From a virus, in the IMG/VR virus record IMGVR_UViG_3300042691_026747, positions 1-64,000 of that record: a stretch of 64,000 nucleotides of DNA; one strand, given 5' to 3'. Numbering within the stretch: the stretch's first letter is position 1; each line of letters opens with the position of its first letter. Below the pieces are notes generated by a model. The model did not search any database, was not told the origin of the DNA, and was given only the letters and a program-made list of their open reading frames with translations. Position numbers and translations under genes: made by a program. Positions 1 through 64,000 of this stretch are shown piece after piece.

Positions 1-236
1 TCAGCCCATCTTTGTGCTGTTAAAAAACTAACAGGTACTTTTTCACCATCAATTACAATACCCAACTCATTATCGACCCATTCAACAAACCCTTTATCCA
101 AATCGGCGTGGTCAACACCTCTGGGTAAATTGGTTTTGTTTTTATCCAAATAATCATTAATATAAGCTTTTGGGCCACCTTGTGGATCCAATTGTTTAAT
201 ATTTATATCTTTTTTAAATTTTTTTGGTAGTGACAT
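1..236 (-). CDS. Partial conserved phage protein (N-terminal 78 residues)
   Basis: The reading frame starts at an ATG three bases after the stop of the upstream gene and runs off the left edge of the window. The visible part is hydrophilic (starts MSLPKKFKKD) and ends in a segment like VPVSFLTAQRWA. No family could be assigned from this fragment. Its tight coupling to a probable neck protein suggests a virion structural gene in the same late operon. The start is reliable because nothing upstream in frame is available and the intergenic gap is minimal. Role inferred from context only. Confidence 0.6.
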   Translation of the reverse strand, partial: MSLPKKFKKDINIKQLDPQGGPKAYINDYLDKNKTNLPRGVDHADLDKGFVEWVDNELGIVIDGEKVPVSFLTAQRWA

Positions 237-239
237 ATA

Positions 240-758
240 TTAATAATTTGGTAAAAATTCGTTCATATCTGCGTTTGTGCAAGTTATTGTTCTATAATAA
301 CCTTTGTATCCTAATCTTGTGTGAGCATTATCTGAATATATCTTACCATCATTAGTCACTGTGAAGTACTTAATATTGTCTTCACGGTCTGAATAACCTA
401 TATAATCACCATAATTTATATCACAATTTAACTCATCCAATTGCTCTTGAAAAATGGTAAAGATTAATTGACCGTAATCCATATATCTATTCATACCACC
501 AGAATAAGATTTATTTTGAGCCTCTTCTAATTTTAATTTAACTCTAAGTTCTTTAGGTGCCTTGAATTTAATTTCATTTGCTTTAGCCTCACCATAAACA
601 TCATCAACAAGTGTATCTTTTCTATCTACTTGAAATAAAACGACCACGAGATTTAGATCTCCTTCGAGATATTCACGGGCCATTTCATTTTCGATAGAAA
701 AATCTATCTCATCGTAAAACTTGCCCATTCTATTTACAGGAAATCTTTTCTTACTCAT
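240..758 (-). CDS. Probable neck protein, gp14-like
   Basis: 172 residues. The middle carries a pattern close to the T4 gp14 neck protein: VYGEA, then a charged IKFKAP segment, an extended beta segment, and a GDYIGY turn before IKYFTV. In T4 gp14 the corresponding elements are FGED, FKxAxKIPVYL and GDLIYFP. In T4, gp14 closes the head with gp13 before the tail joins. The gene is first in a leftward unit and has a TATTTATT box 16 bases upstream of its start. It lies back to back with the helicase gene, two genes from a gp13-like gene. Assignment is by recalled motif pattern, so it is moderate. Confidence 0.45.
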   Translation of the reverse strand: MSKKRFPVNRMGKFYDEIDFSIENEMAREYLEGDLNLVVVLFQVDRKDTLVDDVYGEAKANEIKFKAPKELRVKLKLEEAQNKSYSGGMNRYMDYGQLIFTIFQEQLDELNCDINYGDYIGYSDREDNIKYFTVTNDGKIYSDNAHTRLGYKGYYRTITCTNADMNEFLPNY

Positions 759-774
759 AGCACACTTTTATTTC

Positions 775-782
775 AATAAATA
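775..782 (-). promoter_or_regulatory. Candidate late promoter for the leftward neck operon
   Basis: On the minus strand the bases read TATTTATT, 16 bases before the start codon at 758. It belongs to the TATTTATA-type boxes found before many virion genes here. In a sequence this AT-rich a single eight-base match is weak evidence alone. Confidence 0.4.
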
Positions 783-826
783 TTTACTAAATATGTATTT
801 TCTTTATTTTCCACAGTTGATTATTA

Positions 827-834
827 TATTTATT
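827..834 (+). promoter_or_regulatory. Candidate promoter before the SNF2 helicase
   Basis: TATTTATT lies 7 bases before the helicase start codon. If transcription starts about six bases after the box, as in T4 late promoters, the message would be almost leaderless. No host-type promoter was recognised here. Weak evidence. Confidence 0.3.
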
Positions 835-841
835 TTTCATT

Positions 842-2671
842 ATGGTAGATTTAACCAAATTAAAGAGTAAAACCACATTAGAGAAGATAAAAAATTATCA
901 AGGTGGTAATGATCACATTTTAAAAATGAAAAAGAAATTAGAGGTGGAAGGCTTTTATATTTTAACCCCATCTCAAATATCTTACGTGGAGGAAAATATT
1001 GGTACAGAACCGACCAAGGTTGATAAGGTGGTTGAAATAACTTCTTATTTAGGTGAACAATTAAAAGAAAAATATAATCTAAAAAATATACCTGAAAAAG
1101 TTTTTGTACAATCAGTTTTAGCTGAAAACGAAAAGTCATATCACGTAAGAGGTTTATTATATAAAAATCAAAAAGAACCTATTTTATTTCATATACCAAA
1201 AACACAGTTATTAACAGATATGTTTTATGAACCTTATGAGGATTTAGAAGTTGATTTCGATTCCGTTAATAAAATAAATAAAAAAGGTAGGTCATTATTT
1301 AAACACCAAGAACAGGCTGTAAAGTTTTTACTAAAGAGAAAAAAATGTATTCTTTCTGACGATATGGGTCTTGGTAAGACCAAATCGGCTATATCGGCAG
1401 CTTTATTATCAGGTGCAGAAAAAATATTGGTTATATGTCCTGCCAATGCTAAGATAAATTGGTTTCGTGAAATCACAGAATATATTGATGAGGAATATGT
1501 AACAATTGTTAAATCAGGTTTTTGGCAACCCAAATTCTTTACCATTATTAATTATGATATATTAAATAGGTTTCATGAAATTGAAGATAAACGTAAAAAG
1601 GAAGAACCTAAAAGTTATATTAACGAAGAAAAGTTTGATTTAATTATTGTTGATGAGGCTCACATGATTAAAAATAAATCTTCTATAAGGGGTAAAATTG
1701 TTTCACAAATATCTGAGACCGTAGAAAATGTTTGGTTATTAACTGGCACACCAATAGCTAACAGACCCATGGATTATTATAATCTTTTAAAAGTTTGTGA
1801 AGTCCCCGTAGTTAGTAATTTTCAACACTTTGCTTATAGATATTGTGCCGCTAAATCATTTAACAAAAAGTTAAAATCAGGTAAGGTTAAAAGAATTTGG
1901 TTAACAGACGGTGCCTCTAACTTAGAAGAATTACACCAAAAGACTAAAAACTATATTATTAGAAGAAGAAAAGAGGATCATTTGGATTTACCACCTAAGA
2001 TTATATCACCTTTTTATTTAGATTTGGATAATAAAAAAGGTTATAAAGAGGCGTTTGATGATTATTTGTTTTGGTTAGAATTGGAAGGTAAAAAGTTGGG
2101 TGCTGGTAGACAAATGGTCGAAATGGTTGTTTTACGAAAATTTATTTCACAAGAAAAAGTACCAATGACATTAGATATGATTAATAATTTCTTGGAACAG
2201 TCTGAGAATAAAAAAATCATAGTATTCACGGTATTCACTGAATCTTTAAAATCCATGAAAAAAGAATTAGGTGATTTAGCAGTTTGTCACAATGGTGAAA
2301 TGTCAGATAAAGAAAAACAAAAATCTATAGATGAATTTCAAAACAACCCTAATGTTAGGGTATTCATTGGTAATATTATTTCGGCTGGTTCTGCAATTAC
2401 ATTAACTGCTGCAGATACAACCATCATGCATGATTTGGATTTTGTTCCGTCCAATCACCAACAAGCTGAAGATAGGGCATACCGCATCGGCCAAGACAAA
2501 ACTGTTAACATTTACTACCCAATTTTCTCTGACACAATAGAAGAAAGAATATACGAAACCCTTCAAAAGAAAAAAGAAATTATATCCACTGTAATGGGTG
2601 AAGAAAACCAATCTGTTGATATAATGACAGATTTAGTTGAAACTTTAATTAAAAAACAAAATACACGTTAA
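842..2671 (+). CDS. SNF2-family DEAD/H-box helicase/translocase
   Basis: 609 residues, a two-lobe superfamily 2 ATPase. The Walker A motif DDMGLGKTKSA lies near residue 172. The DEAH box is near 270, LLTGTP (motif III) near 300, and motif VI (QAEDRAYRIGQ) near 545. The MGLGKT and RxxRxGQ signatures are characteristic of SNF2/SMARCAL1-type remodellers rather than of T4 UvsW. Phage members probably remodel forks or recombination intermediates. The first about 150 residues hold no recognised domain. The gene sits alone between two structural genes and is divergent from the neck gene to its left. Enzyme class is firm; role is inferred. Confidence 0.9.
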   Translation: MVDLTKLKSKTTLEKIKNYQGGNDHILKMKKKLEVEGFYILTPSQISYVEENIGTEPTKVDKVVEITSYLGEQLKEKYNLKNIPEKVFVQSVLAENEKSYHVRGLLYKNQKEPILFHIPKTQLLTDMFYEPYEDLEVDFDSVNKINKKGRSLFKHQEQAVKFLLKRKKCILSDDMGLGKTKSAISAALLSGAEKILVICPANAKINWFREITEYIDEEYVTIVKSGFWQPKFFTIINYDILNRFHEIEDKRKKEEPKSYINEEKFDLIIVDEAHMIKNKSSIRGKIVSQISETVENVWLLTGTPIANRPMDYYNLLKVCEVPVVSNFQHFAYRYCAAKSFNKKLKSGKVKRIWLTDGASNLEELHQKTKNYIIRRRKEDHLDLPPKIISPFYLDLDNKKGYKEAFDDYLFWLELEGKKLGAGRQMVEMVVLRKFISQEKVPMTLDMINNFLEQSENKKIIVFTVFTESLKSMKKELGDLAVCHNGEMSDKEKQKSIDEFQNNPNVRVFIGNIISAGSAITLTAADTTIMHDLDFVPSNHQQAEDRAYRIGQDKTVNIYYPIFSDTIEERIYETLQKKKEIISTVMGEENQSVDIMTDLVETLIKKQNTR

Positions 2672-2683
2672 CATTATAAAGTT

Positions 2684-2709
2684 GTGGATATTTATGAAAT
2701 AAAGTCCAC
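2684..2709 (+). promoter_or_regulatory. Late promoter inside a start-codon hairpin (gp13-like gene)
   Basis: The box TATTTATG (2689-2696) ends 13 bases before the ATG at 2710. It sits inside an inverted repeat: GTGGA (2684-2688) pairs with TCCAC (2705-2709), and inner TTTAT (2691-2695) pairs with ATAAA (2699-2703) around a GAA loop. The right arm abuts the start codon. RNA reading through from the helicase gene would fold here, whereas RNA started at the box would lack the left arm. Confidence 0.55.
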
Positions 2710-3855
2710 ATGTCACTTATAATAGAAAATGCTGAAAAACAGAAATTATTCAGACAGGTCAGACACAGATTGGGTGCTCCACTTAGAAAAATTGAGTTGG
2801 ATGATGAACAAATGTGTACTTTATTGGAAATTGCTATAGAGGACCACTCTTCATTTGTTAATGAATGGTTAATTGAAACTCAATGGTCGTCATTAGACGG
2901 TATTAATTTAAGTACGGCAGATTTAAGTAAAGCTTTAACAACAAGAAGTTTAAACTATGAGGATTCCTTTACTTATGCCTATTCAAAAATTGTGGGTTTA
3001 CAGGCAAGAGGTCCTTGGGAATTAAAACAAGATTACGTCGTTTTAGAAAATGGTAGACAAGTTTATCAAATACCTGCGGGTAGGGAAATAAACGAAGTAT
3101 TATATTTCCAACCACCCACAGTTGATTATGCGTTATACTCAAACTATGGTTTTGGTGATTACGGTTTTGGTGGTGGTGTTGCTCAATTACCGTATGGTGC
3201 TGCAGGTGGTGGGTTTGGTTATGGTGGATTTTATTTGGCACCAGCATACGATATTGTATTAAGAAATGCTGATTATAATTTAAAACAAAGAATTGTCAGT
3301 TCTCAATTAACTTATTGGGTGACTGGAGGACCAAACGGAACTAAATTATTACATTTATCACCACCCCCAGGTAGTAGATTATCTTTTGGTGGTGCTGGAT
3401 TTGCTGGAGGTCAAAAAATAAATGTAGGTGGTAGTAAAGTTTGGTATTGGTATTATGAAACAACCTCTGATGAAGAAAGACAAAGATGTCTTAATGCTAA
3501 CAAAGATATTGTTAAATTACCTTCAGATGTTCCTGTAGATGTTGTTAACTATACAGAACTTAATTCACCATCCAAACAATGGGTTAGGGATTGGTTTACC
3601 GCTTTATGTAAAGAAACCCTAGGACGTGTTAGAGGTAAATTTGGTGGTGCTTTAGGTGTTACAGATGCTGAAGTCACCATGGATTATGAATCCTTATTAA
3701 GTGAGGCTAAAGAAGATAGAACCGTTTTAACGGAAAGATTAACAGAAAGATTAGAAAGACTACGTCCTGAAAATATGTTAACACGTAAGGCAACTGAAGC
3801 TGAACAATTAAATAAAGCATTACAATACAGACCTTTAGGTATTACAGTAATATAA
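2710..3855 (+). CDS. Probable neck / head-completion protein, gp13-like
   Basis: 381 residues. The N-terminus (residues 16-50) has the pattern LGAP, IELDDEQ, then a helix LLEIAIEDHSSFVNEW. The C-terminal third has WVRDWFTALCKETLGRVRGK, followed by a helical charged region. This order resembles the T4 gp13 neck protein, where a Trp/Tyr-rich 'AL-K-GxxxxKF' helix precedes a helical tail. A Gly/Tyr-rich low-complexity stretch near residues 140-180 is unusual for gp13 and may be an insertion. The gene overlaps the next by one base (TAATG). Virion role is likely; the exact homology needs profile comparison. Confidence 0.5.
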   Translation: MSLIIENAEKQKLFRQVRHRLGAPLRKIELDDEQMCTLLEIAIEDHSSFVNEWLIETQWSSLDGINLSTADLSKALTTRSLNYEDSFTYAYSKIVGLQARGPWELKQDYVVLENGRQVYQIPAGREINEVLYFQPPTVDYALYSNYGFGDYGFGGGVAQLPYGAAGGGFGYGGFYLAPAYDIVLRNADYNLKQRIVSSQLTYWVTGGPNGTKLLHLSPPPGSRLSFGGAGFAGGQKINVGGSKVWYWYYETTSDEERQRCLNANKDIVKLPSDVPVDVVNYTELNSPSKQWVRDWFTALCKETLGRVRGKFGGALGVTDAEVTMDYESLLSEAKEDRTVLTERLTERLERLRPENMLTRKATEAEQLNKALQYRPLGITVI

Positions 3856-6800
3856 TGGGTAATTTTTTTACACGTCCAAATTTTGAGGATCGTCAATTGG
3901 TACAATATAGTGGTACCAGTATTACATTATCAGGTGAAACCAATATTTATCCAACTGGGTTATTAAGAATACAAAAAAATCCAGTACCTGGTTATGTTGC
4001 CACAGCTGCAGGTTGGGATGGTGAAGTTGTTTGGGGTCCAGTTAGTGGATTAACTTGGAATTTAAGTGCTAGTTGTAATAGTATAATAAACGTAACGCAA
4101 TTAGTTGCGTGTACAGACTCTGGTAGTACAATACAAATCACATCGGGTGGTTTAACATTAAATGGTGGTACGGTACAATTTTTGGATTCACTTTCAGCGG
4201 GTACAGTTAATGATTATGTATTGGTAATTGATGGTAGTGGGTATGTTAAAAGTGTACCACAATCATCTATCACACCTATTTTTACAGGTGGTACTGGTTC
4301 GTGTATTGTTGATTTATACGTAACAAATATTCACGGGTGTTCACCAATTAATATCCAACCAACATCATCAGATAATGTTTATATGGTTATGGGTGGTGGT
4401 AATGTAATGGTTGGTGGTACTAACCCACAAACAAAATTTCATATTAGTGGTAGTACAATGTTCAACACTGATATCATATATCAATATGAAAATGACGGTA
4501 CCACAACAGCACCCACAGTAGTTTCTGGTTTTAAAGGGAATTATATAAGTATGGATTATGGTACTGTAGGTACACAAGCTGTGGGTTATGCTGCAATAAA
4601 TACTAGTAGTTCAGCCACATCCGTAGTTGCTTTATATAACAATTCATCCGCATTTGCTCAACTTTTTGTTGCAGGTTCTAATCAGATTAAAGTTAACCCA
4701 GGACCTGTGGGGCCCAATTTTTATAGAAATAAAGTAGTATTAAGAACCGGACCAAGTGGTAGTACTGCTGGTATGGTTATTAATCCTGGTTCAGCCGATC
4801 CGTCAGCAACTTTATGGTTTGAAATTGATGGTGCCGCTAATATGATATTAAAGGGTGATGGTGCATCGGGAAGTGGTAATGGGTTTTTGGGTTTAAAATT
4901 AAATCCAGATGGAACAGAAATGCCAACCGCTAATTTACAAATTGGTGGTACCGGAACTACAGGTTCTTTTAAATTCATCGATGGAAATCAACAATCAGGA
5001 TATGTATTAACTTCAGATTCTGGGGGTACGGCAACTTGGCAAGCACCAACTGGTGCTTCCGTTGTACCTTCACCATATATATTTGGATCACCGACATTAT
5101 CTATTATACCTTTATCTGGTAATAACACAACTTTATCAGAAGGTAGTATAATATTAGGTGGCACTGGTAACACAATAAGTGATGATAGTTCCCCACTATC
5201 AACAATTGTTAATGGTTTTTTTAATGATATATACGATTCCGATTATTCATTAATAAATGGTGGTTTGATTAACGTAATATCTGGACAATCTTACAATGTT
5301 ATAACTAATGGTAGACAAAATAAAATTATATCTAGATCCACACTCACAAATCTTTCAGGTTGGAAAACAATTACTAACGGTCTACAAAACACAATTAATA
5401 TAATATCTGGTGAAACTGGACATGAAACCATAATAAATGGTAGACAAAACAATATATTAGGGACATCAACAAAATACTCAACAATAATAAACGGTGACAA
5501 AAACGTTATTAGTGGATCTTCAAGTGGTAACAAACACAATATAATATTAAACGGTGAAACCAACTCAATAAATGAAGGTAATTTTAACTTTATTACCGGT
5601 CAAAATAACAGATTAAATGAAAGTGGTCTTTCTGCAGCTTTTGGTGAATCGAATTTTATAAACAATAGTGACTATAGTTTTATATTTGGTTTTAACAATA
5701 AAATATTAGACGCCAATAATGGTGTTGGGAATTCGAGGATTATATTAGGATCCAATTCATTAATTAGTGGTCAAACAAGTAGTGTTGTTATATTAGGTGA
5801 TAACATAACAGGAAACTCATCTAATACCGTTTATGTACCTTATTTAAACATTAAAAATATTGGTACAGGTTCTATTGTTTTTGGTTTAGGATTAGACGCA
5901 AATGGTAATGTTGTATCTGGTAATACTGGTGGTAGTGGGGCCTTTACTGGTAACACTTCAGCTAGTTGTATTACGGATTTATGGGTTACAAATATTCATG
6001 GGTGTTCACCTATAACTATATGGGATCAGTTACAATATAATGGTAGCACAGCATCTACACAATATAGTACAGCTTTTGGTTTAAATACCTTATCTAGTGG
6101 AAATGGTAGTCATTCTCAAGGTTACCAAACAATAGCTAGTGGTGATTATTCACATGCAAGTGGTAGTGGTTCTACCGCTAGTGGTATTTATTCATTTGTA
6201 CACGGTAACAATTCTATAGCCAGTGGTAATACAACAATTGTTTTAGGTTCAGGAATTATTGGTACTGAAGACAATACAGTTTATGTTAATAAATTAAATG
6301 TTAAAAATATTGGTACAGGTCCTACTATTTTTAGTTTAGGATTAGACACAAATGGTAATGTTGTATCTGGTAGTACAGTAGATAATGACGGTAGTAGAAA
6401 TGTTTATTATGTCCCTAGTGGGGAAACATTTAATATTCCATTTGGAAAACAGGCTTTAGTTGTTGGTGATTTATTAGTAGATGGTGAAATAACAAATTCA
6501 GGTCAACTAGTGTTTGTTAATGGTTCTATTATATTATCGGGTGGAACTTATACTGATAATGGTGGTGATTTAATAAATTATGAATTTGAAGATGGTTCGG
6601 GAAATTCTTTATTAAATATAGCTAGTTTACAAGGTGTTAATTTTACGGGTATAAACACTGGTGATACTATTGTTTGGAATGGTACTAATTTTGTACCACA
6701 AGTATATTCACAGGCTACACCTTTTACTGGTAACACTTCAGCTAGTTGTATTACAGATTTATGGGTTAGTAACATTTATGGTTGTAACAATAATTTAAAC

Positions 6801-7169
6801 ATTACTGGTGACACATATATTGCTGGTACGTTATATGCGACATCAAAATCATTCGCAATACCACACCCAACTGAAAAAGGTAAACAATTAATTTATGGTT
6901 CATTAGAAGGTCCTGAAAATGGTGTATACCATAGAGGAAAGTTAGTTGGTTCTAATATAATTAATTTACCTGATTATTGGTCGTCATTAGTTGATGTAGA
7001 CACTATAACAGTTACACTAACACCAAACGGAAGTTATCAAAAACTTTATGTTGCATCAATTTTAGATAATAGTGTTACTGTAGGTTCTGAAGATGATGTA
7101 ACAATAAACTGTTTTTACACAGTGTATGGTGAAAGAAAAGATATAAAAAAATTAGAAACTGAAATATGA
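3855..7169 (+). CDS. Tail fibre with YadA-like head repeats and beta-roll
   Basis: 1104 residues, rich in Gly, Ser, Thr and Asn. About residues 440-650 form degenerate repeats of the type TIINGxxNxI, a beta-roll pattern. Residues about 730-800 carry the ASGxxSxASG periodicity of trimeric autotransporter (YadA/Hep_Hag) heads. The motif SASCITDLWVTNIHGC recurs three times (near residues 145, 700 and 960). The last about 110 residues form a compact domain starting IPHPTEKGKQL with EGPENGVYHRG, seen in marine phage fibres as a C-terminal cap. It is probably a trimeric receptor-binding or whisker-like fibre. It starts one base inside the preceding stop. Confidence 0.75.
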   Translation: MGNFFTRPNFEDRQLVQYSGTSITLSGETNIYPTGLLRIQKNPVPGYVATAAGWDGEVVWGPVSGLTWNLSASCNSIINVTQLVACTDSGSTIQITSGGLTLNGGTVQFLDSLSAGTVNDYVLVIDGSGYVKSVPQSSITPIFTGGTGSCIVDLYVTNIHGCSPINIQPTSSDNVYMVMGGGNVMVGGTNPQTKFHISGSTMFNTDIIYQYENDGTTTAPTVVSGFKGNYISMDYGTVGTQAVGYAAINTSSSATSVVALYNNSSAFAQLFVAGSNQIKVNPGPVGPNFYRNKVVLRTGPSGSTAGMVINPGSADPSATLWFEIDGAANMILKGDGASGSGNGFLGLKLNPDGTEMPTANLQIGGTGTTGSFKFIDGNQQSGYVLTSDSGGTATWQAPTGASVVPSPYIFGSPTLSIIPLSGNNTTLSEGSIILGGTGNTISDDSSPLSTIVNGFFNDIYDSDYSLINGGLINVISGQSYNVITNGRQNKIISRSTLTNLSGWKTITNGLQNTINIISGETGHETIINGRQNNILGTSTKYSTIINGDKNVISGSSSGNKHNIILNGETNSINEGNFNFITGQNNRLNESGLSAAFGESNFINNSDYSFIFGFNNKILDANNGVGNSRIILGSNSLISGQTSSVVILGDNITGNSSNTVYVPYLNIKNIGTGSIVFGLGLDANGNVVSGNTGGSGAFTGNTSASCITDLWVTNIHGCSPITIWDQLQYNGSTASTQYSTAFGLNTLSSGNGSHSQGYQTIASGDYSHASGSGSTASGIYSFVHGNNSIASGNTTIVLGSGIIGTEDNTVYVNKLNVKNIGTGPTIFSLGLDTNGNVVSGSTVDNDGSRNVYYVPSGETFNIPFGKQALVVGDLLVDGEITNSGQLVFVNGSIILSGGTYTDNGGDLINYEFEDGSGNSLLNIASLQGVNFTGINTGDTIVWNGTNFVPQVYSQATPFTGNTSASCITDLWVSNIYGCNNNLNITGDTYIAGTLYATSKSFAIPHPTEKGKQLIYGSLEGPENGVYHRGKLVGSNIINLPDYWSSLVDVDTITVTLTPNGSYQKLYVASILDNSVTVGSEDDVTINCFYTVYGERKDIKKLETEI
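5851..5926 (+). repeat. Direct repeat A, copy 1 (in fibre gene)
   Basis: These bases recur with few changes at 6301-6376, an offset of 450 bases (150 codons). Both copies encode KNIGTG followed by LGLDxNGNVVSG. The repeat is in frame and marks an internal duplication of a fibre module. Confidence 0.85.
5941..6004 (+). repeat. Direct repeat B, copy 1 (in fibre gene)
   Basis: Nearly identical to 6721-6784, offset 780 bases, both in frame and encoding GNTSASCITDLWV. A third, more divergent copy lies near 4300-4352. The two cysteines are kept in all copies. Confidence 0.85.
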
Positions 7170-7180
7170 TAGTTAATTCT

Positions 7181-7219
7181 ATTTTATTTTAAAGAATATT
7201 TATTATAAAACAATAAAAT
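7181..7219 (+). promoter_or_regulatory. Late promoter inside an inverted repeat (second fibre gene)
   Basis: TATTTATT at 7197-7204 ends 13 bases before the ATG at 7218. ATTTTATT (7181-7188) can pair with AATAAAAT (7212-7219), whose last two bases are the A and T of the start codon. Wobble pairs can extend the stem outward. Same plan as at 2684 and 18616. Confidence 0.55.
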
Positions 7220-8687
7220 GGGTAGAGATATTATAATAAAACCAAACAGAAACACCACGGGTGCTGGTTTAGAACCAGTAATATATTTTAGTGGTGAAAC
7301 AAATGCTACCATATCCTTAAAAGTTAATGATGACGGTTCTGTGGTATTTGGTAGTAGTAATGGTGATATTTTAAATATCGGTAACTCTAGTTTATTTGTT
7401 GGTGGTTCTATAAATGGAATACCAAACGATATTAAATTTGTTGTGACAGGAAATTCTGTTTTTTTTGGTTCTGTTTCAGCCACAACTTTTTATTATGGAG
7501 ATGGTTCAAAACTAACAGGTATTAGTTTAACAGGTATCACAGGTTTACAAAGTGCTTTAGATTTAAAAACAGATTTAACACTTTTTAATTCTCATACTGC
7601 AAACACAAGTAATCCTCATCAGACTAGTTTTAGTCAGTTAATCACTACAGCTCACACTCACAGTATCTCTGATATAACAAATTTACAAAATGATTTAGAT
7701 TTAAAAACAGATTTAACACTTTTTACATCTCATACCGCAAATACAAGCAATCCTCACCAAACTAGTTTTTATCAATTAACAAGTACTGCTCACACTCACA
7801 GTATATCAGATATCACGGACTTAAGTACCCAATTAAATTCTAAATTTAGTATATCTGGTGGTACTGTTAATGGTGATGTTTTAGTATTAGGTAATGTAAC
7901 AATTTTAGGTTCGGCAACAACCATTAATACCGCCACTTTAAGTGTTGCTGACAATGTTGTTACACTAAATTCTAATATAACTGGTGGTACACCATTTCCA
8001 GGTCATTCTGGTATTGAAGTTTTACGTGGTTCAGGAACAACAGCAGCTTTATTATGGGAGGAACAAAACTCACAGTGGGAAGCTGGTTTACATGGAACAA
8101 CAAAAAGAATTATACTAAAAGGTGATAGTTTAGCTTTATTAACTTCAGGACATACACACCCCACATCTGAAATTACAGGCTTACAAAGTGCTTTAGATAG
8201 TAAACTTAACACTTCTGGTGGTACTATAAATGGTGATATTTTAGTTACAGGTTCAGTATCGGCAACAACTTATTATGGTAATGGACAATATTTAACAGGT
8301 TTAGTAACTAGTGATTTTTATGTAACAGGTGGTACATTTAGTAGTGGTACTCTAACCCTTAATAGACAGAATGGTTTGGTAATTGTTACCGGTTTTACTT
8401 CTGGTGATACATTTGTTACCGGTTTTACTTACTCTAATAATAACATAATTTTATCACAAAACCAAGGACAAACACCATTGTCTGTTAACATATCAGTAAT
8501 GACAGGTTTAACTGTTACAGGTATTATTTCCGCAACAACTGTTTATGGTGACGCAACAAATATGACGGCGGGTGATCAACCACCGCTTAGTAATAACAAT
8601 AAAATAGCTAATACAAATTATGTTGATTTAGCTGTAGGTACTATATCAGCAACACAAAATTTATTTAATTATTATAATTTCATTTAA
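7218..8687 (+). CDS. Tail fibre protein with His-X-His repeats
   Basis: 489 residues. Residues about 110-200 contain two tandem 46-residue units, each with SNPHQTSF and AHTHSISDI. A further half unit (SGHTHPTSEITGLQSALDSK) lies near residue 310. His-X-His motifs in T4 long-tail-fibre tips bind iron along the trimer axis, and the same is plausible here. The SATTxYGDG modules at residues about 85, 345 and 440 are common shaft elements in phage fibres. The gene has its own late promoter and belongs to the fibre cluster. Receptor specificity cannot be read from the sequence. Confidence 0.75.
   Translation: MGRDIIIKPNRNTTGAGLEPVIYFSGETNATISLKVNDDGSVVFGSSNGDILNIGNSSLFVGGSINGIPNDIKFVVTGNSVFFGSVSATTFYYGDGSKLTGISLTGITGLQSALDLKTDLTLFNSHTANTSNPHQTSFSQLITTAHTHSISDITNLQNDLDLKTDLTLFTSHTANTSNPHQTSFYQLTSTAHTHSISDITDLSTQLNSKFSISGGTVNGDVLVLGNVTILGSATTINTATLSVADNVVTLNSNITGGTPFPGHSGIEVLRGSGTTAALLWEEQNSQWEAGLHGTTKRIILKGDSLALLTSGHTHPTSEITGLQSALDSKLNTSGGTINGDILVTGSVSATTYYGNGQYLTGLVTSDFYVTGGTFSSGTLTLNRQNGLVIVTGFTSGDTFVTGFTYSNNNIILSQNQGQTPLSVNISVMTGLTVTGIISATTVYGDATNMTAGDQPPLSNNNKIANTNYVDLAVGTISATQNLFNYYNFI
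7545..7820 (+). repeat. Tandem 138-base coding repeat, two units
   Basis: Unit 1 is 7545-7682 and unit 2 is 7683-7820, exactly 46 codons each. They encode LQxxLDLKTDLTLF followed by SHTANTSNPHQTSF and the HTH motif. Third-base differences show the copies have diverged under protein-level selection. Confidence 0.9.
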
Positions 8688-8699
8688 AAAATATAAATT

Positions 8700-9137
8700 A
8701 TGCCAAATACATCACCAATATTTATTTTAACCCCAAATAGAGGAATAAATGGGGGAGCCAGAATTACAGGAATTAATACAACAAGAGATTTATCTGTAAC
8801 AACTAACGCAGTAATATTATTATCTGGTGGTACAGATGGTAGTAGAATAGATGCAATCGACTGGGTGCACTCTTCTACAGGTGTAACAGCATCAGTAGCA
8901 ACAATAGGTAGATTGTTTCAGTGTTCTGATACTAATTTTAGTAATCCTAGATTATTAAGAGAAGTTTCATTACCGGCAATAACGCCAAATCAGACTGCAA
9001 CAGTTGGTCAAACACAGACTATGACTTTTACTTCTCCTATAATATTACCAGCGGGTTTTTCACTTGTTGTAACAATAGGTACAGCACAAAGTGCTGGTAA
9101 CTATTATGATGTTATAGCCTATGGTGGTAATTACTAA
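8700..9137 (+). CDS. Small beta-rich structural protein
   Basis: 145 residues with no recognised family. It is rich in Thr, Ile and Gly, with alternating polar and hydrophobic residues and a YGGNY-like C-terminus, consistent with a beta-sandwich decorating or fibre-associated protein. It lies 12 bases after the second fibre gene with an A-rich leader and no Shine-Dalgarno sequence, and is followed closely by two more fibre-cluster genes. Probably a virion component, inferred from position. Confidence 0.6.
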   Translation: MPNTSPIFILTPNRGINGGARITGINTTRDLSVTTNAVILLSGGTDGSRIDAIDWVHSSTGVTASVATIGRLFQCSDTNFSNPRLLREVSLPAITPNQTATVGQTQTMTFTSPIILPAGFSLVVTIGTAQSAGNYYDVIAYGGNY

Positions 9138-9157
9138 CAAAAGTAAAAAAATAAATT

Positions 9158-9397
9158 ATGACATACAAAATTTTAAGTACTAGAACATTTAATGAAATAC
9201 TTTTTACAGAAGTTGAGTATGATTTTGACGGAACTATTGTAAAGGTAGAAGTGGCACATTCTATGCCAGGAACATCACAAGATGTTATTAACGGTATTAT
9301 AAATAGAGCTTCAGCAGAACAGGCAAAACTTAGTATTATTGCGGCGTTACCTGATGTGATAAATGATTTACCAATTAATCAAACACAAAACATTTAA
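9158..9397 (+). CDS. Small hypothetical protein in fibre cluster
   Basis: 79 residues. An N-terminal beta hairpin (ILFTEVEYDFDGTIVKVEV) is followed by a helix starting at SQDVINGIINRASAEQ. No family recognised. It sits between the 145-residue beta protein and the giant beta-helix protein, with gaps of 20 and 6 bases, so all three are probably translated from one message. It could be a small tail accessory protein or a fibre chaperone; the sequence does not decide. Confidence 0.55.
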   Translation: MTYKILSTRTFNEILFTEVEYDFDGTIVKVEVAHSMPGTSQDVINGIINRASAEQAKLSIIAALPDVINDLPINQTQNI

Positions 9398-9403
9398 AAA
9401 AAC

Positions 9404-12400
9404 ATGCCTACAAGAACTTGGAGAGGAACAATTGATAGTAATTGGGGAACTGCTGGTAATTGGTTAGAAGGTGCAGTACCAACATCTGCTGATGATGTTG
9501 TTTTTGATGTGTCATCTTCCGCTTGTACGGTCAACGCATCAGCAAGATCTTGTTTAACAATTAATTTTTCTGCTTACACCAATACAATTACAATGAGTAA
9601 TACTATCACCGTTGGTGGTGATGTTACCCTAGGTTCAAGTATGATTATAAGTGGAAGTAGTGCTTTAATAGTAAATGCTAACGCCACACTTAGAAGTAAT
9701 GGTAGGGTTTGGAGTAATCCTTTAACGTTATCCGGAACTTCCCGAACTTATACATTAGCAGACAATTGGACAGTCTCAAATGTATTAACTTTAAATGGAA
9801 CAACTTCTCAAATAATAAATGGTAGTACAATTTATTCTTCAGGTAATCTAACAAGTAACACTACCGCAATTACATCAGGAACTACAAATATAGAATTAAA
9901 TGGTGGTACTTGGAGTAATAGTTCTACGGGCGTGTTAAGAAATAATTTAACTTTCAACGGAAATGTATCTGTAAATGGAAATGTTTATTATAATACTGGA
10001 ACTTTAACATATACAGGTGGTACTGTAACTACAACAGGTAGTACATTAAACATAGGTGCTTCAACCACACTTAATACAAGTGGTATGAGTTGGAATAACA
10101 TAACATTAACTACTACTGGGGGAGTTCCTACTATTACAAACAATAGTGTTATTACAATAAATGGAACATTTAGTATAGGAAATGTTAAATTAGATGGAAG
10201 TGATTTTAATTGTTTTGGAAATGTAACACACAATGCTTCACAAACAATTAATGGAACAGCTACCATCTATTTTAAAGGAAATGTAAACTATTTTCAAGGA
10301 AATAACCCACCATATTCATTTAGAAATAACTTGGTTCTTGATAGTGGGGTTAATACAATTACTTTTACAGGTTTAGTTGGATTTGATAATATTACTGTAA
10401 CTCATAGTGGTGGAACTGTAAACGCAAGTGGCTCAACAATAAATGTGAATAGAAATACTGTTGGTTTAAGTACGTTTAATACAAGTAGTGTAAATTGGGG
10501 AAATATTGAATTATGGGGTGGAACTCTTGTTTTATCAAGTGATTTAAATATAAATGGATTACTTACTATGATTGGTTCAAGTACTACTGTAAACGGAAGT
10601 TTTAATATAAATGCAAATGGTGGAACGACATTAAATGGTGTTACAATTGCAAAAGGAACAGGAACGCCAAGATTATATTTTAAAGGTGGTACTGTTCAAT
10701 CATCAAATACATTAGGAAGAATAAGTATGGATAGTTATATAGATGGAAATATAACAATAGGAACTTTACTTATTATTGGAGATAATGGTTCAATAAATTA
10801 TGTTAGTGGAGTAGTAACTAATACTACTAATAATACTGTTTCATTTGCTAATTTGAATGTTAGTATTAATTTAGCCGGAGTAACATTAAATAATGTAAAT
10901 TTTACATCTGCTACAAATAACTATACAATTACTTTATTATCTAATTTAAACATAAATGGTTTATTAACTACAACTGGTGGTTCTATAAGTGGAAGTTTTA
11001 ATATAAATGTATCTGGTGGAGTAACAGTTATAAATAATGGGATTTTTGCACAAGGTACTGGGACAACTGTATTAAATTTATTAGGAGGTACTTGGAGTAT
11101 AACTGGTACAGGAGTTATTAGATTAAACACAGTTATAAACGGAAACATAACCATAAGTGGAAATGTTTATTATAATACTGGAACTTTAACCCATAGTGGT
11201 GGGACGGTGACCTCAACGGGTAGTACGATGAATATTGGTGCCGCAACAACTATCACGGTCAATAATACAGGATTTACACTTAATAATATAAATACATCAG
11301 CAAATGTGACATTTGCTGGAACAAATGGGTTTCCAATTAACGGAACTTATACATGTACAACACCAGGAACAACTCATACATTTGTATCTACACAAACATA
11401 TAGTATTAATTCTTTAAATATAGCAGGAACAAACGCCTCAAGAGTTACATTAAGGTCGAGTAGTAGTGGATCTAAAGCTATTATCAATTTAAATTCTGTT
11501 CAGTCAGAATATTATTTAAATGTAACAGATATAGATGGTAGTGGAGGAGCTACCGGATGGACATTTGGTGGTACTGTAACAAATAGTGATAATTGGAACG
11601 CAAGTACAACTTTATACTATGTAGGGGCTTCAAATTTTAGTGCAACAGGTTCTTGGGCACCTTATTCTGGTGGTGTACCAATAGGTTCTATTTCAGCACC
11701 AGCATCAACTGATGATACAGCTTTTGATGTTAATTCGGTTAATAATTGTAATATGAATGCAGCAGGTACTTGTAAATCTGTAAATTTTAGTGGATATACA
11801 GCAACACTTACAATGACTAATACCATGACTGTTAGTGGTAATGTTACTTTAGCTTCAGGTATGAGTATAAGTGGAAGTAGTGCTTTAATAGTAAATGCAA
11901 CTCATACATTTACAAGTAATGGAAAAACTTGGCCAAACGCTTTGACTTTTAGTCAATCAATAACGATTACTTTAACTGATGACTTAAATGTAAACGGGTT
12001 ACTTACAATAGGAACATTAAGTAATCAAATACAAACATTTAATGGAACTTTTAACATAAATTGTAGTGGTGGACTAACTGTAAATTCAACTTTTAACCAA
12101 CAAGGAATTGGGACAACAACAGTAAATATATTAGGTGGAACTTTTAGCGGTGGTGGACATAGGTTAAATACAAACATAAATGGAAATGTAACTATAAACA
12201 CAATTGGTTTTGGTGTAGGTATTTTAACATACATTTCGGGAAATGTAACAGTAATAGGAACTTGTAGTTTAAGTGGAACATTAAATGTTGCTCCTATTAT
12301 TTGGAATGATGTGAATGTGGGTACTACAACATTATTATCTGACTTAAATGTAAATGGAAGAGTTTCTGGTTTTAATGTGTCTTTTAATGGAGCATTTAAT

Positions 12401-13060
12401 GTAAATGTAAGAAATGGGTTATCAATAGGGAATTTTTTATCGAGTGGTTCTAATACTAATATTAATATATTAGGAGGTATATTAAGTGTTATTCAGTCAA
12501 TATCAAATACAGTTAATATTAATGGAGATGTAACAATATCTAATTACTTTTTAGATGGCGGCACTATGAATTATTTAGGTGGCAATGTTACAATTTTAGC
12601 ATATACTCACGGAACGGGAACTGCGAATTATTTAGGTGGAAAAGTTAAATGTACTGGAGTTTACAGTATAATATCTAATGGTACTTTTATAAATTTTGAC
12701 AAGGTAAATTTAATAACAGTTACAATTACCGCAGGAAGAACAATCACTATGAATAGGTTTTTTAACGGTACTGCTTCTAACCCAACAAGAATACAATGTG
12801 CAACCGCTGGAGCTAATTATTCCGTAACTTTTCAAGATACATTTGAAAAAATAGCAAATAACGTAAAGGTATCGGGGTGTATAGCATCAAGACCCGGACA
12901 ATTATTATTAACTGGTGCTAATAGCAACAAAGGTACAAACACAGGGATAAGATATATTAACAACGTACCAAATGGTATTGCCAGAAATCAGGCACCAATA
13001 TCCAATCAAATGATGTTTGGTATCGGTAACATCTCCGACCCTAGTTTTGTCGCAAATTAA
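9404..13060 (+). CDS. Giant beta-helix adhesin-like tail protein (duplicated)
   Basis: 1218 residues, mostly short Gly/Asn/Thr/Ser turns typical of a right-handed beta-helix. It begins TRTWRGTIDSNWGTAGNW with PTSADDVVFD, a module often opening beta-helix adhesins (NW, then PTxxDDVxF). A related module begins again about 740 residues later (PASTDDTAFD), and the flanking DNA repeats at a 2220-base offset. NVYYNTGTLT also occurs twice, 394 codons apart. The last about 60 residues, ending SQ-free and Met-rich (NQMMFGIGN), look like a separate capping segment. Likely a host-recognition or glycan-binding fibre; no hydrolase motif was seen. Confidence 0.7.
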   Translation: MPTRTWRGTIDSNWGTAGNWLEGAVPTSADDVVFDVSSSACTVNASARSCLTINFSAYTNTITMSNTITVGGDVTLGSSMIISGSSALIVNANATLRSNGRVWSNPLTLSGTSRTYTLADNWTVSNVLTLNGTTSQIINGSTIYSSGNLTSNTTAITSGTTNIELNGGTWSNSSTGVLRNNLTFNGNVSVNGNVYYNTGTLTYTGGTVTTTGSTLNIGASTTLNTSGMSWNNITLTTTGGVPTITNNSVITINGTFSIGNVKLDGSDFNCFGNVTHNASQTINGTATIYFKGNVNYFQGNNPPYSFRNNLVLDSGVNTITFTGLVGFDNITVTHSGGTVNASGSTINVNRNTVGLSTFNTSSVNWGNIELWGGTLVLSSDLNINGLLTMIGSSTTVNGSFNINANGGTTLNGVTIAKGTGTPRLYFKGGTVQSSNTLGRISMDSYIDGNITIGTLLIIGDNGSINYVSGVVTNTTNNTVSFANLNVSINLAGVTLNNVNFTSATNNYTITLLSNLNINGLLTTTGGSISGSFNINVSGGVTVINNGIFAQGTGTTVLNLLGGTWSITGTGVIRLNTVINGNITISGNVYYNTGTLTHSGGTVTSTGSTMNIGAATTITVNNTGFTLNNINTSANVTFAGTNGFPINGTYTCTTPGTTHTFVSTQTYSINSLNIAGTNASRVTLRSSSSGSKAIINLNSVQSEYYLNVTDIDGSGGATGWTFGGTVTNSDNWNASTTLYYVGASNFSATGSWAPYSGGVPIGSISAPASTDDTAFDVNSVNNCNMNAAGTCKSVNFSGYTATLTMTNTMTVSGNVTLASGMSISGSSALIVNATHTFTSNGKTWPNALTFSQSITITLTDDLNVNGLLTIGTLSNQIQTFNGTFNINCSGGLTVNSTFNQQGIGTTTVNILGGTFSGGGHRLNTNINGNVTINTIGFGVGILTYISGNVTVIGTCSLSGTLNVAPIIWNDVNVGTTTLLSDLNVNGRVSGFNVSFNGAFNVNVRNGLSIGNFLSSGSNTNINILGGILSVIQSISNTVNINGDVTISNYFLDGGTMNYLGGNVTILAYTHGTGTANYLGGKVKCTGVYSIISNGTFINFDKVNLITVTITAGRTITMNRFFNGTASNPTRIQCATAGANYSVTFQDTFEKIANNVKVSGCIASRPGQLLLTGANSNKGTNTGIRYINNVPNGIARNQAPISNQMMFGIGNISDPSFVAN
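9601..9678 (+). repeat. Direct repeat in beta-helix gene, copy 1
   Basis: Matches 11821-11898 at an exact offset of 2220 bases (740 codons); the core encodes ISGSSALIVNA in both. A second repeat pair lies at 9979-10008 and 11161-11190 (identical for about 30 bases). These mark large in-frame duplications. Confidence 0.85.
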
Positions 13061-13073
13061 TTTATATATTAAC

Positions 13074-13103
13074 CTTATTTCATATATTTATAAGTAAAAT
13101 AAG
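13074..13103 (+). promoter_or_regulatory. Candidate late promoter flanked by an inverted repeat
   Basis: TATTTATA (13085-13092) lies between CTTATTT (13074-13080) and AAATAAG (13097-13103), which are complementary. The next gene starts 70 bases downstream, so a leader of more than 50 bases would result, unlike the 13-base spacing elsewhere. The 102-base gap holds no other recognised element. Confidence 0.45.
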
Positions 13104-13162
13104 AGATTTTTTTGTAAATAAAAATTACCAAAAATCATTTAAATTAATGGCTAAACATTTTA

Positions 13163-14917
13163 ATGGACATCAAAAATAATTACTTTTTTAAAAATTTTGA
13201 GGCAATTAATATTGTTTACAATGAGTATTGGGATTTTAATTTATCTTCAGATAGATTAGGTGATTATCTTGATTATGCAACAAACTGTAAAAATTCTTGT
13301 AATTATACAGTAATAACTGATGGTTTAGTTGTTTGGTTTGATATTAATGAAAGTAATACAACAACAGATGGTTCATCTTTAACTTCTTTAATTACATGGT
13401 CTGGTAGTACCATAATTCCGTCTACTGGTTTTACTTTAAATGATTGGGGTTTAACAGGTGTTGATAATGGTAGAACTTATTGTTTATCAGGTGAAACATT
13501 AGTTATCACACCTACAGATACAAAATTAGTGTTATATCCAGTCACAGGTTTAACTGTTGTATTTGATAGTACAGGTTGTACAACAACTAAAGGTCTTTAT
13601 GATTATCCTTGGTCTTTTCATTCTAATACAACAACAACCGATGGTTGTATTGTTGGAGATACCATTTGTTTAAACGGAGGTTTTTATCAAGGGTTTTTTA
13701 AATTAGATACAGATAGACCAGCACCAACTTCTGTTATGGATGTTGACGCATGTAATAATACAGGTTATACATTAACCACAACTTCAGCGACAACAAAATG
13801 GGAAATAATGCCAACGGAATTTCCTGTTGGTTGGTCGATGGAAACTTGGGTTAACGCTTCCAATGGTTATTGTTTAAATTTAACAGGAAATACTTTAAAT
13901 GAACTATACCCAAACAATAAAGGATTTTTCTTTTATATTGGTACAAGGTCTGAAAATAAATTTTGGAATACTTTTTCTGGTGAATCTGGTTATAAAACAA
14001 CAACAGGAATTCCTTTATCAAACGACGAAGAAAAATTGTGGGATCAAAATTTACAAGGTCCTAATGACGGACAATCTTGGTTTACGGTAAAAGGAAGTAC
14101 ATTTTCTTGTTGTTGTGATGCTTGTGGTAATACAACAACTTATACCGATCCTAATATTATAACAGGTGGTCAAAATTGGTTTCAATACCAAGGTAGTGGG
14201 TTTTGTTGTCAAACTTGTAGTGCAACAACTACAACTGTTGTAACAGGTCATTCTTATTCTTATTGTGACCAATTATCAGAAAACGCTTTAGGTTTTAGAA
14301 TTACAGATGACGGTAGAATAGGTTATCGTAAATTAACTGTTACAGGTGGGTGTTATAATAATGAATATAGAATAACTGGAACTGTAATGGAAGAAGGTTA
14401 TTCCGAACCAAACATTATACCATCTGGTAATACTTGGAATCATATTGTCGTAACATACACAGCTGGTGGTGGTTTTAAAAATGATTTACCTTCTGGTACA
14501 CTTAAATTTTGGGTTAACGGATTGGTTAAATATTCGGTTAAAGATTTTATCGGTTTACAACTTAGAGCTTTGGACGAATGGAGTGATAAACAAATAGGCG
14601 TACCGTTCAACATAAGTTGGGGTGGTGGTACACAAGGTTTATTGGAAAGTCAAACTTTTAACGGTCCTGATTACGCGGATAGAAATTTATTAATTCAAGA
14701 AAATTTTGCTGGCACTTTTGAGGGTGAATTATCACAATTAAGATTTTATGAAAAACCTTTAAATGTTTTAGAAGTTAGAAATAACTTTTTTATTGATTGT
14801 AAAAGATATTGTAAACCAAACAATTTTGGTGGAGCACAAATTGTACAACCAAATAATAATAATTGTAGTGGTTGTAAAAGTCCATTACCACCGTATATTT
14901 TTATACCGTGTGATTGA
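13163..14917 (+). CDS. Tail protein with LamG/concanavalin-like domain
   Basis: 584 residues. From about residue 205 a LamG-like fold is suggested by WSMETWVNAS, then TWNHIVVTYTAGG, LKFWVNG and the closing GELSQLRFYEKPLN, the usual order of strands in concanavalin-like jelly rolls. Between them are cysteine-rich inserts (SCCCDACG near residue 312 and FCCQTCSATTTT near 350). Such domains bind glycans in tail fibres. The start at 13163 was chosen because an ATG at 13147 opens a frame that stops after 10 codons. Likely an exposed tail protein. Confidence 0.65.
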   Translation: MDIKNNYFFKNFEAINIVYNEYWDFNLSSDRLGDYLDYATNCKNSCNYTVITDGLVVWFDINESNTTTDGSSLTSLITWSGSTIIPSTGFTLNDWGLTGVDNGRTYCLSGETLVITPTDTKLVLYPVTGLTVVFDSTGCTTTKGLYDYPWSFHSNTTTTDGCIVGDTICLNGGFYQGFFKLDTDRPAPTSVMDVDACNNTGYTLTTTSATTKWEIMPTEFPVGWSMETWVNASNGYCLNLTGNTLNELYPNNKGFFFYIGTRSENKFWNTFSGESGYKTTTGIPLSNDEEKLWDQNLQGPNDGQSWFTVKGSTFSCCCDACGNTTTYTDPNIITGGQNWFQYQGSGFCCQTCSATTTTVVTGHSYSYCDQLSENALGFRITDDGRIGYRKLTVTGGCYNNEYRITGTVMEEGYSEPNIIPSGNTWNHIVVTYTAGGGFKNDLPSGTLKFWVNGLVKYSVKDFIGLQLRALDEWSDKQIGVPFNISWGGGTQGLLESQTFNGPDYADRNLLIQENFAGTFEGELSQLRFYEKPLNVLEVRNNFFIDCKRYCKPNNFGGAQIVQPNNNNCSGCKSPLPPYIFIPCD

Positions 14918-14925
14918 TATTTATA
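14918..14925 (+). promoter_or_regulatory. Candidate late promoter, near-leaderless
   Basis: TATTTATA ends 6 bases before the ATG at 14932 and overlaps the end of the previous gene. Its preceding bases (TTGA) match other late boxes. Transcription starting about six bases downstream would give a leaderless message. Confidence 0.4.
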
Positions 14926-14931
14926 TATGAT

Positions 14932-15321
14932 ATGGCACAAAACTTCTTCATAAGAAAAAACTCCAATTTACCATTATTAAAGTTAAAATTAATCAACGAC
15001 GGTAGATTAACATATAGAACCATTTATGACCGTTTAGAGAACGCGGCCATAACATTTTCCATGATGGATGATAAAGGTATTTACAAAGTATTTAACAAAC
15101 AAGGTTTGTTAATACCTGTGGATAAAGAAATTTGTCCTGAAGATGGTGAGTATTATTTAGGTTATGAATTTGATTTAAAAGATACTAATGTCGCCGGAGT
15201 ATTCAAGGCAGAATTTAAAGTTGATTTTTTAGATAATGGGGAATCCCTTATTGTACCAATTCGTGAAGATTTATATGTTACGGTATTGGATAGCTTTACT
15301 AAGAGTAAAATAGTTTGTTAA
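14932..15321 (+). CDS. Small beta-sandwich structural protein
   Basis: 129 residues from the chosen start MAQNFFIRKNSN. An upstream in-frame ATG at 14914 would begin inside the preceding coding end and the promoter box, so it is less likely. The body alternates strands (LPLLKLKLINDGR, AAITFSMMDDKG, EYYLGYEFDLKD, VFKAEFKVDFLD) like an immunoglobulin-type domain of a baseplate or tail decoration protein. No family assigned. The stop overlaps the next start (TAATG), so translation is probably coupled. Confidence 0.6.
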   Translation: MAQNFFIRKNSNLPLLKLKLINDGRLTYRTIYDRLENAAITFSMMDDKGIYKVFNKQGLLIPVDKEICPEDGEYYLGYEFDLKDTNVAGVFKAEFKVDFLDNGESLIVPIREDLYVTVLDSFTKSKIVC

Positions 15322-15659
15322 TGGATATAAGAAAATTAATAAAAGAAGAATTAGAAAATAGTGAAAGTTTTAAAACTTTTGCTGAAAAAAGATTAGCTGG
15401 AGCTGAAAAAATCACAAACAATGCTAAAGAAAAAGGTGGCCCAGCGATGTTAACTTACCATCACTTTAGGGTTAAACTTCCTTACTATAAAAAAGCTATG
15501 GAAGGTAAGTTAGATATTGAAAAAACAAAAAAAGAATTTAAAGAAAAATTAGACCAATTATGTGAATTATCTGAAAATGTTGAAATGTCACAAGTTGAAT
15601 TTCAAAAATTGGTTGGTCTGATAGAAGTTTTAGGTGAATTAATTATTAAACAAAAATAA
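15321..15659 (+). CDS. Small helical protein with capsid-targeting-like N-terminus
   Basis: 112 residues from ATG 15321, chosen because it overlaps the previous stop. It begins MDIRKLIKEELENSES, an amphipathic helix with an I-x-E site at residues 7-9. T4 internal proteins start similarly (MKTYQEFIAEA) and are cut after that Glu by the prohead protease. The rest is helical and charged, with a middle segment GGPAMLTYHHFRVKLPYYKK. No family recognised. An internal virion protein is a reasonable hypothesis. Confidence 0.6.
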   Translation: MDIRKLIKEELENSESFKTFAEKRLAGAEKITNNAKEKGGPAMLTYHHFRVKLPYYKKAMEGKLDIEKTKKEFKEKLDQLCELSENVEMSQVEFQKLVGLIEVLGELIIKQK

Positions 15660-15676
15660 TATTCACAATATCATTT

Positions 15677-15684
15677 TATTTATA
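15677..15684 (+). promoter_or_regulatory. Candidate promoter upstream of DNA polymerase
   Basis: TATTTATA in the 92-base gap before the polymerase gene, 67 bases from its start. It would give a leader of about 60 bases containing the hairpin at 15718-15731. Weak alone because of the AT-rich background. Confidence 0.3.
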
Positions 15685-15717
15685 TAAATTTTATTAGTTA
15701 TTAATTTATAAACGAGA

Positions 15718-15731
15718 GGTTATCTGTAACC
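15718..15731 (+). promoter_or_regulatory. Small hairpin in polymerase leader
   Basis: GGTTA, loop TCTG, TAACC: a 5-base-pair stem 20 bases before the polymerase start, in the only GC-richer part of the leader. T4 polymerase binds a hairpin in its own leader to repress translation. Position suggests a similar operator, but the sequence is not the T4 one. Confidence 0.35.
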
Positions 15732-15751
15732 CGTCCCAAACAGAGTTTTAT

Positions 15752-18610
15752 ATGAGTAAAAAAGAAATTAAACAAGCAACACCCGAAGATATTAAGGTGT
15801 TTCTAGAAGGCCAAGACCCTGAAAAATATATTGTAGCCGTAGAGTTACCCCAAACTGGGGACTGGTCGGTAGATGAAACCGATAGAGTTTACACATTTAT
15901 CGATGACCCTAAAAAGGGTAAAATGATAAAAACCCAAAAATTTACACCTTTCTTATGGACAAAATCACTTAGAGGCAGTGGTTTCTATGGTGATGACATG
16001 GATAGAATGCGTGCTGAAGCCAAAAAATTCGGTATTTTCACAGAGAAACTTAGAACTGACGGTGATGAACGTTTAGAAGATGGTTTTAAATTTATTGTTA
16101 AAACTTCTGGTACATATAGAGAATTAATAAACTTCTTTAAAAAAGGTGGTTTAGACCCTTGGAAAAGAAAAGACCTAATTCAAATGGTACAACCCATCGA
16201 ACAGTTTATGATACAAACGGGTAAACGTTTATTTAAAGGTTTTGATGATTATACTGAGGTTCATAAGTTAGTATTTGATATTGAGACCACCTCATTAGAT
16301 CCTGAAGATGGTCACATATTTTTGATTGGGATTAAAGACAATCGTGGTTTTCGTAAGATTATTGACTCCTATGATGAAAGTGGTAATTGGAGTGAAGAAA
16401 CTGAACGTAGAATGTTAAAAGAATTTTTTAACATTTTACATGAACGTAATGCTTCTATTATTACAGGTTATAATTCAGAAAACTTTGACTGGAAGTATAT
16501 CTTAGGTAGAATGAGAATCTTAGGTATTAGTAATGAAGCTTTTGTTATTAGTAAGATAGGTGATAAAACAACCACAATAAACACTAAAGGTATTATTAAA
16601 ACAAGACATCCTGAAATACCTATGTATCGTAAAACAGCGTCCCTTAAGTTAGGTGCTGAATTAGAAAAATATGAACAAACAGTTATGTGGGGTATTAACA
16701 TTTTAGATACTTTACATAGGGTTAGACAGGCACAGGCATTAAATTCAAACTTAAAAGAGGCAGGTTTAAAATATATCGCTAAAGAAGCCAAAGTAGAAAG
16801 ACCTAATCGTGTTTATGTGGACGGGGGTCAATTAGGTAGAATGTGGGTTCAGAATAAAAAATATTGGTACAACCCAACTAGTGGTCAATGGTATGATTTA
16901 GATGGTATTAAACCTGAACCTAAATTATTTGAAGATAAAAAAGGTGAGATGGTTGTTATTGATGGTTATGAAGATAAGTGGGAAGAGGTTGACGGTAGAT
17001 TTTTAATTACAGAATATCTTACGGATGACTTGTTGGAAACTGAGCAAGTAGATGATATTTACACACAAGCAGGTTTTTTAACGGCAGCTTTAGTACCAAC
17101 AACATTTAACCGTTCAATAACTATGGGTACGGCAACAATGTGGAAATTATTAATGATGTCTTGGTCTTATGAAAATGGTTTGGCATTACCTGATATACTA
17201 CCCAAAAGAGATTTCACAGGTGGTTTATCGAGGTTATTACACTTAGGGTATAGTAAGAAGGTGGCTAAATTTGACTACGCATCACTTTATCCGTCCATAC
17301 AATTAACACATGAAGTATTCCCAAGTTGTGACATTACAGGAGCTTTGAGAGCCATGTTAAAATATCTTTCTGATACTCGTAATAAGTATAAAAAATTAAT
17401 GAATGACGAGGCAGCAAAAGGTAATATGAAATTATCATCTATGTATGACAAAAAACAATTACCTATTAAAATTTTAAATAACTCAGCTTTTGGTTCTATT
17501 TCAGCACCTTATATTTTTCCTTGGGGTGATATTGATATAGGTGAAATGATTACTTGTACAGGTAGACAATACCTTCGTTTAATGATTAAATTTTTCATGG
17601 ATAGAGGTTATACACCTTTAGTGTTAGATACTGATGGTGTTAACTTTTCATGTCCTGAAGATGTTGAAAATAGAACGTATAATGGTAAGGGTTTACATCG
17701 TTTTGTTAAAAAAGATGAGGTTTATACAGGTATAGATGCAGATGTTGCTGAATATAATGAAAGATATATGTTTGGTGCTATGGGTCTTGATATCGATGAT
17801 ATTATGGACGCTACCATTAACTTGTCTAGAAAGAATTATGCCATTCTAAAACCAAGTGGTAAAGTTAAATTAACAGGTAATACTATTAAGGGTAAAACAA
17901 TACCTAAATATATTGAGAAATTCTTAGCTAAGGCTATTAGATTATTATTGGATGGTAAAGGTAAAGAATTTGTTGATTTTTATTATGGGTATTTAGAAAA
18001 AATTTATAATAAACAAATACCTTTAGTTGATATAGCTAACAAATCTAAAGTTAAAAAAACCGTTCAATCGTACCTTAAAAGAGGTTTGGATAAAAATGGT
18101 AGAGACTTACCAAGACAGGCCCACATGGAATTAATAATTCGTGATAACATTCATGTTAATTTAGGTGATACTTTGTATTATGTTAATAACGGTAGTCGTA
18201 AATCACATGCCGATATTTCTTTCAGTAAGACTAAAAAAACACCTGAAGGTGAACTTAAATTTAACTGTTATTTAATTACAGAAGACCAAATTAAGAAAAA
18301 TCCCGATTTGACTGGTGATTATAATGTACCAAAATACATTGAAGCTTTTAATAAAAAAGTTGAGCCACTTTTAGTTGTATTCCCATTACATATTAGAGAG
18401 TCGTTAATTATAGATAACCCTGAAAATAAACAATTTTTCACATCTAAGGAATTAGAACTAATAGGTGGTGTAGCAACTAACCCTGAAGACCAAGATACAT
18501 TGGAGGAACTTATGACTATGAGTGATAGTGAGATTAAATTTTGGGATTTAAATGGTAAACCTTCAAATTATATGATAAAGGATCGTTTTGAAGAATTACA
18601 AGAAAATTAG
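15752..18610 (+). CDS. 43: Family B DNA polymerase (T4 gp43-like)
   Basis: 952 residues, close to the 898 of T4 gp43. The proofreading domain has Exo I FDIETTSL (Asp174-Glu176), Exo II GYNSENFD (about 240-246) and Exo III near YLTDD (about 421). Polymerase motif A is DYASLYPS (about 507), motif B KILNNSAFG (about 572) and motif C LDTDGVNF (about 625). All metal-binding Asp residues are present. The usual Ser after DTD is Gly here. It replicates the phage genome with clamp and loader encoded elsewhere. A short hairpin precedes the start. Confidence 0.95.
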   Translation: MSKKEIKQATPEDIKVFLEGQDPEKYIVAVELPQTGDWSVDETDRVYTFIDDPKKGKMIKTQKFTPFLWTKSLRGSGFYGDDMDRMRAEAKKFGIFTEKLRTDGDERLEDGFKFIVKTSGTYRELINFFKKGGLDPWKRKDLIQMVQPIEQFMIQTGKRLFKGFDDYTEVHKLVFDIETTSLDPEDGHIFLIGIKDNRGFRKIIDSYDESGNWSEETERRMLKEFFNILHERNASIITGYNSENFDWKYILGRMRILGISNEAFVISKIGDKTTTINTKGIIKTRHPEIPMYRKTASLKLGAELEKYEQTVMWGINILDTLHRVRQAQALNSNLKEAGLKYIAKEAKVERPNRVYVDGGQLGRMWVQNKKYWYNPTSGQWYDLDGIKPEPKLFEDKKGEMVVIDGYEDKWEEVDGRFLITEYLTDDLLETEQVDDIYTQAGFLTAALVPTTFNRSITMGTATMWKLLMMSWSYENGLALPDILPKRDFTGGLSRLLHLGYSKKVAKFDYASLYPSIQLTHEVFPSCDITGALRAMLKYLSDTRNKYKKLMNDEAAKGNMKLSSMYDKKQLPIKILNNSAFGSISAPYIFPWGDIDIGEMITCTGRQYLRLMIKFFMDRGYTPLVLDTDGVNFSCPEDVENRTYNGKGLHRFVKKDEVYTGIDADVAEYNERYMFGAMGLDIDDIMDATINLSRKNYAILKPSGKVKLTGNTIKGKTIPKYIEKFLAKAIRLLLDGKGKEFVDFYYGYLEKIYNKQIPLVDIANKSKVKKTVQSYLKRGLDKNGRDLPRQAHMELIIRDNIHVNLGDTLYYVNNGSRKSHADISFSKTKKTPEGELKFNCYLITEDQIKKNPDLTGDYNVPKYIEAFNKKVEPLLVVFPLHIRESLIIDNPENKQFFTSKELELIGGVATNPEDQDTLEELMTMSDSEIKFWDLNGKPSNYMIKDRFEELQEN

Positions 18611-18615
18611 GAATA

Positions 18616-18652
18616 TTTAAGTTTTCTTTGATATTTATAAAGAAAACTTAAA
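18616..18652 (+). promoter_or_regulatory. Late promoter in the loop of a perfect 14-bp inverted repeat
   Basis: Left arm TTTAAGTTTTCTTT (18616-18629) is perfectly complementary to the right arm (18639-18652), which directly abuts the ATG at 18653. The 9-base loop plus the first right-arm base contain TATTTATA (18632-18639), 13 bases from the start codon. RNA coming from the polymerase gene would bury the initiation region. RNA initiated at the box would have lost the left arm. T4 lysozyme and soc genes use this arrangement. Confidence 0.7.
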
Positions 18653-19312
18653 ATGTTTATATCTAAGAAAATAATACAAGAATTGGTTAATAAAGACGGC
18701 GGTAAGTTAGGTAGTGACAATGTCAAATTAAGTGTAGACAATTCTAAATCGGCCTCCAATAGTACCATGGATCCTATGTTTGATCCTAAAGATGGTGACC
18801 AAATAAAAAACTCATCAATACAAAGTACAAGACAACAAGGTTATAGAGGGTGGTACTCTCTTGTACCTATGCCTGCTGTTAAAACACCTATGAGAAATAG
18901 TATAGATGTTGATGATAATATTAGTTACATGGATGACGAAAAAGAAAAAACTTGTAAACATTGTAAAGGTGAAGGTTGTAAAATATGTGCAAAAAATAAA
19001 CTAAAAGAATCTTCTAAGAAAAAAATGGAAGAATATGTTGAGGATATTGTTTCTAAAAAAATATCTAAAGACGTTTTAGATAAAGTTAGAAAAGACGGAG
19101 ATATTAGAAAAAATGGTATTCCTGACATTGATATTATTGCGGAAGAAAATCCGGTTTTGGTTAGAAAAACCAAAAATCTTATTGACGCCATTAAAACCAA
19201 TTTGGCAACAGGTGAAGAAAAAGGTGTTATATTAAACTTCTTAATAACCAATATAGATACCATGGATATTCCAACAGAATATAAACAAGAAATGTTAAAA
19301 AAATTAAGATAA
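18653..19312 (+). CDS. Probable virion protein with Cys4 knuckle and targeting-like N-terminus
   Basis: 219 residues. It starts MFISKKIIQELVNKDGG, an amphipathic segment with an I-x-E site (Ile8-Glu10). Residues near 104-114 read CKHCKGEGCKIC, a CxxC-CxxC zinc knuckle like half of a DnaJ zinc finger. The C-terminal half is helical. SYMDDEKEK upstream of the knuckle resembles Y-M motifs of the prohead core protein. The late promoter hairpin before it argues for strictly late synthesis. No enzyme motif. It overlaps the next gene at TAATG. Confidence 0.6.
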   Translation: MFISKKIIQELVNKDGGKLGSDNVKLSVDNSKSASNSTMDPMFDPKDGDQIKNSSIQSTRQQGYRGWYSLVPMPAVKTPMRNSIDVDDNISYMDDEKEKTCKHCKGEGCKICAKNKLKESSKKKMEEYVEDIVSKKISKDVLDKVRKDGDIRKNGIPDIDIIAEENPVLVRKTKNLIDAIKTNLATGEEKGVILNFLITNIDTMDIPTEYKQEMLKKLR

Positions 19313-19869
19313 TGGCAAATTCTTCATTACAAGGACACACATGGGATTTACCGCAAGAGTTATGTAATCATCTTAAAAGGATACATAGGGCCTATAAAGG
19401 TGATAAGAATGTTGAAGGTTATGGTAGATTGGATAATCTAATTAAAAACCCTAAAATGAGTTATGAACAATTAAAAAGAATTAAAAACTTTTTTGATACT
19501 CACCAAACATCCAATACTGATTATATGGATGATAAGAAACAAGATACACAATTTATATTAAATGGTGGTTCTAAAATGAGATATTGGGTTGATAAAACTT
19601 TGGAAGATGCTAGATCAGGCGTTAAAAACCCTAAAGAGTTGAAAAAAGATGTTGGTATGATGAACCAGTTTCAAAAAGACAGACTTAGTCATACAAAAGG
19701 TTTATCTAAAAATCCAACAAAAGTTGATGGTAATAAAGAATTAAAAGAACAAAAACAAATAAATAAAGATATTTATATAAAGAAGGAGATGGCTTTAATG
19801 GAATCTCTGATAAACATTTTTGATAAAAACAAAGAAATATGCCAGCACAAACAATCTCTCCAATCTTAA
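19312..19869 (+). CDS. Conserved hypothetical protein, probable virion component
   Basis: 185 residues, basic and helical. It starts MANSSLQGHTWDLPQELCNH and carries TDYMDDKKQD near residue 70, again the Y-M-D motif. No recognised domain. Its start overlaps the preceding stop and its end overlaps the next gene by 31 bases, so this is a tightly coupled late unit. An internal ATG at 19789 preceded by AAGGAG is in frame near the C-terminus and could give a 26-residue product; this is not supported further. Confidence 0.6.
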   Translation: MANSSLQGHTWDLPQELCNHLKRIHRAYKGDKNVEGYGRLDNLIKNPKMSYEQLKRIKNFFDTHQTSNTDYMDDKKQDTQFILNGGSKMRYWVDKTLEDARSGVKNPKELKKDVGMMNQFQKDRLSHTKGLSKNPTKVDGNKELKEQKQINKDIYIKKEMALMESLINIFDKNKEICQHKQSLQS

Positions 19870-20192
19870 CTGACGCTAACAGTGTTCAGGATATGGGACC
19901 AGGTGGTGTCTTAAACCAATTACCTAGTTTAAAAGCTACAGCTGATAGTGAAAGAGTAAAATTAACTGTCTTAAATGATTACAAAGATAATAATAATGAC
20001 AGATATAATGCACAACACCCTAATGCTTTAAGTGATATGGATGAAAAAGGTCGTGGTGAAACTAACAACCAAGTAGGTACTAAAACAGACATTATGACCA
20101 AAAATACTTTATTATACTCATCAGGTAATAAGTACAAACCTGGTAACGGAAATGGGTATAATAACATATCATACCCAGAGCAACATTGGTAA
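19839..20192 (+). CDS. Small hydrophilic protein, unknown
   Basis: 117 residues, low in hydrophobic residues and rich in Asn, Asp, Lys and Gly. It starts MPAQTISPILTDANS and contains DMGPGGVLNQLPSLKA. Probably flexible. No family recognised. It lies in the row of small genes after the polymerase and ends 19 bases before an inserted endonuclease gene. Its C-terminus (NNISYPEQHW) shows no sign of truncation, so the insertion probably fell between genes. Confidence 0.55.
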   Translation: MPAQTISPILTDANSVQDMGPGGVLNQLPSLKATADSERVKLTVLNDYKDNNNDRYNAQHPNALSDMDEKGRGETNNQVGTKTDIMTKNTLLYSSGNKYKPGNGNGYNNISYPEQHW

Positions 20193-20211
20193 AATAGCAC
20201 CCAAATTAATT

Positions 20212-21315
20212 ATGAACACAAAAACATATGATTTTATTAGTAAATCAAAAATAATACATAACTCAAGTTATGATTATTCTTTAGTAGAATATTATAATAA
20301 TTATACTAAAGTTAAAATTATATGTCCAAGTCACGGTGTTTTTGAGTGTACACCCAATAATCATTTAAGTAAGAAAAGTGCTTGTCCATCTTGTGCTAAA
20401 AATAAATTATCAAAGTTATTTGCTAATAGTAAAGAAAATGTGATAAACGGGTTTAAAAAAATACACGGTTATAAGTATGATTACTCTTTAGTTAATTATA
20501 TAAACACAAACACAAATGTAGATATCATATGTCCAATACACGGTAAATTTTCACAAAAACCAAAGTTACATTTAAAAGGTTGTGAATGCCCTAAATGTTC
20601 AGATACCAGATCCTCTAAAGAAATTTTTATAAATAAAGCAACATCAAAACATGGGTCTAGATATGATTATTCAATGGTTAATTATGTGAACAACTACACC
20701 AAAGTAGATATACTATGTAACCAACACGGTGTTTTTAAACAAAAACCAACTAGCCATATAAACGGTTGTGGGTGTCCTATATGTTATAAAGAAAGTTTAT
20801 TTCATACTACAGAAGTTTTTATTGAATTAGCCAAAAAAGTCCATAAAAACAAATACGATTATAAATACCTTAAATATGTGGATTCAAAAACAAAAGTGGT
20901 TATCACATGTCCTAAACACGGTGAATTCAATCAAAAACCAAATAACCATTTAAACGGTTCTGGTTGCCCAAGTTGTAACACATCTAAAGGTGAATTAATG
21001 ATTAAGGGTTTTTTAGATGATAATTTGATTAATTATATACAACAACACAGTTTTCCTAATTGTAGGTATAAATTACCTTTAAAATTTGATTTTTACTTAC
21101 CGGATTATAATACATGTATTGAATACGATGGTGTACAACACTTTAGACCACATAACTTAGATAAAAGTGGTATCGAGTTCGAAAGGACTAAAAAATGTGA
21201 CGAAATTAAAGATAATTATTGTAAAAAAAATAATATAAAACTGATACGTATTAAATATAATGATAATTATGATTTATATGAACTATTTATTAAAAACAAT
21301 ATATCGGTAAGATGA
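20212..21315 (+). CDS. Homing endonuclease with four zinc-ribbon modules and a PD-(D/E)XK-type nuclease
   Basis: 367 residues from MNTKTYDFISKSK. An upstream in-frame ATG at 20152 lies inside the previous gene and was rejected. Four about 63-residue modules follow, each with YDYSLVxY, a TKVxIxCPxHGxF strand, then NHL and CPxC (DUF723-like). The C-terminal about 110 residues contain KGELMIKGFL, FDFYLPDYNTCIEYDGVQHF and KCDEIKDNYC, the acid-rich core of Vsr/DUF559-type nucleases. A paralogue with three modules lies at 47196. The end overlaps the next gene by four bases, typical of free-standing homing genes placed between phage genes. Confidence 0.8.
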   Translation: MNTKTYDFISKSKIIHNSSYDYSLVEYYNNYTKVKIICPSHGVFECTPNNHLSKKSACPSCAKNKLSKLFANSKENVINGFKKIHGYKYDYSLVNYINTNTNVDIICPIHGKFSQKPKLHLKGCECPKCSDTRSSKEIFINKATSKHGSRYDYSMVNYVNNYTKVDILCNQHGVFKQKPTSHINGCGCPICYKESLFHTTEVFIELAKKVHKNKYDYKYLKYVDSKTKVVITCPKHGEFNQKPNNHLNGSGCPSCNTSKGELMIKGFLDDNLINYIQQHSFPNCRYKLPLKFDFYLPDYNTCIEYDGVQHFRPHNLDKSGIEFERTKKCDEIKDNYCKKNNIKLIRIKYNDNYDLYELFIKNNISVR

Positions 21316-21695
21316 AGCTTTACAATCTCCTAAAAGAAATTATTGTAGAAGAAGCTAGTAGGAATGAAGTTGAAAAGGCTATCACAAATCATGATTTAAT
21401 TGAAATTTATTATGAGGGTGATGAAACAATCAACCCAGGTCGACGTAGTATTGAACCTTACGTGTTAGGTGTCTCTCCTAGAGAAAATTTAATATTACGT
21501 GCATATCAATATGCAGGTGTTACTGATACCGAACAACCAGGTTGGAAAACTTTTAGATTGGATAAAATAAGAGATTGGCAAGAATTGGGTCGAACTTTTA
21601 ACACACCAATTTCAGATAGAATTTCAAATATACCAAAATATAACCCTAATGGGGATAGAAGTATGATAACAATATTTAAACAGGCAAAATTTTAA
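21312..21695 (+). CDS. WYL-like domain protein with targeting-like N-terminus
   Basis: 127 residues. It starts MKLYNLLKEIIVEEASRNEV, an amphipathic helix with L-x-E and I-x-E sites. From residue 25 the order IEIYYEG, PGRRSIEPYVLGV, ENLILRAYQYAG, PGWKTFRLDKIRDWQ is that of a WYL-type ligand-binding fold, without the helix-turn-helix that bacterial WYL regulators have. WYL domains sense nucleic acid or nucleotide ligands. Packaging into the head by the N-terminal helix is an inference. It overlaps the endonuclease stop by four bases. Confidence 0.6.
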   Translation: MKLYNLLKEIIVEEASRNEVEKAITNHDLIEIYYEGDETINPGRRSIEPYVLGVSPRENLILRAYQYAGVTDTEQPGWKTFRLDKIRDWQELGRTFNTPISDRISNIPKYNPNGDRSMITIFKQAKF

Positions 21696-21696
21696 T

Positions 21697-22323
21697 ATGG
21701 AAATGAACCCACAAATGATAGAAATCTTGAAAAAGGCTAAAGCTATCGATAAAGCAGCAAGAAAATTTGATACTGGTGCACCAAAAAAACCACAATCTGG
21801 CGGTTTGTTGGATCAGATGGGTGGTTATGGTGACACAACGATGATGAGTGAATCCACACCATCAATTAAAAAAGATATTGGTAGTGAAAATTACAGACAA
21901 GCTGTGACGAACTCTAAACTACCACCAGCAATACAAAAAGCTATGTTGGAAAATCCAATACCACAAGCCGAGTTTGTTAGTGTGGATCAAGAGGCTATTA
22001 GACAACTTAGAGAAATGGATGAACCTGTAAATACATATAGTGAAGAAGATGAAATTGATATGTATGAAAAACCGGTAAGAAGGTACGAAACTCAACAAAA
22101 GAGACCAATCAAAGAAAATGTGGAATCTAAATCTGTAGATATTAATGAATCTTATTTACGTAAATTAATAGCTTCTGAAATATCAAAAGCTTTACCTAAA
22201 ATAGTTGAAGATTATTTTGATAAACGTTTAGTTAAAGAAAACGTGCAATTTAAGGCAGGTAACACTATCTTTTCCGGTACCGTAATGCCAATGCCAAAGT
22301 TAAAAGGAAAGAATAACATTTAA
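21697..22323 (+). CDS. Probable virion-associated protein, unknown
   Basis: 208 residues, hydrophilic. The N-terminus is helical (MEMNPQMIEILKKAKAIDKA). The middle is disordered and rich in Pro, Gly, Met and Gln. Near residue 150 the segment INESYLRKLIASEISKALPK resembles an I-x-E-bearing amphipathic helix seen at N-termini of neighbours. The C-terminus ends in a short beta region (FKAGNTIFSGTVMPMPKLKG). No family recognised. One base separates it from the WYL-like gene, so it is in the same late unit. Confidence 0.55.
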   Translation: MEMNPQMIEILKKAKAIDKAARKFDTGAPKKPQSGGLLDQMGGYGDTTMMSESTPSIKKDIGSENYRQAVTNSKLPPAIQKAMLENPIPQAEFVSVDQEAIRQLREMDEPVNTYSEEDEIDMYEKPVRRYETQQKRPIKENVESKSVDINESYLRKLIASEISKALPKIVEDYFDKRLVKENVQFKAGNTIFSGTVMPMPKLKGKNNI

Positions 22324-22341
22324 CATTAAAAAAAATACAAC

Positions 22342-22404
22342 ATGACGACTAAAGGATGTGGTTGTAAAGGCAACAAAGGTACACCAAAAGGTAATAAGAA
22401 GTAA
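22342..22404 (+). CDS. 20-residue Cys/Gly/Lys micropeptide
   Basis: ATG at 22342 gives MTTKGCGCKGNKGTPKGNKK and a stop. It has an A-rich leader like its neighbours, starts 19 bases after the preceding gene and ends just before a strong terminator. The CGC pair and the dense Lys/Gly composition suggest a nucleic-acid- or metal-binding peptide. No homology claim can be made. It could be a chance frame, but position within the transcript favours a real gene. Confidence 0.45.
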   Translation: MTTKGCGCKGNKGTPKGNKK

Positions 22405-22430
22405 TTCGTAACCTTTACAAAAAGTGATTG

Positions 22431-22458
22431 AAACCCCATTATTATATGGGGTTTTTTA
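22431..22458 (+). terminator. Rho-independent terminator
   Basis: AAACCCCAT (22431-22439) pairs with ATGGGGTTT (22446-22454) around a 6-base loop, followed by a T-run. It closes the late unit that began after the polymerase gene and separates it from the glycan island. Confidence 0.85.
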
Positions 22459-22491
22459 TTTTATACCCATAATATTTTTAATATATACATA

Positions 22492-23814
22492 ATGAGTCAA
22501 ATTAAAGTACTGGTAATACCTTCGGACCGTTCAGGTGTTAGTAAATTTCGTTCAGTGGATCCACACATAAAATTACAAGAATTATTCCCTAAAGAATTTT
22601 TTGTTGATATTGTAACAGCTGGTACTGACGGTATCGACTGGAACGATGAAAATTATCTCAAACAATTTAACATAATACATTTTCATAGAACAATTAGTGA
22701 TGTTGTTGATGGTAGGTTACAACCTGTTTACGGTGAAAAAGTTAAAAACGTTTTTGATAGGTTAAAAAAATATGGCATTATAACCATAATGGATTTAGAT
22801 GATTATTGGATGCCAGGTCCAGAACACCCAGTACACGTTATGTTAAAACAAATGAAAATGGACGAATTAATAAAATCCAATTTTGCCGTAGTAGATTATG
22901 TTACAACCACAACATCAATATTTGCCGAAGAAATTAAAAAATACAACAAAAATGTTGTTGTTTTACCAAACGCTATAGACCCTTCAGAACCACAATTTCA
23001 AAAGAAAAAAATTAAATCCGATAAAAAACTTAGATTTGGTTGGTTAGGTGGTTCTTCTCATTTACATGATTTAGAAATTCTTAGACAAGGTTTAAATATT
23101 TGGACTGGCAGTGAAGAAGGAAAAAATTCTCAATTAGTTTTATGTGGTTTTGATTTACGTGGTAATGTTACAGAAACAAACCCTAATACAGGTGAACAAA
23201 AAACAAGAAAAATTTTACCACATGAAAGTGTATGGTGCAGATATGAAGAAATTTTTACAAATCATTATAATTCATTATCTAATGATTATAAAAAACATTT
23301 ATTAAAATATAATCAAGATGAGGATAATGATTATTCAGATAGTAATGAAACTTACAGAAGAGTATGGACCAAACCTATTACCACATATGCCTCTAATTAT
23401 AACATGTTTGATGTGTCTTTGGCTCCTTTAAAAGAAACTTTATTTAATAAAGTAAAATCACAATTAAAGGTTATTGAAGCTGGTTTTCATAAAAAGGCTT
23501 TGATAGCTCAAAATTTTGGTCCTTACACAATTGACTTGGTTAATGTAATTGAATATGGTGGGAAAATTAATGAAAATGGAAACGCTATATTAATCGACTC
23601 CAACAAAAACCATAAGGATTGGTTAAAAGCTATTAAATTTTTATACAATAACCCAGAAATGGTTGATAAAATGGGTGAAAACCTTTATAATACAGTTGTA
23701 AAAAGATACCATATCGATGTTGTTACAAAGTTGAGAGCTGAATTTTATTCCTCAATAGTGAATGGTAAAGAAAAAGAAGTTAAACAATTAGTAAAAGAAA
23801 CAAATGAAATTTAA
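22492..23814 (+). CDS. Glycosyltransferase, GT-B fold (group 1-like)
   Basis: 440 residues. The N-terminal domain starts KVLVIPSDRSGVSKFR and contains IIHFHRT and MDLDDYW. The linker has VLPNAIDP, and the C-terminal domain opens with RFGWLGGSSHLHDLE, the usual GT4 arrangement. Near residues 310-320 VSLAPLKETLFNKVKS marks the nucleotide-sugar-binding helix (normally E-x7-E, here with K-V-K-S and IEAGFHKKAL). It transfers a sugar from an activated donor; donor and acceptor are unknown. It opens the glycan island and overlaps the exonuclease gene by 11 bases. Confidence 0.8.
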   Translation: MSQIKVLVIPSDRSGVSKFRSVDPHIKLQELFPKEFFVDIVTAGTDGIDWNDENYLKQFNIIHFHRTISDVVDGRLQPVYGEKVKNVFDRLKKYGIITIMDLDDYWMPGPEHPVHVMLKQMKMDELIKSNFAVVDYVTTTTSIFAEEIKKYNKNVVVLPNAIDPSEPQFQKKKIKSDKKLRFGWLGGSSHLHDLEILRQGLNIWTGSEEGKNSQLVLCGFDLRGNVTETNPNTGEQKTRKILPHESVWCRYEEIFTNHYNSLSNDYKKHLLKYNQDEDNDYSDSNETYRRVWTKPITTYASNYNMFDVSLAPLKETLFNKVKSQLKVIEAGFHKKALIAQNFGPYTIDLVNVIEYGGKINENGNAILIDSNKNHKDWLKAIKFLYNNPEMVDKMGENLYNTVVKRYHIDVVTKLRAEFYSSIVNGKEKEVKQLVKETNEI

Positions 23815-24514
23815 CATTGAAAAACTATTATTCTTTGATGTTGAAACTGTATCCAAATATCAAAGTCTTTATGACATGATAGATATTGAATTGGACATGT
23901 GGATGAGATATTATGAGTCATCTAGAAAAAAAGTTACAGATGAGACTAAACTAGATGGTTTAAAAGAAGGTTCAAAAGAGTATTACAATGAAGTTTACAG
24001 ACAAACAGCGGCATTCTTCCCAGAATTTGGGAAGGTTGCCTGTGTGTCAATGGCTTTCGTAAATAAAGGTAAAACTAAATTTGATTCTTATTACGGTAAG
24101 GATGAATTAGAAATATTAAAAAATGTTAGAAATATATTTGACAAAGTAGATAAATTAGATTTCTCACTTTGTGGTCATAGTATTAAAGTTTTTGATATAC
24201 CGTTTTTAGGTAAAAGATATTTCATAAACGGTTTAAGACCACCCACAATATTCCCTAATCATGATACTAAACCTTGGGAACTTAAAGTTTTAGATACTAA
24301 GGATATTTGGCAATTTGGCAATAATTGGTCCTTAGGTTCTTTAGATTTAATATGTTCAGCACTTAATATAGAGTCACCAAAAAATGGTGATGTTAAAGGT
24401 GACAATGTAACATCAAGCTATTGGCTTGATAAACATGAAGAAATAAAAGAATATTGTGAAAGAGATACCAAATCTTTGGTAGATATTATTACGAAATTAA
24501 ACAATTTACAATAA
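23804..24514 (+). CDS. DEDD 3'-5' exonuclease (DNA_pol_B_exo2-like)
   Basis: 236 residues. Motif I is LLFFDVETVS (Asp10, Glu12). Motif II lies in CGHSIKVFDIPFLGKR near 125, and motif III in EYCERDTKSLVDI near 220. This spacing and the KVLDTKDIWQFG segment match the PolB-exo2-like predicted exonucleases, which are common in phages and bacteria. It may trim DNA ends during replication or recombination. It overlaps the preceding and following genes, and is oddly placed among glycan genes, beside dUTPase. Confidence 0.8.
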   Translation: MKFNIEKLLFFDVETVSKYQSLYDMIDIELDMWMRYYESSRKKVTDETKLDGLKEGSKEYYNEVYRQTAAFFPEFGKVACVSMAFVNKGKTKFDSYYGKDELEILKNVRNIFDKVDKLDFSLCGHSIKVFDIPFLGKRYFINGLRPPTIFPNHDTKPWELKVLDTKDIWQFGNNWSLGSLDLICSALNIESPKNGDVKGDNVTSSYWLDKHEEIKEYCERDTKSLVDIITKLNNLQ

Positions 24515-25161
24515 TGAGTAACGAAATTGAAAATTACATTAAAGAATTATTACACCTTAAAAGTTTAGGTTTGGTAGTTGGTGAAGATGCTGAAGAATTA
24601 GATGGTTTAATAGAAAAATTAAACCATATAGATGTCGATGAAGAAAATTTAAACCCCAACAATCAGGAATTTAACATACCAATAAAATTTGTTAATACAT
24701 CTAATAATCCTGATCCTGTTTACGCAAAAGACGGTGATTCTGGTTTTGATTTAAGAGCTAACTTTACTAGAACCATTTTTAAAAATGGTCAAAATATAGA
24801 GGTTAATCACGAATATGTTATGAAACCTTTTGAGAGGTCTTTAATACCTACAGGTTTGTTTTTTGAGTTACCTTACGGTTATGAATTACAAATTAGACCA
24901 AGAAGTGGTCATTCATTTAAGACTGGTTTAATGGCAATTCTAGGTACTGTAGACCGTGATTATAGAGGTGAGGTAAAAGTTATACTTATTAATTTATCTG
25001 ATAAAGACGTTACGATAGAACATGGTGAAAGAATAGCCCAAGGAGTTGTAGCGCCTAGAGTTAGTACAGAATTAGGTAAGTTAGTTAAATTAACATCGGT
25101 GGAACAATTAAGTGAAACTGATCGTGGTGTAAGTGGTTTTGGCTCAACAGGTAATAAATAA
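24514..25161 (+). CDS. dut: dUTP diphosphatase
   Basis: 215 residues, longer than the usual about 150 because of a 55-residue acidic helical N-terminal extension. All five trimeric dUTPase motifs are present: DSGFDLRA (motif 1), RPRSG (2), GTVDRDYRGE (3, with the catalytic Asp), GERIAQGVV (4) and RGVSGFGSTG (5). It hydrolyses dUTP to dUMP, keeping uracil out of phage DNA. The extension resembles no known domain and may mediate an interaction. It starts on the stop codon of the exonuclease gene (ATAATGA-type overlap). Confidence 0.93.
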   Translation: MSNEIENYIKELLHLKSLGLVVGEDAEELDGLIEKLNHIDVDEENLNPNNQEFNIPIKFVNTSNNPDPVYAKDGDSGFDLRANFTRTIFKNGQNIEVNHEYVMKPFERSLIPTGLFFELPYGYELQIRPRSGHSFKTGLMAILGTVDRDYRGEVKVILINLSDKDVTIEHGERIAQGVVAPRVSTELGKLVKLTSVEQLSETDRGVSGFGSTGNK

Positions 25162-25164
25162 AAT

Positions 25165-25659
25165 ATGTCGGTAGTAGCGGTAAAAATAGGTAAAAATAAA
25201 ATAACCATAGGTGCTGATAGTATATTAGTTAATGGTTATACACAGGAAAAAGATAAACTAGCCAAACTTTTCAAAAACGAATGGATGGTGGTTGGTGATG
25301 TTGGTGAAGCACAAGAAGGAGCTTTATTCCAAATTTTTTCTAAGACAAGGAAACCTAGGGAGGCCTCGGTAGAAGCTATAACAGAATATTTATTCGATTT
25401 TTTTCAATGGAAAAGGGAAAAAACTGATGCCGATAAATTAGAAAATAGTTATATTATTATATTTGAAAGTAAGGCATTTTTAGTAGAAGGTTTTTATGTT
25501 AAAGAAATAACAGATTATGCCGCAATTGGTGCGGGTATGGATTTTGCTTTGGCCGCTTTATATTTAGGTTCTTCAGTTAGTGACGCCATTAAAACAGCAT
25601 GTCATTTATCAATACTTTGTGAAGAACCAATAAACATAATAGAAGTAGAAAAGAAATGA
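25165..25659 (+). CDS. HslV/proteasome-beta-like Ntn-hydrolase-fold protein
   Basis: 164 residues. It lines up with the HslV peptidase: MSVVAVKIGKNKITIGADS for the first two strands, then KLAKLFKNEWMVVGDVG, and AIGAGMDFALAALYLG near residue 120, the AIGSGG-ALAAAR helix of HslV. The catalytic N-terminal Thr of HslV aligns with Met1 and the next position is Ser2. After Met removal Ser2 could become the terminal nucleophile, or the protein may be inactive. No HslU-like ATPase is seen in the window. Neighbours are dUTPase and a glycosyltransferase. Fold likely; activity unknown. Confidence 0.65.
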   Translation: MSVVAVKIGKNKITIGADSILVNGYTQEKDKLAKLFKNEWMVVGDVGEAQEGALFQIFSKTRKPREASVEAITEYLFDFFQWKREKTDADKLENSYIIIFESKAFLVEGFYVKEITDYAAIGAGMDFALAALYLGSSVSDAIKTACHLSILCEEPINIIEVEKK

Positions 25660-27212
25660 TTAGCATAGTATACTCAACAAGGACCCCAAATAAACAATTC
25701 CAAGACCATATTAAGAAAACGATAGGTGTTAAAGATTATGAGATTGTTGAAATTGTTAATAACGGTGAAAAATCACTAACCCAATGTTACAACCACGGTT
25801 TAGATGTTACAAAAAATAATATAACCGTATTCTGCCATGATGATATTATATTAAGTGATAATTGGGGTAAGAAGGTGGTTAAACATTTTGAAAATACTGA
25901 TTTCGGTATTTTAGGTAAAGCAGGTACAACTGATATACCTAGTATTGGTAGGTGGTGGGAAGATACGACTAAAATGATAGGTATTGTTTCACACTCACAT
26001 GAAGGTAGAACTTGGGAAAATAGATACTCTTCTAATTTTGAGGGTGATGTGATAGAAACTGTAATGTTAGATGGTCTTTTCTTTGTAGTACATAAAGAAC
26101 GTATTAAGGAAAGATTTGATGAGAATATTAAAGGTTTCCATTTTTATGATATAGATTTCACGTTTAATAACCACTTAAATGGTGTTAAAGTTGGTGTTAT
26201 GTTTGATTTCAAGATAACACATAAATCTATAGGTATGACTAATGATGAGTGGGAAAAAAACAGATTACAGTTTGCTGAAAAATATAAGGATAAATTACCA
26301 TACAATATCGTACCTGAAATAAAGGTAGACTTTAAAGAGGTAAAACTAAAAGAAACACCTAAGATTAGTGTTATTATACCAACAAAAGGTAATGTCCATC
26401 TACTTAAACAATGTATAAATTCTATAGTAGAACAAAACCCATATGATAATTTAAAAGTATATATAGCCGATACAGGATCTACCCCAGAAGAAAAGGAAGA
26501 AATAAAATCAACTTATGGTATTTTCAATAAAATAAAATTGATTGAGTATGATTTTTATAATTTCGCTGTTATCAATAATGACGTTGTGGAAAACCACGTA
26601 GATAAAGACACTGAATTGTTGTTGTTCTGTAACAATGACATAAAGGTTATAAACAACGCTATATCCAAAATGGTTGATGTTTATTTAAAGAATAAAAAAA
26701 CTGTTGGGACTATTGGTGCTAGGTTACATTTCGGTGATAATACAATACAACATTCAGGTATAATAATGTTCTTAGACCAAAACAGACAAATAAGATTGTC
26801 ACACCATGGATTAAGGTCTTATTATTCATACCATAAAGAAATGACTAGGGATGTTTTTGGTAATACAGCAGCGTTTATGATGATGAGTAAGAAACTATTT
26901 GACGATATTGGTGGTTTTAACACATCTTATAGGGAATGTTTTGAAGACGTTGAATTAAATATAGAGTGTATTAATAGAGGTAAAGAAAATATTTTTGTTG
27001 GTGACGCTGTTTGTTATCATTATGAAAGTCAGACTAGAAATAAGAGTGAAGAAAAACTTAAAAAAGAAGGTGAAGACTACACAAAAAGGTTAATACCTTT
27101 TATTATTAACAATAAGAAAAGTTATAATTATTTTAACAACGTTAAAGCCAAAGACTTTGAAATGTTGTTACAACAAGCAATGAAAAATAATGAAGTTAGG
27201 AATTTCGTATAA
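25656..27212 (+). CDS. Two-domain glycosyltransferase (GT-A plus GT2)
   Basis: 518 residues. The first about 230 residues form one GT-A-like domain: SIVYSTRTPNKQF, then VFCHDDIIL as the Asp-rich metal site. The second starts near residue 235 with PKISVIIPTKGNVHLLKQC. It has DTGSTPEE, LLFCNNDIKVI and ECFEDVELNIECINRG, the GT2 pattern with metal-binding and base-like acidic residues. Both halves look complete, so the enzyme may add two sugars in sequence, as polysaccharide polymerising enzymes do. It overlaps its neighbours at both ends. Confidence 0.85.
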   Translation: MISIVYSTRTPNKQFQDHIKKTIGVKDYEIVEIVNNGEKSLTQCYNHGLDVTKNNITVFCHDDIILSDNWGKKVVKHFENTDFGILGKAGTTDIPSIGRWWEDTTKMIGIVSHSHEGRTWENRYSSNFEGDVIETVMLDGLFFVVHKERIKERFDENIKGFHFYDIDFTFNNHLNGVKVGVMFDFKITHKSIGMTNDEWEKNRLQFAEKYKDKLPYNIVPEIKVDFKEVKLKETPKISVIIPTKGNVHLLKQCINSIVEQNPYDNLKVYIADTGSTPEEKEEIKSTYGIFNKIKLIEYDFYNFAVINNDVVENHVDKDTELLLFCNNDIKVINNAISKMVDVYLKNKKTVGTIGARLHFGDNTIQHSGIIMFLDQNRQIRLSHHGLRSYYSYHKEMTRDVFGNTAAFMMMSKKLFDDIGGFNTSYRECFEDVELNIECINRGKENIFVGDAVCYHYESQTRNKSEEKLKKEGEDYTKRLIPFIINNKKSYNYFNNVKAKDFEMLLQQAMKNNEVRNFV

Positions 27213-27972
27213 TATTTGGGACGGGGAAGAATTACTAGAAGGTTCAATAAAACAAATTAGAAACCTAGTAGATTACGTAAGTGTTGTATATCAAACAACA
27301 TCTAACTTTGGTAATCCATGTGACTCAGGGTTGGTACCATTATTGGAAAGATTAAAATCAGAGGGATTAGTCGATGAATTATTCGAATACTCACCAAAAG
27401 TTAATAAAGGTGGTCACTCTAATGAAACACATAAAAGAAACATAGGTTTAGCCTTATCACAGGGAGCAGGGTGTACACATCACATGTCTATGGATTCCGA
27501 TGAGTATTATTTACCGTCAGAGTTCGAATATATGAAAAATAAAATGATAGAGGGTGATTATGATTCATCATATTGTCAAATGCAGACTTACTATAAGTCT
27601 TGGGAATACTCTCTGAACCCACCTGAAGAATATTATGTTTCACTTATTTTTAAAATTAAACAAGATTCTTCCTATATTATAGGTGCACCAGCCCCGGTAT
27701 TAGTTGACCCAACTAGAAGGATGTCACCTAGTAATAACCCTTTAATATTAAAAAGAGGAGAAATACAAATGCATCATGGATCATACATTAGAGATAATAT
27801 ACGAACAAAACTAACAAATAGTTCAGCCTCTGTCAACTTTAATAAGGATATTGATAGAATCGTTGAACATTACAATACTTGGTCCTACCCGAATAAAGTA
27901 TTATGGGGAGGACTACCAAGTACATTACATAACGTAAAACAAGTTAAAAACCTATTCAATGAAAATAAATGA
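27190..27972 (+). CDS. Glycosyltransferase-like protein (GT2-type, DxD)
   Basis: 260 residues. It begins MKLGISYNIWDGEELLEGSI, a variant of the GT2 first strand. MSMDSDEYYLP near residue 100 provides the DxD-type metal site. HHGSYIRDNIRTKL near the C-terminus supplies a late conserved His pair. Related proteins are found in capsule loci and are annotated only as putative transferases. Overlaps of 23 and 14 bases with its neighbours show tight packing. Class moderately sure; substrate unknown. Confidence 0.65.
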   Translation: MKLGISYNIWDGEELLEGSIKQIRNLVDYVSVVYQTTSNFGNPCDSGLVPLLERLKSEGLVDELFEYSPKVNKGGHSNETHKRNIGLALSQGAGCTHHMSMDSDEYYLPSEFEYMKNKMIEGDYDSSYCQMQTYYKSWEYSLNPPEEYYVSLIFKIKQDSSYIIGAPAPVLVDPTRRMSPSNNPLILKRGEIQMHHGSYIRDNIRTKLTNSSASVNFNKDIDRIVEHYNTWSYPNKVLWGGLPSTLHNVKQVKNLFNENK

Positions 27973-28609
27973 GTTTTTTGATAAAGTTTATTGTATAAAT
28001 ATAGACAGAAGAAATGATAGATGGGACTCGTGTTTAAAAGAATTTGATAAACACGGAATTACTGTTGAAAGATTTTCGGCAGTAGATGGGGACACCCAAA
28101 ATTACAATTTAGGTTACCCATATGACAACGAATTAGCTGGTGCTATTAGTCATTTAAACGTTATTAAAAAAGCTAAAGAATTAGGTTTAAAAAACGTTCT
28201 TATTTTAGAAGATGATGTAGTTTTTCATGATGATGTGGATTATTTATTTGGTGAGTTTGTTAAACAATTACCTGACAATTGGGAGTGTTTCCTTTTTGGT
28301 GGTAACCATGTTGGTGGTAGAATACAAATATCTTCTAACATTAGTAAGGTTAATAGGTCTTACGCTTTACACGCCTACGGTTTAAACGAAAAATCTTATG
28401 ACTATATTATTAACTACATGGAACATAAAATAAATAGAGTTATAAAAGAAGGTAGGGGTGTGATAAGATCATCTGTGGCTGCAGATTTTTTCATGGCTGA
28501 TACACAACAAGTATTGAATTGGTATTGTTTTACACCACATCTGGCTTGGCAAAAAGAAGATTTTTCTGATATACAAAAGAATAAGGTAAATTACGATTTT
28601 TTAAAATAA
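27959..28609 (+). CDS. GT25-family glycosyltransferase (LPS type)
   Basis: 216 residues. FDKVYCINIDRRNDRW at the start, then GAISHLNVIKKAKELG and LILEDDVVF near residue 80, followed by FLFGGNHVGG, are the standard landmarks of family 25 (lipooligosaccharide galactosyltransferases). The EDD triplet is the metal site. The enzyme is a little short for the family but appears complete. It probably adds a hexose to a surface or virion glycan. Confidence 0.85.
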   Translation: MKINEFFDKVYCINIDRRNDRWDSCLKEFDKHGITVERFSAVDGDTQNYNLGYPYDNELAGAISHLNVIKKAKELGLKNVLILEDDVVFHDDVDYLFGEFVKQLPDNWECFLFGGNHVGGRIQISSNISKVNRSYALHAYGLNEKSYDYIINYMEHKINRVIKEGRGVIRSSVAADFFMADTQQVLNWYCFTPHLAWQKEDFSDIQKNKVNYDFLK

Positions 28610-28615
28610 AAGAAA

Positions 28616-29431
28616 ATGAAAAGAAAAAAAATAAAAATTTTTGATAGTATTTTTTCACACAATCCATACAGTTGTTTTAACTGTGATTCTGACTATATGG
28701 AATGGGACGTTAACCCAACAGAAATAAAAGATGGGGATACTGTCTTTTTTACTGAACATGATTTAGAAAAAGTTTTAAACTATAAAGACAAAAATATTAA
28801 ATGTGTAGGTTGGTTATTAGAATCACCCGCTATTATAAATCAAAATAAAATATTTGACTATATTGATTATTTTGATGAGGTGTACACATGTAGAGAGGAT
28901 TTTTTAAATTTTTCACCTAAATTTAAATTTTTACCTGTTTGGTGTACATGGATATCTGAAAAAGAAAGAAAAATATATAAAAAAAACAAAACAATCTCAA
29001 TAATAGCATCCTTTAAAAGACAAACAGAAGGTCATAGATTAAGACACAATGTTATACATGCTTTTAATGATAAAATGGATGTTTATGGAAACGGTTATAG
29101 AGCTATTGAAAATAAACTTACGGGATTAAGTGATTATAGATTTTCTATTGTGATAGAAAACACTAAACAAAATTTTTATTTTACCGAAAAATTATTAGAC
29201 TGTTTTGTGACAGGTACAGTACCAATTTACTGGGGATGTCCCTCTATTGATAAATTTTTTGATAAAAATGGTATTATTTCTTTTAATAATATGGATGATT
29301 TAAATGATATATTAAATAATATAACAGAAGAAACATATTTAAAAATGATAAAATCCGTAGAAAATAACTTCAACATTTCTATGAAATATAAAACAGCTGA
29401 AGACTATTTAATAAATTATAACATATTTTAA
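28616..29431 (+). CDS. GT10-like fucosyltransferase
   Basis: 271 residues. The C-terminal signature YRFSIVIENT, then YFTEKLLDCFVTGTVPIYWG, is the alpha-1,3/4-fucosyltransferase (GT10) donor-binding motif. The N-terminal half (WLLESPAIINQ, VYTCREDFLN) matches the acceptor domain. It would use GDP-fucose or a similar GDP-deoxyhexose. No GDP-fucose synthesis genes were recognised in the window, so the donor would have to come from the host or from another part of the genome. An AT-rich spacer of six bases precedes it. Confidence 0.85.
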   Translation: MKRKKIKIFDSIFSHNPYSCFNCDSDYMEWDVNPTEIKDGDTVFFTEHDLEKVLNYKDKNIKCVGWLLESPAIINQNKIFDYIDYFDEVYTCREDFLNFSPKFKFLPVWCTWISEKERKIYKKNKTISIIASFKRQTEGHRLRHNVIHAFNDKMDVYGNGYRAIENKLTGLSDYRFSIVIENTKQNFYFTEKLLDCFVTGTVPIYWGCPSIDKFFDKNGIISFNNMDDLNDILNNITEETYLKMIKSVENNFNISMKYKTAEDYLINYNIF

Positions 29432-29434
29432 TTT

Positions 29435-30172
29435 ATGACGACATCCGTTTTTATACCTACCACACCAAGTCATTTATTTTTTTTAGATAATATATTAAAT
29501 TTATTTTTAAATAAATCTACAATAAAACCTAACCAAATTGTGGTATCAATTTCTGACGGTAAAAATATTAACCATACAGAATTAAATATTTTACGTGAAA
29601 AATTTAAGGATGTTGAATTTGTAATACATGAAAATATATTATTAGCAGGACCTAACAGGCAGGTATCAAAAGACTATTGTCATTCTGATATAATAATATA
29701 CCAAGACTCAGACGATTTACCACATAAACAGAGGATTGAAGTCATTCTACATGTGTTTAAAAATAACGATATTGTACATTTAAATCATTCATATCAAAAT
29801 CTAAACACCAACATCAATTCTTTAGACATAGAAAATTTGATGGGAAACGATTTTATAGATTTAAGTAATATAAATTATGTGTATAATGAAGAAATACGTA
29901 AATTTATGTTACCCAATAATGATTTAAATGAATGTATACGATTAAGTAATCATTATGGTCTTAAATATCCTACACATGCCGGAGCTGTTAGTATTAAAAA
30001 AGAGGTTTTAAATGATATAAAATGGAAGAATAGAGATGAATTAAGGTTTTCACCTAGATGGTTCGATTCATCTTATAAAGGCGCTGAAGATTATGAGTTT
30101 TGTGTTGAATGTCTAAAAAACTATAATAAATCTATGATTATAGATTCTAAAATATACTACTATTACGGTTAA
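29435..30172 (+). CDS. GT2-type glycosyltransferase
   Basis: 245 residues. It starts TTSVFIPTTPSHLFFLDNIL and reaches a metal site at DIIIYQDSDDLPHKQR near residue 92. A late GAEDYEFCVECLKNY helix contains the likely catalytic Glu-Asp pair, as in GT2 enzymes. It is a compact single-domain member. The next gene overlaps its stop by one base. Substrate unknown; a role in the same glycan is inferred from the neighbours. Confidence 0.75.
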   Translation: MTTSVFIPTTPSHLFFLDNILNLFLNKSTIKPNQIVVSISDGKNINHTELNILREKFKDVEFVIHENILLAGPNRQVSKDYCHSDIIIYQDSDDLPHKQRIEVILHVFKNNDIVHLNHSYQNLNTNINSLDIENLMGNDFIDLSNINYVYNEEIRKFMLPNNDLNECIRLSNHYGLKYPTHAGAVSIKKEVLNDIKWKNRDELRFSPRWFDSSYKGAEDYEFCVECLKNYNKSMIIDSKIYYYYG

Positions 30173-30864
30173 TGGGAAAATTTTTTATAAAACAACACTT
30201 GGGTATGGGTGATAATATAGTCCATAATGGTATGATTAGAAAACTGTCATTGGATAACCCAAACTATGATATATATGTACCTTCTAAAACACATAATTTT
30301 AATAACGTTAAATTTATGTTTAGAGATACCGAAAAAATTAAAGTTGTGGATATTATTAACGATGAAGGTATGTTTAACCATATAGAGCAAAATCATTATG
30401 ACCATGTAGTATCTTCATATCTGATAGGTCAAACCCAGTTTGATTACGGACAGTATTTTGATGATACTTTTTATTTAAAAGTGGGTATGGATCCTAAAGT
30501 TAAAAAAGAATTTTTTAAAATAGAACGTGATCTTATTAAAGAAAATATTGTTTATGAAAAAATAATTAGTATTGTGGGGTCAGAAAAGTTTAACCTGATA
30601 CATGAGGATGTAGAGACCAATAGGGTTATAGATAGAGGTAAAATATCTAATAATTTACCAAATTTCGTAATAACCAAAGACTTCAATTTTTTTGATTTAT
30701 TATATACTATAGAAATGTGTAGTGAGTTTCATATAATAAGTAGTTCATTTTTATCATTATCTATGTGTAAAAAATTTAATGAAAACACTTTTGCACACAT
30801 GTATAGTGGTAGAATGGAGTTAACTAATTACATATCACAGAATGGTATAAATATTATAGTATAA
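30172..30864 (+). CDS. Glycosyltransferase-like protein, family uncertain
   Basis: 230 residues. It starts GKFFIKQHLGMGDNIVHNGMIRKL, reminiscent of the Gly-rich first loop of heptosyltransferase-like GT-B proteins (GDxIxxxP). The C-terminal part has FDLLYTIEMCSEFHIISSS, like the GT9 donor-side helix followed by a Ser-rich loop. Length is short for a full GT-B enzyme. It could be a sugar-processing or lipid-linked glycan protein. Placement between a GT2 enzyme and an acyltransferase supports a glycan role. Confidence 0.5.
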   Translation: MGKFFIKQHLGMGDNIVHNGMIRKLSLDNPNYDIYVPSKTHNFNNVKFMFRDTEKIKVVDIINDEGMFNHIEQNHYDHVVSSYLIGQTQFDYGQYFDDTFYLKVGMDPKVKKEFFKIERDLIKENIVYEKIISIVGSEKFNLIHEDVETNRVIDRGKISNNLPNFVITKDFNFFDLLYTIEMCSEFHIISSSFLSLSMCKKFNENTFAHMYSGRMELTNYISQNGINIIV

Positions 30865-30865
30865 T

Positions 30866-31498
30866 ATGGAAGATATTTACATAATAGGTTCTGGTGGTTT
30901 TGCTAAAGAAGTTTATTTTCTAATTAAAGAAACTAATCTCTATGAATTTAAAGGATTCGTTGATTATAAACCAAAAAACACTACCTTAACAATAGGTGTG
31001 GAATCATTTCCAATTATTGATGAAGATGAGTTTTTAAACGGGTATGAATCGTCAAATATAGTCATAGGTGTTGGACGACCACATTTATTAAAAATGTTGT
31101 CAGAAAAATTTAAAAATTTTAACAAACCAAATATAATTCACCCTAGCTTTATTTCAGATAGTAAAAATATAATAATGGGTGTTGGTAACATAATAACCGC
31201 TGGTGTTATTTTTACAACAAATATAACAATAGGGTCCTTCAATGTTTTTAATTTAAACATGACAATAGGACATGATTCAATGATAGGTAACCATAATGTT
31301 TTTAACCCATCTACAAATATATCTGGAAACAACAAGATAGGTAATGGTAATTTATTTGGTGTTGGTTCTATTAGTTTAGAAAACATGGAAATAGGTAATA
31401 ACAACGTTATTGGTGCTTCAGCTCTTTTAACTAAAAATATAAACAATGATGGTGTATACGTAGGTATCCCAGCTAAAATAATGAAAAATAACAATTAA
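30866..31498 (+). CDS. Sugar O/N-acyltransferase, NeuD/PglD type (left-handed beta-helix)
   Basis: 210 residues. The N-terminal Rossmann-like part (IYIIGSGGFAKEVYFLI, FKGFVD) is typical of NeuD/PglD. From residue about 95 hexapeptide repeats follow (GNIITAGVIFTTNITIG, IGHDSMIGNHNVF, IGNGNLFGVGSISLENMEIG), ending VYVGIPAKI. These enzymes acetylate amino sugars such as sialic acid or bacillosamine precursors from acetyl-CoA. Together with the aminotransferase at 31960 it suggests an N-acylated amino sugar in the phage glycan. Confidence 0.88.
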   Translation: MEDIYIIGSGGFAKEVYFLIKETNLYEFKGFVDYKPKNTTLTIGVESFPIIDEDEFLNGYESSNIVIGVGRPHLLKMLSEKFKNFNKPNIIHPSFISDSKNIIMGVGNIITAGVIFTTNITIGSFNVFNLNMTIGHDSMIGNHNVFNPSTNISGNNKIGNGNLFGVGSISLENMEIGNNNVIGASALLTKNINNDGVYVGIPAKIMKNNN

Positions 31499-31512
31499 CA
31501 AAAAACAAAAAA

Positions 31513-31821
31513 ATGGCAGATACACTAGGAACTTTAGTCGATAAATTAACAACGGTTGATTTAAAAATGTGGAATAATCAAGAACTTCTTTATGAAATCA
31601 GAAGAATGAGCTTTGAGGAATATAAAGAAAAATATTTTGACACCACAGATGGTGCGGAAAGACTTTGGGACTGTTTAAAAAAGGCTTGTGACTTAAACGT
31701 ACAAAGAAATCATTTGATAAATGAAATCGATGAAAAAATAATAGAAATTGTTAACGCCAAATTGAATGGTGAAGACTTGGATAATGGTAAATTTCTACAA
31801 AGAACTCATAAAACGTATTAA
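31513..31821 (+). CDS. DUF4254-like small helical protein
   Basis: 102 residues. TLVDKLTTVDLKMWNNQE followed by CDLNVQRNHLINEIDEKI matches the DUF4254 pattern as recalled (LxxLIDxLxIVNLKxWH, then LNxQRNxLIxEID). That family is found beside glycosyltransferases in Bacteroidetes and their phages; its function is unknown. An all-A leader precedes the start. Assignment is from memory of the motif. Confidence 0.55.
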   Translation: MADTLGTLVDKLTTVDLKMWNNQELLYEIRRMSFEEYKEKYFDTTDGAERLWDCLKKACDLNVQRNHLINEIDEKIIEIVNAKLNGEDLDNGKFLQRTHKTY

Positions 31822-31823
31822 TT

Positions 31824-31976
31824 ATGAATGATTGGTCAGTTGTTGGTGGTAGTGGTAGTTTCATTAAAATGTATTTAGAAGATACGAATAATAAAAACTT
31901 TGAGATTATTAATGTTATAGAAGAATCTACTGGGTTTGCTCAATTAAAAAAAAAATTAAATGATACCTATTTATAA
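31824..31976 (+). CDS. 50-residue hypothetical protein
   Basis: ATG at 31824 opens a 51-codon frame starting MNDWSVVGGSGSFIKMYLED and ending in QLKKKLNDTYL. It fills an otherwise empty space, starts two bases after the preceding stop, and overlaps the aminotransferase start by 17 bases, as coupled genes do here. The composition is that of a small soluble protein. No family recognised. Confidence 0.55.
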   Translation: MNDWSVVGGSGSFIKMYLEDTNNKNFEIINVIEESTGFAQLKKKLNDTYL

Positions 31977-33066
31977 ACCATATTTTAATAAACAAAATTT
32001 AAGTTACGCACATGAAGCAATTGATTCAGGTTGGGTCTCATCACAAGGTGAGTATTTGGATTTAGTTAAAAATGAGTTAAAAACAATGTTGGATTGTAAA
32101 AAAATAATTTTAACTAACAATGGTACCACCGCGACACATTTGTTATCCTTAGCTCTAAAATTTAAGCACCCAAATATCAATAAAATTATAGTACCAAATA
32201 ACGTATATGTTGCAGCTTGGAACTCTTTTTTATTTGATAAGAACTACCGTTTGATACCTATAGATTGTGATTTAAACACTTGGAATTTTGATATTGATAA
32301 AATTAAAGAAAATTTAGATGAAAATACGGCAATATTAGTTGTACATAATATCGGTAATGTTGTAAATGTACCTAAATTGAAAAGAAAGTTCCCAAACACA
32401 GTTATTTTAGAAGATAATTGTGAGGGGTTTTTAGGTCAATATGAAGATAAACCTACTGGAACAGAAAGTTTTGCTTCTTCTATATCTTTTTTCGGTAATA
32501 AAACACTAACAAGTGGGGAAGGTGGTGCTTTTATAACTAACGATGATGAAGTGTTCGAATACATAAATTGTGTTAAAAATCAAGGACAATCTGACGTAAA
32601 ATTTATCCATAAATTTTTAGGTTATAATTATAGAATGACTAATATACAAGCGGCATTATTGTATGGTCAAATAAAAGATTATGATTTTATAATCAAAAAT
32701 AAAAATAGGGTTTTTATGAGATATAAAGAAATTTTTAATACAAATAAAAATATTTTAACACAAAAAATAGAAAAAAATACTAAACATTCTAATTGGATGT
32801 TTGGTATTAGGTTTGAAGGTATTTCAGTTGAGATGAAAAAAAATTTAGAAAATTATTTGTTTCAAAACGGTATTGACACAAGACCTATGTTTTACAATAT
32901 AAATAAACATGAATATTTAAAAAATATTGACTCATCAAACATTAATGCAGACATTTTACAAAAAGAATGTCTAATACTACCTAGTTTTCCAGACTTAAAA
33001 GATGGTCAAATTGATTTTATTTCAAATAAAATTTTAAAATATTTACTAATTAACACACATACTTAA
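31960..33066 (+). CDS. DegT/DnrJ/EryC1/StrS sugar aminotransferase
   Basis: 368 residues. It opens IPIYKPYFN with SGWVSSQGEYL. The segment LTNNGTTATHLLSLAL contacts the cofactor phosphate. SISFFGNKTLTSGEGGAF carries the PLP-binding Lys near residue 187, and GYNYRMTNIQAALLYGQI closes the core. These enzymes aminate keto-deoxysugar nucleotides, for example to perosamine or 4-amino-4,6-dideoxyglucose. The dehydratase that would supply the keto sugar was not recognised here. A TATTTATA match at 31969 lies inside the coding start and is probably chance. Confidence 0.9.
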   Translation: MIPIYKPYFNKQNLSYAHEAIDSGWVSSQGEYLDLVKNELKTMLDCKKIILTNNGTTATHLLSLALKFKHPNINKIIVPNNVYVAAWNSFLFDKNYRLIPIDCDLNTWNFDIDKIKENLDENTAILVVHNIGNVVNVPKLKRKFPNTVILEDNCEGFLGQYEDKPTGTESFASSISFFGNKTLTSGEGGAFITNDDEVFEYINCVKNQGQSDVKFIHKFLGYNYRMTNIQAALLYGQIKDYDFIIKNKNRVFMRYKEIFNTNKNILTQKIEKNTKHSNWMFGIRFEGISVEMKKNLENYLFQNGIDTRPMFYNINKHEYLKNIDSSNINADILQKECLILPSFPDLKDGQIDFISNKILKYLLINTHT

Positions 33067-33078
33067 AAATTATTTACT

Positions 33079-33804
33079 ATGAAAATAATATCTTTTTGTT
33101 TATATGGTGATGACCCTTTATATTCTGTTGGGGCCATTAAAAATGCGAAAGCGGTAAAAGAACTTTTACCTGATTGGAATTCTATGTTTTTTTGTGCTGA
33201 TAATGTTAATAAAAATATTATTGAACAAATAGAAAAAAACGGTGGCATAATAAAAATTATGGACCATAATGAGAGCTTTACAGGGATGTTTTGGAGGTTT
33301 TTACCAATATCTTATGATAACGTATCTATAATGATGTCTAGAGATTGTGATTCTAGAGTTTTTGAAAGAGATGTTATAGCAATAAGAGAGTTTGAAAATT
33401 CAAATTATAATTACTCTATAATTAGAGACCACCCTATAGGTCATCATTACAGAATTAATGGTGGTATGTGGGGGGCAAAAAAAACCGAATTTATAAAAAA
33501 AATAAATGTTTACATTGATGAATTTTTAAAAAATAAATTTAATCATATTTATAACACACCAGAATCAAAAAAAGATAGTATAAGAAACCAAGACCAAATA
33601 TTTCTTGGTCAGGTTATTTATCCAAATATTGTAAATGATGCGTTAATACACGACGAGTATTTTAGATACGAACCAAATTGTGTAAAACTAAATCATGACA
33701 GAAAATCTTGTGATTTTGCTTTTATTGGTGAATCTATAGATATAAATGATGAATCTAGAGATGCTCCTTTACAAAGATTACCTACAAAAGAAAAATATAA
33801 ATAA
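33079..33804 (+). CDS. Glycosyltransferase-like protein
   Basis: 241 residues. The start KIISFCLYGDDPLYSVGAIKNA and the metal-site-like SRDCDSRVFERD near residue 90 suggest a GT-A fold. Then come RDHPIGHHYRINGGMWGAKK and RNQDQIFLGQVIYPN. Proteins with this RDxDSR pattern occur in capsule loci of animal-associated bacteria and large viruses. Substrate unknown. It follows the aminotransferase by 12 bases. Confidence 0.65.
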   Translation: MKIISFCLYGDDPLYSVGAIKNAKAVKELLPDWNSMFFCADNVNKNIIEQIEKNGGIIKIMDHNESFTGMFWRFLPISYDNVSIMMSRDCDSRVFERDVIAIREFENSNYNYSIIRDHPIGHHYRINGGMWGAKKTEFIKKINVYIDEFLKNKFNHIYNTPESKKDSIRNQDQIFLGQVIYPNIVNDALIHDEYFRYEPNCVKLNHDRKSCDFAFIGESIDINDESRDAPLQRLPTKEKYK

Positions 33805-33805
33805 T

Positions 33806-34615
33806 ATGGAGTTAACTTATGTAATATACTCACACACAGAGTTTTTAGATTTACTAAAAATAACTTACGACTATTTAGAAAATGTTGATAATAAAATACT
33901 TTTGATAAATAAAAGTAATCATGAACATGATATATATTCTAAATTTAAAAAAGTTTTATTTTATGACGATTCTCTGCCTTACACCAATAAAGTTTCTGAG
34001 GCTTTAAGTAAAATAGACTCTAAATATATATTATTCACACATGAAGTTGATGTCCCTTTAAAACGTGACGAATCTATTTTAGATAAATTTATCCAATTAA
34101 TGGAATTAGAATCTATTGATAGGATTGATTTACAACCAAATGGGGGTCAATCAGGTAGGTTTATAAAAATTTTAAAAGATAAAAAAGTTGAAGAATGGCC
34201 TCATATTGAGTTTAATGAAATAGATAATGATGATATGTGTTTAGGGTTACATACAAATCCCGATACTTATATTTATAATGTTAACCCATCTATATGGAAT
34301 AGAAATTCACTTATTGAAGTATTTGAAACATTTAAGGGTAGGACTTATAGAGATATAGAATATGGTGATGTACAAAATTATTGTACAAAATTTAAGATTT
34401 ATAATTTATATTCAGTAAACCACACATTACGTTGTGGTTATATGAATAGTTTACCTTTTTACAAATACATACACATAACACATTATCGTAGATTGTTGAG
34501 ATTTGATGGTACATGGAAATGTGAGTTTGGTCACACATATATTGATGCAGCTGAAGAGTATACAGAAATAGTTAACAAATATAATCTAAGAAATTGTGGT
34601 AGACCATTTAGTTAA
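33806..34615 (+). CDS. Conserved glycan-locus protein, possible transferase
   Basis: 269 residues from MELTYVIYSHTEFLDLLK. An upstream in-frame ATG at 33746 lies inside the previous gene and is rejected. The sequence ILFTHEVDVPLKRDES near residue 80 could be a degenerate DxD site, followed by DLQPNGGQSGRF. No family could be named. Genes on both sides are transferase-like, and spacing is one base to the left and three to the right. Confidence 0.5.
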   Translation: MELTYVIYSHTEFLDLLKITYDYLENVDNKILLINKSNHEHDIYSKFKKVLFYDDSLPYTNKVSEALSKIDSKYILFTHEVDVPLKRDESILDKFIQLMELESIDRIDLQPNGGQSGRFIKILKDKKVEEWPHIEFNEIDNDDMCLGLHTNPDTYIYNVNPSIWNRNSLIEVFETFKGRTYRDIEYGDVQNYCTKFKIYNLYSVNHTLRCGYMNSLPFYKYIHITHYRRLLRFDGTWKCEFGHTYIDAAEEYTEIVNKYNLRNCGRPFS

Positions 34616-34618
34616 TAC

Positions 34619-36037
34619 ATGAAAGTTGCTCTATTAATTTCTGGATACTTAAGAAGTTTTAAAAACAACATACCCAATATCAAGGAAAAAATTATTGATA
34701 AATTTGACAGGGTAGATGTTTATATGCATATAACTAAAAATGAATCAGAAGAGGACAAATATTTAAACAACATAAACGAATCACAAGAGATAGGTTACAT
34801 TTCTAAAATGTTGAACCCTATAGCTTTAATATATGAACCAAATATAGAATGGTTTGAAGATAAAGAGAAAAATAGTTTATATAATAAGTGGTTCAAATTT
34901 TTCAAACTTAACCAAATTAAAATAGATAATGAAACTAAATTTGGTGACTATGATTTGGTTATAAAATATAGACCAGATTTGGATTTAATATCTGATGGAT
35001 TAATAATAGATGATCCATTGAAAGATGTTGTTTACATACCTAAGGACAGTAAGATAGATAAAAATAAATTAACTAAAATAGATGACAAATATCTATGTGA
35101 TATAATAGCTTACGGTAACTCTAAAGTTATGAATGAATATTTTTCTTTATATACTCATTTAGATTATATGACAAAAAAATATGGTAATGTGTCTGAAACA
35201 TTATTATATTGGTATTTGGTGGAATATGGTATAAAGTACAAAGAATTACATATAGATTATATGGTTATTTTATCTATGTGTAATGTTTTCGCCATTGCTG
35301 GTGATTCTGGTTCTGGTAAGACTACACTAGGTAATTTACTAAAAAAATATTTTTCAAATTCTCTAATGTTGGAGTGTGATAGATATCATAAATGGGAAAG
35401 GGGTCATGATAAATGGAAAGACTTAACACATTTAAACCCAGAAGCTAATTTCATCACCAAAATGAACGACGACATCTTTGATTTAAAAATAGGTAAAGAC
35501 ATATATCAAGTTGATTATGATCACAAAACAGGTAAGTTTACAGAAAAAGAGTATATAGAATCATCCGATAATATAATAGTTTGTGGTTTACACAGTTTAT
35601 ATGTACAAAATGATAGTATATACAATTTAAAAATATTCATAGATACTGATAGTGAACTTAAAAAAAAGTGGAAAATACAAAGAGATGTTGTAGAACGTGG
35701 TTATAGTATGGATAAAGTTTTAAAACAGATTGAGGGTAGACGTGTAGATTATGAAAAATACATTCTACCACAGAAAGATTTATCTGATATTATAATAAAT
35801 TTTCATGAAAATGATGGTCTGAAATTGAAATTATGTATAAATAAAAAATACAACATAGATAAAGTGGTAGATGAATTGATGGGTGATGGTATACCATTTA
35901 TTAGGGAAACAAATATTAAATTTAATGTACTAACATTCGATACTTATTGTGGGTTTAAAAACTTAAAACCACATTTTAAGGTCGGTAATTACTACGATTA
36001 TATACTTTATTTTATAATGAACGTTAATTATAATTAG
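34619..36037 (+). CDS. Fusion: glycosyltransferase-like domain plus uridine kinase/PRK-like P-loop kinase
   Basis: 472 residues. Residues 1-220 start KVALLISGYLRSFKNN, with VDVYMHITKN and VIKYRPDLDL, a pattern of putative capsule transferases. From about residue 222 a second domain follows. It has AIAGDSGSGKTTLGNLL (Walker A, about 228-237), CDRYHKWERGHDKW, DYDHKTGKF and VCGLHSLY, then RDVVERGYSMDKVLKQIEGR. That is the layout of uridine kinase/phosphoribulokinase. The kinase domain may phosphorylate a sugar or polyol before activation or transfer. No frameshift is needed; the join is in frame. Confidence 0.75.
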   Translation: MKVALLISGYLRSFKNNIPNIKEKIIDKFDRVDVYMHITKNESEEDKYLNNINESQEIGYISKMLNPIALIYEPNIEWFEDKEKNSLYNKWFKFFKLNQIKIDNETKFGDYDLVIKYRPDLDLISDGLIIDDPLKDVVYIPKDSKIDKNKLTKIDDKYLCDIIAYGNSKVMNEYFSLYTHLDYMTKKYGNVSETLLYWYLVEYGIKYKELHIDYMVILSMCNVFAIAGDSGSGKTTLGNLLKKYFSNSLMLECDRYHKWERGHDKWKDLTHLNPEANFITKMNDDIFDLKIGKDIYQVDYDHKTGKFTEKEYIESSDNIIVCGLHSLYVQNDSIYNLKIFIDTDSELKKKWKIQRDVVERGYSMDKVLKQIEGRRVDYEKYILPQKDLSDIIINFHENDGLKLKLCINKKYNIDKVVDELMGDGIPFIRETNIKFNVLTFDTYCGFKNLKPHFKVGNYYDYILYFIMNVNYN

Positions 36038-36040
36038 AGT

Positions 36041-36775
36041 ATGAAAGATGCCGTAATATTCGCGACCTATGTACCTACAGTTGATAGGTTACACATTGGT
36101 ATAGAAATGTTAGATAAAATATGTGAACATTTTAAAGATTGTGATATTTTCATAGGGATTAATCCATCTTGTAGAGAGTGGGTTGAAACCATAGAATCTT
36201 ATAAAGATAGATTGAATATATATTATGAAATCACAGAAGATGATAAGGTGATCAAATCAGACGCCTCCGCATATCAAACGGCTTTAAAATTATACAAAAA
36301 AATTGGTTTAGAACATAAATTATTATGGTTTATGCATACAAAAGGTGTCACATCTGGTAGTACGTTAAGAAGTTCAGTATATAAAATATTCCACTCAAAA
36401 AGAAAGGATATAGAAACTTTATTTGATAATAATGATCGTTTAGGTTTATTTATGCCTTGGATGATAAGGCAACTACCTAAGAATAAAGATTATGTTGAAA
36501 ATAATTTAAAACACATATTAATTGGTAATCATTTTAATAGATGTTCAGATTTAACTGGTCATTATACTTTTTACACAATAAAAGGTTCTATTATAAAAAA
36601 TTTCCTAAATGATGTTATTGAAGACTTTTTTCAAAAAAATCTACTTACATTAGGTGTTGAACATAAATTTGATTTATATTTTTTTGAACGTGATTTCCCT
36701 ATGATTGTAGAGAAATATGGTTATACGTCATACCCAAACGATCATTCTTGGGCTTTAAAATACGAACACTCTTAA
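36041..36775 (+). CDS. Putative glycosyltransferase (RgpF-like HTKG motif)
   Basis: 244 residues. It starts KDAVIFATYVPTVDRLHIG and contains LLWFMHTKGVTSGSTLR near residue 103; HTKG is characteristic of rhamnan-synthesis (RgpF) and related transferases. GNHFNRCSDLTGHYTFYT and FFERDFPMIVEKYGY follow. It is shorter than RgpF and may be a minimal catalytic domain. Neighbouring genes encode a kinase fusion and methyltransferases. Confidence 0.6.
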   Translation: MKDAVIFATYVPTVDRLHIGIEMLDKICEHFKDCDIFIGINPSCREWVETIESYKDRLNIYYEITEDDKVIKSDASAYQTALKLYKKIGLEHKLLWFMHTKGVTSGSTLRSSVYKIFHSKRKDIETLFDNNDRLGLFMPWMIRQLPKNKDYVENNLKHILIGNHFNRCSDLTGHYTFYTIKGSIIKNFLNDVIEDFFQKNLLTLGVEHKFDLYFFERDFPMIVEKYGYTSYPNDHSWALKYEHS

Positions 36776-36788
36776 TAAAAAAAACAAT

Positions 36789-37514
36789 ATGACAATAGAC
36801 GAATTAGCTGTTAAACACAATACTGATAAAAGTAGTTTAGATCATCAGTATACCCAACATTATCAAAAATATTTTGATAAGTATATTAAGTCCCCAAATA
36901 AAATATTAGAACTTGGAATTTATTCTACTACAGCAGTTCCACAAATAGATACTTGTGGTGCCTCATTAAGAACTTGGTCGGAATATTACCCCGATGCAAC
37001 AATATATGGGTTAGATTTAGTAGACCACACTGTTTTGGATAGACATTATAAAAATATAAAAACTACTTGTTGTAATTGTGAAATAAGAACAAGCAGTGAT
37101 TTTCAAAACTATGAAAATACTTTTTTAAAAAATATCCACACCAACATGGAAGGGGGAAAAATAGGGTTAGACCATGTAATAAATACATTTGGCTCTGACT
37201 ATGATATTATAATTGATGACGGTCCACATACTATGGCAGGGCAACAAATTTTTTTAGGTTTTATGTTTAAACATTTAAAATCTGGTGGATTATTTGTAAT
37301 TGAAGATTTATTTACATCAAGAGATGGAAGGTATAATCAGGGTCCTAGTACAGATAAAACTACTTTATGGATGGCAGAAAATTACCTAAAGACTGGTAAG
37401 ATAGAATCAGATTTTATGGCAAAAGATGAGATCGAATATTTAAATGATAACATATTAGAATTTAATTTAGAAAAAGGTCGATATTCAGAAATAATTTTTA
37501 TTATAAAAAAATAA
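36789..37514 (+). CDS. Class I SAM-dependent methyltransferase (sugar/capsule type)
   Basis: 241 residues. It starts with the family signature KHNTDKSSLDHQYTQHY, then KILELGIYSTTAVPQ (SAM motif I), YPDATIYGLDLVD (acidic loop), DIIIDDGPHTMAGQQIFLG and SGGLFVIEDLFTS. This pattern is common in methyltransferases of capsule and antibiotic loci (cephalosporin-hydroxylase/TylF-like group). It probably O-methylates a glycan sugar. A Cys pair (CCNC near residue 97) is unusual. Confidence 0.85.
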   Translation: MTIDELAVKHNTDKSSLDHQYTQHYQKYFDKYIKSPNKILELGIYSTTAVPQIDTCGASLRTWSEYYPDATIYGLDLVDHTVLDRHYKNIKTTCCNCEIRTSSDFQNYENTFLKNIHTNMEGGKIGLDHVINTFGSDYDIIIDDGPHTMAGQQIFLGFMFKHLKSGGLFVIEDLFTSRDGRYNQGPSTDKTTLWMAENYLKTGKIESDFMAKDEIEYLNDNILEFNLEKGRYSEIIFIIKK

Positions 37515-37515
37515 T

Positions 37516-38244
37516 ATGAAAAATACGATAATAGATATAACAAATAAGAATACAAAAAATAACCCAAAAGATGAAATTTATAAATCATTTAATGATTTTA
37601 TATTTTCAGAAGATACTAAGCTAGTTGGTAAACTGTTACATAGATTCCAACACTTTTTAAATATTAAAGATATTCCTGGTGATATAGTAGAGGTAGGGGT
37701 GTTTAAAGGTTCGGGTATTGCCACATTTTCAAAATTTATAGAAGTTTATTGCCCAAACTCAAATAAAAAAGTATTAGGATTTGATATTTTTGGTACTGTT
37801 GAGGCCGATGAAATTTTAAATAAAGATAGTAAATTAGATAAAGAATCTATGAATATAGTATACAATAGAGTTAATGTAGATGACCTATCTTTGGAATCAG
37901 TGAAAGGTAGATTATTGGGTACTAAAATATCTACCGATAAATACGAATTAATAAAAGGTGATGTAGAGACATCAATACCAAGATTTTTAGAAGAAAATCC
38001 TGGTTTTAGAATTTCAATGTTATATATAGATGTTGATTTAGATAGACCCACTTATTTTGCTTTAAAATATCTTTGGGACAGAATTTTACCTGGTGGCGTA
38101 ATTTTGTTTGATGAATTTGAATACCATAAATTCACGGAAAGTAAAGGTGTAGAGAAGTTTTTAAAAGAAAAAGGTATAGATTTTAGTTTAAAAAGTACAA
38201 ACTGGATTGCACCCACAGCTTATATGTATAAAAAGGGTTTCTAA
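37516..38244 (+). CDS. TylF-like O-methyltransferase
   Basis: 242 residues. GDIVEVGVFKGSGIATFSKF is SAM motif I and KVLGFDIFGT the acidic loop. Then SMLYIDVDLDRPTYFALKYL and PGGVILFDEFEYH follow, where the Asp residues bind the metal as in macrocin O-methyltransferase TylF. Adjacent to another methyltransferase, so the mature glycan may be methylated at two positions. One base after the previous gene; its stop overlaps the next start. Confidence 0.87.
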   Translation: MKNTIIDITNKNTKNNPKDEIYKSFNDFIFSEDTKLVGKLLHRFQHFLNIKDIPGDIVEVGVFKGSGIATFSKFIEVYCPNSNKKVLGFDIFGTVEADEILNKDSKLDKESMNIVYNRVNVDDLSLESVKGRLLGTKISTDKYELIKGDVETSIPRFLEENPGFRISMLYIDVDLDRPTYFALKYLWDRILPGGVILFDEFEYHKFTESKGVEKFLKEKGIDFSLKSTNWIAPTAYMYKKGF

Positions 38245-39467
38245 TGTTTTTAGATAGTAATTTTTTATATAAAAACATTCACAAAAAAGACCGTAACAAT
38301 AGGGAAATTAATTTATATAAAATAACGGATGTAAGTTTAATCGGACAAAACCTTTACTACCCTAATTGTTTATTAAAAAAAGAAAGTAATGTAATAAACC
38401 CAATGGATGAGAAGATAATGTCTCTAAAAGATGTTACCACCCAAGAGAACTACAGTATAAATGACACCGTAAAAACCACCGTACTTAATACACCTGTTTT
38501 TTATTTTGTATATAATACAGATAATTACTACCATTTTATATATGATACTTTACCTTATTTAATGAGTTATAAATTTATTAAAAAAGAAATACCCAGTATA
38601 AAATTATTAATGAACTACCCCGCTGAAAATAATAATAAATTTTACCCATTTGTTTTAGAATTTTTAAATTTATTAGATATTGATGTTGTGGGGGATGTAG
38701 TTATTTGTGATTCAAACACTGTCTATAAAGAAATTTACATATCAAATTCATATACTCACGGTATAGATTCAAATCTACCACCAAGGTATGAAGTTTACCA
38801 ATTATATAAACACATAGTAGGTAAAGTCACCAAATCCGTTGTGGATTATAATAATCAACCTAAAAAAATATATGTATCTAGAAGAAGTTGGATGCATAAC
38901 GACTTCACCAATATAGGTACTAATTATACCACAAGAAGGAAATTAATCAATGAGGATGAGTTAGTAGAGTCTCTAGTTAAACAAGGATTTGTAGAGGTTT
39001 TCACCGAAAATTTAACTACCGTTGAGAAGATATTGTTATTTTCACAAGTAGAATATGTGGTTGGTTCAATTGGTGGTGGTATGTGTAACGTTCTATTTTC
39101 TAAACCACAAACAAAAGTATTATCAATAATATCACCAACATTCTTAGACGTTAATAACAGGTTTAAATACTCATTCAGTAATGTTAATGTGTCATATTTC
39201 ACAGAAACATCACATGTATCTAACGATTTATTTAAAAAATATATGAGAGTTAAGTGTAATGATGTTATTGGTGAAATTATTGATGTATCTGAAGATGAAC
39301 TAACTATAAGTTATTCTAAAAATTTTGTAGCAGGGTGGAATAATCAAACAAAATATGAAAATAAAATTTTAAATAAAAAATATTGTAAACCATTAGATAA
39401 CGGTTTAAATTCTGAATGGACTCTTAATGTTAAAGATTTAATCACAACTATTTACAATGGTGAATGA
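38244..39467 (+). CDS. GT61-family glycosyltransferase
   Basis: 407 residues. The GT61 (capsular polysaccharide/DUF563) landmarks are present: NYYHFIYDTLPYL near 95, KKIYVSRRSW near 207, then RRKLINEDELVESLVKQGF, EVFTENLTTVEKILLFSQ and VVGSIGGGMCNVLF. The C-terminal about 90 residues are extra and unassigned. These enzymes use nucleotide-pentose or hexosamine donors. The gene overlaps both neighbours by one or four bases. Confidence 0.85.
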   Translation: MFLDSNFLYKNIHKKDRNNREINLYKITDVSLIGQNLYYPNCLLKKESNVINPMDEKIMSLKDVTTQENYSINDTVKTTVLNTPVFYFVYNTDNYYHFIYDTLPYLMSYKFIKKEIPSIKLLMNYPAENNNKFYPFVLEFLNLLDIDVVGDVVICDSNTVYKEIYISNSYTHGIDSNLPPRYEVYQLYKHIVGKVTKSVVDYNNQPKKIYVSRRSWMHNDFTNIGTNYTTRRKLINEDELVESLVKQGFVEVFTENLTTVEKILLFSQVEYVVGSIGGGMCNVLFSKPQTKVLSIISPTFLDVNNRFKYSFSNVNVSYFTETSHVSNDLFKKYMRVKCNDVIGEIIDVSEDELTISYSKNFVAGWNNQTKYENKILNKKYCKPLDNGLNSEWTLNVKDLITTIYNGE

Positions 39468-40162
39468 AATTGGTAATATTTGGTATGTTTGAGAATAAAA
39501 TAAAATTGTTAGAATTGTCTAAAAAAGTATCTAAGTTTTGTGTAGGTGTCGAAGGAAACGTTTCAACCAAGATAAAAACACCACAAAATTATTTGATAGT
39601 GATAAAAGCTAGTGGCACTAAACTATCTAATTTGTCTGAGGATGATTTAGTTGATTTCGACTCAGAAGGTAAACAAATATCTAATTTAAATAAAAAAGGT
39701 AGTATGGAGTTAGGTTTCCATACATACTTGTTGAGTTTTGATGATATTAATTTTGTATCACACACTCACCCGGTAAATACATTAAAAATATTATGTAGTA
39801 CACACTCTGAAACATTTGCTAAATATAGATTATTTCCAGATCAGGTAGTATTTAACGGTGGTAAATCTTGTTTAATACCATACGTTAAACCTGGTGATGA
39901 ATTAACCATAATGGTTAAAAAATATGTCGAGAACTTCATTAAAAAGGAGGGATATTTCCCAAAACTCATATTGTTACAAAATCACGGCATAATCACTTGT
40001 GGTAAAAACATCGAAGAGTGTTTAATATCATCAGAAATTTGTGAAAAATCTGCCGAGGTTTTTATACAAAACACCAATTATTCTAATTTTTTAACAAAAA
40101 AACAGGTTATAGATTTATTGAAGGATAAGCAAGAAAAATATAGACAAGAAAATTTAACATGA
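39464..40162 (+). CDS. Class II aldolase/adducin-family protein
   Basis: 232 residues. The fold markers are GVEGNVSTKI, VIKASGTKLSNL, the zinc ligands in SHTHPVNTLKIL and the late QNHGIITCGKN. In sugar pathways such enzymes make or cleave sugar phosphates through a zinc enediolate. The His-x-His pair and later His are all present, so activity is likely. The start at 39464 overlaps the previous stop (ATGA); a second Met eight codons later is an alternative. Probably supplies a precursor for the nucleotidyltransferase downstream. Confidence 0.82.
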   Translation: MKLVIFGMFENKIKLLELSKKVSKFCVGVEGNVSTKIKTPQNYLIVIKASGTKLSNLSEDDLVDFDSEGKQISNLNKKGSMELGFHTYLLSFDDINFVSHTHPVNTLKILCSTHSETFAKYRLFPDQVVFNGGKSCLIPYVKPGDELTIMVKKYVENFIKKEGYFPKLILLQNHGIITCGKNIEECLISSEICEKSAEVFIQNTNYSNFLTKKQVIDLLKDKQEKYRQENLT

Positions 40163-40452
40163 AAGTTATATACGTGGATATAGATGAAACTATTTGTGAG
40201 ACACCCTCACCAAGAAATTATTTCAACGCAAAACCAATAACAGAAAATATAGATAAGATTAATAAATTATATGATAAAGGTTATACTATAGTTTATTGGA
40301 CAGCACGTGGTAGTAGAACACAAATAAATTGGTATGAATTAACTAAAAAACAATTATTAGAATGGGGTGCTAAACACCACGAATTGAATGTTAATAAACC
40401 TTATTACGATTTGTTTATCGATGATAAAACATTAAGAATAGAAGAAATATGA
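40159..40452 (+). CDS. Small HAD phosphatase (capsule type)
   Basis: 97 residues. VIYVDIDETICETP contains the DxDxT nucleophile motif and IVYWTARGSR the second motif (Thr). KPYYDLFIDDKT near the C-terminus gives the Lys and acidic metal site. This minimal cap-less HAD is typical of capsule loci, where it dephosphorylates a sugar or polyol phosphate. It overlaps its neighbours by four bases at both ends, so is co-translated with aldolase and the next protein. Confidence 0.82.
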   Translation: MKVIYVDIDETICETPSPRNYFNAKPITENIDKINKLYDKGYTIVYWTARGSRTQINWYELTKKQLLEWGAKHHELNVNKPYYDLFIDDKTLRIEEI

Positions 40453-40925
40453 AGTTAATTTCTCATAGGGGTAATATACAAGGACCAAAGATAGATAGAG
40501 AAAACTCACCGTCTTATATAGATACAGCCATTTCTGCTGGTTATGAGGTTGAAATTGATTTAAGATATATCTGTGATAAATTTTATTTGGGTCATGACAC
40601 CCCAGATTATGAAGTGTCAGAAACATGGTTGAAATTGAGAAAAGAAAAATTATGGATTCATTGTAAAGATTTAGATTCAGCCAATAAATTAATAGAAATT
40701 GGTGGTTTTATGTTTTTTTGTCATAATTCAGATCCTTATGTTTTGACTAGTAATAAATTTATATGGGTACATGATTTAACTAGGAACTTATCTAGTAAAT
40801 CGACAATAATACCACTTTTAAATATTCAAGACATAGATGATTATAACAAAGATGTTGTATACGCTGTTTGTTCCGATTATGTATTACATGCTGAAAATCA
40901 ATTAAAAAAGAAGGGGTTATGTTAA
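40449..40925 (+). CDS. GDPD/PI-PLC-like short TIM-barrel protein
   Basis: 158 residues. LISHRGN, ENSPSYIDTAISAGYEVEID and FYLGHDTPDYEV give the His and Glu-x-Asp residues of the glycerophosphodiester phosphodiesterase active site. LWIHCKDLDSANKL matches the following strand. The protein is shorter than a full GDPD barrel (about 240), so it is a minimal form. Its close coupling to HAD and nucleotidyltransferase suggests a phosphoglycerol- or phosphopolyol-related sugar modification. Substrate unproven. Confidence 0.7.
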   Translation: MKLISHRGNIQGPKIDRENSPSYIDTAISAGYEVEIDLRYICDKFYLGHDTPDYEVSETWLKLRKEKLWIHCKDLDSANKLIEIGGFMFFCHNSDPYVLTSNKFIWVHDLTRNLSSKSTIIPLLNIQDIDDYNKDVVYAVCSDYVLHAENQLKKKGLC

Positions 40926-42493
40926 CAAAAAAACCACAAATAATAATACCCATGTCTGGTATTGGTAAAAGATTTATTGAGGCCGGTTATTTAGAACCAA
41001 AACCATTAATAGTTGTTGACGGTAAACCAATAATTCAACATGTTGTAGAATTATTCGATAACCCAGAAGATGTTATTTTTATATGTAATAAAAAACATTT
41101 GTCTGAAACTAATACGTCAAACATACTTAAGAGCATATCACCAAATTGTAAAATATATGAAGTATCTATAGAAGATAGGAAAGGCCCTGTTGATGCTATA
41201 AACCAAATTGTGGATTTTTTACATTTAGAGAATGATAGGGATATAATTGTTAGTTATTGTGATTACGGTACTGTATGGGATTATAATAAATTTTTGAATG
41301 ATGTTAGAAATAACAACTATGACGGTGCTATACCTTGTTATACAGGATTTCACCCACATATGTTAGGTAATGATAATTATGCCTTTTGTAAAACTAACAA
41401 AAAAAATGAATTATTAGAGATAAAAGAAAAGGAACCATTCACCAATAATAAAATGAATGAATATGCCTCTAACGGAACCTATTATTTTAAGAATTTAAAT
41501 ATCTTAAAAAAATATTTCAAAGAATTAGTCGATTTAAATGTGAATATAAAAGGTGAGTTCTATGTTAGTTTGGTTTATAATCTGTTAGTTCGTGATGGTT
41601 TATCTGTTTTAATATTTGAAATAAACAAAATGTTACAATGGGGGACACCTTATGATTTGGAAACATATAATAGTTGGTCCGATTTCTTCAAAAAACCTAA
41701 GATGAAAAACATATCTTGTCCAAAGAATACCACGTTAATATTACCAATGGCTGGTAACGGTAGTAGGTTCAGTGAGGAGGGTTATGGTTTGCCAAAACCA
41801 CTTATAACTGTAGATAATAAACCTATGGTCATAAAGGCAATAGAAAACTTACCTAACTGTGATAAAAATGTTTTCATAGTAAGAAATGAACATATACAAG
41901 AATATGGTATAGATGAGGTTTTGAAAAATTTTAACAGGTATTCTGATGTTATAGGTATTGATGGTGTTACTGAAGGTCAGGCTTGTACTTGTGAAATAGG
42001 TCTTAAAGATGTTAATTTAGATAACCCTATATTAATATCTGCGTGTGATAATGGTATATATTATAACACAGAAATATGTAATGAGATGTTAAAAGATGAA
42101 ACCATAGACATTATAGTTTGGTCTTTTAGAAACAATCAAACAAGTAAGGTAAATCCTAACGCATACGCTTGGTTGGATGTAGATGATAATAATAATATAA
42201 AACATGTGTCATGTAAAAAATTTATATATGATAATCCTTTAAAAACACACGCTATAATAGGTACTATGTTTTTCAGGAAGGCTAAATATTTTATAGATGG
42301 TTTACATAAGAATTATAAAGAAAATGTTAGAACTAACGGTGAGTTCTATGTTGACGATATATTGAACCAAAATATTAACGATAATTTAAACGTAAAAGTA
42401 TTTGAGGTTGAGGATTATATTTGTTGGGGCACACCTAACGATTTAAAAACATATAACTATTGGTTAGATTACCACTTAAATAATAATAAATAA
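40919..42493 (+). CDS. Tandem nucleotidyltransferase (two NTP-transferase domains)
   Basis: 524 residues formed by two related halves. The first starts PQIIIPMSGIGKRFIEAGYL with EPKPLIVVDGKPIIQH. The second, from about residue 270, starts TTLILPMAGNGSRFSEEGYG with LPKPLITVDNKPMV. Each has the G-x-G-x-RF nucleotide loop and PKPLI sugar-side motif of LicC/RfbA-like enzymes. Both halves end in a WGTPxDLxTYNxW motif. They activate a sugar or polyol phosphate with NTP. The doubling suggests either two substrates or a built-in dimer. Confidence 0.85.
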   Translation: MLTKKPQIIIPMSGIGKRFIEAGYLEPKPLIVVDGKPIIQHVVELFDNPEDVIFICNKKHLSETNTSNILKSISPNCKIYEVSIEDRKGPVDAINQIVDFLHLENDRDIIVSYCDYGTVWDYNKFLNDVRNNNYDGAIPCYTGFHPHMLGNDNYAFCKTNKKNELLEIKEKEPFTNNKMNEYASNGTYYFKNLNILKKYFKELVDLNVNIKGEFYVSLVYNLLVRDGLSVLIFEINKMLQWGTPYDLETYNSWSDFFKKPKMKNISCPKNTTLILPMAGNGSRFSEEGYGLPKPLITVDNKPMVIKAIENLPNCDKNVFIVRNEHIQEYGIDEVLKNFNRYSDVIGIDGVTEGQACTCEIGLKDVNLDNPILISACDNGIYYNTEICNEMLKDETIDIIVWSFRNNQTSKVNPNAYAWLDVDDNNNIKHVSCKKFIYDNPLKTHAIIGTMFFRKAKYFIDGLHKNYKENVRTNGEFYVDDILNQNINDNLNVKVFEVEDYICWGTPNDLKTYNYWLDYHLNNNK

Positions 42494-42496
42494 AAT

Positions 42497-43285
42497 ATGA
42501 CTAAAAGAAGAACTAAAAAACTTTCAGAAGAAGAAATATTAGAAGTAGAAAATAGCACCAACTATAATCGAAATGGTGATAATTTTTTTACACAAATTAA
42601 GGTTGACGTAAAACCAAAAACTGAAAATCAAAAAAAACTTTTACAAGCAATAAAAGAAAATGAAATTACCATAGCTTCTGGGCTACCAGGAACCGGAAAA
42701 ACTTTCTTGGCCTGTGCCGAAGCTTTAAAACTACTAAAAAACCCTGAAACTGCCTATCAAAAAATCATATTAGTTAAATCTGTAACCACATTAAAAGATG
42801 AGGAAATAGGTTTTTTAAAAGGTACTATGGAAGAAAAAATGGAACCTTTTATGGATTCTTTTATTGATAATTTTAGTAAAATTATAGGAGAAGGTTTAAC
42901 TAACAGACTTAAAGAAATGAAGTTGATTGAAATTAAGCCTATAGCTTATGTTCGTGGTAGGAGTATTGATAAATCCATTATCATCATTGATGAGGCTCAA
43001 AACATATCCTTGGATAATATGAGGACGCTAATGACACGTATCGGTGAAAATTCAAAACTAATAATATTAGGTGATGTTAAACAGAAAGACATACGTAATA
43101 AAAAAGAAAGTTCTTTAGAAGTTGTCATAGAACGTTTTAAAGATAAAAAAGGTTTCGGTACTGTAGAATTAAGAAATGAAGAAGATATCGTTAGAAACCC
43201 AATTATTAAGGTAATAGAGGATATATTTGACCAACTAGAGGAAGAGAAATCTAATAACGGTAAAAAACAAATTCTAAAAGACTAA
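42497..43285 (+). CDS. phoH: PhoH-family ATPase
   Basis: 262 residues. ASGLPGTGKTFLACAEAL is Walker A (about 58-70), and SIIIIDEAQNISLDNMRTLMTRIG is Walker B with the PhoH-specific Q-N-x4-M. LGDVKQKDI follows. PhoH is a frequent phage gene, probably an RNA-interacting ATPase. It lies at the junction between glycan genes and a degenerate HAD protein. Confidence 0.92.
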   Translation: MTKRRTKKLSEEEILEVENSTNYNRNGDNFFTQIKVDVKPKTENQKKLLQAIKENEITIASGLPGTGKTFLACAEALKLLKNPETAYQKIILVKSVTTLKDEEIGFLKGTMEEKMEPFMDSFIDNFSKIIGEGLTNRLKEMKLIEIKPIAYVRGRSIDKSIIIIDEAQNISLDNMRTLMTRIGENSKLIILGDVKQKDIRNKKESSLEVVIERFKDKKGFGTVELRNEEDIVRNPIIKVIEDIFDQLEEEKSNNGKKQILKD

Positions 43286-43289
43286 AAAT

Positions 43290-43955
43290 ATGAAAATAGG
43301 TGTTTCAATTAATGGGGTTTTACGTGATTTTTTCGGGAAGATTGAGAAAACACATACAAAATATTTTAATCCAAAGGATGGTGAAGAAATATTCATACAA
43401 GACTACGATTTAGAAAAATGGATTAAGTTCCCTGAAGAAGAAATTGTAAGGAATGAAATAGAATTCAACCCCAACTTCAATGAAAAGGAGTTTGTAAAAT
43501 CTGAAGCAACATTCGAACTTACTGAGGTTAAGGAAGAACCAATTACTGTAGAAGAATTTATATACGATAAATGTTGTTTAGAGATTTTTGGTTATTCTGA
43601 CGAAGTTATAGACGGTGCTGTACAATCTATAAATGATTTAAATTTACATTTAAAAGATAATGGAAAAAAACATGATATTATTATAACAAGTCGTGAAGTG
43701 GGTAGGAGTATTCCTGCCACACTATTTTTCCTATCTAAAACAGGTTGTATGATACAAGACATTAAATTTACGGTAAATACAACAGACTGTTGGCAACATG
43801 TTGATTGTATGATTACAGATCACCCAGAAATTTTAAACTCCAAACCTAAAGGTAAAATTGTTATTAAAATCGAAAAAACATATAACAAAGATATACCTTC
43901 AGAATATACAATCAAAACAGTTAAAGAACTTATAGGATTAGATTTATTTAATTAA
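43290..43955 (+). CDS. HAD-fold protein without the nucleophile Asp
   Basis: 221 residues. It starts KIGVSINGVLRDFFGKIE, where active HAD proteins have DxDGxLRD; both aspartates are replaced (Ser, Asn). The rest of the fold is kept: IIITSREVGRSIPATLFFLSKTG, then MITDHPEIL in place of the VDDxPxVL metal loop. An insertion of about 90 residues follows the first strand. It is likely a non-catalytic binding protein or has moved its active site. No promoter was seen in the 44-base gap that follows. Confidence 0.65.
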   Translation: MKIGVSINGVLRDFFGKIEKTHTKYFNPKDGEEIFIQDYDLEKWIKFPEEEIVRNEIEFNPNFNEKEFVKSEATFELTEVKEEPITVEEFIYDKCCLEIFGYSDEVIDGAVQSINDLNLHLKDNGKKHDIIITSREVGRSIPATLFFLSKTGCMIQDIKFTVNTTDCWQHVDCMITDHPEILNSKPKGKIVIKIEKTYNKDIPSEYTIKTVKELIGLDLFN

Positions 43956-43999
43956 TCTTTTAAAGTTTACTTATTACAATTATTAATTAAATCTATTTT

Positions 44000-44383
44000 A
44001 TGAACAAATTTAAAAATACGGATAATAAATCTTCATTGTTTGCGATAGCCGGAAATGAATTTTATTTTGATTTAGAAACTTTAAGTCAATTTGTACGTTT
44101 AGATAATTCTGAAAGTATAGAAGATATTTTAGGTGAGGCCAAAAAAGAAATGGAATCCGAAAAAAACAATGAAACGGATGATGTTGTAGATTACACTCAA
44201 ATAGTAGATTTAACCAAATGGGAAACTACCAAAGCTTTAATGGATGTAATTTTAAACGAAAATTCAATCGTTGATGAAGCTATGGGTAGAACTAAATTAG
44301 GTGAACAATTATCAATACCCTTTAGATTATCATTTAACACATTATTAAAACATAATATAATAAAAGAAAACAATGGAAGATAA
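44000..44383 (+). CDS. Small conserved hypothetical protein
   Basis: 127 residues, acidic. It starts MNKFKNTDNKSSLFAIAGNE and contains FYFDLETLSQFVRLD, an acid-rich linker, then a helix DLTKWETTKALMDVILNEN. No recognised domain. It overlaps the following glycosyltransferase by 11 bases and has a 44-base leader of its own. Possibly a partner of the transferase; this is inference from overlap only. Confidence 0.55.
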   Translation: MNKFKNTDNKSSLFAIAGNEFYFDLETLSQFVRLDNSESIEDILGEAKKEMESEKNNETDDVVDYTQIVDLTKWETTKALMDVILNENSIVDEAMGRTKLGEQLSIPFRLSFNTLLKHNIIKENNGR

Positions 44384-45446
44384 CACTAAACAAGTCGTTA
44401 AGAACGCAATCTCTAATTTAGAGAACAAACAATTTAAAATTTATTTTTTTACAATGGACACCAAAGGTAATCCAATCGCTAGTTTGGCCAACATTTATGA
44501 TCATGCTAAAATATTACGTGATTTAGGTTATGACGCTCAAATTTTACATGAAAAAAATGATTACGTTTCAGTAGCCAACACATTAGGTGAAGTTTACGCT
44601 GAAATACCACACGTGTCAATTGAAGCTCAACAATTAAAAGTTAATCCACAAGATTTTATAATCATACCTGAAGTATTTTCAAATGTAATGGAACAAACTT
44701 TAAATTTACCTTCTAAGAGAATAGTATTTTCACAATCTTACGATTACATTTTTGAAATGTTAATGCCAGGTAAAAGTTGGTCTGATTACGGTATTACAGA
44801 AGTTATTACAACAAGTGAGAAACAAAAAGAATATCTTGAAAATTTGTTTTCTAAAAAAATTAAAGCCGAAGTAGTTCCTGTAAGTATACCAAAATACTTC
44901 AAACCCTCAGATAAACCAAAAAAACCAATAATAGCGATTTCAACTCGTGACCAAAGGGATTTAGTTAAACTTTACAAGGCATTTTATTTAAAATACCCTC
45001 ATTTAAAATGGGTTTCTTTCCGCGACATGAGAGGTTTACCTAGAGAAACTTTTGCTAAATCTTTATCAGAATCCTGTTTAGCTATTTGGATTGATAAGGA
45101 TTCCTCTTTTGGTACATTTCCGTTAGAAGCTATGAAATGTAATGTACCCGTTTTAGGGTTAGTACCAAACATGGTACCTGAATGGATGTCAGATAAAAAC
45201 GGTCTTTGGACACATGACCCATTGATGATTGTTGATTTAATAGCTAACTATTTTCAAGCTTGGTTAGAAGATGGTGAACCTTCTGAATTATATGAAGAAA
45301 TGTCTAAACAAAAAGATACTTACTCTTATGAAGAACAAAAATCAAAAATAAAAGAAGTTTATGAAAAATTCTTTACAAATAGAATTAATGAATTAAAATC
45401 TTCACTACCGTTAGAAGTGGAAAATAATGTAGAAACAGAAAAATAA
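44373..45446 (+). CDS. Glycosyltransferase, GT-B type (GT4-like)
   Basis: 357 residues. FKIYFFTMDTKGNPIASLAN opens the first domain. IVFSQSYDYIFEML and ITEVITTSEKQKEYLEN end it. The second has VVPVSIPKYFKPSDKP and SSFGTFPLEAMKCNVPVLGL, the GT4 E-x7-E region in modified form. It probably transfers a hexose. It is in the same short cluster as a GT2 enzyme and sits just before the late sigma factor. Confidence 0.75.
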   Translation: MEDNTKQVVKNAISNLENKQFKIYFFTMDTKGNPIASLANIYDHAKILRDLGYDAQILHEKNDYVSVANTLGEVYAEIPHVSIEAQQLKVNPQDFIIIPEVFSNVMEQTLNLPSKRIVFSQSYDYIFEMLMPGKSWSDYGITEVITTSEKQKEYLENLFSKKIKAEVVPVSIPKYFKPSDKPKKPIIAISTRDQRDLVKLYKAFYLKYPHLKWVSFRDMRGLPRETFAKSLSESCLAIWIDKDSSFGTFPLEAMKCNVPVLGLVPNMVPEWMSDKNGLWTHDPLMIVDLIANYFQAWLEDGEPSELYEEMSKQKDTYSYEEQKSKIKEVYEKFFTNRINELKSSLPLEVENNVETEK

Positions 45447-45454
45447 TTTAAAAA

Positions 45455-46255
45455 ATGGCAGAAAATAAAACAACAATTATAATTCCAATCCATAAAATGG
45501 ATGACACTCTAAGTTCTTATTTTGAAAAGGCTATAAAAAGTGTTGAAAATCAAAAAATTAACCCAGAAGAAGTTATTATTGTAACAGCAAAAGGTGTTAA
45601 AATTAATGAAGAATATTTAAAAAACGTAAATTATAGAATAGTAGTTAATGAAGGTAATACTGATTTTTGTTCACAAATTAATTTTGGTGTTGAACAAGTT
45701 AAAACCACTTTCTTTTCTATATTAGAAGTTGATGACGAGTATTCAAAAATATGGTTTGATAATGTTAACAAATATGTAGAGGCTTACGATGAAACAGATG
45801 TTTTCTTACCAATTGTTTTAGATGTAAGTCCTGAAGGTCGTTTTTTACATTTTAGTAATGAACCTGTATGGGCTAAAGACTTTTCTGATAAATTAGGGTT
45901 TTTAGACAATGATGCTTTATTGAACTTCCCCAACTTTCAATTGTCGGGTGCTGTTATTAAGGTAGACGCTTTCAAAGCCGTGGGTGGTTTAAAACCTAGT
46001 ATTAAACTTCACTTTATATATGAGTTTTTATTAAGAATGACTTATTATGATAAAAAAATAATGACCATCCCTAAATTAGGGTATAAAAAAGTTAATATGA
46101 GACCAGATTCTTTATTTTTTAATTATCAAAATAAAGAAACGGATAAAATCGATGTTATTGAGGCCAGATTTTGGTTTAGTACTTCCCGTAAGGAATGTTA
46201 TTTTAAAGCCGATAGAAACATAAAGTTTGATAGAGAGATTTCTACAATAGTATAA
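45455..46255 (+). CDS. GT2-type glycosyltransferase
   Basis: 266 residues. TTIIIPIHKMDDTLSSYFEKAI is the GT2 first strand. FFSILEVDDEYSKIWFDN has the DxD-like site near residue 90, and FQLSGAVIKVDAFKAVGGLK the acceptor-loop region. It ends the glycan island; its stop overlaps the sigma-factor start by one base. Substrate unknown. Confidence 0.78.
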   Translation: MAENKTTIIIPIHKMDDTLSSYFEKAIKSVENQKINPEEVIIVTAKGVKINEEYLKNVNYRIVVNEGNTDFCSQINFGVEQVKTTFFSILEVDDEYSKIWFDNVNKYVEAYDETDVFLPIVLDVSPEGRFLHFSNEPVWAKDFSDKLGFLDNDALLNFPNFQLSGAVIKVDAFKAVGGLKPSIKLHFIYEFLLRMTYYDKKIMTIPKLGYKKVNMRPDSLFFNYQNKETDKIDVIEARFWFSTSRKECYFKADRNIKFDREISTIV

Positions 46256-47028
46256 TGTCCACAGAAAGAAAAAGAGGAAGAAAACCGTCAAAAGATCCTT
46301 ATTTTGGACATGTAGAAGAATTAGCTGTTAAAGAATTTTTATCTTTAGGTAGTTTAATACATGATTCAAAATCATTAGAGGGATACAGATGGACTGGTAG
46401 TACAAAAGATGAATTTAGAAGAAATGAAATTTATCGCCAACACTTACAAGCTCCATTAAATAAAATGATAGAAAGTATCATTAGAAGATATAAGTTATAT
46501 TCTAAAAGTATGACTTTTGAAGATTTACATTCTGATACACTATCATTTTTAATGATGAAATTTCATAAATTTAAACCATCAAAAGGTAAAAAATCATATT
46601 CTTATTATGGTACTGTTTGTAAACATTATTTATTAGGTAAACTAATAAAAGATGATAAAAAACTAAAAACTTTGATATCATATGAAGATATCGCCCCAGA
46701 TTTAGAAGAAAATGAAGAATACTCTTATGAGATAGATAATCAAGAACTAGATTTAACTTTATTAATAGATGAAATATCAACTTCAATTAAAGAAGAATTA
46801 CAAAATAAAATTTTAACCGAAAATGAAATAAAAGTTGGTAACGCTTTGGTTTCTATTTTGGAAAATTGGGAAAATGTTTTTGAGGGTAAGGAAGCGACTA
46901 ATAAGTATAATAAAAATTTAATTCTTTATTATATGAGAGAAATGACATCACTAAGTACCAAAGATATTAGAAACGCAATGAAAAGATATCGTGGTATTTA
47001 TAAGTTTATAAAAGATGGTGGTTTGTAA
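46255..47028 (+). CDS. 55: Late transcription sigma factor, gp55-like
   Basis: 257 residues, T4 gp55 has 185. A basic N-terminus (RKRGRKPSKDP) precedes a sigma region 2-like block, LNKMIESIIRRYKLY. Then MTFEDLHSDTLSFLMMKFHKF and KKSYSYYGTVCKHYLLGKLI follow. In T4 gp55 the same order reads D-x-I-x-D, KFDP, AYFTRI. The last about 100 residues are helical and variable. gp55 directs host RNA polymerase to late promoters with the clamp as activator. The many TATTTATA boxes in this window are its probable targets. Confidence 0.75.
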   Translation: MSTERKRGRKPSKDPYFGHVEELAVKEFLSLGSLIHDSKSLEGYRWTGSTKDEFRRNEIYRQHLQAPLNKMIESIIRRYKLYSKSMTFEDLHSDTLSFLMMKFHKFKPSKGKKSYSYYGTVCKHYLLGKLIKDDKKLKTLISYEDIAPDLEENEEYSYEIDNQELDLTLLIDEISTSIKEELQNKILTENEIKVGNALVSILENWENVFEGKEATNKYNKNLILYYMREMTSLSTKDIRNAMKRYRGIYKFIKDGGL

Positions 47029-47041
47029 AAACCACCATTTT
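47015..47041 (+). terminator. Terminator overlapping the sigma-factor stop codon
   Basis: ATGGTGGTTT (47015-47024) pairs with AAACCACCAT (47029-47038) around GTAA, followed by TTT. The gp55-like stop codon lies in the loop region. It insulates the late promoter that starts three bases later. Confidence 0.75.
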
Positions 47042-47043
47042 GA

Positions 47044-47051
47044 TATTTATA
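47044..47051 (+). promoter_or_regulatory. Late promoter before a stranded gene fragment
   Basis: TATTTATA ends exactly 13 bases before the ATG at 47065, with TGA in front as at 18630 and 51623. It now drives only a 33-codon fragment. Confidence 0.6.
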
Positions 47052-47064
47052 AATAAAAGAAATC

Positions 47065-47166
47065 ATGGGAAGACCACAAAAAAAACAAGTTAAATTAAAT
47101 ACCGAAAGTTTTTTAGGCATAACTCAGGAAAGTTATAGTACAAATAAAATTGGGTTATGGTGGTAA
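47065..47166 (+). pseudogene. Stranded 5' fragment of the gene at 48071
   Basis: 33 codons, starting MGRPQKKQVKLNTESF and reading ITQESY before diverging to a stop. The first 25 residues align with the start of the gene at 48071 (MARPTKKKIELTKQSF, VAQEAY): 11 identities plus conservative changes. The fragment has the proper late promoter at 13-base spacing. The downstream homologue starts inside the endonuclease gene. Most simply, this is the original 5' end left behind when an endonuclease gene with its own flanking copy was inserted. A functional short peptide is the alternative. Confidence 0.6.
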
Positions 47167-47182
47167 AAAACCATTTACCTTA

Positions 47183-47190
47183 TATTTATA
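47183..47190 (+). promoter_or_regulatory. Candidate promoter of the homing endonuclease gene
   Basis: TATTTATA five bases before the endonuclease ATG at 47196. It would also serve the genes downstream that lost their original promoter. Spacing differs from the 13-base class. Confidence 0.4.
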
Positions 47191-47195
47191 TGTAT

Positions 47196-48098
47196 ATGCC
47201 TAAAAAATTAACAACATATGATTTCATAAATAAGGCAAATAAAATACACCATAATGTGTATGATTATTCTTTAGTTGATTACGTTAACACAAATACTAAA
47301 GTTAAAATAATATGTAACATTCATGGTGTTTTCGAACAACGTCCATGTTCACATATAAAACAAAAACACGGATGTCCTTATTGTGCTAAAAATAAAAAGT
47401 TATCTACAGAGGTTTTTATCCGTGAGGCTAAAAAAATACATAAAAATAAGTACGATTATTCTTTATCTGAATATGTTGATTGTTGTTCTACTAAAATAAA
47501 AATTATATGCCCAAATCATGGTATTTTTGAACAAAGATCGTGTGATCATCTATTGAAAAAATGTGGGTGCCCACATTGTAGTAATAACCAAAAACTAACA
47601 ACTAATATTTTCATAGATAGAGCAAATAAAATACATAATAATAAATTTGACTATTCATTAGTGGATTATGTGAATTCACATAAAAAAGTATTTATTATAT
47701 GCCCAAATCATGGTATTTTTGAACAAAAACCATATAGCCATTTACAGGGTTTTGGATGTAAAATGTGTAATGTATCTAAGGGTGAACTGAGGATTAAAAA
47801 AATTTTAGAAGAAGAAAAAATTAAATATATACAACAACACAGTTTTCCTGATTGTAAAAATAAATTCCCTCTAAAGTTCGATTTTTATCTACCAAAACTC
47901 AACGTATGTATTGAATATGATGGGTATCAACATTTTCAACCTCATTGGGGTGATCATAGTGGTAAAAATTTTATTAAAACCAAAGAAAGGGATGAAATTA
48001 AAAATAAATACTGTACAGAAAATAATATTAAATTAATTAGAATTACTGATACGAATATAAATAACGAATTATGGCTAGACCAACTAAGAAAAAAATAG
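47196..48098 (+). CDS. Homing endonuclease with three zinc-ribbon modules and a PD-(D/E)XK-type nuclease
   Basis: 300 residues from MPKKLTTYDFINKANK; upstream in-frame Met codons at 47157 and 47190 lack similarity to the paralogue at 20212. Three modules carry YDYSLVDY, then IICxxHGxFEQ, and a CPxC pair. The nuclease part has KGELRIKKIL, FDFYLPKLNVCIEYDGYQHF and KERDEIKNKYC. It is closely related to the 20212 protein but one module shorter. Its 3' end overlaps the downstream gene by 28 bases, and a fragment homologous to that gene lies upstream. Confidence 0.8.
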   Translation: MPKKLTTYDFINKANKIHHNVYDYSLVDYVNTNTKVKIICNIHGVFEQRPCSHIKQKHGCPYCAKNKKLSTEVFIREAKKIHKNKYDYSLSEYVDCCSTKIKIICPNHGIFEQRSCDHLLKKCGCPHCSNNQKLTTNIFIDRANKIHNNKFDYSLVDYVNSHKKVFIICPNHGIFEQKPYSHLQGFGCKMCNVSKGELRIKKILEEEKIKYIQQHSFPDCKNKFPLKFDFYLPKLNVCIEYDGYQHFQPHWGDHSGKNFIKTKERDEIKNKYCTENNIKLIRITDTNINNELWLDQLRKK

Positions 48099-48466
48099 AG
48101 TTAACTAAACAAAGTTTTCAAATTGTGGCTCAGGAGGCCTACAATGAACTTGTAGAACAAAGAAGTACATGTATTAGGACAATTAACGAAAACAAAAACA
48201 AAGTTAATGTTGAAGATATGCATGATTTAACCAATTTAAACAAAGCTAATACTGACCTTCTTAAAATTATTGATTCTACCATTGATAAAAAAATATCCTT
48301 GGTTAAACTAATGAGCCAACTAATTTTTAAAGGTGGTGAATCCGATACTGGTGGAAATGGAAATGGTTCTTTAACACCTGAAGATATGGCTTTATTACGT
48401 AATATTTTTAATGAAGGTGACGATAAAGAGGGTGGGAATGATAAAAAAAACTATAACATTAAATAA
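48071..48466 (+). CDS. Conserved late-operon protein, disrupted region rebuilt at its 5' end
   Basis: 131 residues, starting MARPTKKKIELTKQSF. The body is helical (ELVEQRSTCIRTINENK, NLNKANTDLLKIIDSTIDKK), followed by a Gly/Asp-rich linker and a final helix TPEDMALLRNIFNEGDD. The first 28 bases lie inside the endonuclease reading frame. Function unknown; a small terminase-like role is conceivable from the MxRPxKK start and helical build but is not supported by a signature. It begins the tail/baseplate gene run and overlaps the next gene by one base. Confidence 0.65.
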   Translation: MARPTKKKIELTKQSFQIVAQEAYNELVEQRSTCIRTINENKNKVNVEDMHDLTNLNKANTDLLKIIDSTIDKKISLVKLMSQLIFKGGESDTGGNGNGSLTPEDMALLRNIFNEGDDKEGGNDKKNYNIK

Positions 48467-49911
48467 TGGGGTTTATTGACGATAAAACACAATCTATTAA
48501 TAATGTGGCTTTATTAGAAGTGTTAAACAACTTGCCAAAAAGTAAAGTAACATCTTCATTGGAGTCTGTGAACTCAAAAAGTAAAAATTTATTACCTTTT
48601 TTATTAGATTTATTAAGTACTACTTGTAAAGATAAAGATAAAAATAATAGAGCAAAATGTGAGGCAACAAGTATATTAACTGATATTTTGGTTGAATTTT
48701 ATCCGGTGTTAATTAGAATTCTAAAAGATGGTATTAATAAAGGTATAAAATCTTGTTTAGCCTGTGGTGTAGATTTTAAAATACCAAGCAATAATCCACC
48801 ATCTATTAGGGTTAAAGTAAATAATATTGATTTTGGTGATTTATTAAAAATTAACCCAAATAGTAAAATAGGTTCTATGTTTTATAATAAAAGTCCTAAT
48901 GAAGATTTTAATTGGTTTTTATATAATTTAATACAAACAGGTGGTTCTGGTAGTTGGAAAAATATTGACGGTGTTAATATTGTAGATGTTACTTATTTTA
49001 ATACCAGTCAAGAATTTGAAATGTCTGTCAGTCAACCTTATCATGGCAAATCTTTTAATAAATTTTTGTTTGATTATACAAACTCTATCGATTTAATACC
49101 ATTACAAAACATGTTACCTAAAATTAATGATATGATGACAGGATCACTAACATCAAATTTGGAAGGTATAAATTTTAGTTTGGATAAATTAATTAGTATT
49201 GAAAAAATTAATGTTTTACAAGATAAAATAAATAATTCAGATCCTTGTAAAGAGGAATATACTTACGATGATAGTTATTTTTCATTTACGAATGAAGAAA
49301 ATTTTGAAGTGGAAAATACGTCAAACCAAAAAAAAGTTGGTGTTGTTTACTTGGATTTGGGTTGTGGTACCTTACCAGTAACATCTTCACCAGATGTTAT
49401 GAAAAATATTTCTGACAACATATTAAATACACCAGTTTCTAAAGTAGATGTCGTAATAAAACAATCAATTAATTTAATGAACGATAATTTGACTATTAAC
49501 GTCCCAGATGAGGATAGAACTGTAGCTAAACAATCATTAAATTTAAAAATGATTGAATCTTTACCTAAAGTATTTACTAGTGTTATTTTGGAACCTAAAA
49601 TAGTATCACTATATCAACTATCTTCAAAAACTGTTAACGATACAACAGTAGATGAAACAAATGGTTTTGATTTTGTTAAAATAACTAGAGTTTTTTTTGA
49701 ATACGTAACTAGAGAAAGTCTAGCTGCCTTAGTTGAGATTGTTTTTAAAAGAGTTAAAAAAGAAATATTAGCCTTAGTTGAAGAAATAACTTTAAAAATA
49801 GTTAAGGAAAAAGTTAAAATAAGAATAAAATCAATAAATAGTATAATATCAGGGGCTTCAAATGGTTTATTAAATACCATACCAACACCCAACTCATCAA
49901 AATATATTTAA
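48466..49911 (+). CDS. Large structural protein, probably tail/baseplate
   Basis: 481 residues, starting MGFIDDKTQSINNVALLEVL. It mixes helical ends with a beta-rich centre (SIRVKVNNIDFGDLLK, VVYLDLGCGTLPV). The C-terminal about 100 residues are strongly amphipathic helices (LVEIVFKRVKKEILALVEEITLKIVKEKV), suggesting a membrane-contacting or coiled region. No family recognised. It lies in order with small proteins and a gp5-like hub gene, so a baseplate part is likely. Confidence 0.55.
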   Translation: MGFIDDKTQSINNVALLEVLNNLPKSKVTSSLESVNSKSKNLLPFLLDLLSTTCKDKDKNNRAKCEATSILTDILVEFYPVLIRILKDGINKGIKSCLACGVDFKIPSNNPPSIRVKVNNIDFGDLLKINPNSKIGSMFYNKSPNEDFNWFLYNLIQTGGSGSWKNIDGVNIVDVTYFNTSQEFEMSVSQPYHGKSFNKFLFDYTNSIDLIPLQNMLPKINDMMTGSLTSNLEGINFSLDKLISIEKINVLQDKINNSDPCKEEYTYDDSYFSFTNEENFEVENTSNQKKVGVVYLDLGCGTLPVTSSPDVMKNISDNILNTPVSKVDVVIKQSINLMNDNLTINVPDEDRTVAKQSLNLKMIESLPKVFTSVILEPKIVSLYQLSSKTVNDTTVDETNGFDFVKITRVFFEYVTRESLAALVEIVFKRVKKEILALVEEITLKIVKEKVKIRIKSINSIISGASNGLLNTIPTPNSSKYI

Positions 49912-49912
49912 T

Positions 49913-50341
49913 ATGGCAAAGTGTAAAGATATAGATCCAAACAAAACCGACTTTAAAAATCCCAACTCGGTTTTAAACTCACTTTTAAATTTATTTAAAA
50001 TAGCCTCTACTAGATCAAGAGCCATCCCCAACCCTTTAATACTGGCCTCAAAAGCCAGACCAGGATTAAGCCCTTCAAAAATTGCAGCAAAAATAATACA
50101 AAGACAAGCTGAAGCCGGTATACCAGTAGGTCCATTACCGAGTGGTGAAATTTCACCTGACGAAATTATGGAAAAAATTAGAGTAGAAGAAATAGTCAAT
50201 GCTATAACATCAGAAATGGTGATAGATGTTGCCATACAACCAGGTACTATTATACAAGGTACTGGTGGTAATGCAGGGGGGCCGGTACAAGTTGCCGGTA
50301 CTGTTGTTGGTATAGCTTCTGGTAACGCTACAGCTAGATAG
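49913..50341 (+). CDS. Small structural protein with Gly/Ala/Val-rich C-terminus
   Basis: 142 residues, starting MAKCKDIDPNKTDFKNPNSV. The middle is basic (SKARPGLSPSKIAAKIIQRQ), then acidic (SPDEIMEKIRVEEI). The end is Gly/Val-rich (GGNAGGPVQVAGTVVGIASG) and could be a flexible or beta tail. Base composition is more GC-rich than neighbours. No family recognised; a baseplate-associated protein is inferred from its place one base after the 481-residue protein. Confidence 0.55.
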   Translation: MAKCKDIDPNKTDFKNPNSVLNSLLNLFKIASTRSRAIPNPLILASKARPGLSPSKIAAKIIQRQAEAGIPVGPLPSGEISPDEIMEKIRVEEIVNAITSEMVIDVAIQPGTIIQGTGGNAGGPVQVAGTVVGIASGNATAR

Positions 50342-50343
50342 TT

Positions 50344-50526
50344 ATGGAAAAAATTAAAAATAAAAGTAATGCCGAACTTATTGAAATGCAAAAAAAATTA
50401 AAAGATGAGTTTGAAAAAGTTAGAATTGATTTGGTCAAAATCTATGATTATTGGTCTTTAATCGAAAAAAAATATAATGAAATAAATAATGAATTAAACG
50501 ATAGATTTGGAATTAACAACAAATGA
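50344..50526 (+). CDS. 60-residue coiled-coil protein
   Basis: The sequence is nearly all helix with heptad-like hydrophobics (ELIEMQKKLKDEFEKVRIDL, then NEINNELNDRFG). It overlaps the hub gene by four bases. It might be a small chaperone or assembly factor for the baseplate; no homologue is recognised. Confidence 0.6.
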   Translation: MEKIKNKSNAELIEMQKKLKDEFEKVRIDLVKIYDYWSLIEKKYNEINNELNDRFGINNK

Positions 50527-51614
50527 GTGACGAAAGAAGATACGACCTTGGTTATGCGGATTCAAGATTGGATAAAATGTCATTTCCGTTATGGTATTAC
50601 GGTGTAGTAATAAGAATTGATGATCCTTACGATGCGGGACGTATTAAGGTTAGACTTGAGGGTGTTGATAAAAACATTGTTTTACAAGGTGGTGGCAATA
50701 GTAAACAACAAAATCAAAACTTGGGTAATAACGAAACTGATGCTTATTTGCCTTGGTGTGAACCTTTATTACCTAAATTTCTTAACATGATACCTAAAGT
50801 CGGTGAAATGGTTAAGGTGGCTGTTTTTGATTATCGTAATAAACAACAAAGAAGGCAATATATTGGTCCTGTTATTGGACAAGAAAACCCTTTAGATTAC
50901 CAACAAAGTAATTACAATGTAGCTAAAATACAAGTAGAAAATTCTGGTTATAACCCTGCTATAAGTAAATGGCCAGATTCTAAACAAGGTGTTTGGGGGG
51001 TATATCCTAATAAAAGTGATATAGCTTTATTAGGTAGAAGAAATACTGATTTAATATTAAGAAATAAATCTAATTATGATGAAATAATATTAAGATCAGG
51101 TAAGATTGATTATAGAAATTTAAATCAACCTTATCCGGTAAGTTTAAACAAAAAAAACCCTGCTTATGTAACAATTAACCATACTTTTCCTAAAAAAAAT
51201 AAAACAACAACACAAATAGGATTAGGTTTGAATGATGATAGGACACATGTTAATTTAGTTGCTGATAAATTAAATTTAATAAGTCATATGGGATCATCTT
51301 CTAAAGGTAAATCTCCGGCTATATTAAATGGTGATAACATAGATTTACAAATTATTACCGAAAACAGTAAATTACACCCAGTTATCTATGGTGACCTTAT
51401 TTGGGATATGTTGGAAAAATTAAGGGCTTATGTTGAGGGTCACATTCATAAAGCTTCTAGGAGAGAACCTGATGGTGATAAAACAAAAAACGATTTAATA
51501 AAATGGTTTAACCAAAACATGGGTACAAGAAAAACAAAGTTAAACCCAGATGGTACCTCTTATATAGATTATGAAAACTGTAAGTTCTTAAGTAAAGGTG
51601 TTAAAACAAATTAA
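50523..51614 (+). CDS. Baseplate hub/spike protein, gp5-like (OB-fold)
   Basis: 363 residues. WYYGVVIRIDDPYDAGRIKV begins an OB-fold typical of gp5/VgrG spike proteins. It continues with AYLPWCEPLLPK, PKVGEMVKVAVFDY and RRQYIGPVIG. The lysozyme domain of T4 gp5 is missing. The region after about residue 190 is beta-rich (DLILRNKSNYDEIILRSGK, VNLVADKLNLISHMG), resembling the start of a spike helix or a gp5 beta-prism. It probably sits at the tail tip and pierces the cell envelope. Confidence 0.75.
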   Translation: MSDERRYDLGYADSRLDKMSFPLWYYGVVIRIDDPYDAGRIKVRLEGVDKNIVLQGGGNSKQQNQNLGNNETDAYLPWCEPLLPKFLNMIPKVGEMVKVAVFDYRNKQQRRQYIGPVIGQENPLDYQQSNYNVAKIQVENSGYNPAISKWPDSKQGVWGVYPNKSDIALLGRRNTDLILRNKSNYDEIILRSGKIDYRNLNQPYPVSLNKKNPAYVTINHTFPKKNKTTTQIGLGLNDDRTHVNLVADKLNLISHMGSSSKGKSPAILNGDNIDLQIITENSKLHPVIYGDLIWDMLEKLRAYVEGHIHKASRREPDGDKTKNDLIKWFNQNMGTRKTKLNPDGTSYIDYENCKFLSKGVKTN

Positions 51615-51654
51615 TTCCCGATGATATTTATAGTAAAAAAGATTAATGGGAATT
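51613..51654 (+). promoter_or_regulatory. Late promoter inside an inverted repeat over a start codon
   Basis: TATTTATA (51625-51632) ends 13 bases before the ATG at 51646. AATTCCC (51613-51619) can pair with GGGAATT (51648-51654), whose first G is the third base of the start codon. The loop is 28 bases and holds the promoter box. Plan as at 18616 but with a shorter stem. Confidence 0.5.
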
Positions 51655-53193
51655 TTAAGAACATATTTCGATAAAGACACCACTTTAATTAGGGATTCTT
51701 ATGTTAACACAGGTAGAAACCCTATTGTAGAATTATTTCATGGTGGATCATTAAAAGCGGAGGAAGTAAAATATTCAAGATATATATTTGATTTAAATTT
51801 TAATGAGATATTAAAAAGGGTTAATTCTAAAGATATACCTTACGTAAGTGGAATGACCCATACTTTAAAAATGACCAACACATCTTGTTTTGACCAAGAA
51901 CAATTGTGTAAAACAGTTTCGTCATGCGTAGGTGACATTAAAAGAGCCACTTGTTTCGAGTTAATATTGTTTGAAGTTCCAGAATCATGGTGTGAAGGAA
52001 ATGGTTATGATTATACACAAACTATTGTTTCTTGTGCTGAAGGTGATAAGGTATATTGTGAAGGACCTGCAAATTGGTTTGTTAGGGGTGACGTTACAAC
52101 ATGTTGGTCCAATGAAGGTGTTTATGCCACAGACCCAAGTAATTGGTGTGCGTCAGCAACCACTAGTGGTACCTCTGGTACTACAATATGTAGCGGTGGT
52201 ACAAATTTAATTATTGCGACACAACATTTTAATTTTGGTAACGAAAATGTATGTATTGATATTACAGATTATATTAACGGTTTAATTTTAAGTGGTTATA
52301 CAGGTTTAACTTATGGTTTAGGTTTAGCATTTAAACCATCTTTAGAACAGGCTCCATTAGAAGACGCTGAATATGTAGGTTTCTTTAGTAGGGAAACTAA
52401 TACGGTGTTTGAACCGTTCTTAGAAACTAAATGGAATGATAGAATTAGTGATGATAGAAATAAATTTTATTTAAATAAATCAAACAATATTTGTTTATAT
52501 GTTAACGCTGGTGGACAAAACACTAATGCAACGTTTAGTGGTGTAGATGTCTATGACCAAAACGACGACTTATTTACAACAATACCTTCATCAGGTATTA
52601 CCCAAATAACTAGGGGTGTTTATTGTATTAATTTAACGGTTGACGATAACCCGACATCAGGATATTGTGGTAACATACAATTCCGTGATGTATGGAAAGA
52701 CGTTACCGTTGGTACTAAGAATTTAGGCAACGTAGAATTAGATTTTATTGTATTAGACGATACAGATTACTATAGAATTGGATCCACTAACAGTGCAAAT
52801 GCCAATGGGTTAGGTGTGGGTTCAGCAAGTAACATGTCAATATATGATTACGACTTTAATGTTGTTGGAATAAAAAGAAAAGAAAAAATCAAAAGAGGTG
52901 ACACTAGACGTGTAAACGTTAATGTACGTATACCTTATACATACGACCAAACAGCTTTATTAGATAAGGTTTATTATAGAATATTCATCAAAGAAGGTGG
53001 TCACATACAAATAGATTACATAGATTGGCAAGAAGTTAGTAGAACACCTGATGGTAATTTCTTCTTAGTTGATACGTCTTGGTTCATACCTAATGATTAT
53101 TTTATAGAAATTAAGATAGAATCTGGTGGGGAAGTTAGGACTTATGGTGATATAATACCTTTTGAGGTAGTTTCAGAAAAAGATTGGTGTTAA
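51646..53193 (+). CDS. Cys-rich structural protein, probable tail/baseplate
   Basis: 515 residues, starting MGILRTYFDKDTTLIRDSY with NTGRNPIVELFHGG. The first part looks like a small beta-sandwich. About residues 80-190 hold many Cys residues in a Trp/Cys/Gly-rich insert (SWCEGNGYDYTQ, CWSNEGVYATDPSNWC, TTICSGG). The C-terminal half is beta-rich and ends in SEKDWC. No family named. Cys pattern resembles that of the LamG-like fibre protein, so both may be surface-exposed with disulphides or metal. It has its own late promoter. Confidence 0.6.
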   Translation: MGILRTYFDKDTTLIRDSYVNTGRNPIVELFHGGSLKAEEVKYSRYIFDLNFNEILKRVNSKDIPYVSGMTHTLKMTNTSCFDQEQLCKTVSSCVGDIKRATCFELILFEVPESWCEGNGYDYTQTIVSCAEGDKVYCEGPANWFVRGDVTTCWSNEGVYATDPSNWCASATTSGTSGTTICSGGTNLIIATQHFNFGNENVCIDITDYINGLILSGYTGLTYGLGLAFKPSLEQAPLEDAEYVGFFSRETNTVFEPFLETKWNDRISDDRNKFYLNKSNNICLYVNAGGQNTNATFSGVDVYDQNDDLFTTIPSSGITQITRGVYCINLTVDDNPTSGYCGNIQFRDVWKDVTVGTKNLGNVELDFIVLDDTDYYRIGSTNSANANGLGVGSASNMSIYDYDFNVVGIKRKEKIKRGDTRRVNVNVRIPYTYDQTALLDKVYYRIFIKEGGHIQIDYIDWQEVSRTPDGNFFLVDTSWFIPNDYFIEIKIESGGEVRTYGDIIPFEVVSEKDWC

Positions 53194-53471
53194 TGAAAGA
53201 TTTAATTAAGAAAATATTAAAAGAAGATGTGGTTAAAACAAAACCATATAAATTTACAAAGGGTGGTTATTTAGTACCATCCACTGATAAATTTTATCCT
53301 GAACAAATAAATACTAACATCATGTTAACTGATGAAGAATATGAAACCATTAAACAACTTAATGATAATTGTAAGGAGTTGTACGATTTACATGTACATA
53401 AAACAAATTTAATCGAAAAACACAATAAAGGTGTTATCTATAAGTTTTTAGAAAAGAAATTTAATAAATAA
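53193..53471 (+). CDS. Small protein with capsid-targeting-like N-terminus
   Basis: 92 residues from ATG 53193, which overlaps the preceding stop; the alternative nine bases upstream breaks the motif. It starts MKDLIKKILKEDVVKTK, an amphipathic helix with an L-x-E site (Leu9-Glu11). After that come a beta turn (KFTKGGYLVPSTDKFYPE) and a helix (DEEYETIKQLNDNCKELYDL). No family. It ends 31 bases before a convergent gene, sharing the terminator between them. Confidence 0.6.
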   Translation: MKDLIKKILKEDVVKTKPYKFTKGGYLVPSTDKFYPEQINTNIMLTDEEYETIKQLNDNCKELYDLHVHKTNLIEKHNKGVIYKFLEKKFNK

Positions 53472-53472
53472 A

Positions 53473-53497
53473 AAAACCCCGATTTCTCGGGGTTTTT
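53473..53497. terminator. Bidirectional rho-independent terminator
   Basis: AAAACCCCGA (53473-53482) and TCGGGGTTTT (53487-53496) flank a TTTC loop. A-run on one side and T-run on the other let it end transcripts from both converging genes. Confidence 0.9.
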
Positions 53498-53501
53498 AAT
53501 T

Positions 53502-54446
53502 TTATGCGTAGAATCTACCTTTTTCAACAGCTTCTTCTTTCTTCCTCATATAATCCATCTGTTTCTGTTTTTGATGTCTCATATGGTCTTCTTTACTTTT
53601 TTGTTGAACAAATTTACCAACAGTTTCTTTAGATTTTCTAACCTTATCCTCCAACTTAGTGAAATCATTAACTATCCCATCAATCTCTTTAGAGTAACCA
53701 TCTTGCCCTGTTAACTTAGAGTTACATAAATCTTCAAAAGCCATCTTAGCTTGTTGAATAGACCTAACAATACCATCTATTGTTGATAACTCACCATTAT
53801 TTGTTCTTAATAAGGAAACTTGTTTTTCCTGTTTTTGTTCAGGTTGATTATTCTCTTCTTCCTTAATAATTTTCTTTACTAATTTTTCTATATCGTTCTC
53901 TGTTAATTTGATCACCTTTTTTAGTTTCATATTTTCTTTCATACCTTTATTATCTTTATCATCATAATCACCTAAATAAACTTTTTTGCCATTTAAAAAT
54001 TTATCTATTTTTGGTCCTAAAACTTTTCTACGATACTTTTCGTAAGTTTTAGTACTACTAAAAATCCAAGATATGATTACAGCTAAAATAACAAATGGAT
54101 TAAAGTCGGTTAAATAAATGGTAACTGCTTCAATATATCTCATTAAATCCGATAATAAAATAGATGTTGTTAAACTAAGGAATTCTCTTAAAATTTTCTT
54201 TAATAAACTAGCATCACCACCAGTTTTTTTAATAAGAATATCCTGAATATCTTCTTTAGAAGAATTTTCATCAATACCCAGACCATCTGATAACTCTTGT
54301 TTAATTGTTTCAGCCTTTTCAGGTGATATCTTTTTTTTGATTAAATTAGTAATTTCATGAAATATATTTTCAGTTAGTAAACCATTAGTTTCCAACACTA
54401 AAGACTCAAATAATTTTTGTTCTTTTAAAGTTAATGTGTTATTCAT
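53502..54446 (-). CDS. Membrane-spanning protein with an internal targeting-like motif
   Basis: 314 residues. The first half is helical (LTLKEQKLFESLVLETNGLL) with one hydrophobic segment near residues 114-132 (FNPFVILAVIISWIFSS). Near residue 172 MKLKKVIKLTENDIEKLVKK begins a segment continuing IIKEEE, strikingly like the N-terminal helices of other small proteins here. The C-terminal part is charged and coiled, ending HQKQKQMDYMRKKEEA. An internal start or a gene fusion is possible. A TATTTATA box lies 16 bases upstream. Confidence 0.55.
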   Translation of the reverse strand: MNNTLTLKEQKLFESLVLETNGLLTENIFHEITNLIKKKISPEKAETIKQELSDGLGIDENSSKEDIQDILIKKTGGDASLLKKILREFLSLTTSILLSDLMRYIEAVTIYLTDFNPFVILAVIISWIFSSTKTYEKYRRKVLGPKIDKFLNGKKVYLGDYDDKDNKGMKENMKLKKVIKLTENDIEKLVKKIIKEEENNQPEQKQEKQVSLLRTNNGELSTIDGIVRSIQQAKMAFEDLCNSKLTGQDGYSKEIDGIVNDFTKLEDKVRKSKETVGKFVQQKSKEDHMRHQKQKQMDYMRKKEEAVEKGRFYA

Positions 54447-54462
54447 AATAAAATGTTTTTTA

Positions 54463-54470
54463 TATAAATA
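54463..54470 (-). promoter_or_regulatory. Candidate late promoter, leftward
   Basis: On the minus strand this reads TATTTATA, 16 bases before the start at 54446. It abuts, in the opposite direction, the -33 element of the host-type promoter at 54471, so early and late promoters stand back to back. Confidence 0.45.
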
Positions 54471-54501
54471 TTTGTATGTTAAGAAAAAATCTGTATCTTT
54501 G
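54471..54501 (+). promoter_or_regulatory. Host-type (Bacteroidetes) promoter
   Basis: TTTG (54471-54474), 19 bases, then TATCTTTG (54494-54501). This fits the Bacteroidetes vegetative consensus TTTG-N19-21-TAnnTTTG. The start codon follows seven bases later, giving a very short leader. It should be read by unmodified host polymerase, so early after infection. Confidence 0.7.
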
Positions 54502-54508
54502 TGTCATT

Positions 54509-54859
54509 ATGGAAAAGATATTCAGATTTTATAAAGAACCAAGTAATAGGTGGTATATTGATTTACCTGAATGGCCGGGTGATAAAGCAGATTTGGAAAT
54601 GGTTGAGGGTGCTGATGACATGTTGGATTACATATCAGAAGGTAATGACAGTGTTAGTTTACTTTTATCTGTTAAAGAAATAGAAGGTGGTAGTAAATTA
54701 AAATTAATTAGAGAAGCCACAGAATATGGTAATGGTTCATTTTATTTTTTAAAATCTCATATGGGTGTTGATTTGGATAAAGAACTTTGGTTATGTGATG
54801 TAACTAAATTTATTTTTGGTGGTTTTCCTGATGAAATTTTTTTCATAAAAGTTGATTGA
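54509..54859 (+). CDS. Early small acidic protein, unknown
   Basis: 116 residues from MEKIFRFYKEPSNRW; the in-frame ATG 33 bases upstream lies before the promoter -7 box and is rejected. It has WYIDLPEWPGDKADLEMVEG and IFGGFPDEIFFIKVD, a compact alpha/beta pattern found in some Bacteroidetes proteins of unknown role (DUF6717-like is possible, unverified). A host-type promoter drives it. It may act on host functions early. Confidence 0.6.
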   Translation: MEKIFRFYKEPSNRWYIDLPEWPGDKADLEMVEGADDMLDYISEGNDSVSLLLSVKEIEGGSKLKLIREATEYGNGSFYFLKSHMGVDLDKELWLCDVTKFIFGGFPDEIFFIKVD

Positions 54860-54882
54860 TTTTAAAAAAATTATTAATTTTA
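54852..54882 (+). promoter_or_regulatory. Candidate host-type promoter
   Basis: TTG (54852-54854), 20 bases, then TAATTTTA (54875-54882), one mismatch from TAnnTTTG. The start codon of the following gene at 54915 is 32 bases downstream. Confidence 0.5.
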
Positions 54883-54914
54883 CAAAACAATTAAAGATAT
54901 TAAATAGTTTAAAT

Positions 54915-55676
54915 ATGGCTAAGAAAAAAGACCTTAAAGAACAAAATCCTAAATTTACAATCGATTTGATTGAACTTTTGGCTGAAAACGATCCTTCTTC
55001 TACAAATAAGTATTTACCTTTTATGGTTAAACAAACTGAAAATTGGGTTGATTGGTTAAAAGAAGAATTAAAAAACAATACATTCAAAGAAATGTTTGAT
55101 ATTGTAAAAGAATTCGAAGAATTATCCAATAAAAATTTATTGGAAAATAAAGACATTTATTCTTATCCGTCCAATCAAGAAATTGTTGACACTATTAAAT
55201 TGGCTCGTGAAAAAGTAACAAAAAGTCATGTTAAAAAACATGAAACATTATCTTTGTTTGAAGATGATAACTTTTTAGTGTTACAACCATTAACTTCTCG
55301 TTCTTCTAATATTTACGGTAAATCAACAAAATGGTGTGTTTCTTCAGATCAAAATGATTTTAAAAAGTATTTTAATCAATATACTGAAAATGGTGTTTTA
55401 GTATTTTTCATTGATAAACGTGTTAAAGAAGAAGAAACTCGTGATAAAATTTATTCCAAGGTGGCTTTTCATCATGACAAATCTAAATCCACAAGTAATG
55501 AGGCTACAACTATATGGGATTCCAAAGATATTAAACTTAATGCTGTCAACATGATGGACTTAATGACAATTATACCATCTGAAGTTATGACAGTTATTAA
55601 TACAACCCTAAAAGGTAAATCTAACAAAGAATTGGCCCGTGAAAAAGGTATTAAAGATGACGTATATAATGGATAA
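54915..55676 (+). CDS. WC-motif domain protein, early copy
   Basis: 253 residues from MAKKKDLKEQNPKF; an upstream in-frame ATG at 54852 overlaps the previous gene and promoter. After a helical N-terminus, residues about 110-180 read SLFEDDNFLVLQPLTSRSSN, then STKWCVSSDQNDFKKYF and GVLVFFIDKR. The same strand order and WC motif occur in the leftward protein at 56610-57455. Proteins with a TKWC motif recur in large phages, but no function is known to me. It has a host-type promoter and its own terminator. Confidence 0.6.
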   Translation: MAKKKDLKEQNPKFTIDLIELLAENDPSSTNKYLPFMVKQTENWVDWLKEELKNNTFKEMFDIVKEFEELSNKNLLENKDIYSYPSNQEIVDTIKLAREKVTKSHVKKHETLSLFEDDNFLVLQPLTSRSSNIYGKSTKWCVSSDQNDFKKYFNQYTENGVLVFFIDKRVKEEETRDKIYSKVAFHHDKSKSTSNEATTIWDSKDIKLNAVNMMDLMTIIPSEVMTVINTTLKGKSNKELAREKGIKDDVYNG

Positions 55677-55690
55677 TCTTTATGTGTTTT

Positions 55691-55725
55691 AAAAAGGTGG
55701 TGTTTACATTAACATCACCTTTTTT
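55691..55725 (+). terminator. Rho-independent terminator
   Basis: AAAAAGGTGGTGTT and AACATCACCTTTTT can pair (one G-U) around a TACATT loop and are followed by T residues. It ends the transcript of the WC-motif protein. Confidence 0.85.
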
Positions 55726-55736
55726 ATTGTTAAAAC

Positions 55737-56045
55737 ATGGTAAATAAGAAATTAAAAAAATTCCATTTTATTAAAAAAAACAGTATTTTTGAGTTTGAAG
55801 AAACTAACAATCTATTTGATGATTTGGTAGCTGTAGGTTTAGCGACTGAAGGTCAGATATTAAACCACAATATGGGCAATGCTTTTACCATTAATGACGG
55901 ATTAACCACCACTATGATTGTGGGTAATGGTGGTAATATTTTTACACAAGGTCAAATTAGAGCTTTAGGTTCGGTAATATTTAATATAGAAACAAGAAGG
56001 TTAAATTATTGGGACGGAAACGAATGGATAGAAATAAACCAATAA
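55737..56045 (+). CDS. Small beta-rich protein, possible fibre-like element
   Basis: 102 residues. A basic start (MVNKKLKKFHFIKKN) leads to TEGQILNHNMGNAFTINDG, IFTQGQIRALGSVIFNIET and RRLNYWDGNEWIEI. The last segment resembles the xxLNYWDGxxW turn common in phage fibre ends. It overlaps the next gene by 22 bases. Function unknown. Confidence 0.5.
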   Translation: MVNKKLKKFHFIKKNSIFEFEETNNLFDDLVAVGLATEGQILNHNMGNAFTINDGLTTTMIVGNGGNIFTQGQIRALGSVIFNIETRRLNYWDGNEWIEINQ

Positions 56046-56338
56046 CATTTAAAGATTTAAAATTTGAACCACATCCGGTATCAATGTTTTTTGGTGGTCA
56101 TGCTAAAATTTTTATCGATAAAGTCGGTACCGTTTCTATTGTGGGACCATATAAAAACCCTTACAACATCAATCCAATGGATGATAAAATTGGTACTTAT
56201 GAAATATGGGCCATAAATTTATGGGAAGAACCCATAATTTATTTAACAATAGAAGAATTGGATGAAATTCTTTTGGACCTACAGAGAAATCCTTTAGATA
56301 TTAAAAAAGGTTTAAACAAATTTAATTTCTTAAAATAA
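56024..56338 (+). CDS. Small hypothetical protein
   Basis: 104 residues from MDRNKPITFKDLKFE; an ATG 15 bases upstream is possible. The body has VSMFFGGHAKIFID, TVSIVGPYKNPYNIN and YEIWAINLWEEPIIYLTIEEL, a mixed alpha/beta fold. It starts inside the previous gene. No family recognised. A short AT-rich gap with a host-type -7 element follows. Confidence 0.55.
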   Translation: MDRNKPITFKDLKFEPHPVSMFFGGHAKIFIDKVGTVSIVGPYKNPYNINPMDDKIGTYEIWAINLWEEPIIYLTIEELDEILLDLQRNPLDIKKGLNKFNFLK

Positions 56339-56345
56339 TTTTTAT

Positions 56346-56353
56346 TACCTTTG
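56346..56353 (+). promoter_or_regulatory. Candidate host-type -7 element
   Basis: TACCTTTG fits TAnnTTTG and lies four bases before the ATG at 56358. No clear TTG was found at the expected distance upstream, so this is weaker than 54471. Confidence 0.4.
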
Positions 56354-56357
56354 TTTT

Positions 56358-56618
56358 ATGGAAATCAAATCACTTAAGGAACAATATATAAAATTAATGG
56401 CGGATAAAATATCTATTAGCATAGAAGATTTATCCCAAACCGAAAAAGAATTAATTGATTTTGGTTATGAACTTTTTTCAGAAAAAATGGAAGATATTAA
56501 AATTCTTAATGATGAATTAAGAAGGGTATCAGTTGATTTGGCAAACATGAAATCATATAGAGATGATATTCAACGTGATAAATGGAATGATGATTATGAT
56601 GATGATTTCTTAGATTAG
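56358..56618 (+). CDS. Small acidic coiled protein
   Basis: 86 residues, helical, ending in an Asp run (WNDDYDDDFLD). ISISIEDLSQTEKELIDFGYE and DELRRVSVDLANMKSYRDD suggest two helices. Its 3' end overlaps the convergent gene by nine bases. Unknown function; early expression is likely from the promoter type. Confidence 0.55.
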   Translation: MEIKSLKEQYIKLMADKISISIEDLSQTEKELIDFGYELFSEKMEDIKILNDELRRVSVDLANMKSYRDDIQRDKWNDDYDDDFLD

Positions 56619-57455
56619 ACTATTGATATAATGTCTAATTGTACGTCTTAAAACACTTTTAACTACATGGTTAAATTCATCCTCAATCTCCCAATATATT
56701 TTATTTAATATTAATTTTTTGGAGCTATAATCAAAATAATATGGTTTATCATCAATTATGATAAAAGATTTTAACCCAAAATAAGGCGTTGATTCGGTTT
56801 TTTTTGGATAATTTGTTTTTAAATAATTTAAAACCTCAGTATTAATACCATCAGCATCAATTAATTCTTTAGCCCAATCAAAACCGTCTTCTGATTCTTT
56901 TAATGAGGAACTTCTCCAAAGATAATCATCCATAATATGGACAACATTTGGTGTTACGTTTGGTATATCAGATATTTCGTAATGAAAGTTCCATAAGAAA
57001 TTATCTTCTTGGTCGTATATACCATTTTCTGGTGAGTAATAAACTATATTGGTCGCGAAGTTATTTATGTCATTTGTAACTGTTACATAATAATCACCCA
57101 TATCGGTTTCATTTTTAAATTGATAACCTAATATATCACAAACATCTTTAAAAGTGTAACCACCTTCATCCCACCTGCCCATAAGTAAAATCTCTTCAGC
57201 CACACGATGTCCTGTTATACCGATTTTATCTTTTTTTGGATTTCTTTGGATGATTATAGCATGCATTCCTTTATGGTAATCTTCCCATTCACCTAAATCA
57301 CTATTAATACACCATTGACATTGGTTTGCGTACTTTTGTAAGGCTTTATGAGTTAGTGGAACAACAACAATTATATTATCGTCCTTATATAGTTCCACCC
57401 TTTCTTCCCTAGGTACACGTGCCTCTTTTAATATTTTCTTAATTAATTCTCTCAT
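56610..57455 (-). CDS. WC-motif domain protein with targeting-like N-terminus
   Basis: 281 residues. It starts MRELIKKILKEARVPREE with an L-x-E|A site (Leu9-Glu11), the strongest match to the T4 internal-protein leader (FIAE|A). Residues 22-80 carry LYKDDNIIVVVPLTHKALQ, then CQWCINSDLGEWEDY and HAIIIQRNPKK, matching the early protein at 54915. The C-terminal half is unrelated to that protein. A TATTTATA box lies six bases upstream. Possibly a packaged form of a domain also made early. Confidence 0.6.
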   Translation of the reverse strand: MRELIKKILKEARVPREERVELYKDDNIIVVVPLTHKALQKYANQCQWCINSDLGEWEDYHKGMHAIIIQRNPKKDKIGITGHRVAEEILLMGRWDEGGYTFKDVCDILGYQFKNETDMGDYYVTVTNDINNFATNIVYYSPENGIYDQEDNFLWNFHYEISDIPNVTPNVVHIMDDYLWRSSSLKESEDGFDWAKELIDADGINTEVLNYLKTNYPKKTESTPYFGLKSFIIIDDKPYYFDYSSKKLILNKIYWEIEDEFNHVVKSVLRRTIRHYINSLI

Positions 57456-57461
57456 GTGTTA

Positions 57462-57469
57462 TATAAATA
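57462..57469 (-). promoter_or_regulatory. Candidate late promoter, near-leaderless
   Basis: TATTTATA on the minus strand ends six bases before the start at 57455, the same spacing as at 14918. Confidence 0.4.
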
Positions 57470-57488
57470 TTATCTTTTTGGGTATTCT

Positions 57489-59093
57489 TTAATCTATATT
57501 TAATTCGTATTTGTAGTTACCACAATCCCAAACTGACAGATACCCCATATCTATCATAATTTGTTTTTCAGTTTTATTCTTATCATACCCCTCTTTAACC
57601 AAAATATCCTTTCTAAAATTATACCTGTGATATCTTTTACTATCACCTATTGTGTACCAATAGTTAGGTTTTGTCTCTGATACCAACTTAAACCCTATTT
57701 TTTCGTATAAATTACCATCTAAAGTCCATCTTTTATCCGCATAACTTACTATTTTTTTAGGTTGTTGTTTTCTAATAAAATATTTTAACATTTTAGAGGC
57801 TACACCTACCACGTTTTTAGAAGAAAACCTTACCAATTCATAAACACCATCTTCCTTTTTAGAACCTAAAACATTCCTTAAGTCAGAAAATGTCATAACA
57901 GCCACTAATTCATCTTTATGGAAAGCACCTAACTTATATTTAGATTTATCACCACCCTGTATGTGATTTTTATTTAGAAAATCCTCTTTTTCTTTTGAGT
58001 TAATTTCTTTTATTACACAGTTTCTTGCGTATAATTTTTCTTCAGATAACTTTAATATATGTTTAATTTTTTTCTTAACAATATCACAATTTTTAATCCA
58101 CTCATCAGAAAAAATGTGATATAGTTTTATACCGTGACTTTTGGCTAGTTTTTGTTTATCTAAATGATAGTTTTTGTCTTTACCCATTTTTTCTGAATGC
58201 CAAAATAAACCGTTATACTCGAAACCTATCTTTAGTTCCGGAACATATATATCTATTTCAACACCGTTTAAAGATTTTTTGTGGTTATTTATAACAGTAA
58301 CACCTAAACTTTGTATGTATTCCGATATTTCTTTTTGATGTTTTGAGGTGAAATTATTCTCTATATTATTTCTACCGACATCTAAATATGTTTTACATTC
58401 GGTTTTAAAATCTTCTGAAAAAACCTCACCGTATTTAGTTTTATATTCTTCTAAACTAATGTTATGTGATTTTAAATGAGTATTAGATATAGATCTAAAA
58501 GGTTGGTTACATATTTTACAATTTATAAAAGACTTTGGGTTATCTAAAAATATTTTTTCCTCTTTTAAATTAATACGTACATTTGGGTGGTATTCAAAAA
58601 ACTCTCTTATGTTATTATAATCATGTTGTCTTATGTGTTTAGTAATAAAACCACCTTTATTTTCAGTGTCATTAGTAGACCATTCACATAGAGGGCAATT
58701 CCATTTTTCTTTCTCAACTGTGACATCATCCATTACATCAAAATAATCTTCATACCATAATTTACCAGTGGTTTTTGTTACCATATTCCTTTTGAAGGTG
58801 GACGGTAATTCAATGTTGTAGACATTTTTTAAATGTATAACAACAAACCCCGATCTATTTAAAACATCTTTTATGATTTTACCTGTTTTCTTACATTTAA
58901 GTATTTTATTATCATATTTAGTGTAATCAACATCCACCAATACGTGTTTAACCTTACCGCCTTTTTTGTTTAAACTTACACCATTATTACTTAAAATGGA
59001 TTTAACTTTTAGTTTACCTACGTGTAATAACTCACATATTTGATTAATTGATAATTTTTCTTCTGTATATAATTTGACTATATCTTGTTCCAT
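57489..59093 (-). CDS. Homing endonuclease with zinc fingers, PD-(D/E)XK-type nuclease and GNAT-like domain
   Basis: 534 residues from MEQDIVKLYTEEKLSINQIC; longer upstream starts have a hydrophobic, unlikely leader. Order: a helix-turn-helix-like start, an about 100-residue middle, then C2H2-like fingers (WNCPLCEWSTND with KHIRQHD, and NCKICNQPF with THLKSH). The nuclease is GVEIDIYVPELKIGFEYNGL with FWHSEK and LAKSHGIKLYHIFSDEW. The last about 150 residues (KYKLGAFHKDELVAVMTFSD, YELVRFSS, YADKRWTLDGNLYEKIGFK) look like a GNAT/Mom-type fold. It lies just beyond the capsid gene terminator, a typical site for a homing gene. Confidence 0.75.
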   Translation of the reverse strand: MEQDIVKLYTEEKLSINQICELLHVGKLKVKSILSNNGVSLNKKGGKVKHVLVDVDYTKYDNKILKCKKTGKIIKDVLNRSGFVVIHLKNVYNIELPSTFKRNMVTKTTGKLWYEDYFDVMDDVTVEKEKWNCPLCEWSTNDTENKGGFITKHIRQHDYNNIREFFEYHPNVRINLKEEKIFLDNPKSFINCKICNQPFRSISNTHLKSHNISLEEYKTKYGEVFSEDFKTECKTYLDVGRNNIENNFTSKHQKEISEYIQSLGVTVINNHKKSLNGVEIDIYVPELKIGFEYNGLFWHSEKMGKDKNYHLDKQKLAKSHGIKLYHIFSDEWIKNCDIVKKKIKHILKLSEEKLYARNCVIKEINSKEKEDFLNKNHIQGGDKSKYKLGAFHKDELVAVMTFSDLRNVLGSKKEDGVYELVRFSSKNVVGVASKMLKYFIRKQQPKKIVSYADKRWTLDGNLYEKIGFKLVSETKPNYWYTIGDSKRYHRYNFRKDILVKEGYDKNKTEKQIMIDMGYLSVWDCGNYKYELNID

Positions 59094-59156
59094 AAATATA
59101 ATTATACCATAATTAGGTATTAAAGTAAATAGGTTATATGGTATTAATAAGACATA

Positions 59157-59184
59157 AAAAAAGAGGGACAATTGTCCCTCTTTT
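59157..59184. terminator. Terminator of the capsid operon
   Basis: AAAAGAGGGACA and TGTCCCTCTTTT form a perfect stem with a central ATT-type turn and T-run in the leftward direction. It separates the capsid gene from the endonuclease gene. Confidence 0.88.
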
Positions 59185-59212
59185 ATATTAGAATATTAGT
59201 TTTTTACACTAA

Positions 59213-60982
59213 TTAACGTAATTCTCTTACGTCGAATGTACGTAATCCATCTACACGAATATGGCCATAGAAGCGATTATTAACCATTTTTTTGGCGTAA
59301 CGTGTCATTATACCCTTTACTGGTACGAAGTTGAACGGATTGTACATTGTAGGAGTCAACTGCATTGGTACATACGGAGCGTAGATGTAACCAGTGTCAA
59401 GTAATGACTTACCTTTATGTCCGATGATAACAGAGTACGCTGGAGCGTATGGGTCACGGTAAACAGTGTAACGACCATTTAATGAACCTACTCTTTCAAT
59501 ACCCATGTTATATTGGTCTTGCTCAGGAGCTGCGTTAGATACGTGGAAGTATTCTAAATCGTCTAATACTGCTGATACCTCAGAAGATACAACAACGAAG
59601 TTAGCTCCACCTCTTAACGTAGATTTGTGGATTTGAGCTGAGATTTGGTTGACAGCCGTCATCAAAGTTTGGTTCCAATCTTTTTGAGTGTAACCATTGT
59701 TGTTTGGTAAACGCTTCCATCCGTTGTAATCCCAACGTAATTGCCATGCTGCACCTTTACGTAAATCCATTAAGATTTCACGGTCAATTTCAGCCGCAAC
59801 TTGCTCAGATAATAATGCTGTTAATTCAGCTTCAGCATCGATGTTGTGGAATGCACTAACGTCTTGTGCTAATTCAGGAGTCCAAGTAGCTCTTAACTTA
59901 CGTTCAGTAACCGATACAGTTACAGATTCAAGTTCAAAAGAAACTTCACCCATGTTAGATTCAGCTTCTAAATCAGCGTATTGTCTCCAAGCGATAGCTA
60001 CGAAAGATGCTGATGTTACAGAAGTTCCTGTATAATTAGCCCCGATATATCCATCAAATGTTTTAGTTGAACAAGAAACACAATTTGGACTTGTGAAATC
60101 TAATTCAATATACAATTTACCATCTGCTGAACAAATATCACCGTAGTCAACAATACCTCTACCGTATTTTTGAGTTACTAAACGGAAAGGAATTTGGTCA
60201 CCTTGATTGAAAATTACATTTCCAGAAGGATCTAATACTTGAGTACCAGCTACAACTGTTAATGAAGCTAAGAAAGATTCTGTATCCATTTCATTTCCAT
60301 CAGGACCTACTAAACGTCCAGGAGCTGTACTGCTAAAACCTTTAACTTCAAATTTTTGGTAACGTAATGAACCATCAGAAGCTGCTGGAGTTTTTCCTGC
60401 TACATATTCACTTCCACTTGTACAAGCTGTTAATACAACTGCTGTACCAGAAACAACTTTAAGAGTAATTTCACCTTTTGATTGATCGTATAATCCATCG
60501 TTATAGAAAATATCATAAAGGTTTTTAGTACAACCACTAAATGTAGATTCAGGACAGTTAACACAACTAGCGATAGCTAAACCTCTATGTTTAGATGTAC
60601 CACCGTTTGTACCAGCTAAGAAAGCTGCGTCATCAACTCTATCAGACGTTTTTGGAACGAAGTAGAATAATTTACCGATTGGTAAATTTAAAGCTTGAAC
60701 CGATACGATATCGTTAGCTAATAATTTAGAGAATACACGTCTTACGATTGGAAACACTACAGTTTCAAAAGATCCAGTAGATCCTCCACCTGCAGTAGAT
60801 GTTTCACTGATAAGAGTTGATGCTTGGTTTTCATATAACAAAGCGATGTTTTCTCTGATGTGGCCTTCAAGACCCTCTAAGAACCCTAAAGATTCCCATT
60901 TGTTTACAGTTGCCTCACGGATTGCTTTTTGATGCTTTAATCCGATATTACCAACCTCACCTGATTTTAATAAATATCCCAT
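59213..60982 (-). CDS. 23: Major capsid protein, gp23-like
   Basis: 589 residues (T4 gp23 has 521). HIRENIALLYENQ leads to a prohead-protease site LISE|T (Glu60). After it follow VFPIVRRVFSKLLANDIVSVQALNLPIG in two parts (positions 76-103), the classic gp23 start of the mature fold. RATWTPELAQDVSAFHN, then VPMQLTPTMYNPFNFVPVKG and TRYAKKMVNNRFYGHI mark the conserved C-terminal half. Between about 115 and 350 is a large insertion with CVNC and CVSC pairs. Codon use is more GC-rich than neighbours, fitting high expression. Confidence 0.93.
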   Translation of the reverse strand: MGYLLKSGEVGNIGLKHQKAIREATVNKWESLGFLEGLEGHIRENIALLYENQASTLISETSTAGGGSTGSFETVVFPIVRRVFSKLLANDIVSVQALNLPIGKLFYFVPKTSDRVDDAAFLAGTNGGTSKHRGLAIASCVNCPESTFSGCTKNLYDIFYNDGLYDQSKGEITLKVVSGTAVVLTACTSGSEYVAGKTPAASDGSLRYQKFEVKGFSSTAPGRLVGPDGNEMDTESFLASLTVVAGTQVLDPSGNVIFNQGDQIPFRLVTQKYGRGIVDYGDICSADGKLYIELDFTSPNCVSCSTKTFDGYIGANYTGTSVTSASFVAIAWRQYADLEAESNMGEVSFELESVTVSVTERKLRATWTPELAQDVSAFHNIDAEAELTALLSEQVAAEIDREILMDLRKGAAWQLRWDYNGWKRLPNNNGYTQKDWNQTLMTAVNQISAQIHKSTLRGGANFVVVSSEVSAVLDDLEYFHVSNAAPEQDQYNMGIERVGSLNGRYTVYRDPYAPAYSVIIGHKGKSLLDTGYIYAPYVPMQLTPTMYNPFNFVPVKGIMTRYAKKMVNNRFYGHIRVDGLRTFDVRELR

Positions 60983-61013
60983 TTTTTATTGGTTTTTTAA
61001 TTGTTATTTGTTA

Positions 61014-62495
61014 TTATTTTTTGTAACTGTAACCCCAAAGTTTTTTCATTTTTTCAATCTCTGGGTGTACAAAAACACTTTGTTCACTGATTAATGCTCC
61101 ACTAGAAGAAGTGTTATTGATTTTTTCTTCAATAGTTTCCTTTATAGGTGCCTTACTGTTAGAAATTTCTTTAACAAGTTGTTTATAAATTGATTGAGAT
61201 TCTTTTAAAGATTTAGCCGAATCCAATCTTTTTAATATGTCATTCTTTTCTTCTTTAGTAGTTGTATTTTCAGTGAATAATCTTACTGCGTAAGTAAGAT
61301 TGCTGTTGAACACAGCCACTTCTTGAAGTTTTGTTCTGAACTGTTTAAGAGCGTCTACCATTTTTTCGTAGTTTTCTTTTAGTTCCTTATTTTCTACTTC
61401 AAGTTCAGAATTTCTGGTATTTAAGTTTGTGTTTTCTTTGATGAGTTTTGAAATCTGTGGAGTTTTAGATTCACCAACATAAAGATGTCTTGGAGCAGCT
61501 TTTGGTTTGTCTAAACCATTACGTCCAAATCTTCTGCCAGCACCTAAAGTACGTGACATATAATCCATGTGATCTTCATCATCATGTTTCATATAATCCA
61601 TATGGTCTTCACCCTCGTCTTCCATAGATTTTTCGATAGCCATACCTCTTTTCTTTTCATAAGGTGTAATATCGTGGTCTTTGTCTAAATCAGCCTTTTC
61701 AGGATTTTTTAAACCACTTTTCTTATAGTTCATATAAGACATTTTATCACCCATGTAAGACATTTCGTCTTCGGCATAATCCATGTAAGACATTTCGTCT
61801 TCCATTTCTTCCTCACCATCATCCACAACTATTTCGTAGATAACGTTATCAGAACCTTCTTCACCCTCACCAAGTTCAATTTCACCAGCTTCAACGCTAG
61901 CAACTTCACCTGCCGGGTTCATTTCGATTCTGTATTCAGAACCAGATTTGTTGTCTTTAAGAGTTACGATACCGTTGTCGTTAACAACTTCGATTTCATC
62001 TTCAGGACCCATTTTTTTGAATACTGAGATTACGTCTGATAATGGTTCTTGTGTAAGATCCACAGTTTCAACGTCACCCATAACTTCTTCAGTTTCATCA
62101 CCAAGATCTAAATCCATTTCCCCCTCTTCTTCACCTTCTTCGGTTTCAAAGTCAAGGTCTAAATCTTCAATCTCAGTTTCCTCTTCTTCACCACCTAAGT
62201 CAAGATCCATTTCGGTTTCTTCAGTCTCGTCTTCACCTTCTTCTTCAGTGTCTAAACCCAAGTCTAATTCTTCCTCTTCTTCTTCAGTGTCTAAGTCAAG
62301 GTCTAATTCTTCTTCCTCTTCTTCATCCTCTTTCAATCTTTTTTTCGAACCAGTTAATGATTCCTTTACCATTTCTTCAATTTCTGAACTCATCGTCTGA
62401 GACAGTATTTCTTTTGCGTTTGATTTGAAAGTGGCGTCAATTTCTTGTGCCTCAAGAAGAGCTTCCTCAATAATTGATTTCTTTTCGTTTGCCAT
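61014..62495 (-). CDS. 22: Prohead core scaffold protein, gp22-like
   Basis: 493 residues (T4 gp22 has 269). The start IIEEALLEAQEIDATFKSNA parallels T4 gp22 (LIAEAQKIDA). Residues about 55-150 are a long Glu/Asp/Leu repeat region (LDLDLDTEEE type). Residues about 230-320 contain MSYM and HMDYM repeats. The conserved core follows: a coiled coil from about 355 (NLNTRNSELEVENKELKENY), then a helix to LKESQSIYKQLVKEI. The end has LISEQSVFVHPEIEKMKKLW. It lies directly upstream of the capsid gene, as in T4, and should be degraded by the prohead protease after assembly. Confidence 0.88.
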   Translation of the reverse strand: MANEKKSIIEEALLEAQEIDATFKSNAKEILSQTMSSEIEEMVKESLTGSKKRLKEDEEEEEELDLDLDTEEEEEELDLGLDTEEEGEDETEETEMDLDLGGEEEETEIEDLDLDFETEEGEEEGEMDLDLGDETEEVMGDVETVDLTQEPLSDVISVFKKMGPEDEIEVVNDNGIVTLKDNKSGSEYRIEMNPAGEVASVEAGEIELGEGEEGSDNVIYEIVVDDGEEEMEDEMSYMDYAEDEMSYMGDKMSYMNYKKSGLKNPEKADLDKDHDITPYEKKRGMAIEKSMEDEGEDHMDYMKHDDEDHMDYMSRTLGAGRRFGRNGLDKPKAAPRHLYVGESKTPQISKLIKENTNLNTRNSELEVENKELKENYEKMVDALKQFRTKLQEVAVFNSNLTYAVRLFTENTTTKEEKNDILKRLDSAKSLKESQSIYKQLVKEISNSKAPIKETIEEKINNTSSSGALISEQSVFVHPEIEKMKKLWGYSYKK

Positions 62496-62527
62496 TTTCT
62501 TTTTTTATTGTTTTTAATGGTTATATT

Positions 62528-62554
62528 ATCTCGCTTACACGAGATTTATAAATA
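62528..62554 (-). promoter_or_regulatory. Late promoter and 5'-terminal hairpin of the capsid operon
   Basis: On the minus strand TATTTATA (62554-62547) is followed within two bases by a perfect hairpin, ATCTCG-TGTAAG-CGAGAT (62545-62528). If transcription starts about six bases after the box, the hairpin lies at or close to the very 5' end of the core/capsid message. Such terminal hairpins can protect messages from decay. Confidence 0.55.
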
Positions 62555-62626
62555 AATATGTATTAAGACGGCAAAGTGCAATAACTTGATAATAAAAAAG
62601 TTAAAAATTTTTATAAAAAATTGTGA

Positions 62627-62634
62627 TATTTATT
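62627..62634 (+). promoter_or_regulatory. Candidate late promoter box
   Basis: TATTTATT with TGA in front, four bases before the ATG at 62639. The spacing is tighter than elsewhere, so use as a promoter for this start is uncertain. Confidence 0.3.
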
Positions 62635-62638
62635 AAAT

Positions 62639-63112
62639 ATGAAAGATAAAATCAGACTTATTTTAAGGGAATTTGTAGAAAATCAATCAAAAAACGACGT
62701 TTCTGATAAAGCAGATTATATGCAAAAAAAAATTATTAAAAAGTCAAAATATCCTGCTGAGACTAAAAAAATTAGTCATATGAAAGATGAGATTGGTAAA
62801 AAAGTAAAAAATGCTTATAAAGATATAACTGGTGAAGAACCAGTTAGTGATGATAATATTGTGGTAAAAGTTGATGACAATATTAAAGCTGGTAAAATTG
62901 GATCATTTAAACACCCTGAAAACGAAAAAGACCTTGGAATTATGAAAATTCATCCCAAAGCCTTAGAAGATAAAGAATATGTTGAAGATATTCTGAAACA
63001 TGAATTAATACACGCTTCACATGGACATAAAAACACTGAAGCCAGAAATCATAAAGGTATATTTCAAGATTTGGCAGATCGTGTTGGTCTACCTAAAAAA
63101 TATAGACATTAA
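62639..63112 (+). CDS. Zinc metallopeptidase-like protein (HExxH) with targeting-like N-terminus
   Basis: 157 residues. It starts MKDKIRLILREFVENQ with an L-x-E site (Leu9-Glu11). Near residue 26 is DKADYMQKK, the Y-M motif. The C-terminal third has ILKHELIHASHGH, an HExxH zinc site, followed by EARNHKGIFQDLADRVGL, whose His or Glu may be the third ligand. It resembles SprT/anti-restriction-type minimal metallopeptidases. If carried in the head it could act in the cell at infection onset. Its 3' end overlaps the convergent gene by four bases. Confidence 0.65.
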   Translation: MKDKIRLILREFVENQSKNDVSDKADYMQKKIIKKSKYPAETKKISHMKDEIGKKVKNAYKDITGEEPVSDDNIVVKVDDNIKAGKIGSFKHPENEKDLGIMKIHPKALEDKEYVEDILKHELIHASHGHKNTEARNHKGIFQDLADRVGLPKKYRH

Positions 63113-63369
63113 TTTTTACTTACAACTTTCGGTTGTAATTCAGGATCTGGTACTAAGATAATATCCTCAATAGGGCTCTTAGTTGTACTAACAATTTCAT
63201 AATCCATTACAGAATCTTTTAAATAAACACGTGTACGTGCCTCAGCCTCAGTACATGTCATAGCATCAACAAGATACTGTGTTCTAATCTTTTTTGGTTT
63301 ACCATTATTTTCGTTGATGGTTTCAAATTCTACTTTCACTAAGAAGTATTTTGCTACATTATCATTCAT
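63109..63369 (-). CDS. DUF4494-like small protein
   Basis: 86 residues. AKYFLVKVEFETINENNGKP, then KKIRTQYLVDAMTCTEAEARTRVYL matches, as recalled, the DUF4494 pattern (YLVDAxSFTEAEAR) of Bacteroidetes. Function unknown. On the minus strand a TATAAATA lies 15 bases before the start. The assignment supports a Bacteroidetes host but rests on motif memory. Confidence 0.6.
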   Translation of the reverse strand: MNDNVAKYFLVKVEFETINENNGKPKKIRTQYLVDAMTCTEAEARTRVYLKDSVMDYEIVSTTKSPIEDIILVPDPELQPKVVSKN

Positions 63370-63384
63370 TGTTTTAATTTTTTA

Positions 63385-63392
63385 TATTTATA
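63385..63392 (-). promoter_or_regulatory. TATAAATA box, T4 orientation
   Basis: On the minus strand TATAAATA lies 15 bases before the start at 63369. Other boxes in this window read TATTTATA in the direction of transcription, so this one is either a variant or chance. Confidence 0.3.
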
Positions 63393-63409
63393 CAACAATT
63401 CTACAAAAA

Positions 63410-63442
63410 AATAAGGGATATGTAAACCACATATCCCTTATT
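63410..63442. terminator. Terminator after the gene at 63464
   Basis: ATAAGGGATATGT (63411-63423) and ACATATCCCTTAT (63429-63441) form a 13-base-pair stem with a five-base loop, flanked by A and T residues. It ends the leftward transcript. Confidence 0.85.
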
Positions 63443-63463
63443 TATATTAAAATATTATATTGA

Positions 63464-63949
63464 TTATTCTTCGTCAAAATCTCTTGGTGAAGGTCTTCCA
63501 CCTCTAAGACTTCCTAAATGTCTTTTTTCTGCCTCAATAGCTTCTTTACCTAAATTTCTAACAGAACCTTCCATCTTAGTTAAAAAATTTTCTAAAGCCA
63601 CCCTAAGTTGGTCATCTAAAACCTCAGGTGATAAATCATTTAATTCATTTAAAGAACTAACTATGGTATTATAATGATGTTTGATAGTTCCCATATATCC
63701 ACCAGCGTGTGTGGCAAACATACTTGGATCATCATAACCACCATATTCATTTATATAATCTTCTTTTATTGGTGATTTTTTCTTAACATCCTTAACACAT
63801 CTTTCATATCTTTCTTTTTGTGCTTTGGTCCATTTACTTCTTTCTGTAGTACCTATTTTATCACCAACTGATTTTGTACAAACAGACCAAGGATTTACTT
63901 TCTTACCTTTTTTCTTGGCCTCTAATATTACTCTGTCTATAAAATTCAT
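63464..63949 (-). CDS. Conserved small phage protein with targeting-like N-terminus
   Basis: 161 residues. It starts MNFIDRVILEAKKKGKK, with an I-L-E|A site (Ile8-Glu10). Next comes NPWSVCTKSVGDKIGTTERS and YERCVKDVKKKSPIKEDY, a pattern of two Cys with Lys-rich helices seen in many marine phage proteins of unknown role. The rest is helical (YNTIVSSLNELNDLSPEVL) with a basic, Gly-rich end. The frame stays open to the window edge upstream, so a longer form cannot be excluded, but the leader motif supports this start. Confidence 0.65.
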   Translation of the reverse strand: MNFIDRVILEAKKKGKKVNPWSVCTKSVGDKIGTTERSKWTKAQKERYERCVKDVKKKSPIKEDYINEYGGYDDPSMFATHAGGYMGTIKHHYNTIVSSLNELNDLSPEVLDDQLRVALENFLTKMEGSVRNLGKEAIEAEKRHLGSLRGGRPSPRDFDEE

Positions 63950-64000
63950 TTTTAAAAATTTTTTCTTGCTGCTTAGGATCTTTTTGATCTTTGCAAAGCT

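Follow-up and report, generated by a model that had tools for sequence, protein, structure and literature searches.

A hairpin switch is known from the phage T4 genes e, soc, segB, and I-TevI, and from mobE of Aeromonas phage Aeh1 (PMC2988022, PMC3014915). According to these reports, the hairpins of e, I-TevI, I-TevII, I-TevIII, segB, and Aeh1 mobE can form only in a long RNA, while soc is named among the genes with a sequestered ribosome-binding site (PMC2988022, PMC3014915); the homing endonuclease genes in this group (I-TevI, I-TevII, I-TevIII, segB, and Aeh1 mobE) are reported to be silent in read-through RNA (PMC2988022). The T4 late box reads TATAAATA (PMC3014915) and is described as lying about one helical turn upstream of the transcription start, with A/T-rich sequence downstream (PMC2988020). 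For late-promoter hairpins in phages of Bacteroidota, no report was found in the open-access literature, as judged mostly from titles and the openings of abstracts.

The DNA analyzed here (the window) is a stretch of 64,000 nucleotides that belongs to an 86-kb virus record (IMGVR_UViG_3300042691_026747). In PHROG, its major capsid protein matches the family of major head proteins; Rhodothermus phage RM378, two uncultured phages, Microcystis phage Mel-JY01, and Flavobacterium phage immuto are among the best capsid matches, and many T4-like phages come next. In a 318-kb relative (G001), TATATTTG, which we take to be the Bacteroidota −7 element (i.e., a host-type, early-type box), was found upstream of open reading frames (ORFs) 24 times in sense and 10 times in antisense orientation (2.8 expected). 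Shine-Dalgarno-like motifs upstream of genes were nearly absent (5/286 in G001, 3/117 in G007, and 0/79 in G000); because of this near absence and the enrichment of TATATTTG in G001, a Bacteroidota host is likely. The junction described here lies between a polymerase gene and a gene encoding a protein of 219 aa, and includes the following features:

15752–18610, plus strand: family B DNA polymerase gene, the source of the presumed read-through RNA
18616–18629, plus strand: left hairpin arm, TTTAAGTTTTCTTT, in the gap 3′ of the polymerase stop codon
18632–18639, plus strand: late-type promoter box TATTTATA in the loop, with sense-strand enrichment in relatives
18639–18652, plus strand: right arm of the hairpin, AAAGAAAACTTAAA, adjoining the ATG
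18645–18652, plus strand: putative leader of the late transcript, about 8 nt, assuming a start about 6 nt past the box
18653–19312, plus strand: putatively controlled gene, 219 aa, without a match in Pfam and with a single weak one in PHROG (function unknown)

The polymerase presented a distant likeness (23–30% identity) to enzymes of Salinibacter and Nostoc/Anabaena phages. Eight distinct orthologues of the 219-aa gene, window included, could be aligned; the profile of this protein gave weak matches to PDB entries, its structure model was uninformative (pLDDT 46.5), a scan of genome contigs with the gene family gave no relative, and megablast of positions 14000–24000 against phage records gave no match. 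Elsewhere in the window, an endonuclease-type ORF (20152–21315) matched HNH/homing endonuclease families, and a second ORF that resembles it (47157–48098) is endonuclease-type by reading of the ORF list. The polymerase leader contains a conserved RNA-like element just upstream of the start codon (15710–15745; 7/7 aligned sequences), with ACGAG, a GG-containing arm, CTGT, a CCC(G/A)TCC arm, and CAGA in this order; GGTT/AACC and GGG/CCC alternate in this element and CTGT could pair with ACAG (TCAG in one sequence), suggesting a possible hairpin or pseudoknot operator like that of T4 gene 43 autoregulation.

We propose, with a probability of roughly 0.7, that the repeat at 18616–18652 would act as an RNA switch that couples synthesis of the 219-aa protein to the gene's own late promoter. 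RNA running through from the polymerase gene would carry both arms, fold, and bury the start region and the AUG, while RNA begun at the loop box TATTTATA would lack the left arm, could not form the stem, and would be translated. T4 late RNA starts about 6 nt after the late box; with this spacing, the late leader would be about 8 nt long and would lack the left arm as well as the first 6 nt of the right arm.

The perfect 14-bp inverted repeat noticed in an earlier reading of the sequence alone (the sequence-only reading) is present exactly as claimed. The two arms are fully complementary and enclose a loop of 9 nt (GATATTTAT), the left arm starts 6 nt past the polymerase stop codon, the final base of the box is also the first base of the right arm, and the right arm directly abuts the ATG at 18653. 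No Shine-Dalgarno sequence is found before this ATG; it is AAAGAAAACTTAAA that precedes the start. Perfect repeats of at least 14 bp (loop 3–20 nt) presented a mean of 0.083 per window and a maximum of one in 60 dinucleotide-preserving shuffles of the whole window, as compared to two in the real window. The predicted RNA fold of positions 18596–18680 (−14.6 kcal/mol, z = −2.9) was equaled by 2/200 shuffles, and all three bases of the start codon are paired in the minimum-energy structure. An Rfam scan at gathering thresholds gave no match.

Opening of positions 18645–18668 was predicted to cost 10.2–11.5 kcal/mol in read-through RNA versus 1.2–3.9 kcal/mol in RNA starting at 18645, and the predictions for a slightly different region were similar (9.8–10.1 kcal/mol in read-through RNA versus 1.1–4.6 kcal/mol in late RNA). 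For a late RNA ending at 18720, the mean unpaired probability of the start region was 0.51, as compared to 0.21 for read-through RNA; weak structure in this late RNA re-pairs the U and the G of the AUG (unpaired 0.18 and 0.01, respectively). In F. johnsoniae, initiation is reported to be tuned partly by structure around the start codon, on mRNAs that naturally lack Shine-Dalgarno sequences (PMC6847099), and burying of the start region is therefore a plausible off state. Of the T4-like regulation supposed by the sequence-only reading, the box motif, the kept hairpin, and the predicted gap in opening cost speak in favor, but the T4 logic does not transfer literally because these genes have almost no Shine-Dalgarno sequence to hide. 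Its claim that late RNA would lack the left arm agrees, at the level of sequence, with the location of the box (18632–18639) 3′ of this arm. What we infer here are the late start point, the timing of read-through, and the translational effect of the switch.

With regard to the origin of the read-through RNA, no match to the Bacteroidota-type promoter (TAnnTTTG) was found between position 13050 and the polymerase start; the nearest full match upstream on the same strand is at 13017, approximately 2.7 kb from the polymerase start. The gene at 14932, two genes upstream, has a late box of its own, and the read-through RNA could therefore also be late; if so, the switch would not set the time of expression but confine translation to transcripts begun at the gene's own promoter.

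The closeness of the left arm to the polymerase stop codon would also fit an intrinsic terminator, or a 3′-end stabilizer of the polymerase-gene RNA, that contains a promoter in its loop by chance. A form that joins terminator and promoter seems to exist in relatives, where two homing endonuclease genes (G001:25888–26697, locus L054, and G007:7082–7966, locus L069) have the late box in the loop of a stem that is followed by a T run; this element is possibly a terminator/promoter hybrid that blocks read-through and fires late. No such T run follows the stem ending at 18652 (AAAATGTTTATATC), however, and a terminator scan of positions 13000–23000 omits the junction (the scan needs three G-C pairs, and the stem has two). 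What a real terminator looks like in the window can be seen at 63409–63443, the second of the two perfect repeats, which is longer (15 bp), is followed by TTTTTTT on the minus strand, lies downstream of a minus-strand gene (63464–63949), and is an ordinary intrinsic terminator on that strand. We consider it unlikely that the hairpin after the polymerase gene serves as a terminator or stabilizer, and continue with the reading as a late-promoter switch.

The loop box TATTTATA is the reverse complement of the T4 late box, and the claim of a sense-strand promoter thus needed a separate test; the T4 box is not found in sense orientation at this junction, where sense TATTTATA is found instead. In the window alone, the count of TATTTATA was barely higher than expected by chance (31 vs. 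22), and sense-strand copies near ATGs were conspicuous. In G001, no 8-mer was more enriched upstream of ORFs than ATATTTAT, which lies within the 60 nt before 81/386 ORFs in sense and 24 in antisense orientation (5.0 expected), and ATATTTAT was also top-ranked in G007, G000, G010, and G014. In the isolate Flavobacterium phage immuto, TATTTATA ranked first in the structural region (13/44 ORFs; 0.33 expected), and other motifs were favored in the first 75 kb. Upstream of ORFs in G007, TATTTATA was found 27 times in sense and 12 times in antisense orientation, and the T4 box 12 times in sense and 27 times in antisense orientation (1.45 expected for each), with the sense count of the T4 box also above expectation. 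This comparison supports the loop box as a strand-specific promoter-like motif, and the late box placed in the loop by the sequence-only reading has thus passed an enrichment test of its own in relatives. A late promoter on the minus strand, where the T4 box could be read, was also considered and was rejected, given that most of the enrichment is seen in the opposite orientation.

One gene in the window encodes a member of a sigma-like protein family:

46255–47028, plus strand: candidate phage late sigma factor (gp55-like), with family profile matches

Sigma70_r2 was matched by 17 of the 21 members of this family (best E = 1.2e-6; E up to 0.1), and the PHROG family phrog_234, annotated as "late sigma transcription factor", was matched by 10 of the 21 (best E = 2.9e-5; E up to 0.1). 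The window's own protein matched Sigma70_r2 at 0.016 and did not match phrog_234; searched alone, it fell below the cut-off, and its fold matches were weak and mostly to sigma factors (E of 0.02 or worse). In the scanned stretches this family has 329 relatives, of which 80 were retrieved. The phage thus appears to encode a sigma-like protein that is a candidate late sigma factor.

Over 139 late sites, which represent a non-redundant set from the fetched records, the distance from box to ATG was bimodal, with 48 sites at 4–8 nt, 4 at 9–11 nt, and 68 at 12–24 nt. With T4-like spacing, the 4–8 nt class would be transcribed into leaderless or nearly leaderless late mRNA; short-distance examples in the window are found at 14918–14932 and 57455–57469. 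In addition, G001 encodes the ribosomal protein bS21 (ORF 35249–35404, minus strand; L226), with a late box 6 nt from the ATG, in agreement with the late expression reported for bS21-encoding phages of freshwater Bacteroidetes (PMC9723584); bS21 had no match in the 10 other records searched, which may be fragments.

Of 14 polymerase loci retrieved, 10 share this junction, while four (L018 and L020–L022) have another. Two further loci (L119 and L124) were added from a pattern scan that contains the core of the hairpin, so their core is conserved by construction; conservation of their outer arms was not forced by the search pattern. Distinct junction sequences total eight, window included, and the hairpin is present in all eight, each with a codirectional upstream gene. 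This gene is the polymerase gene, directly upstream, in six of the eight; in L119 and L124, an 80%-identical codirectional polymerase gene is located upstream, and a codirectional open frame lies in the 313 nt between this gene and the core. All eight junctions keep the inner stem, TTT(C/A)TTT/AAAGAAA, whereas the outer arms vary yet largely match (e.g., TTTAAG/CTTAAA in the window versus TTTGAG/CTCAAA in L010), and the re-matched arms include an exchange from A-U to G-C. The compensatory changes that the sequence-only reading had proposed to look for in related phages were thus found as matched exchanges, although the shuffle control described below was not decisive. The outcome was mixed for mismatched arms, which that reading had named as evidence against itself: all eight junctions pair, but the perfect 14-bp stem is found only in the window's sequence and in the sequence shared by L010 and L011. 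The remaining six present an A·G mismatch inside the stem (G004 and G006), a bulge (G009/G011), or a shorter outer stem, with duplex energies of −8.5 to −12.3 kcal/mol.

In an ungapped alignment of the junctions, 83% of the cells pair (50–67% in slid controls), and changes on both sides are found in 4/14 pairs. Pairing was equally good in 40/500 alignment shuffles, the number of both-side changes was reached in 220/500, and the covariation score was reached in 41/500; a slide of +2 columns even scored slightly above the true register (0.151 vs. 0.140). Because shuffles and slide reach or exceed the real values, covariation in the ungapped register is suggestive, not proof. RNAalifold recovered the hairpin unprompted, with an unfavorable covariation term (+0.92). 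When the register was left free, own arms of the post-polymerase gene paired better than swapped arms (p = 0.003; 10 sequences). The core arms lie outside the promoter consensus, as TTTNTTTG precedes the box at 1/107 sites and AAAGAAA follows it at 2/107 sites.

Hairpins with a late box were also found at the start of other genes:

2673–2723, plus strand: second hairpin of this type, head-tail adaptor gene (ATG 2710), with box ATATTTAT at 2688–2695
51613–51654, plus strand: third, weaker candidate, at the gene starting at 51646, with box ATATTTAT at 51624–51631
73575–76733 of the record, minus strand: large terminase gene with late-box hairpin (L023:9578–12733)

The adaptor gene matches phrog_211, and its hairpin pairs ATTAT with ATAAT, AAGT with ACTT, and TGTGGA (2683–2688) with TCCACA (2705–2710). 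Where a helicase gene lies upstream in the same direction, all six distinct sequences have a stem (p = 0.01–0.065). The arms at this gene fall into three unrelated sets, with differing sets in G006/G007 and G009/G011, and own arms paired better than swapped arms (p = 0.001; 8 sequences). Stem positions at the adaptor junction vary from one relative to another, which is why RNAalifold detected no shared structure, and support there comes from single-sequence duplexes and the swap test. In the 51646 candidate, AATTCCC (51613–51619) pairs with GGGAATT (51648–51654), such that the right arm begins at the G of the ATG; this stem presented p = 0.08 in the window and p = 0.045 in G007, and the comparison of own with swapped arms gave p = 0.042, the smallest value possible with the four sequences available. 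The large terminase start has a 12-bp late-box stem (p = 0.005 in G000, 73575–76733; p = 0.095 in G007). This terminase gene also carries an intein with a LAGLIDADG domain. Homing endonuclease genes with a late-box stem include G007:7082, G001:25888, and G014:26489, while the GIY-YIG endonuclease genes G001:206343 and G007:83856 are conspicuous in their opening cost, not in their duplex score. In immuto, no strong stem was found at the 16 late-box genes among 75 gene starts checked in the larger annotation.

Two relatives, G010 and G014, differ in the orientation of the upstream gene. Their orthologue of the 219-aa gene is 32–42% identical to it over part of the C-terminal half, has a divergent upstream gene, and presented a late box without matching arms (p = 0.385 and 0.875, respectively), while for the G014 start a high opening cost (7.6–8.1 kcal/mol) is nevertheless predicted. 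At the adaptor gene, which a homologous divergent ORF separates from the helicase gene in both genomes, a stem is either missing or weak (p = 0.68 and 0.155). The G010 orthologue of the 51646 gene has a codirectional neighbor, yet a weak stem. As G010 and G014 are the most distant relatives, their missing arms may reflect distance, and the contrasts at the post-polymerase and adaptor genes, which split the same two distant genomes, may represent only one or two events. Over all sites, stems were found at 10/92 codirectional versus 1/47 divergent starts (Fisher p = 0.06; 0.12–0.25 by p thresholds, not significant). Presence of the hairpin with a codirectional neighbor and absence with a divergent neighbor is a prediction for more genomes.

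Among the 139 late sites, 11 presented a stem of −12 kcal/mol or lower, as compared to 1.4 expected from swapped left arms; when each site was judged on its own right arm, 7 sites versus 2.8 expected were found at p up to 0.02. Early-type TATATTTG sites presented no stems at −12 kcal/mol or lower (0/30; 0.4 expected) or at −11 kcal/mol or lower (0/30; 0.6 expected), a weak control with few stems expected by swapping. In the full set of 38 orthologue clusters, own arms had the advantage over swapped arms in only 15; among clusters with a stem of −10 kcal/mol or lower, own arms paired better in 8/9, a figure that is partly built in because clusters were ranked by their best stem. These data bear on the possibility that the arms are AT-rich flanks of a promoter that match by chance and have been retained only through their slow evolution. 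The genome is A+T-rich, and late sites commonly have T-rich sequence before and A-rich sequence after the box, which yields weak pairing by itself; the mean for swapped arms is already about −5 kcal/mol, and the alignment shuffles do not decide against this origin. Such an origin is nevertheless improbable in view of the rarity of these repeats in shuffled windows, the matched exchanges in the outer arms together with the swap test, and, with the reservation made above, the early-type sites without strong stems.

A perfect palindrome centered on a promoter box also has the appearance of a DNA operator, at which a dimeric repressor would control the late promoter, as in the autorepression of I-TevI; the T4 I-TevI late promoter is reported to be under operator control (PMC2988022). 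The arms, however, differ between genes and between relatives and stay mutually complementary, which a fixed protein would not follow, and pairing runs into the coding sequence at 2710 and 51646. We therefore regard an operator as very unlikely here, and the switch acting in RNA is retained as the preferred reading.

A wider reading, which we offer tentatively and rate somewhat below even odds, is that large T4-related phages of Bacteroidota may have a standing late-promoter-in-loop design (at the post-polymerase, adaptor, terminase, 51646, and endonuclease genes) that would occlude starts without a Shine-Dalgarno sequence, with arms re-invented and sometimes fused to a terminator, alongside nearly leaderless late messages. 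If true, this design would either have converged on the T4 mechanism or share a deep ancestry with it; to find such logic again in unrelated sequences, with a different late box and without a Shine-Dalgarno sequence, suggests that the design may be selected for itself. The junction also allows a test of whether pure start-codon occlusion controls expression on Bacteroidota ribosomes.

Compared with T4 e and soc, the junction is similar in that a late gene has a stem over its translation start and a late promoter placed to leave the 5′ arm out of the RNA, which is reported as shown for e; it differs in that T4 hides a ribosome-binding site, whereas here the start codon region is paired and no Shine-Dalgarno sequence is present, and in that the box is TATTTATA rather than the T4 box, with unrelated sequence, gene, and presumed host phylum. 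Similarity to I-TevI, I-TevII, I-TevIII, segB, and Aeh1 mobE includes a promoter beside or inside an arm, as described for these genes, and several late-box hairpin genes in relatives are also homing endonuclease genes; in contrast, the window's 219-aa gene has no endonuclease match, and two of the relatives' endonuclease genes add a T run that suggests terminator and promoter in one element. An eight-base A/T box and a phage-encoded sigma-like protein, as a candidate, resemble the T4 late promoter and gp55, although the box here has, in sense orientation, the reverse complement of the T4 sequence. We do not file the junction as a member of the T4 class, since it hides something other than a Shine-Dalgarno sequence, uses a different box, and has no sequence in common with that class; the best reading is that it would work like the leaders of T4 e, soc, and I-TevI, as a proposed variant without a Shine-Dalgarno sequence.
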